Shown here in pieces: positions 1-27,156 of a stretch of 27,156 nt of DNA (its first letter is position 1; each line of letters begins with the position of its first letter). The stretch is taken from IMG/VR virus record IMGVR_UViG_3300000116_000169, positions 1 through 27,156 of that record; one strand, 5' to 3'. The notes under the pieces are model-generated. The model was given only the letters and a program-made list of their open reading frames with translations. It searched no databases and was not told the origin of the DNA. The DNA is from a virus. The translations under genes were made by a program, and so were the position numbers.

Positions 1-303
1 TGCTCCGTTTGTAAAGAACCTGATAGTATCATCTGCAAGAAACCCAAAATAAGTATTTGTGTCACCTTTATGCATAATCCAGTCATCTAGATGAATACGA
101 TTCATTACAGAAGTATCACCGCCATGGAAATAATATGCGGTATCATTGGAATCATAAACGATTGGCGCATAAACAGAATCTCTGAAGTCTGCAGAGTTAT
201 TATCAATATTCAGTCTTTGTGTTCCGTTTGTGAACACTCTAAACGTATCGTTAACTTGGAAACCAAAATAAGTGTTGACATCTCCACGATGTCTGATATA
301 ATC
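1..303 (-). repeat. 73-residue fibre repeat, two copies at the left edge
   Basis: The plus strand reads TGCTCCGTTTGT at 1 and TGTTCCGTTTGT at 220, an offset of 219 bases or 73 codons. The encoded units share H-x-G-D-x-N-T-Y-F-G-F, then D-T-x-R-x-F-T-N-G. A more diverged unit (WLFHNGDPDTKLGF) lies near 1201-1250. More copies may follow beyond the left edge. Confidence 0.75.
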
Positions 304-2931
304 ATCAATGTCGATCTGCGACATTTGAGACGTATTGCCAGGCTCTGTATAATAGTTTGCATTATCTGAGTCGATGAAACGTGACCCAGTAATAGTACCA
401 GTACCTGTAAGATTCTTGTCATTGCGAATACGAATAAAGTTCGTATCGTTCATGTAGAAACCACCACCAGAACTAAATCCTAACTCATCAGTTCTGAGGA
501 ATGATGCAGTACCACGTCCAATAATCAAACCATCGTTAGCGCCATTTAGATACAAAGATCCGTTGACATGCATTCTTGCGTTTGACATTGCGGTAGTGAC
601 TGGAGTGTTATCTCCACCATCTGTATAAGAAGCGGTTTGAGATCCTACAACAATATTACCATCAAAATTAACTGAAAATAGGTTTGTGCCGCCATCATCC
701 CACCACAACATTGCTTGAGTGTTGTTTTGTGGAATAATATTCAGATTACCAAAGGCATCTCCAGCAAAGTATGTTGAATTTGCACCTTCGTTGGCGAAAT
801 GAATGAATCGATTACCTGCCGAGTATGGATTATTTCCTGCACCAATCTTGTTTAGGCCCAAGAGCGCTGGGTTGCCTGTTCCAGTACCACCAGAAATTTG
901 TATAGTTGGTGGGCTACCAGAAGAAATCGCACTTGTTGGAGCGATAGTAATGCCACCACCAGTTGTGTCATCCATGCGGTTAAAGTCTGATACTGCGCCA
1001 GCTTGAATTGCACCTTGAATGGCAAGAGATGCAACCCCACCACTACCTGTCTGTGTAGCATCCAAATCTAACCAATAACTTGTATCAGTTTCACCGTAGT
1101 AAATTTGTGCACCAACTTCTTGTTTAAAAGTTGTTTTTGTATTACGTATTTCGATTTTTGATTGATTGGATCCTGCATACACATCAATTTGATTTGCATC
1201 TGGAAATCCTAGTTTCGTATCTGGATCACCATTATGGAACAACCAAGTATCAATGCCGATTGTATTTGCAACAGTTGTCTTATCACCATCAAAGTAATAG
1301 GTGTCATCATCATTATCAACAAAACGACCAGAACGAATGTCCTGATCTGCAGTGATATTATTTGCAGAGATGTCGCCAATGATTGCACTGTTTGCATTGA
1401 CAAAGAAGAATGTTGCATTATTTGCAGTCAGATCATTTGTAATCGTCGCATTATTTGCGGTTAAATCACCTGTAATCTCCGCATTTCTACCTGCAGTAAT
1501 ATCTCTTGTTGCAATAACATCTTGACCTGCAGTCACATCTAGAGCAGCGTCAACGTTACCTGTAACTGCTGTAACATCTGTTTGGAAAATACCTTGACCA
1601 CTTTGAGAAACGATATCGCCATTAAGTGCAGTGATATTATTATTTGCGGTAATATCGTCTCCTGCAGTAATGTCTCCCACAAGAGCTTCGATATTACCAT
1701 TTGTTGCAGTAATGTTGGTGTTTGCAAAAATATTATCATATGCAGTGATATCGCCTTCTGAAATAATGTTACCTTGTACTTCATTATTCCCTGCAACAAT
1801 CCAGTCCTCGTCTGAATTTAAATATGCACCGTAGTTAAGATTTGCTTTTAAGAAACCTATTTCACCTGCATTTGAATAAAGAGTCGAATTTAAACCTGTG
1901 CCATTGAAGAAGATTTGTGCTGGTGCGTTATTGTCACCGACAGTGATATCTCCATCAACTTGAAGATCGTTTGAAATGTCAATTCCTTGACTAGTTGCAC
2001 GAAGTTGTTCCGTATTATTATAAAGAATTTGTCCATAACCCGCTGAACCATCTTTAACAGATTTTAGTCCAGTGTAACTATCACCGAACCCTGCAGTGAT
2101 ATTAACATTAGAGGATCCGCTACCTGGCGCACGTAAGGTTAAATCATTCGTGTTTGTAGATCTAATTTCATCTGCTTCAAAGGAGTATGTTCCTACTGAC
2201 CACCAATCAGATGCTTCATTCCAAATTAAAGAAACATTATCAGATGTACCACGTACAATTTCAATACCAGAATTTTCTGTCGGCGCACCTGTAACATTAC
2301 TATTCAACTGTAGAATATTATCTGCAATAGTTACGACTTCTGAATTGATAGATGTGGTAACACCCTGTACAGTCAAGTTACCTGTGATGATATATGAACC
2401 ATCCATCGTGTCGTCTTCATCAGAACGCACGAACTGTGTGGAATCGATGCCGTCTAGTGTTGCAGCGTCGAAAGAACCACCTTGACTTGACTGGTCATCT
2501 GTGGTAATAATACGACGACCTTCGATGTTTGTTGTTGACAAACCAGTGAAAGATGTGTTACCATTTGTAAAAGATAGTACTTCGTTCCCTGCACGTTTGA
2601 GAATGAGTTCACCATTCCCTGCGCCACCTTGATGGAACTCAATACCACTACCAGCTGCCTGTGTTCCATTAAAGATACCAAAATCATTAGTATCAATGTT
2701 ACGAACAGAAAGTGCACCAGAAGGGCCTTCAAATTCTATAATTGGGGAATCTACAGTTCCAGTGTCATTGATAACATGTAGGGTTGGATATGATGGAAAA
2801 CTAGCGGTAAACTTTACCGCACCATTTGCTTGAAGTATACTTACGCCGTCATCAGCACCACCAGTACCAATTAAGACATCACCCTCTGTTTGAAGGCCAT
2901 TTTTGACTATAAATTTTTTATCGTTTGCCAT
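1..2931 (-). CDS. Tail fibre protein, N-terminal 977 codons (runs off left edge)
   Basis: The frame is open from the ATG at 2931 to the first base of the window, 977 codons, with no stop. The N-terminus MANDKKFIVKNGLQTEGDVL is of a type I recall in marine T4-like phage fibres. Residues about 385-530 are runs of short D-I-T-A and L-T-A-N-N repeats (for example NAEITGDLTANNATITNDLT), a probable shaft. Nearer the left edge a 73-residue unit repeats: Y-D-S-N-D-T-A-Y-Y..., then D-W-I-M-H-K-G-D-T-N-T-Y-F-G-F and F-T-N-G. The C-terminus, and so any S74 or receptor-binding tip, lies outside. A G-rich ribosome site (GGGGAG) lies about 8 bases before the ATG, in a 35-base gap after the upstream fibre gene. 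The product is probably another host-recognition fibre. Confidence 0.87.
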   Translation of the reverse strand, partial: MANDKKFIVKNGLQTEGDVLIGTGGADDGVSILQANGAVKFTASFPSYPTLHVINDTGTVDSPIIEFEGPSGALSVRNIDTNDFGIFNGTQAAGSGIEFHQGGAGNGELILKRAGNEVLSFTNGNTSFTGLSTTNIEGRRIITTDDQSSQGGSFDAATLDGIDSTQFVRSDEDDTMDGSYIITGNLTVQGVTTSINSEVVTIADNILQLNSNVTGAPTENSGIEIVRGTSDNVSLIWNEASDWWSVGTYSFEADEIRSTNTNDLTLRAPGSGSSNVNITAGFGDSYTGLKSVKDGSAGYGQILYNNTEQLRATSQGIDISNDLQVDGDITVGDNNAPAQIFFNGTGLNSTLYSNAGEIGFLKANLNYGAYLNSDEDWIVAGNNEVQGNIISEGDITAYDNIFANTNITATNGNIEALVGDITAGDDITANNNITALNGDIVSQSGQGIFQTDVTAVTGNVDAALDVTAGQDVIATRDITAGRNAEITGDLTANNATITNDLTANNATFFFVNANSAIIGDISANNITADQDIRSGRFVDNDDDTYYFDGDKTTVANTIGIDTWLFHNGDPDTKLGFPDANQIDVYAGSNQSKIEIRNTKTTFKQEVGAQIYYGETDTSYWLDLDATQTGSGGVASLAIQGAIQAGAVSDFNRMDDTTGGGITIAPTSAISSGSPPTIQISGGTGTGNPALLGLNKIGAGNNPYSAGNRFIHFANEGANSTYFAGDAFGNLNIIPQNNTQAMLWWDDGGTNLFSVNFDGNIVVGSQTASYTDGGDNTPVTTAMSNARMHVNGSLYLNGANDGLIIGRGTASFLRTDELGFSSGGGFYMNDTNFIRIRNDKNLTGTGTITGSRFIDSDNANYYTEPGNTSQMSQIDIDDYIRHRGDVNTYFGFQVNDTFRVFTNGTQRLNIDNNSADFRDSVYAPIVYDSNDTAYYFHGGDTSVMNRIHLDDWIMHKGDTNTYFGFLADDTIRFFTNGA

Positions 2932-2966
2932 TCGGTTCACTCTCCCCAGAAGGCGGGTTTATTTTT

Positions 2967-5900
2967 CTATGATTTGATCAATGTTGCGAATACCTTAAAC
3001 TGCGTACTTGATGAGGATGCAGGAGAACCATAAAGTCTTGCTTCACCAGCAACTAATGCCACATCATACGAAGATAGTTCAGTATTTGTCGTAACTTGAC
3101 CATATTCTGTTGCGTAGATGTCAGACCCATTGTGTACGACTAACATTTTCGTTATATGTTTATTTATTCCTTCTGAAGCAGTCACAGTTATCTCTGCACT
3201 ATCAAAATCTCCTTGCGTCCATGCAAAAAGAACAGAAGGTGATGTGGTTGTTGTTGTAACCGACTCTGAGAAGAATGCTGAATAGTCTTGAGAAATGACA
3301 GCTTGGACTTCCAAGTTGCCTGTCATTGTGTCACCAGTTTCGTTTACATAACGTGCATCTGCAGTTGGTTGATCAAGATACTGTCTGATTTCTTTAGTAA
3401 GACCAACAACATGTCCGAACTGATCTACTTCGATTGACCCGATAAACTCTGGATCGACTGAAGTATTTGCAAAGACAAGATTTGCCTGACTTGATGTATC
3501 TGTGTGAGATATTTCAACGTTTGCATTTATTGTGCCGCCGACAATATCTAATCCATCACCAACGCTGATTACAGTCTCAGAAGAAGTAAACATAGAACCG
3601 TTTGCGAGATTGATAAGATCAGTGAAACCGTTAACAAAACCATTTAGAGTAATGCGAGGATTACGATTGATTGTACCATCTACAACAAGGTTGCCATCTA
3701 TGTCTACATTTTCTTCAAATACGCTGTTGCCAGTTACAGTATCACCTGTTATATTGAAGTACAAAGAGTCTAGTGCACCATTGTCAAGTTCTGTTTCTGT
3801 GTAATATCTACCGTCAAGATCTGTACTTGAAGTTGTTATTACATGACCGAACTGATCAAAGTCCATTCCAGTAATTACATTACCATCTGCAAGACTAGTA
3901 TTTGCTATATCTGAGGTATTACTGTGAGTAAATGTGATAGAGGTATTTGTAAAATCATTTAAATTAAAACCACCACTACCATCAAGTCCATCTCCAGTAT
4001 CGATTTCAACTCTGGCGTTTCCTATTTGACTTGAAGCGTTATTAGCAGCTTGTGAAAGTAGTTCACTTGCATGTAAACCATCTACTGTGTCTGAATCGAG
4101 ACCAGATGTTGTTCCATCTACAGTTTTAATACCTTCTAAGATTTCTGTATTTGTAACAAGTACCTTCGTTCCATCAATTGTAAGAGTATCTGATATTGCA
4201 ACATTTCCTGTTACATCAATATCCACAAGTGTACTTGGAGACAATACAGAGATTTGTTGGAAGATTACATTCGCTGCAAACTGATCTATTCTTGCAAGGA
4301 ATTCTGATCCATCACCAGTCTGAATTGTAAGAGTGTTATTTGCAGATGTGTAAAGGAAGTCATCAACCCCTGCGACTGCAGTGTTTGACATTGCAGTGAT
4401 ACGACCATCAGCAGCTACTGTGATGATTGGGATCTGAGATGCAGTACCATAATCGCCCGCTGTGACACCAGAGTTTGCAATATCAGTTGTAAACTCTACT
4501 GTACCATTTGACGATGTTGCAGTACCAGTAACATCACCATTTAAAGTAACAGTTGTTTGCGTTTGAAGATGGAAAACAGAACCATCTCCAGTTTCAAGAG
4601 TAATCGTATTGTTTGCAGGTTCGTATGAGAAACTATCTACACCTGCAACAGCTGCAGTGTTCGCAAGAGTAATTCTACCGTCTTCATCAATAGTGATGAC
4701 AGGGATTGCAGTAGGAGATCCGTATGACCCTGCAATCACGCCAGTGTTTGCAAGTTCAGTTGTAAGTGTCATCACTCCTGTGTTAGAAGTGGCAGTTCCT
4801 GTTACCTTACCATCAAGTGTTAGTTCTAAACCATCTTCTAAAAGATCAAGTTTTGCACCATCTGCTGCAACATCACGACCATCAATCAGTCCACTTACAA
4901 TAATATTATTTGCAGTTATATCATTTGTTATTGTGATATTATCACCAAATGAAACGTTAGCACCAAAGTTATCAATTAAGGTATGGAATGACTGACCATC
5001 ACCTGTTTCAGTAGTGAGTGTGTTGTTTGCAGAAGTGAATACCATGTCATCCACACCTGCAACTGCAGAAGTATTTGCAAGAGTGATGAGACCGTGTTCA
5101 TCTACCGTTATAACTGGAATTTGAGATGGAGAACCATAAGAGCCTGGTGTGACACCAGTATTAGCAAGTTCAACGACACCATTTGCGACGACAAAGTCGG
5201 CATCGACAAATGCGGCGACACCTCTGTTATCATTTGATGCAAATTCTGTAGCGAGTTCTGCAGATATCGTAACAGTGTTATTAGATACGACTGTGTTAAT
5301 ACCCTCACCAGCGACAAAATTAATTGTTTCTCCAAGGTATACATTTTCGTCTGGATTAAATTGTTCTAAAACATTAATTACACCAGAACGGTTTGTGTCT
5401 GCACCATCAATATAATAGAATGTACCAACAGTATCTGGAACGAATGTAAGAGTTTCTCCACCAGTTGCAGGCGCATTTGTTACACCAGTTGCCTGATTTC
5501 CACTACCTGCAGTCTCTGCAGTTTTGATGTAAAGTTGAATAGTGTTTGCACCACTGACACTAAAGTTAATCGTATCACCGATATAAACTGTAAGTTCTGG
5601 TGGTGTAGGTGGGAATGAATAAGTTTCGTCACGAAGAGTACCACTTACTAACCAGTTTGCACTGTCAAACAAAGTTAAATTTGCAGTAACGAAACTTTCT
5701 GGAATTACTGGATTAGTTTCGCCTGTTATTTTAATGAATGGTTCAAATATTTGTTGATTTGTAATACCATCATCTTTTACTTTAACAACATCATTTTCGA
5801 TAGTAAGTGTAGATTCATCAACGTTAACATCAACAGTAAACGTATTAGAAAGACTTACACCTTCTCCACCAAAAAGATTATCTTGAAGATATCCAAGCGT

Positions 5901-8900
5901 TACTGCATCATTTGGTTGTGATGCAGCTCCAATATTACGAAGTACACTACCACCTAGTTGTAGAACACCATTATTTGAAGAAAATCCAGTACTATTAAAT
6001 TCTAGGTTATTTCCAACAGTAACGACACCTGAGACAGTCATGTCATTAATATTAGAAGTTCCAGCAGGGTTAATGATATAACTTGGATCTTGAGCATCAG
6101 CAAATGCACCAGCGATAAGAGATCCAGTGACCTCAAAGTTACCAGTTGAACGATTCGCCTTTGCAAAGAAATTTAAAGAGTTGTCTAGGAAACCAACCTC
6201 TCCATTAACTGCAGCGAGAATCGACCTATCTGCATTTGTTGGGCCGTCGATCATTTCAATTTGACACTGAGTATCACCGAAACCAAGAAGAAGGTTTCTC
6301 ATTTGAGATGTTTCAAACGGATCTACATAGAACTCTGTGTTCGCAGAGTCTGCAAATCTTGCCGCAACTATAGTTCCTGTACCGTGAACTGTACCATCTA
6401 ATCTATAGTAAATGTTATCTGTATTTGCAGTCGCAACATCCGCAACGTGTCCATATTGATCAAAGGACATGTTCTGAATAAGATTACCACCAAAGTTCGC
6501 AGTGTTTGCAACAGCAGATGTATCGTTGTGGTAAATTCTTGCAGTCGCCAGAGGAGTTGGTGCGTTGTTACCTGTTTGGCCATTATCAACAAGAATACCA
6601 TCATTACCTGCAATTACACGTGAAACTGTATTCGCAACAAGATCGACTTCGAACAAGTCATCACCATCGTTGTGTGTAATTACAACACCGTTATGAAGAC
6701 CTGCATTGAAACCATCTGTGAACATCAATCCAATGATGTCACGAGAAGTCTCTGTAAAGTCTGGAATAGCGTTCGCTTGAAGTTCTACTGGAATCTCTGT
6801 CGCAAAGTCAACACGTCCGTCTGGAGTGATACGAATACGAGGCGTAAATCCATCGTTACCATACATACCCGATTGGACGCCAGTATTTGCAACCGCCAGT
6901 TCCATCTCATTTGCAACTTCATCAACGCCTTTGAGTTCAAGGCCTTGACCAAGAGTAATCTGAGGATCTTCAAGAATTGCAAAGTTAGATGTGTTTGCAC
7001 CATCGATAATTGTTAGTGTGGATGCAAAACCACCATTCTCCAAATAATTTAAAGTAACTGCATCTTGGGGGTTGACAGGGTCTGCAACTTGCGATATAAT
7101 AGTATTGCCAACTAAAAGATTACCACTAGGTACTATTTCTAAATCAGTATCAGCGCCTGGTGTTGTAATCATACCATTCGCTTCGATAGTCAGTCTATTC
7201 GCATTCTGAGTGAAGAATTGAATCTGATCGTTATCTGCGTTTGGAGATGATTCCGCAACAATCTTTGTATCTTGGTCAACATCAATAACAGAGCCTGCAA
7301 GTCCAGACCAGATATTGCCATCATAACCTTCAAAACGTGAATCGGTTGTGTTGAACCTGATCATGCCTGGCGCTGGTGGAGATGGTCTCTGATAAGTTGC
7401 ACCGTTTGGAAGTTTTATTGCACCAAGTTGATTAAAGTAAGAGACTTCCCCTGCACCAAGAATAGTATCAGAGTTGATAGTTAGTTGACCATCAATTACA
7501 GTATTACCATTATCATAGTCAACAGTAAATTTGTTCTGAGCGTGGCCAAAGGTAAGGTTACCAGTATTGGCGAGGTTTAATCTTAGTGTACCAGCAGTAA
7601 AGAATTCTAGTTCATCATTGTCTGCGCCAGAAGAAGATTCTGCACGAACAAATGTATCCTGATCAGCATCAACTGTTCCACCAAGTCCAGTCCATACATT
7701 ACCATTATACGCCTCAAATCTTGAGTCCGTAATATTGTAACGAATCATACCTCGTTGTGGAGTGGTTCTTTGATCTGTTGTACCTGCAGGGATGACAAAT
7801 CCACCAGTGGAGTCAATCGTAACAGTATTAGATGTAATGACAAGATCTTCAAGATCCAAAGAGGTGATAGACTCTAATGTGACATTTGAATTTAAAGCAA
7901 ATTCTCTATCATCAATTAGTGTTAGGTCTTTACCTGCAGAGAGGTTACCACCACCAAAGAACTGTTGATATACAACATCGTCTTGGTCAATAACAAAGGT
8001 TTCTGCATCAACAACAGTTGCAACGAAACCCTTATCTCTGTTTGTTGTACCATCTGTAACAAATTCAAACGAGCCTGGCAACTCATTACTATCGTCTTCA
8101 AAAATATTTCTTTGAATTACCCAGTTGACAAATGCGTTACCAACTGTTAGAATATCATATGTACCGTTTTCTAATGGATTAGTTTGATCTTTTACAAGAA
8201 GACTATCTCCTTTAGACCAGATTACAACATCATCGATATTGAGTTGTGTGGCAGGATCCAGTGTGATTGTTGCACCATACGTGGTATTACCTGCGTTAAA
8301 CGTACCACCAAGATCTGCAGTTGTTGCAGCCTTGACAGATTTAGAACGAGATACAATCTCTGCAACCGCATCAACATAACGTTTGTTAGCGCCATCGTTT
8401 GGTTCAATTGGATCTCCAACAAAGAGAAGACCTGTTTCCAATGCGAGGATTTCTAAATCTACATATTCTTTTGTCGTTGGTGCTGAATTAGATGTCGGTG
8501 TTGGGAGATCGACAACTTCATTACCACCAAAAGTAATAAAACCATTAGCGGCAACATCAAGAAGTAAATTTGATGGGGATGCAATTGTTGTGTTTGCAAT
8601 CGTAAGATCACCAACACCAATCTCTGTCAATCCTGAAAGAATAGCTGTATTGTCGCTATTCTGAAGTACAAGATCACCAATCTGAATTGGATTGGCGGTA
8701 ATTACTCCATTAGAATTTGTAAAGTTCTGAGAATCGAATGATAGAGTACTTAATAGATTTACGTGACCAAATTCATCAATACCAACGTTCTGAACGAACC
8801 CCAGTATATCGTTATTTGTACTAAGTTCTGAAGATGTGTTTGCGTGAGCAATAATAATATTAGAAGTTTCAAGGTTGCGAGTATTCGCATCCTCAGGCGT

Positions 8901-9065
8901 AATAATAAGACCATTTCCTGATACACCGAGCGTGGCAACGTATTCACCAACAGTATCCACACCTAACGTAACGGAATCTGGAGTGATTAAAGGCTTCTTT
9001 TCGCCTTCTAGAACCGTAGTAACGGATCTCTGGGGTGCGTCACCTACTACAACTTTAATCGCCAT
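2967..9065 (-). CDS. Long tail fibre protein (2032 aa)
   Basis: The protein is built of many short beta repeats rich in N, T, G and D, as in T4-like long tail fibres. D-x-F/Y-G-H-V motifs occur at 97, 869, 1737 and 1881, some followed by D-L-D-G-R-Y-Y-T-E. Two copies of R/P-G-M-I-R-x-N-x-T-D-S-R-F-E-x-Y lie at 434-505 and 563-632. D-A-V-T-L-x-Y-L occurs at 668 and 1053. Three copies of a block with VITVDEHGLITLANTSAVAG lie at 1298-1360, 1437-1499 and 1529-1590. A degenerate cupredoxin-like domain is at 1131-1235. Residues about 1970-2032 (ITKMLVVHNGSDIYATEYGQ to the end) form a compact C-terminal domain that I recall in other marine phage fibres. There is no S74 chaperone domain at the end. 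The ATG follows the upstream stop by 3 bases, with an AGAGG ribosome site inside the upstream gene. The role is probably host recognition. Confidence 0.9.
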   Translation of the reverse strand: MAIKVVVGDAPQRSVTTVLEGEKKPLITPDSVTLGVDTVGEYVATLGVSGNGLIITPEDANTRNLETSNIIIAHANTSSELSTNNDILGFVQNVGIDEFGHVNLLSTLSFDSQNFTNSNGVITANPIQIGDLVLQNSDNTAILSGLTEIGVGDLTIANTTIASPSNLLLDVAANGFITFGGNEVVDLPTPTSNSAPTTKEYVDLEILALETGLLFVGDPIEPNDGANKRYVDAVAEIVSRSKSVKAATTADLGGTFNAGNTTYGATITLDPATQLNIDDVVIWSKGDSLLVKDQTNPLENGTYDILTVGNAFVNWVIQRNIFEDDSNELPGSFEFVTDGTTNRDKGFVATVVDAETFVIDQDDVVYQQFFGGGNLSAGKDLTLIDDREFALNSNVTLESITSLDLEDLVITSNTVTIDSTGGFVIPAGTTDQRTTPQRGMIRYNITDSRFEAYNGNVWTGLGGTVDADQDTFVRAESSSGADNDELEFFTAGTLRLNLANTGNLTFGHAQNKFTVDYDNGNTVIDGQLTINSDTILGAGEVSYFNQLGAIKLPNGATYQRPSPPAPGMIRFNTTDSRFEGYDGNIWSGLAGSVIDVDQDTKIVAESSPNADNDQIQFFTQNANRLTIEANGMITTPGADTDLEIVPSGNLLVGNTIISQVADPVNPQDAVTLNYLENGGFASTLTIIDGANTSNFAILEDPQITLGQGLELKGVDEVANEMELAVANTGVQSGMYGNDGFTPRIRITPDGRVDFATEIPVELQANAIPDFTETSRDIIGLMFTDGFNAGLHNGVVITHNDGDDLFEVDLVANTVSRVIAGNDGILVDNGQTGNNAPTPLATARIYHNDTSAVANTANFGGNLIQNMSFDQYGHVADVATANTDNIYYRLDGTVHGTGTIVAARFADSANTEFYVDPFETSQMRNLLLGFGDTQCQIEMIDGPTNADRSILAAVNGEVGFLDNSLNFFAKANRSTGNFEVTGSLIAGAFADAQDPSYIINPAGTSNINDMTVSGVVTVGNNLEFNSTGFSSNNGVLQLGGSVLRNIGAASQPNDAVTLGYLQDNLFGGEGVSLSNTFTVDVNVDESTLTIENDVVKVKDDGITNQQIFEPFIKITGETNPVIPESFVTANLTLFDSANWLVSGTLRDETYSFPPTPPELTVYIGDTINFSVSGANTIQLYIKTAETAGSGNQATGVTNAPATGGETLTFVPDTVGTFYYIDGADTNRSGVINVLEQFNPDENVYLGETINFVAGEGINTVVSNNTVTISAELATEFASNDNRGVAAFVDADFVVANGVVELANTGVTPGSYGSPSQIPVITVDEHGLITLANTSAVAGVDDMVFTSANNTLTTETGDGQSFHTLIDNFGANVSFGDNITITNDITANNIIVSGLIDGRDVAADGAKLDLLEDGLELTLDGKVTGTATSNTGVMTLTTELANTGVIAGSYGSPTAIPVITIDEDGRITLANTAAVAGVDSFSYEPANNTITLETGDGSVFHLQTQTTVTLNGDVTGTATSSNGTVEFTTDIANSGVTAGDYGTASQIPIITVAADGRITAMSNTAVAGVDDFLYTSANNTLTIQTGDGSEFLARIDQFAANVIFQQISVLSPSTLVDIDVTGNVAISDTLTIDGTKVLVTNTEILEGIKTVDGTTSGLDSDTVDGLHASELLSQAANNASSQIGNARVEIDTGDGLDGSGGFNLNDFTNTSITFTHSNTSDIANTSLADGNVITGMDFDQFGHVITTSSTDLDGRYYTETELDNGALDSLYFNITGDTVTGNSVFEENVDIDGNLVVDGTINRNPRITLNGFVNGFTDLINLANGSMFTSSETVISVGDGLDIVGGTINANVEISHTDTSSQANLVFANTSVDPEFIGSIEVDQFGHVVGLTKEIRQYLDQPTADARYVNETGDTMTGNLEVQAVISQDYSAFFSESVTTTTTSPSVLFAWTQGDFDSAEITVTASEGINKHITKMLVVHNGSDIYATEYGQVTTNTELSSYDVALVAGEARLYGSPASSSSTQFKVFATLIKS
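4296..5174 (-). repeat. Three tandem-type repeats in the 2032-aa fibre
   Basis: Three copies of a block of about 62 residues (1298-1360, 1437-1499, 1529-1590) share A-N-T/S-G-V-x-x-G-x-Y-G, I-P-V/I-I-T-V/I, G-R/L-I-T, N-T-x-A-V-A-G-V-D, A-N-N-T-L/I-T and T-G-D-G-x-x-F. The first two are separated by a 76-residue spacer, the last two by 29. Parts of the DNA are nearly identical between copies, so recombination within the gene is plausible. A weaker half copy lies at residues 723-754. Confidence 0.82.
5361..5675 (-). other. Degenerate cupredoxin-like domain in the 2032-aa fibre
   Basis: Residues 1131-1235 match the order of the cupredoxin-like domain of the collagen-like fibre: LYIKTAETAGSGNQATGVTN aligns with FYIKTARSLGTGDQYNTGVT, followed by L-T-F-V-P and F-Y-Y. 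The histidine before Y-I-K-T-A is replaced, and the C-x2-H-x2-M loop is replaced by IDGADTNRSG. The fold may be kept, but a type 1 copper site cannot form. Confidence 0.55.
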
Positions 9066-9068
9066 TTA

Positions 9069-9404
9069 TTAGACCTCTGTAATTGTATCTACGATAAAAG
9101 CAAGTCCCTCAAGAATCTTAGACATCTCCCCAGATTGTTTTCGCATTAGTACATCATATTGGTATTTTCCTGGCTTTAGTGTTTGTGTTTGAGTATCTGT
9201 AAGAACTAACGTAATTTTAGATAACGCTGCATCTTTTTCGATTGTAAAACTTACTAATGGGTTTTCTGTAGAGTATACTTTTCTAATGTCAGCAAAGAAA
9301 TCTAATACTGAAACTGCCAAAGGATCATCGTCGCCGTCGAACAAGTTCAAATCGACACGAAAGTCTGTACCTTTGTCTATGTAAATATTAGCTTGACTGG
9401 CCAT
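9069..9404 (-). CDS. Small fibre-associated protein (111 aa), BppU N-terminal-like
   Basis: This 111-residue protein is first in its transcription unit. The pattern is a short N-terminal strand (MASQANIYIDKGTDFRVDLN), an acidic loop (DGDDDPLA), a DFFADIRK strand, then KITLVLTDTQTQTLKPGKYQ, YDVLMRK and a closing strand ILEGLAFIVDTITEV. This order (a x-D-x-x-A-x-I-R strand, then L-T-x-x-x-T-x-x-L-x-x-G-x-Y-x-Y-D) resembles the small Ig-like domain at the N-terminus of BppU-type baseplate proteins and many stand-alone phage proteins. Family membership is from memory. It ends 3 bases before the 2032-residue fibre, so a role in attaching or assembling that fibre is a reasonable inference. It has no cysteine and no signal peptide. 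Confidence 0.82.
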   Translation of the reverse strand: MASQANIYIDKGTDFRVDLNLFDGDDDPLAVSVLDFFADIRKVYSTENPLVSFTIEKDAALSKITLVLTDTQTQTLKPGKYQYDVLMRKQSGEMSKILEGLAFIVDTITEV

Positions 9405-9426
9405 TGTACGTTCTCTTTTTTTCTTT

Positions 9427-9434
9427 TATTTATA
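9427..9434 (-). promoter_or_regulatory. T4-type late promoter (perfect TATAAATA)
   Basis: The minus strand reads TATAAATA, the exact T4 late-promoter consensus recognised by the gp55 sigma factor with its sliding-clamp coactivator. It is 22 bases upstream of the ATG of the 111-residue gene and just downstream of a hairpin terminator, in the 81-base intergenic stretch at 9405-9485. That position makes a chance match unlikely. It probably drives the 111-residue gene and the two fibres after it. Confidence 0.82.
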
Positions 9435-9440
9435 AATGAA

Positions 9441-9461
9441 AAGGACATGCATGATGTCCTT
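9441..9461 (-). terminator. Hairpin terminator after the collagen-like gene
   Basis: On the minus strand AAGGACAT pairs perfectly with ATGTCCTT around a 5-base loop (CATGC), and the stem is followed by TTC and an AT-rich run. It lies 24 bases beyond the TAA stop of the collagen-like gene and directly upstream of a late promoter. The stem is seen; termination is inferred. The T run is short, so read-through is likely. Confidence 0.65.
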
Positions 9462-9485
9462 GTCACTGACCAATGTTACAAGGTC

Positions 9486-12400
9486 TTAAGTACCCCACAA
9501 AACAGTACCTGTTGAATCTTTAATCAACAAAGTTCTATTTGACGGATCTTGATGAGAACCAATAAGTGCACCCAGCGCAGTGATGTTACCATCAGCGGTA
9601 ATATTTTCAAGATATAAAGCGTCAGCTGATGCCTGATAGAAGAAATTTTGTTCGCCACCAGTATTTGGGCCCAGAGTTGCGTAAATACTACGTTGACCAG
9701 AACCACCTGCAACAAATGGTACAAACATGTTAGTAGACTCTAAACCACTACCGTAAATGTTTTGAACATCAAGTGTCGCAGCTGCGTTGCCTGGCCCTTC
9801 ATTACCTTGTAGACCTTGTAAACCATCAGCGCCTTGGAATCCTGTTGTTCCTTGCACACCTTGAATGCCTTGAAGGCCAGTTGCGCCTTGAGCGCCGAAA
9901 ACACCGGCAACACCTTGAGCACCTGTATCGCCTGTCTGTCCTTGGATACCTTGTGCGCCTGCTGCTCCAGTTCCAGCTGGGCCTTGGAATCCGTAATCCC
10001 CCTGCACACCTTGAACACCCTGACTACCCGAACCAACTATCCCTTGAGGGCCTTCTGGGCCTAAATCACCCTGAACACCTTGGACACCTTGAGATCCACC
10101 ACCCCCATCTGAGCCTTGGAAACCAAGATCACCTTGGAAACCTTGGAAACCACGTGTACCTTGAGTTCCACCGCCTCCCGCTGGGCCTTGGAAACCTTCA
10201 CCATCTGGGCCTTGGAAACCACGTGGCCCTTGGACACCATCTACTCCAGAACCAGTAGGGCCTTGAAAACCATAAACACCTTGGTAACCTTGGAAACCTT
10301 GAGCACCTTGGGTTCCACCACCACCAACGATTGCTTCACCTTGTACGCCTCGTTCACCTTGTACACCTTGAGGGCCTTGGAAACCTGCTTGTCCAATACC
10401 GTCTGGCCCTTGAACACCTTGATATCCACGTGGGCCTTGTGCCGTAGAAGGTTGTCCTTCTGCACCTTGAAGACCCTGCACACCTTGCCAACCTTGAGTA
10501 CCCTGTCCGCCAAATCCGCCAAATCCACCTTGTATACCTTGGACGCCTTGCGTACCTTGGATGCCTTGCAATCCACCGCCGCCACTAAGTCCTTGAAGAC
10601 CTTGTAAACCTTGAGTACCTTGAAGACCTTGAACACCTTGGTTTCCAGGCGGGCCAGGCAAACCACCAGTACCCTGACCACTAGCACCTTGCACACCCTG
10701 AGTACCTTGAATACCAGTTGTACCTTGTGGGCCTTGAATACCTTGGAATCCTGCACCATCATTACCTTGTACACCTTGGTTACCCTGCATACCTTGTACA
10801 CCTTGGGAACCAGATCCAGAAACACCTTGGAAACCAGTTGCACCTTGGAAACCTGCTGTACCTTGAGGGCCTTGAATACCTTGTGGGCCTGTTAGACCGA
10901 CACCAGTTGTACCTTGAATACCCAAGTCACCTTGAGGGCCTTGTGCACCCTGTATACTAACACCCTGTACACCTTGAATACCTTGGAAACCACGTGGGCC
11001 TTGAATACCATCAGTACCTTGTGCACCTTGTGTACCAGCGCCAGTTGAACCTGCACGAGAAAACGTGAGAACCACAGCATCATCTTGAGAAAATCCTGCA
11101 GCAGTACCACCCAAAGATGCAATATCAAATTCCCAATAAGAAGAAGGGTTTTTGTCAGTGACATCTGAATACTGGTAAACATGATATTGGTTTGGATTAC
11201 CAGCATCCATAACTTTTACTGTACCCTTGACAAGTCCTATAACGGAATCAAGAGATGAGTAAAATTGATCCATCAAATTAAATTGATCATCACGGTCATC
11301 GATCCAAAGTTTTGTCCCAGAAGAAAGGTTATTGTTATTTACTTTGACATAACCTATGCCAGGATCTGCATCAGTGAACGTATCGTTCCAAGAATATCTA
11401 AATGTCGCACCACCAAATCCACCAGATGAACCTTGTGGGCCTTGAATACCTTGTGGGCCTTGAACACCCTGAGTACCTTGAGGCCCAAGATCTGAGATCT
11501 TAAGAGTTCCGCCCATACCAGAGTGTAGAGAACACTGATAGTATAAAGTGTCTGGAGCGTTAAATGGTACTCTAAATGTGATCAATCCAACTGCAGCACC
11601 ATTGTTGGTTACCCCAGTATTATATTGATCCCCAGTACCAAGTGAACGTGCAGTTTTGATGTAGAACGGATGTCCAGAAGCATTCACATTGAATGAATAC
11701 GTGAAACCACGCAACAAATTAATTGTTGGGTTGTCAACCAAATCAATTGTGTATGCAATGTTACCGTTATTCGTTACTTCAAATACACGAGAACCTTCTT
11801 GTCCTTGAATACCTTGGAATCCTTGGAAACCCTGTGTCCCTTGAACGCCTTGAATACCTTGTAATCCCTGATCACCACTTCTGGTGAATGATACACGAAT
11901 GTCTGCACCATCTGTAAAGGATGTTACACCACTAATTCTTGCAACGTCGACTGTATAGAATGTAGAATTATCTGTTACACCTTCAACTCTAAATGCAACT
12001 TGATTGTAAATGTTTGTAGAATCAACAACTCTGATATATCCTTTGACTGCACCTGAAACCGCAGCAAATTCTGCGAGGATACCATCCATCACATTATTGC
12101 CTGCGTCATCATCGTCATCTATGATTAACGTGTTTGCAGAACTGAAGTCGATATTATTAAGTTTTAAAACACCATTTGTTGGTGTTGAATTGGTTGTATC
12201 GTTTGAGTAAGTATAGTCGTATGTAAGACCACCGAAGTCACCCAGACTACCCTGTAAACCTTGAGGGCCTTGTACACCTTGAATACCTTGAATACCTGAA
12301 GGGCCAGCTGGAATAAATGTGACTTGTGCTTCTAAACCGTATCTTGCAGTTGCATCTGCCCAAGATGTAGTATTTGCACCACCAGCGCCTAGATTACTCT

Positions 12401-14183
12401 TTTCAATAAAGGTAACGTCAAACCAACCATTATCTTCAACTCCGCTTGCCCAAGTCCAATCATTAATTTCATATGCTACAAATTCAAAATCGTTATTTAC
12501 TGGATCTCGTGGAGTTCTGATAATAAGTTGACCTTTTTCCCCTGCAGGGTTAGCGTCAATATAATTAAAAATGTCATCAATACGTCTATTAGTGTCAGAA
12601 GGTTTATCGTCAAACCAAATTTTATCTACATCATATACGTTAGCGACTCCGTTAACCGTACCATCGACGAATGCAAAATAACCAACGCCTGGAAAGGCAT
12701 CATTAACTGTTGGATTGTTAATCCAAGAGAATGTTAATCCACCATAGACACCTTCAAGGCCTTGAACCCCTTGGAAACCTATTGTACCTTGTGTTCCTTG
12801 AACGCCTTGTTGTCCCTGTAGACCAGTTGAACCAGTGCCACCTTGAATGCCTTGAGTTCCTTGTGGGCCTTGTCGTCCTTGAACGCCTTGAACACCTTGA
12901 ATGCCTTGGAATCCTGTTGTTCCTTGAACGCCTTGTGTTCCTTGAACGCCTTGGATACCCTGTGCACCAACTTCTGAAAAGGTAACAATATATGTGTCAC
13001 CAGAACTCTTACCAGTAATTTCACCAGTTACATGTCCGACTGAGAGAGTAAACCAACCAGTGTTATCTGTGATTTCATTAACAACCCAAAGTTCAATATT
13101 TGAAGCATTTGTGGGATCAATGAATCTCATGTACGCTTTTGGTGTACCAGTGTTAGAATCAAATCCGTTTAATAGATTGGAAATATCATCCAAGCCTGGC
13201 CCAGCAAGATCATCAATATAAATTTCTGTAGACGATAGTGTTGTTGCGTTATTATATTTAAATCCACGATTGCCAGGATCTGATGCAACATTATCTGCAC
13301 CTAGATCATATTCAAATGTGACACCACCGTAAGTGCCAGGAAATCCTTGAACACCCTGTCCGCCTTGTAATCCTTGCGGGCCTTGTACGCCCTGCAATCC
13401 TTGTGTTCCTTGCGGGCCTTGTGGGCCTTGAGTACCTTGAATACCCTGACCAGCAAATGCACCGTCTTGACCTTGAACACCTTGAAATCCTTGGAAACCC
13501 TGCGTTCCCTGTGGGCCTTGAACGCCCTGCAATCCTTGTGGGCCTTGTGGGCCTTGAACACCTTGAGTACCCTGATCGCCTTGTAATCCTTGCGTTCCTT
13601 GAACGCCTTGAATACCTTGAAAACCACGATCACCTTGAATGCCTTGAAAACCTTGAGTACCTTGACTTCCTTGAAATCCTTGGAAACCCCTAAATCCTCT
13701 AAAACCTTGTACACCTTTAGGGCCTAAATCACCCTGCGTACCTTGTGTACCCTGTACGCCTTGAAAACCTTGAACGCCACGGAATGTACCAATATTAATC
13801 CAGTTAACACCGTCATAGATCCAAAGTTCTTCATCTGCATCATCGATGACACCGTCACCAACACTTGCAGATGGAAATGCTGTATTAAGAGTTGCTTGAG
13901 GATCACCACCAGAATCTACATCAGCAACTGAACCGATAATGGTGAAGCCTGGCCCATAATTACCCTGAACACCTTGTGTACCTTGGTTTCCCTGTATACC
14001 AGTCGTTCCCTGCACACCCGCTACTGGCAACCATGCTACACCATCCGAATAACGGATTTCGTCGGTAATCGTATAAATTACCGAACCTTTAAATGCAGCA
14101 GGATCTAACTGTGCTGGATCTTGTGGTATACCATTACCAATCGTATAACCACGATTAGTAAAAGTGCGAAACCTAGTCGACAT
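9486..14183 (-). CDS. Collagen-like tail fibre protein with interspersed globular domains (1565 aa)
   Basis: The protein alternates collagen-type Gly-X-Y stretches with folded domains. Residues 1-55 are a head module ending in DEIRYSDGVAWLPVAG. Gly-X-Y stretches lie at about 56-77, 136-286, 408-480, 627-648, 771-797, 899-918 and 1049-1464. Y is mostly Gln (GIQGVQGTQGFQ); there is one GPP. Between them are a small W-containing domain (78-135), four related globular modules (287-407, 481-626, 649-770, 922-1044, most opening with Y/F-G-G-x-T-F/Y), and a cupredoxin-like domain (798-898). Residues 1465-1565 are a C-terminal cap. Gly-X-Y repeats in phage proteins are taken to form trimeric coiled rods, so this is probably a long flexible fibre. 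Poly-Gly hinges (GGGG at about 1201, 1287, 1337 and 1360) break the last rod. A GGAGG ribosome site supports the start; a hairpin terminator follows the stop. Confidence 0.92.
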   Translation of the reverse strand: MSTRFRTFTNRGYTIGNGIPQDPAQLDPAAFKGSVIYTITDEIRYSDGVAWLPVAGVQGTTGIQGNQGTQGVQGNYGPGFTIIGSVADVDSGGDPQATLNTAFPSASVGDGVIDDADEELWIYDGVNWINIGTFRGVQGFQGVQGTQGTQGDLGPKGVQGFRGFRGFQGFQGSQGTQGFQGIQGDRGFQGIQGVQGTQGLQGDQGTQGVQGPQGPQGLQGVQGPQGTQGFQGFQGVQGQDGAFAGQGIQGTQGPQGPQGTQGLQGVQGPQGLQGGQGVQGFPGTYGGVTFEYDLGADNVASDPGNRGFKYNNATTLSSTEIYIDDLAGPGLDDISNLLNGFDSNTGTPKAYMRFIDPTNASNIELWVVNEITDNTGWFTLSVGHVTGEITGKSSGDTYIVTFSEVGAQGIQGVQGTQGVQGTTGFQGIQGVQGVQGRQGPQGTQGIQGGTGSTGLQGQQGVQGTQGTIGFQGVQGLEGVYGGLTFSWINNPTVNDAFPGVGYFAFVDGTVNGVANVYDVDKIWFDDKPSDTNRRIDDIFNYIDANPAGEKGQLIIRTPRDPVNNDFEFVAYEINDWTWASGVEDNGWFDVTFIEKSNLGAGGANTTSWADATARYGLEAQVTFIPAGPSGIQGIQGVQGPQGLQGSLGDFGGLTYDYTYSNDTTNSTPTNGVLKLNNIDFSSANTLIIDDDDDAGNNVMDGILAEFAAVSGAVKGYIRVVDSTNIYNQVAFRVEGVTDNSTFYTVDVARISGVTSFTDGADIRVSFTRSGDQGLQGIQGVQGTQGFQGFQGIQGQEGSRVFEVTNNGNIAYTIDLVDNPTINLLRGFTYSFNVNASGHPFYIKTARSLGTGDQYNTGVTNNGAAVGLITFRVPFNAPDTLYYQCSLHSGMGGTLKISDLGPQGTQGVQGPQGIQGPQGSSGGFGGATFRYSWNDTFTDADPGIGYVKVNNNNLSSGTKLWIDDRDDQFNLMDQFYSSLDSVIGLVKGTVKVMDAGNPNQYHVYQYSDVTDKNPSSYWEFDIASLGGTAAGFSQDDAVVLTFSRAGSTGAGTQGAQGTDGIQGPRGFQGIQGVQGVSIQGAQGPQGDLGIQGTTGVGLTGPQGIQGPQGTAGFQGATGFQGVSGSGSQGVQGMQGNQGVQGNDGAGFQGIQGPQGTTGIQGTQGVQGASGQGTGGLPGPPGNQGVQGLQGTQGLQGLQGLSGGGGLQGIQGTQGVQGIQGGFGGFGGQGTQGWQGVQGLQGAEGQPSTAQGPRGYQGVQGPDGIGQAGFQGPQGVQGERGVQGEAIVGGGGTQGAQGFQGYQGVYGFQGPTGSGVDGVQGPRGFQGPDGEGFQGPAGGGGTQGTRGFQGFQGDLGFQGSDGGGGSQGVQGVQGDLGPEGPQGIVGSGSQGVQGVQGDYGFQGPAGTGAAGAQGIQGQTGDTGAQGVAGVFGAQGATGLQGIQGVQGTTGFQGADGLQGLQGNEGPGNAAATLDVQNIYGSGLESTNMFVPFVAGGSGQRSIYATLGPNTGGEQNFFYQASADALYLENITADGNITALGALIGSHQDPSNRTLLIKDSTGTVLWGT
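9792..11039 (-). repeat. Long Gly-X-Gln collagen rod with poly-Gly hinges
   Basis: This encodes residues 1049-1464, the longest rod of the collagen-like fibre, about 138 triplets with interruptions. On the plus strand it shows as endless CCTTG-type 9-base units (CCTTGAACACCTTGG and variants). The low complexity comes from the Gly-X-Gln codons. Similar but shorter tracts at 13326-13778 and 12744-12962 encode residues 136-286 and 408-480. Confidence 0.9.
11490..11792 (-). other. Cupredoxin-like domain inside the collagen-like fibre
   Basis: This encodes residues 798-898 of the 1565-residue protein. The order of motifs fits a small blue-copper fold: an early strand with SGHPFYIKTA (His 838), a middle loop GTGDQYNTGVTNNG, and a final loop YYQCSLHSGMGGTLKI with Cys 884, His 887 and Met 890. 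The spacing C-x2-H-x2-M is that of amicyanin-type copper sites. All four possible ligands are present. Whether it binds copper is not shown. Related domains of unknown role occur in marine bacterial and phage proteins, to my recollection. Confidence 0.65.
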
Positions 14184-14628
14184 CGTATTCCTCCGATTGG
14201 CCTATTGTATATGACAAAGTGGCAGTAACCGCAAGGTTTGCGCTACATCTAGCCTGCATTATATCACCCGATGCAAAAAATTGTCCATTAATAGGTATCG
14301 GAATAGTGTCATTTGCAGGTACTGGTAGTTGTTTAATTAAGTCAAAAGTTAGTGAGTTTTCGTACCTGTAAATGTTTACATCTACAAACGCTGTGTTAGT
14401 AGATGTGTTACATAAAATTAGTGGTGAAATAACCTCTCCAATTCCTGGCTCGATAGTTTCACTACCACCAAAAACAAGTTCAGGGACTTTAAACTGAGGT
14501 ACAGTGATAATCTCATCGTATTCTGTCGTCAAAACCGAATTGAAACCAATCGGAAACGCATCAGGCGCCTGACTGGTTACAATGACTGTAATCCCTGTAT
14601 TTGCGTCTATATATTGTGAATATGCCAT
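14173..14628 (-). CDS. Small virion-type protein of unknown function (151 aa)
   Basis: This 151-residue protein has no name I can assign. It is rich in beta-strand pattern with no cysteine cluster, signal peptide or membrane segment. The second half, from NVNIYRYEN-like strands (DVNIYRYENSLTFDLIKQLP) through PVPANDTIPIPINGQFFASG to ATLSYTIGQSEEYD, resembles a small beta-sandwich protein that I recall beside fibre genes in many marine phages; that is memory, not a search. It lies between the giant protein (12-base gap) and the collagen-like fibre (11-base overlap), so a role as partner, cap or connector of one of these fibres is a fair inference. An AAGGA ribosome site at 14636-14640 sits 7 bases before the ATG. 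Confidence 0.8.
   Translation of the reverse strand: MAYSQYIDANTGITVIVTSQAPDAFPIGFNSVLTTEYDEIITVPQFKVPELVFGGSETIEPGIGEVISPLILCNTSTNTAFVDVNIYRYENSLTFDLIKQLPVPANDTIPIPINGQFFASGDIMQARCSANLAVTATLSYTIGQSEEYDVD
14190..14194 (-). promoter_or_regulatory. Strong ribosome binding site for the collagen-like gene
   Basis: The minus strand reads GGAGG, six bases before the ATG at 14183. The site lies inside the coding end of the upstream 151-residue gene, whose TAG stop falls after the new start, so the two genes overlap by 11 bases. This fixes the start of the collagen-like gene and implies coupled translation. Confidence 0.8.
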
Positions 14629-14640
14629 TATTTTTTCCTT

Positions 14641-17600
14641 CTATACTACTGCACGACTGTTCGAAGCACGTCTTGCGAGTTTACGAACAGACGAAGTAAA
14701 CGGTCTACCTTCAATTCGTCCAGTTCTACCGTTAATTCTCAAACCTCTTGCGAAGTACTGGTTGTTCAATTCATCAGCACCAGACCATCTTACACGACCA
14801 CCATCTTCAGAGAGAACCGAAGAAATCGCAGACGTTGCAGGCCCGAGGTTTCTAAAGTTCAGTGGCAACGCAGTTCTGTTAACACCTGCAGCACCACCGT
14901 TGAACTGGTGGGCAATAGATTCAACAAGTGAACCGAATGTCAACACGTCTGGTCTCAAAACATTATCTTTTAAACAATCATCAAACAACGCAGTTATAAA
15001 TGCACTATGTGCTCCATCTGGTGAGTAGTTCGCAATAATAAAGTCTCTCATACGATCCCATGTTTTATAGAATGCATACAGAAGATCAGTATTATTTGCA
15101 CCATCATTAACCCATGCAACACCGTTCCAATAGTATATAGTTCCATCGTAGAAGTTAATATTTGCATCATTAGAAACAATATATGCATGATTCTTCTTCA
15201 AGCTTACATTTGGATCCGACTGTAGAGCATTACGTGCTGAGATATCTGCAACTGTACCCTTAAATATCAACCCTGGCGTTGTCGGGTTGAATACTGGGAA
15301 GACGTGTTGACCCTTCTGATCAAACAACGATTGCGAGAATGTTCTTGTCGCTTTTGTAGATCCTCTTGCACCTGTATTCGGATTAGTAAACTTAACATCA
15401 TTCGCAATAGTCTGCAACAAATTACCTGCATCACGTCTTGTCAATCTTATATCGACAAATTTATATTCTGCATTGACAAATCTCACAACATCATATTGTA
15501 ATGGGCCACGTCTCGCAAGCAAAATATCTGCAGCATCTCTAAATGGTTTTGCAACCCATCCATAATCTGGTTCATCTAATTTTTGTAGTTCTTTTGTATC
15601 TTTATTTATCTGAGTTAGATAGAACATATCTGCGAGACCTTGAACTTTTTCAGCCTCTACTTCAGTTGCAGTTTCAGTCTTAATAACCTGACCTTCGTAC
15701 TTACCAAGAACAATATCCGCACAGATCTTACCAAGTTGACGATAAGATTTTGCAGTTGGGACACGTTGATCTTCTGGAATACGATATACTGTGTTCCAGA
15801 AATAGAAGTCTGCATTCCAACGAGATGCGGTATTACCACCGTAGTTCAAGTCATAAGAGAATGCGTCAATTAGATATCCAGTGTCACGAATACACTTAGA
15901 CTTATTATAATCAAGTACATTAAATTCAGTGTTAATAAAGTCGATCAAATCATCAGCAAGTTGAACTTTGTTGTCTTCAATCAAACCAAATGCACTTGTC
16001 AAATCTGTAGATACCCATGCAGTGTTCGCTTCTTGTAGTGGTGGAATTGCAGCCACACTATCTTCACGAATCACATCTTCTATGATACCCACAAGACTTA
16101 TAACTTCATTACCTTCTGCAAGAGTTGCTGGTACTCCAGATATATCCTGTACAGAAGAGGTAATTTTTGAATTCGCAGTGTCAATTTCTTGAACGATGTT
16201 GGACATCAGTAGTTTCATTGTACGATATACATCTGCAGTTTGTCTACGTGTATCTTTCGGTAGTACAGAAATACCATTTTCGAAGTAGATCTGTGCAGCG
16301 ATACGTGATGCATAGTTTGTCTCGTACTGAACATCATGTGATGCAGCATCAACTAAGAAGCCGATATCACGACGACACTTACCACGTGGGAATGACAATC
16401 CATCCCACTCACGAGATACGTAGTCGACAACATCATGAGCAAACTGAACTGAATCTCTTTGAATTAGTGTCTTTGCAGCAATATAGTTTGAAGGAACCCA
16501 AGATGTATCAGGCGCTTCATATGCTGGGATTCCTGATGGATCCTCATCATCTACTACATTAGCAATAAAGTTTGCAAGGTTTTTCGCTACATTTGCAATA
16601 TCACCACGTTCTGGATAAACTGCAGGAAGATAACGTTTATCTTGTTGGATAAAGTTTCCTAACACTTTAGTAAATGCATTGTCTACTGCAGAAACAAAGG
16701 TGTGTGGATATAGTCCTGTACCACCTGTTCCGACATTTAGAATAACTGTTGTATCAGTTACACCAATGATTGGACATGGTTTTCTCCAGTATGGATGATG
16801 TGGTGCAGGCGATGTATGATTTTGAACTCCACTACCCATATCACAACTAAATGTCATACCATAGTCAGCAAACATAATTGCTTCACCAACCTTCAATCCA
16901 TGATCGTATTGTAGTGTAGCTTCCATGATACCTGTGAAAGGATCATATGTTGCAGTCGTTGGCGTGAACTGAGAACCTAACTTAGAAGACACAGTTGGAG
17001 TGACATCCAAACGCATCAAGAGTTTTTCCATTACATCACCAAGATGCATAAACGCTTTCTTAGTTGGTTCACGTTGAGAACTTGGAAGTGTATTGATTGC
17101 ATTTTCAAAATAAATTTCTGCGTTTCTATGAGTCGCTGAATTACCACCATATTGGATATCATGAGAAATACCATCGATAATATATCCTGTATCACGACGA
17201 CATTTTGCTTCACTATATGGAAGTCCTTGATGATTTTCAACGATGTATGGAATAAACGAAGAAGCGAGTGTAGATCTCTTTGCATCAATCCATTCAGATA
17301 CAAACTGAGAATACCAATCAAATTTCAACGCATCCACATTGATCAGATCACTTGGGTTATCGTTATACAACCAAGTATATGAATTTCCAGTGCTACCACC
17401 TCTTGCTTCATATGGTGATGGATCAAGAGCAATAGCGACTTGATGTGCAACAGTTGGTTCAATCTCTGTGGGTAATACAGATACATCATTTGCACTAATA
17501 ACAGTTGCAACAATTTCTACAAGAGTTTTAAGTTCAAGAGCTTGAGCTGCACTAGCTGCAGCTGCAGCACTTGTACTTTGATTTTCTGCATTACCAGATG

Positions 17601-20600
17601 TTTTTGTAACTGATATATTTTGAATTACATCTTCCATAACATCTGCGATATGAGTATAAACATTCGCAGTAGCAGTAATCTGATTTGCAGGAAGAACAAT
17701 AATTCCGTTTTCATAATAAAGTTTTGCGAAGTTACGTACTGCAGTGTTACCACCATGCATGTAATCGTATGTTGCAGCATCAACTAGGAATCCTGCATCT
17801 CTCAAACATTTTGCTTGATCGTAACCAGAAGGGGGAGTGTTTGCATTAACATATGCAACGACTTCTGCAGCAAGGAAATCACGGTTAGCCATAAGAATGG
17901 ATGATCCATTTTGATAACCAACTGAGTCACCAGCATTACTTACATATCTAGATGATTTTCCGAATATGCCCCTTGCACCAGAAGAACCAAGACCATCAAG
18001 TTCAGTATCGTTTCGTGTTGTTAGTTTGTTGATTAGTGTATCAAACAATTTCTTAATAATTTGTTCGTTATCGCCAACAGATGGGCCTTCACCAGTATCC
18101 TCAGAACGATCTTTGATGCGTGTTTCGATCTCTTTGATCATCATCTTTTCCATGTTTCTCAAACCACCAACGGTTTGAGTCAACTGTTCATCGATGACTC
18201 TATCTGATCCAGAAGTTCCAGATAGATAACCACGTGCGTTAAAGATTACGTTGTAAACAGAGTCGGTTGCGAAGTCTCTACGAACCGCATCTATAAAGAA
18301 CCCTGCATCTCTTTGGCACTTATCTCTATCAAAAGTAAAGTAGTTTTGATTTAGATAGGATACAACTTCTTGTACCAAGAACTTACGGTTTGCTTGAAGA
18401 GTTTTACGTGCAAACGTGCGTAATGGTAACTGATCAGGTTTATCAGTAACTGCAGGAATATTTTCATTTGTACGATCATCTACTATATCTGCAATGACAG
18501 TAATCAAGTCTTGTACTCTCTGTGCAGTCGTTACAGATGTTGCAGTACCAGAGAAGTCTTGAGCAACAGTTTGGAACTGAACATGTTTGATTGCATCTGT
18601 AGTTGCACTTATGAATGTATGTGCACCAGCATAACCACCTGCATTGAATCCAGTCAAAGTAACGGTAGTTGCATCAACCGATTTAACAGGCCATGGAGTC
18701 AAGTATGCTGGATCTGGATAACCATCCCCTGCGACTGCACGTGGATGTGAAATCTGTACAGTAGATAAACTCGCAGCGTTTACACATTCGAATGTGATAC
18801 CTTCAGTTTCGAACCAGATGTAATCACCTTCTAAGATATCGTGTGAACCAAGAGTCAGTACCATAGATCCTTCTACTGGATCATAGTCTACATCAGTTGG
18901 AGTGTACGCACCTTCGAAGTGTGGTTCAATAACTGTTTCCAAAACAACTTTTTCTGCACGTTCTGCAAGATGAATAAACGCAGCACGTGTTGCATCATAC
19001 TGATAATCTGGAAGAAGATTAATAGAATTGATGAAGTATGCTTCCGCAGCTTTTATTGTTGCTTGATTACCACCATAAAGAAGATCTTCAGAAATAGCGT
19101 CAACCAAGTATCCTGTATCTCTGATACACTTAGATTGTTTGAAACCAATACCGTTATATGTTTCGTTAATATACTCAGTTACTTCTGTCTGTAGTTTCTC
19201 TGTTAGACCATTGATAAGTTTAGTTGCAGCTTGGAATTCATCTGCATAACCTGTCTCGCCAGGCCCAAATTCAAATGGTGAAAACTTATCTTGTGGGTAT
19301 TCCATTTCTGGGCCACCAACGTTGTAAGATAGTAGACCTGACTGTGCACCATCGATACCACCAGAACCACCTTTAACAACACCTTCACGTGCAGTAGATC
19401 CGCCACCGACAATTGTACCTTTCGCAGCGGTCTGATAGAATGCAGTTCCGATGTCATTTGGTTCAACTGGTGCAGGAAGACGATCAAGTGTATCTTCTTC
19501 AATACAGTCTGAAACTATGTTGATAAGATCTTCTACACGTTGACCCATAAAGTCAGAGAAGTATTTCTTGACTGCACCTGCTGATGCAGAAACGAATGCA
19601 TGAGGTTCTTGATATCCACCTGCATCACCCACATCTAATGTGATAGTGTTTGCAGTAGATGCAAGAATGCGAACTGGCTTTTCATACACTGGATCGGTTG
19701 GGCGTGGGTGTACAATATTTTGTACAGGAGTACCACAAGACAATGTGATTGACTCTGGATCAAAGATGATATAATCACCATTTGAGAAAGAGTGAGTTGC
19801 ACCAAGATCGATCATCATGATACCAGTAACTGGATTATATTCTACATCAGTTGGAGTGTATGATACGTTTGTCCATGCAGTCGATGCAACAGCATTGCCA
19901 GTTGTTGGTGTTACTGTTTCATTACGTGCAAGTTTTTTCGCAACACTCGCAATATGCATGAATGCTTCTGCAGTAATATGTCTTTGTTCTACTGGAAGTA
20001 CAGAAACTGCGTTTTCAAAATAAAGTCTTGCAACATTGATAGCGGAGACATTTGAACCATGTTGGATATCATAAGATGCAGCGTCAACTAGGACTCCAAC
20101 ATCTCTTTCACACTTAGCAACATCATATGTGAATGATGGATAATTTAATGCCAACCATGCAGTAATTTCTGCTTGTAAGAATGCTTTGTTAGATTGAAGA
20201 ATACCACGTGTATTGAGTGAATCATTAGAAACGTATGAGTCTCCAAAGTTGATTGGATCGATTGCACTACTACCGTTACTTACAATATCAATGATTTCAT
20301 CAAATGCAGCATTTGCACGAGTTTGTGCAGTACCAGAAAGTCTAGTATTAACCTGACCCTTGAGCCATGTAAATGCACCGACTGTTTCAGTCAATTGATC
20401 ATTAATAACTGTATCAGCACCTGTAGTACCAATCAGATAACCTTTACCCATGTATACAGAATTGTAGTTAGATCCTGTTAGAACATCACGTTTAACAGCA
20501 TCTAGAACATAACCACTGTCTCTTTCACACTTAGAACTGTCATAAATGAAGTAAGTGTTTGCAAGATAACCAACAACCTCGTTCGCAAGGAAATCACGGT

Positions 20601-23600
20601 TTTTCTGTAGAGAATTATATGCATTGACTTCATCAACATTTCCAGTCAATACCGCAACTGCACCTTCTGAGGCACGGACAAATGTGTGAGTACCACCACT
20701 ACCAATTCCAGCCTGAACTTGAATTGTATTAATGTCTGGTGTTGCAGTAATTGCCAACGGTGTTTTGTATGGCGGATCAGATGGTCTTGGATGTGAAATT
20801 TCTGATACATTACCATCAGAAGCACATGTGAATGTGAACGATCCTGGCATCAGTTCTACACGATCCCCTGCACTCAATCCATGATTTGGAATAGTGATTG
20901 AGAATACACCAGTACCGACATTATAAGATGCACCAGTTGGAGTTTTGAATTCTGCGTAAGATGCTGGATCTGACCAAATAACTACGTCATCACGGATACA
21001 ACCTTCTTGAGCACGTACAAATGTGTGTGCAGTACCACTTGCATACCCACCAACATTAACAGTAAATGTAGTCTCAGTTACAGCTGTGATTTTTACTGGA
21101 GTTTTATTGTATGGATCGTGGTAACGAGGATATGAATGCTCTGTTGCATTTCCATCTTTTGCACACGTAAATGTAATAGACTCTTGATCTATTTCAATAA
21201 ACTGACCAATTTTAAAGTTATGAACACCTACAGTAACTACCATAAGTCCTGTAGCAGGATCATATGTTGCAGTTGTTGGAGTATACGTTGTTTTACGTTC
21301 TGCATTGAATAGAGAAACCGCATTATCGTCTGCACGATAGAATGTATGTGCACCTGTGTATCCACCGGCATCACCAGCATTAACTGTGATTGTAGTGGCA
21401 GTAACTGCAGTAATATCAAGTGGTTTCTTATAGTTGTCTGTATCGCTACGTCTTGGATGCGAGATAACAACATTATTTGCATCACAATAGAAACTAATAG
21501 ACTCAGGCGCAAACATAACTTGATCATCAGTTGTCAAGTTGTGAACACCAATAGTGACTTCCATCACACCTGTCACAGGATTGTATGTAGCATCCGTTGG
21601 AGTATATGCACGACCCGAACCACCCATGATATGAGTTATTTCGTCAAATGCATTAGCTACATTCATCAGCACTGCACTATCGTGAGCTAGATGAAGAACT
21701 GCGTTATCCATTGCACTTACAAATGTATGAACACCAGTATAACCGTTTGCATCACCAGAATTAAATGTGATACTAGTTGCATCTACTGCAGTGATAACAA
21801 AAGGTTTATTGTAGTTTGGATCACTTGTATTTGGATGTGAATCTGTTCCAACAGCACTATTGTAAGTACATTCGTATGTAATAGATTCAGGCAACAACTT
21901 AATAGAGTCGCCTACTTGGATGTTGTGTGTTCCAATAGTTAGATTTGTAATACCAGTAAGTGGATCATATGTTGAATTTGTTGGAGTGTATGTCGCTTGT
22001 GTTTGATCTGAAACCAAAGATTTGAGTTCATTAACTGCACCAACTGTTTCTGGCAATTGATCTCCGACTACTTCACTTGCAGTTGCAGTGTAATATCCAA
22101 CCCCTGTCTGTACAGAACTGAAGTTTGTTCCCAAGACCATGTCTTGTTGAACTGCAGGAAGAATATATTCTTGAACGTCACGTGCACACTTTTCACTATC
22201 ATAGATGAAGAAGTTATTATCAATCCAACCCAACATATAATCTTGGATATATGTTTTGTTAGCCTGAAGTTGTTTACGTGCATTTCTCTTTTCTGCAGAG
22301 ATCGTTATATCATCACTGAAACGAAGTCCTTTTCCAACAATCTGTACTGCATTTTCCAGAGAACGAATATAGGTATGAGCACCTGTATACCCACCAGCAT
22401 CACCAGAGTTAAATTTAATTGTATATGCAGTGACAGCATCTACTTGAAGTGCATTCTTGTACCACTTATCAGATGGTCTTGGATGTGAAATTTCGATTGT
22501 CTGAAGAGTGGCAGTGTTTGCACAACTATATGTAATACCGCCTGGAGATATCTCAATAAGATCTCCCGCTTCAATATTATGTGGTTCGTCGAAGGTTACT
22601 ACAGTAATTCCAGATACTGGATCGTAAGTAGAACCTACTGGTGTATGACAATTTTCTGCAAGTCTAATTGAATCAGAATCTGCAGATTTAAAGTAATGAA
22701 TATTTGTATAACCACCAGCGTTACCAACCTGAACCACAAAGGTAGTATCAGTGACTTCTAAAATTGGAAGTGCTTTCTGGAACGGCCCATCAGTTGTTCT
22801 TGGATGGGTAAGTTCACCATCTTTACCATTAACACCACATTCAAATGTGATACTGTCAGCTTCAAATACAATCTTATCACCTTCTTCAAGTCGGTGTTGA
22901 CCAATTTCAACTTCCATAATACCAGAGATTGGATCATACTCAGCAAATGTTGGAGTATAAGTCTTTTTCTTCTCTTCTAAGAAATCAATTATTGTGTCGA
23001 ATGCATTATCTGCACGTGTTGCGCCAACACTAGAGTTTGCATCAAGAATTTCTGCAGTTTGATCTTTTAGTCTCTTATATGCAGCGATTGTTTCATCACG
23101 TTGGTTATTGATAACCTTTGCAGCTGCATTCATATAGTACGCATTACCTGCAGTAATGGCGTTATAATTTGTGTCTAACAACATGTCATGTGCGACTGCA
23201 GGCAGAATATAGTCCTGCGTATCACGACGACACGAAATAGAATTGTATGCAAAGAACTCGTCGTTGTCTTCAATCCAGTCAATTAATTCGTCTTGAATAA
23301 ATTTACGGTTGTCTTGGAGTAGTTTTCTTGCACTAGTATATGCATCGCTAACATCACTGTTTGCAACTTCTGTGAAAACAATGGGAGATGCATACTCTTC
23401 TCCGTTTTCTAGAATGTTTAGAAGTTCATCGTAAGAAGTATTTGCACGTTCCAAGATCTCTGTGTTTGCATTAGAGAAAAGATCTTCAATACGATCTTGT
23501 AGATAACGGTTTGCACCTAGAGTTTCTGTCAGCTGTTCGCCAGGCACAACATATGATATTGGTGAACGGTAAGTAATACCACTCAAACGACCCCAGTAGT

Positions 23601-26076
23601 TTGAACCAGTCTGAATGTCTTGACCCAACTTATCAATGATAATACCAGAGTCACGATAACACTTTTGTGCATCGTAACCTTGATAACCGAGTCCACCACT
23701 TGACGTATTAGATGTCAAGTAGTCAACCATATCATCGATGATATTATTTGCATTTGAAAGGATCGTATCACCGAAGACTGTGTTACCACCTGCGTTTACA
23801 TCAATCTGTACAGTGGTATCTCTTGGTGCGTAGAAGGTTGTAGTACCTTTCGCCCTCATAGAGATGTCACCGAACTGTGTACCTGAGTTGTTGAGTGTAA
23901 CCTGTCCACCGTTCAATGCATAGAATGCACAACGTGTAAAGATTGACAACGAACCAATACCGTTAACACCTGCACCATCACGTGCAACGTAACCGATACC
24001 GTTCTGTGTACGAGGTGTGAAACCGAATGTTAGGATATATGTGTAAAGTGAATCTGGGTCAAGTACTCTACGATCAACAAGCACACAACCACCACCACGG
24101 CCCACAAGTGGGTTAGGGAAGTCGTCGATACCAATTGTTAAAATGTTACCTGTACCACCTGACTCAGTGATGATTGTATCACCAACGTTGATTTCACCTT
24201 TGAGGTTACGAACATAGATACGATCATCAGATGTAACGTCTTGATCCCAAGAGATGACGCCACGTGCACCAGAACCGAAGTTAACTTCGTCACCTTCGAT
24301 GAAGTCACCTGCATGGCCTGATTCCATAAAGATTTCACGTCCAAGGTCTGCGAGAGTACCTTTAGAGTTAAATGGTTGTAGTGGTGGTTCAACATCTGCA
24401 CGAAGGAAGTTTGACAACTGAGAGGAGTCACGAATGTATGGAGATCTTCTTAGTTTAGCGCCAGGACGATATGCAATCGCAAATCCACCTTCTGGGAAAT
24501 CGAAGTTATCAACTTTCCAGTTTGTGTATGAGAAACCTTGTACATAACAACCAGATCCAACTAGGATTGCGTTGTTGAATTCGTAGCCAGGCAACGCTTC
24601 AATAACTGTCGCATACTGACCAGAAGTAGATGTCAAAGAACAGTCGTCTGGAAGAGCGATACCACCTTTTGTGTAGTATGTGCCAGGCCCACATGAGATG
24701 TGAACTGCATTGTTTACATCGTTACGTGAGTAAACACCACCTGCCTTTTCAAGTGCAAGTTCTGCAGCACGTTCCAGTGTTCTAACAGGTTGAAGAACTG
24801 TGCCTGGGTTTCTGTCATCACCAGAAGATGCCTCAACGTGAACTTTAAGAGCTTTCGAAGTTGATTTAGAAATCTCATCAAAGAATTGACGATATGTAAT
24901 ACGTTCTGTTTCACCAGTTTTAACGTTTTTGAGAGCAAACCAAGAATTTTCATCAATAGAAGGATCAAATTTCTTTTCAAGATCCATATCAAAATCAACA
25001 AGATCTGGACGATTGATAGTTGCATCATTAACTGCAGCCTGTTCAATACGACCACCCATCATTGTAGATTCAGAAATTCCTGTGTTCGACATTGTCGAGG
25101 ATTCAATTACTGCATCTTGCAATGTGATCTCAGACAGGGATCCAGTGAATGTTGAGTTCGCAATTACACCGTCTCTGAAGATACCTTCTTCAATAACAGT
25201 GTTTGAGAATATGTTGTTATTACCTGTGCCTTCACTAAACGAAGAATATTCAATCGTTCCATTTGCGAAGTAAGTATTGTAAATAAATCCTTCATCAAAT
25301 TCAGACGCAGAAATCTCCATGTTATTCGCAGTGGAGTTTGACAATTCACCATTATCGAATGTGGAAGATGTGATGGTAATATTATTTGCAGTGGAATTTT
25401 CGATTTCACCGTTTGCAAAGGTTGAGTCAGTGATAGCCACATTGACTGCAGTGGAATCTTGAATTTCGCCGTCTGTAAAGATTGAGGTGTCTAATTCAAA
25501 GTTTCTACCAAATACATTGTTCGCAGTACCATCATTGAACTCAGAGTTCGACATGATAAGGTTGTTTGCAAAAGAATCAGTAATGGTAATATTATTTGCA
25601 GTGGAATCCTCAATACTACCGTTTGAGAAGTTTGTCTGTGTAATTTCTGATTGGTCAATTGTAGAATTGATCAAGGTAACATTGTTACCAGTGACCGTTT
25701 CCATAGTACCGTCATCAAAACTAGAGAATGTGATTGATAAGTTGTTGGCAGTAGAGTCTTCTATTACACCATCATGGAAAAGAGAGTCATCGATGTCTGC
25801 ACGATTGATATCTGTATCATTGACCGAACCACGATTAAATTCGTTGTCGTTCATCACGTTATCATTGATGGTGTTATTAAATATTGTCGTGCCAGTGATA
25901 GACCCACCAGTGATGGTTATTCTATCAAAGATTTCGTATTGAATCGCCTGGACGAGTTCTTTTCTGGTAATGTTCTTTGTACCGTCATCACCTTGTACTA
26001 GGTTCACGATGACGAAGAGGTCTTCCGTCCTAGTATTGGCGCCGGTAATCGAACCTAATTCAGAAATTTTTGACAT
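14641..26076 (-). CDS. Giant modular virion protein (3811 aa), tailspike- or adhesin-like
   Basis: Residues 1-55 are an N-terminal module (MSKISELGSITGANTRTEDL, then GDDGTKNITRKELVQAI), probably for attachment to the virion. Residues 60-350 are a 20-residue repeat ladder built on D-G-x-I-x-x-S-T-A-N-N-x-x-I-T. Residues about 405-770 look like a right-handed beta-helix: the entry motif GDDRNPGTVLQPVRTLERA (419-437), then HISCGPGTYY and RRSPYIRDSSQLSNF. Residues 800-3566 mix nine beta modules of about 100 residues (A) with twelve helical modules (B, motif K-C-x-R-D-x-G). Residues 3607-3660 hold a small G-T-V-A-D...W-N-G-V-A-W domain, and the C-terminus is basic (GRTGRIEGRPFTSSVRKLARR). I see no signal peptide or transmembrane segment. 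An AAAGG ribosome site lies 9 bases before the ATG. Virion location is inferred from the N-terminus, the beta-helix and the neighbours. The function of the A/B mosaic is unknown; sugar binding or a long flexible stalk are guesses. Confidence 0.88.
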   Translation of the reverse strand: MSKISELGSITGANTRTEDLFVIVNLVQGDDGTKNITRKELVQAIQYEIFDRITITGGSITGTTIFNNTINDNVMNDNEFNRGSVNDTDINRADIDDSLFHDGVIEDSTANNLSITFSSFDDGTMETVTGNNVTLINSTIDQSEITQTNFSNGSIEDSTANNITITDSFANNLIMSNSEFNDGTANNVFGRNFELDTSIFTDGEIQDSTAVNVAITDSTFANGEIENSTANNITITSSTFDNGELSNSTANNMEISASEFDEGFIYNTYFANGTIEYSSFSEGTGNNNIFSNTVIEEGIFRDGVIANSTFTGSLSEITLQDAVIESSTMSNTGISESTMMGGRIEQAAVNDATINRPDLVDFDMDLEKKFDPSIDENSWFALKNVKTGETERITYRQFFDEISKSTSKALKVHVEASSGDDRNPGTVLQPVRTLERAAELALEKAGGVYSRNDVNNAVHISCGPGTYYTKGGIALPDDCSLTSTSGQYATVIEALPGYEFNNAILVGSGCYVQGFSYTNWKVDNFDFPEGGFAIAYRPGAKLRRSPYIRDSSQLSNFLRADVEPPLQPFNSKGTLADLGREIFMESGHAGDFIEGDEVNFGSGARGVISWDQDVTSDDRIYVRNLKGEINVGDTIITESGGTGNILTIGIDDFPNPLVGRGGGCVLVDRRVLDPDSLYTYILTFGFTPRTQNGIGYVARDGAGVNGIGSLSIFTRCAFYALNGGQVTLNNSGTQFGDISMRAKGTTTFYAPRDTTVQIDVNAGGNTVFGDTILSNANNIIDDMVDYLTSNTSSGGLGYQGYDAQKCYRDSGIIIDKLGQDIQTGSNYWGRLSGITYRSPISYVVPGEQLTETLGANRYLQDRIEDLFSNANTEILERANTSYDELLNILENGEEYASPIVFTEVANSDVSDAYTSARKLLQDNRKFIQDELIDWIEDNDEFFAYNSISCRRDTQDYILPAVAHDMLLDTNYNAITAGNAYYMNAAAKVINNQRDETIAAYKRLKDQTAEILDANSSVGATRADNAFDTIIDFLEEKKKTYTPTFAEYDPISGIMEVEIGQHRLEEGDKIVFEADSITFECGVNGKDGELTHPRTTDGPFQKALPILEVTDTTFVVQVGNAGGYTNIHYFKSADSDSIRLAENCHTPVGSTYDPVSGITVVTFDEPHNIEAGDLIEISPGGITYSCANTATLQTIEISHPRPSDKWYKNALQVDAVTAYTIKFNSGDAGGYTGAHTYIRSLENAVQIVGKGLRFSDDITISAEKRNARKQLQANKTYIQDYMLGWIDNNFFIYDSEKCARDVQEYILPAVQQDMVLGTNFSSVQTGVGYYTATASEVVGDQLPETVGAVNELKSLVSDQTQATYTPTNSTYDPLTGITNLTIGTHNIQVGDSIKLLPESITYECTYNSAVGTDSHPNTSDPNYNKPFVITAVDATSITFNSGDANGYTGVHTFVSAMDNAVLHLAHDSAVLMNVANAFDEITHIMGGSGRAYTPTDATYNPVTGVMEVTIGVHNLTTDDQVMFAPESISFYCDANNVVISHPRRSDTDNYKKPLDITAVTATTITVNAGDAGGYTGAHTFYRADDNAVSLFNAERKTTYTPTTATYDPATGLMVVTVGVHNFKIGQFIEIDQESITFTCAKDGNATEHSYPRYHDPYNKTPVKITAVTETTFTVNVGGYASGTAHTFVRAQEGCIRDDVVIWSDPASYAEFKTPTGASYNVGTGVFSITIPNHGLSAGDRVELMPGSFTFTCASDGNVSEISHPRPSDPPYKTPLAITATPDINTIQVQAGIGSGGTHTFVRASEGAVAVLTGNVDEVNAYNSLQKNRDFLANEVVGYLANTYFIYDSSKCERDSGYVLDAVKRDVLTGSNYNSVYMGKGYLIGTTGADTVINDQLTETVGAFTWLKGQVNTRLSGTAQTRANAAFDEIIDIVSNGSSAIDPINFGDSYVSNDSLNTRGILQSNKAFLQAEITAWLALNYPSFTYDVAKCERDVGVLVDAASYDIQHGSNVSAINVARLYFENAVSVLPVEQRHITAEAFMHIASVAKKLARNETVTPTTGNAVASTAWTNVSYTPTDVEYNPVTGIMMIDLGATHSFSNGDYIIFDPESITLSCGTPVQNIVHPRPTDPVYEKPVRILASTANTITLDVGDAGGYQEPHAFVSASAGAVKKYFSDFMGQRVEDLINIVSDCIEEDTLDRLPAPVEPNDIGTAFYQTAAKGTIVGGGSTAREGVVKGGSGGIDGAQSGLLSYNVGGPEMEYPQDKFSPFEFGPGETGYADEFQAATKLINGLTEKLQTEVTEYINETYNGIGFKQSKCIRDTGYLVDAISEDLLYGGNQATIKAAEAYFINSINLLPDYQYDATRAAFIHLAERAEKVVLETVIEPHFEGAYTPTDVDYDPVEGSMVLTLGSHDILEGDYIWFETEGITFECVNAASLSTVQISHPRAVAGDGYPDPAYLTPWPVKSVDATTVTLTGFNAGGYAGAHTFISATTDAIKHVQFQTVAQDFSGTATSVTTAQRVQDLITVIADIVDDRTNENIPAVTDKPDQLPLRTFARKTLQANRKFLVQEVVSYLNQNYFTFDRDKCQRDAGFFIDAVRRDFATDSVYNVIFNARGYLSGTSGSDRVIDEQLTQTVGGLRNMEKMMIKEIETRIKDRSEDTGEGPSVGDNEQIIKKLFDTLINKLTTRNDTELDGLGSSGARGIFGKSSRYVSNAGDSVGYQNGSSILMANRDFLAAEVVAYVNANTPPSGYDQAKCLRDAGFLVDAATYDYMHGGNTAVRNFAKLYYENGIIVLPANQITATANVYTHIADVMEDVIQNISVTKTSGNAENQSTSAAAAASAAQALELKTLVEIVATVISANDVSVLPTEIEPTVAHQVAIALDPSPYEARGGSTGNSYTWLYNDNPSDLINVDALKFDWYSQFVSEWIDAKRSTLASSFIPYIVENHQGLPYSEAKCRRDTGYIIDGISHDIQYGGNSATHRNAEIYFENAINTLPSSQREPTKKAFMHLGDVMEKLLMRLDVTPTVSSKLGSQFTPTTATYDPFTGIMEATLQYDHGLKVGEAIMFADYGMTFSCDMGSGVQNHTSPAPHHPYWRKPCPIIGVTDTTVILNVGTGGTGLYPHTFVSAVDNAFTKVLGNFIQQDKRYLPAVYPERGDIANVAKNLANFIANVVDDEDPSGIPAYEAPDTSWVPSNYIAAKTLIQRDSVQFAHDVVDYVSREWDGLSFPRGKCRRDIGFLVDAASHDVQYETNYASRIAAQIYFENGISVLPKDTRRQTADVYRTMKLLMSNIVQEIDTANSKITSSVQDISGVPATLAEGNEVISLVGIIEDVIREDSVAAIPPLQEANTAWVSTDLTSAFGLIEDNKVQLADDLIDFINTEFNVLDYNKSKCIRDTGYLIDAFSYDLNYGGNTASRWNADFYFWNTVYRIPEDQRVPTAKSYRQLGKICADIVLGKYEGQVIKTETATEVEAEKVQGLADMFYLTQINKDTKELQKLDEPDYGWVAKPFRDAADILLARRGPLQYDVVRFVNAEYKFVDIRLTRRDAGNLLQTIANDVKFTNPNTGARGSTKATRTFSQSLFDQKGQHVFPVFNPTTPGLIFKGTVADISARNALQSDPNVSLKKNHAYIVSNDANINFYDGTIYYWNGVAWVNDGANNTDLLYAFYKTWDRMRDFIIANYSPDGAHSAFITALFDDCLKDNVLRPDVLTFGSLVESIAHQFNGGAAGVNRTALPLNFRNLGPATSAISSVLSEDGGRVRWSGADELNNQYFARGLRINGRTGRIEGRPFTSSVRKLARRASNSRAVV
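15379..23676 (-). repeat. Twelve-copy B module (KCxRD helical) of the giant protein
   Basis: The core motif K-C-x-R-D-x-G-x-x-x-D-A-x-x-x-D-x-x-x-G-x-N begins near residues 801, 943, 1291, 1843, 1982, 2310, 2580, 2751, 2953, 3228, 3388 and 3541. It is usually preceded by L-x-x-N-R-x-F-L-x-x-E-V-x-x-Y-L. Two subtypes are visible from what follows. One (copies 1-4 and 7) continues with a Q-L-x-E-T-V-G-A block. The other (copies 5, 6, 8-11) continues with Y-F-E-N-A-x-x-x-L-P-x-x-Q-x-x-x-T. Copy 12 (VDIRLTRRDAGNLLQTI) is degenerate and has lost the cysteine. The predicted structure is mainly helical. I do not recognise a named family. Confidence 0.82.
16666..22959 (-). repeat. Nine-copy A module of the giant protein
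   Basis: Nine copies of about 100 residues start at residues 1040, 1143, 1363, 1491, 1598, 1711, 2073, 2391 and 3038 (plus-strand spans 22666-22959, 22339-22650, 21694-21990, 21313-21606, 20995-21285, 20653-20946, 19567-19860, 18586-18906 and 16666-16965). Each begins Y-T-P-T-x-x-x-Y-D-P-x-T-G, continues with V-G-x-H-N-x-x-x-G-D-x-I, then S-I-T-F-x-C, then H-P-R-x-x-D, a P-x-x-I-T-A-V-T-x-T-T block, and ends G-G-Y-T-G-A-H-T-F-V-x-A. They look like beta-sandwich domains. Each copy has one cysteine at the same place. Copies 3 to 6 lie almost back to back; the others are separated by B modules. Confidence 0.85.
23767..24864 (-). other. Probable right-handed beta-helix (tailspike-like) domain
   Basis: This encodes residues about 405-770 of the giant protein. 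The entry motif VEASSGDDRNPGTVLQPVRT followed by a helix rich in A and E (LERAAELALEKA) is the usual start of pectate-lyase-type beta-helices in phage tailspikes, where a G-D-x-x-x-P-G-T...P-x-R-T loop leads into the first coil. Downstream are short beta strands with turns (HISCGPGTYY, CSLTSTSGQYATVIEALPG, CYVQGFSYTNW, CAFYALNGGQVTLNN). I cannot identify catalytic residues, so binding or structure is as likely as enzymatic activity. Confidence 0.6.
25027..25899 (-). repeat. 20-residue repeat ladder, N-terminal part of the giant protein
   Basis: This stretch encodes residues 60-350 of the giant protein. STANN occurs at residues 108, 158, 228 and 248, with the variant STAVN at 208, all in register with a 20-residue period. 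Each turn has a hydrophobic residue, an acidic-Gly pair and a Ser/Thr-Asn-rich edge (for example EIENSTANNITITSSTFDNG). Regular short periods with N ladders and alternating I/V/F suggest a beta-solenoid shaft. The DNA also repeats: variants of ATTATTTGCAGTGGAATC recur on the plus strand at about 25380-25620, so slippage or recombination could change the copy number. Confidence 0.8.
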
Positions 26077-26107
26077 TATAGTCTACCTTTAGAATTTGTT
26101 TTCTTTT

Positions 26108-26115
26108 TATTTATT
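26108..26115 (-). promoter_or_regulatory. Probable T4-type late promoter (AATAAATA)
   Basis: Read on the minus strand the site is AATAAATA. It fits the NATAAATA late consensus described for marine T4-like cyanophages and differs from T4 TATAAATA only at the first base. It lies in the 55-base gap between the S74 fibre and the giant gene, about 31 bases before the giant gene's ATG, leaving room for a short leader and the AAAGG ribosome site at 26086-26090. The site and position are seen; use by a gp55-type sigma factor is inferred. Confidence 0.6.
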
Positions 26116-26131
26116 ACAGACTTTGCATTGT

Positions 26132-27097
26132 TCACACAAGAGTATTGTGTAATTCTCTATCTTTGTCCGCCTCATTTTCTAAAACTGCCACTTTGTCACT
26201 TAATTCTTTTATTGCCTGTATTAAAAGAGGAATGATATTGTCATAACGAACTGCTTTGTGACCTTGTTCGTCAATATCAAATGTAATATTAGGTAGAATT
26301 TCCTCTACCTCTTGGGCTATAACTCCCGATATTCTTTCTTCTGGTTTAGCTATGTAGTTAAAAGTATAACCTGTGATTGAATTTACTTTATCTAACGCAT
26401 TCTCAATTGGTTCAAGATTTTCTTTTAATCTCATATCCGAAACGGTATATGCAGTTATAACGTCTCCAGTAAATCGCCCATCACCCAGAACAGTTAGATT
26501 GCCATCAATTTCTACGTCATCACCGAAGTCAATTCCTGAGAGTCCACCACTAAATGTACCTGTAAAAGTAATATTGTTAGCCGTGAGGTCATCACATGTA
26601 ATATCATTAGTGAAGTAGGCATTGTTACCTGTCGCATCTTCAGTTAATATAAGATTAACAGTTTCTACAGTACCTGACGGAGTTATTGCAAATTTGGGAT
26701 TACCTGTGCCTGTATCAATAATAAATTTGGCATTGGTAGAATCTTGCATACCAATGTCCCAAGAAATATTGGTATCGGTAAATCTGGCACGACCACCACC
26801 ACCTGCAAACTCATGAGTTGCACAAATTGCATCTCCTAAAGCGTTATGAATTGTAGGAGAACCAAACGTTATACTACCACCGTTGGTATCCGCTTCAATG
26901 TTATCAGTCGCAACATTTGCTGTTACTAACGTTGCATTGAAGTTACCTACGAGAGTTGCATTACCAGTTGTGCTGTCACCAAGAGCCGAGGCAGTCATCG
27001 CTTCAGATCGAATAATGCCCGTTAATTCGTTCGTTTTATCAAACCAGTTTTGAAAGGTTTGAGTGACTGTAATGTCGGATATACTTGGTTTTGCCAT
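26132..27097 (-). CDS. Tail fibre protein with C-terminal S74 intramolecular chaperone domain
   Basis: This 321-residue protein is a probable phage fibre. Residues 1-30 (MAKPSISDITVTQTFQNWF...) form a short N-terminal module of a kind I associate with marine phage fibres. Residues about 40-215 are rich in T, N, G and D with short beta repeats (DLTANNITFTG, DVEIDGNLTVLGDG), as in a trimeric beta shaft. Residues about 219-321 match the peptidase S74 / endosialidase-type chaperone: SDMRLKENL at 220-228, GVIAQEVEEILP at 258-269, and a helical end (IQAIKELSDKVAVLENEADK). In this family the domain helps the trimer fold and is then cut off in front of the serine by a Ser-Lys pair. S220 and K225 have the family spacing, so the mature fibre would be about 219 residues. 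Start: the ATG overlaps the upstream stop. End: TGA. A late-promoter match follows before the next gene. Confidence 0.9.
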   Translation of the reverse strand: MAKPSISDITVTQTFQNWFDKTNELTGIIRSEAMTASALGDSTTGNATLVGNFNATLVTANVATDNIEADTNGGSITFGSPTIHNALGDAICATHEFAGGGGRARFTDTNISWDIGMQDSTNAKFIIDTGTGNPKFAITPSGTVETVNLILTEDATGNNAYFTNDITCDDLTANNITFTGTFSGGLSGIDFGDDVEIDGNLTVLGDGRFTGDVITAYTVSDMRLKENLEPIENALDKVNSITGYTFNYIAKPEERISGVIAQEVEEILPNITFDIDEQGHKAVRYDNIIPLLIQAIKELSDKVAVLENEADKDRELHNTLV

Positions 27098-27156
27098 TAC
27101 TTATTTTCCAATTTATTAATTTTTTCACACATATTTCGTAAACAATCTTGAATCTC
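27097..27156 (-). CDS. C-terminal end of an unidentified protein (partial)
   Basis: Only the last 19 codons and the stop are in the window. They read in frame from the right edge and end in NMCEKINKLENK. The end is charged and could be the tail of a helix or coiled coil, but no family can be named from so little. The TAA stop shares its last A with the ATG of the next gene (TAATG), the tight coupling expected inside a phage operon. The reading frame is inferred from this junction and from the lack of internal stops over 60 bases, which is weak evidence on its own. Confidence 0.6.
   Translation of the reverse strand, partial: EIQDCLRNMCEKINKLENK

Follow-up and report, generated by a model that had tools for sequence, protein, structure and literature searches.

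Does a phage tail fiber carry a copper site? Cupredoxins are electron carriers of cells, and a sequence-only reading of a viral contig had placed a cupredoxin-like domain with intact copper ligands inside a collagen-like fiber, where copper binding would be unusual. The window, i.e., the whole stretch of DNA analyzed here, comprises an entire IMG/VR record (27,156 bases) whose minus strand encodes a series of large virion proteins, and a megablast search against named phages returned no match. The protein in question, encoded at 9486..14183 on the minus strand, is a collagen-like tail fiber protein of 1,565 aa (Pfam Collagen, 7.4e-72; phrog_5073, tail fiber, 7.6e-125) with interspersed globular domains that alternate with collagen-like G-x-Q rods. 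Four globular domains of another kind (aa 289-405, 484-626, 654-769, and 927-1049) look similar to each other; they display the pattern TFxY...IDD...VTDN..., likewise alternate with the collagen rods, and matched no Pfam family. The window also encodes a fiber-like protein of 3,811 aa (14641-26076, minus strand) with 31 Cys distributed along its length, the remaining proteins of the cassette being nearly free of Cys.

The cupredoxin-like domain spans aa 801-898 (11490..11783, minus strand) and is supported by the C-terminal part of phrog_677 (5.9e-28), an AlphaFold2 model, and structure and profile matches in the PDB; the end at 11792 given in the sequence-only reading lies three codons beyond the domain as drawn here. 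The flanking collagen rods were confirmed, one N-terminal to the domain at aa 770-799 (11787..11876, minus strand) and one C-terminal to it at aa 900-926 (11406..11486, minus strand). Translation of the open reading frame bore out the residues of the four proposed ligands as well, which follow the amicyanin order with C-x2-H-x2-M spacing: His 838 in G-H-P-F (11670..11672), which is 99% conserved among 79 unique relatives, Cys 884 (11532..11534), and His 887 (11523..11525) are predicted copper ligands 1, 2, and 3, and Met 890 (11514..11516) is the predicted axial ligand 4, all on the minus strand. The ligand loop reads CSLHSGM in the fiber and CTPHPFM in amicyanin. Cys 884 is the sole Cys of the protein, which contains five His and eight Met, and from this composition only 1.6e-5 C-x2-H-x2-M motifs would be expected.

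The AlphaFold2 model of aa 801-898 is a compact domain with a pLDDT of 98.4 and a pTM of 0.90. Foldseek searches with this model revealed AcoP, rusticyanin, and plastocyanin on top, with values from 1.7e-5 (AcoP) to 1e-3, and VIA-align matched it to rusticyanin over 89 residues (Z 10.2, rmsd 2.1) and to the N-terminal cupredoxin domain of a copper nitrite reductase (CuNIR) over 83 residues (Z 9.9, rmsd 1.9). In the model, H38 directly precedes strand 40-43, C84 is the end of strand 79-84, and H87 and M90 lie in the loop leading to strand 91-97, places in the topology which we take to be those of the plastocyanin ligands.

At the sequence level, a single-sequence phmmer search of the PDB with the domain yielded nothing beyond a chance match (0.096), so that a profile was required. 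With the family profile, built from 53 relatives, 32 sequences of the PDB were recovered at E<=10, each of which is either a cupredoxin or a multicopper protein; among them are copper nitrite reductases, laccases, auracyanin, amicyanin, pseudoazurin, azurin, and plastocyanin. The best match was a copper nitrite reductase (6e-4), in which YICTLHPWM was aligned with YYQC-x2-H-x2-M of the family, and the Cys, second His, and Met of the family align with the ligands of CuNIR and amicyanin. An hhalign comparison with amicyanin placed H838 two residues off, and against single cellular cupredoxins hhalign reached a probability of 40-49% at most. Pfam PF00127 (Copper-bind) did not match the fiber domain at E<=1, the only Pfam result being a sub-threshold match to a plant At5g54830-like domain; two of nine proteins tested, the bacterial relatives L098 (31.2 bits) and L095 (24 bits), passed the Copper-bind cut-off of 21.2 bits. 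As modeled, the fiber domain is a cupredoxin-superfamily domain by fold and ligand set, though below PF00127.

Comparison with the small type 1 cupredoxins shows what is shared and what is not. Amicyanin, plastocyanin, rusticyanin, AcoP, and auracyanin resemble the fiber domain in the predicted beta-sandwich, the ligand order, and the topological positions of the ligands, and the C-x2-H-x2-M spacing is common to amicyanin and the fiber domain. In contrast to these proteins, the fiber domain is part of a phage protein of 1,565 aa, shares only about 20% identity with them, and has no signal peptide of its own or known partner. In plastocyanin and amicyanin, the first His is usually followed by Asn, whereas H838 is followed by Pro. 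Amicyanin proper is the electron acceptor of methylamine dehydrogenase and is encoded with it, while no methylamine dehydrogenase gene was recognized in our record, the window being a phage structural cassette; functionally, the fiber domain is therefore not an amicyanin.

Free variation of the four residues among homologues had been named as an outcome that would refute the claim. In a first set of domains from viral and bacterial contigs, 128 of 131 carried His, Cys, His, and Met (HCHM) at the ligand positions. Because two of the six search patterns behind this set contained ligand residues, a ligand-blind query was built from an alignment restricted to the residues that separate the first His from the Cys, with patterns free of ligands. 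Even so, 45 of 66 non-redundant full domains were HCHM, including all nearest relatives, and the others were mostly complete losses, in which the first His is replaced by Y or F, the Cys by S, A, or T, and the second His by Q, the Met often being kept. Cys and second His were both present in 46 domains, both absent in 18, and mixed in two; the corresponding figures for the first and second His were 45, 17, and four. The Fisher p-values for this joint retention or loss are tiny, but ignore kinship. When the tree was inferred with the ligand columns removed, about 10 changes between the intact and the broken state were counted, at least four of them on well-supported branches, and a single large ligand-free clade accounts for 15 of the 25 broken domains. 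Cys and second His went the same way in three of the four pairs that are strictly independent and opposite ways in none, which with so few pairs is not significant. The ligands were thus largely kept or lost as a set, and the ligand-blind search did not bear out the refuting condition of free variation.

The ligand codons vary synonymously (TGT 75, TGC 46), and a dN/dS of about 0.12-0.16 for the fiber domain against its nearest relatives indicates purifying selection. The ligands stay constant in a loop whose intervening residues vary, which hints at the metal rather than at a single fixed docking partner. The 17 domains lacking His, Cys, and His still show 88-100% conservation at most core positions, and the fold is therefore kept without the metal site. 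Altogether, the profile search, the predicted fold, and the conservation within the family back the claim that this phage fiber contains a cupredoxin-like domain whose amicyanin-type ligand set is intact.

The window harbors a second cupredoxin-like copy at 5367..5642 on the minus strand (hmmsearch, 8.2e-19; search of its own genome, 2.3e-6), located in a neighboring virion protein of 2,032 aa (2967-9065, minus strand). This copy is ligand-free, the four positions being occupied by I, D, D, and R. Although modeled with less confidence (pLDDT 82), it again has cupredoxins as its best PDB matches, with a modest Z of 6.5. The nearest relative found, a contig of 119 kb designated G001, carries both copies. 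Its counterpart of the fiber domain shares 78% identity across the domain, with 22% of the residues changed and every one of the four ligands in place, while its counterpart of the second copy (L245) is 85% identical and has none of them; G001 also has a third copy, which is HCHM. Each of the two copies is in the same state in G001 as in the window, meaning that the ligand-bearing and ligand-free states are stably inherited side by side. The presence of both in one virion cassette offers a ready-made controlled comparison for the role of metals in virions. In a clade of very large virion proteins (L179, L185, L190, L204, L213, and others), a ligand-free cupredoxin-like domain lies between partial, degenerate copies; the open frames with this domain measure 4,372-5,045 aa and come from five contigs.

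Copper binding by a tail fiber had been called unusual, a judgment that needs qualifying, as the module proved widespread in marine T4-like phages. A tblastn search at E<=1e-3 located the domain in 355 of 50,697 phage records, nearly all of them of Synechococcus phages, Prochlorococcus phages, or cyanophages. In a profile search of 20 whole phage genomes, chosen for their tblastn match, all 20 had at least one match, and after removal of near-copies 25 of 27 full domains were HCHM, whereas those of RN05-S and AG-345-F15 read FAVM and TCHM, respectively; P-HM2 has a weaker, partial copy with KDHT. The carriers are gp9, often with the domain as its end (Syn33, P-SSM4, S-SSM7), fibers, and a subtilisin-like protein of the virion region, at its C-terminus, and from this variety of carriers we conclude that the module is mobile. 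The protein of cyanophage S-H9-1 that is annotated as a subtilisin-like serine protease (L121) and its S-CAM4 counterpart (L122) both have the C-terminal domain with four ligands.

Among the closest described systems is phrog_677, the baseplate wedge and tail-fiber connector gp9 of cyanomyoviruses such as Syn33 and P-SSM4, whose last approximately 100 residues correspond to the fiber domain. The four ligands are present in the gp9 C-terminal domains inspected, and the description of phrog_677 does not mention copper. While gp9 has an N-terminus like that of T4 gp9/gp10, the window protein is a collagen-rod fiber instead, and of the 412 positions of the phrog_677 profile it matches only 189-410, compared with 1-409 for Syn33 gp9. 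The window fiber is hence not a gp9, but has the C-terminal module of gp9. On bacterial genome contigs, of Flavobacteriaceae and their relatives and of Bdellovibrionales, the domain occurs in short proteins with lipoprotein-like N-termini, and all 22 non-redundant domains were HCHM. Several of these small free-standing relatives (L089, L091, L102, L104, L085), mostly below the Copper-bind cut-off, apparently constitute an unnamed cupredoxin family.

We consider it somewhat probable that the fiber domain is a cupredoxin module which is competent to bind copper through a complete type 1 ligand set of the amicyanin kind and serves as a virion decoration, probably stabilized by metal. Marine phages append members of this module family to many virion proteins, namely gp9-type fiber connectors, fibers, and S8-peptidase-like virion proteins. 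The module would fold as an apo beta-sandwich in the host cytoplasm and take up copper there or after release, upon which the metal would lock the C-terminal loop and produce a rigid, environment-resistant fiber element, perhaps in contact with the cell surface as well. Copper occupancy, a stabilizing role, and host contact are steps that we infer. A structural or adhesive decoration with metal stabilization is favored since the residues between the ligands vary, the carrier virion proteins are many, and ligand-free versions retain a virion role; the latter also imply that the metal is dispensable for the virion role in general. The habit is familiar from other phages, whose Ig-like decoration domains (Hoc and others) are likewise small beta-sandwiches added to a variety of virion proteins; the fiber module differs from them in its cupredoxin fold and its conserved metal-ligand set. 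What emerges is a copper-competent cupredoxin as a reusable building block of phage fibers in hundreds of marine phage genomes.

Four other explanations have to be weighed against a metal-stabilized decoration. The module could be purely structural and metal-free in vivo, its ligand set being kept by descent, a relic or near-relic as the sequence-only reading had also considered. Several phage lineages retain the fold after loss of the ligands, as does the second copy of the window, so that the fold alone can serve, but the G001 counterpart of the fiber domain retains the four ligands despite its changed residues, and the ligand-blind domains comprise a majority with all four, few intermediates, and losses mostly of the whole H/C/H set. 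We therefore regard a relic as rather unlikely, and a decaying relic at 11490-11783 in particular is disfavored. Electron transfer is the usual role of type 1 copper sites, and the center might accordingly buffer copper, shield the fiber from oxidants, or exchange electrons. Against such redox or copper handling stands a module enclosed by collagen rods without an evident redox partner, no partner gene being recognized in the window, and this makes it very improbable. Cupredoxin sites bind other metals in vitro, and hence the site might hold Zn, Fe, or Ni, or form a non-metal H/C/H/M cluster; as the solved relatives found are all copper proteins, we give this little credence.

The remaining alternative is host docking, in which the copper center or the face of His 887 would engage a surface or periplasmic copper protein of the host, or a copper-uptake receptor, during adsorption, in the manner of a Trojan horse. 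This reading would agree with the location of the domain in tail fibers and fiber connectors and with the free-standing lipoprotein-like relatives in bacteria. Moreover, iron-binding HxH motifs in phage fibers have been proposed to act as a Trojan Horse (PMC11705849), and the copper site would work likewise. Such motifs occur in T4 gp37 and have been proposed in Alteromonas phage R22Y (PMC11705849). They resemble the window site in being metal sites, known or proposed, of tail fibers, but are His-only, octahedral, and located in the fiber needle, whereas the window site is a predicted Cys/His/Met site in a globular domain; the 1,565-aa fiber contains no HxH motif. Furthermore, the loop residues around His 887 are variable, so that a single conserved docking patch is not evident, and the domain is found mid-fiber between rods rather than at an end. 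A copper counterpart of the iron Trojan Horse idea is thus possible but unsupported, and docking appears unlikely, albeit less so than a relic.

The major capsid protein of G001 is of the T4 type, its nearest named relatives being those of Sinorhizobium phages phiN3 and phiM12 (65%) and Methylophilales phage Melnitz (63%). The gene psbA (Photo_RC) was absent from all 17 related contigs tested, most of which are partial, and a cyanobacterial host is accordingly unsupported. The window phage is a marine T4-like phage whose host need not be a cyanobacterium. More broadly, marine T4-like phages, many cyanophages among them, might have copper-loaded virions, with type 1 centers in fiber connectors and fibers that are needed for stability or adsorption, a tentative proposal that we hold as possible rather than probable. 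Copper is scarce, occurs in seawater in tightly complexed form, and harms cyanobacteria through its toxicity; if virions were copper-loaded, phage infection in the sea would depend on copper chemistry and take part in it. The fiber module also carries the iron-based debate on metals in the tails of marine phages over to copper.

No paper describing or naming a cupredoxin domain in phage virions was found in the open literature, to which the search was largely confined; what surfaced on copper binding was a viral nirK, and cupredoxin goes unmentioned in a cryo-EM study of cyanophage A-1(L). We provisionally regard the domain as undescribed in phage virions. Short "beta-sandwich" proteins of Pithovirus and Marseillevirus match the predicted fold as well, with values of 1e-5 to 5e-8 in BFVD.
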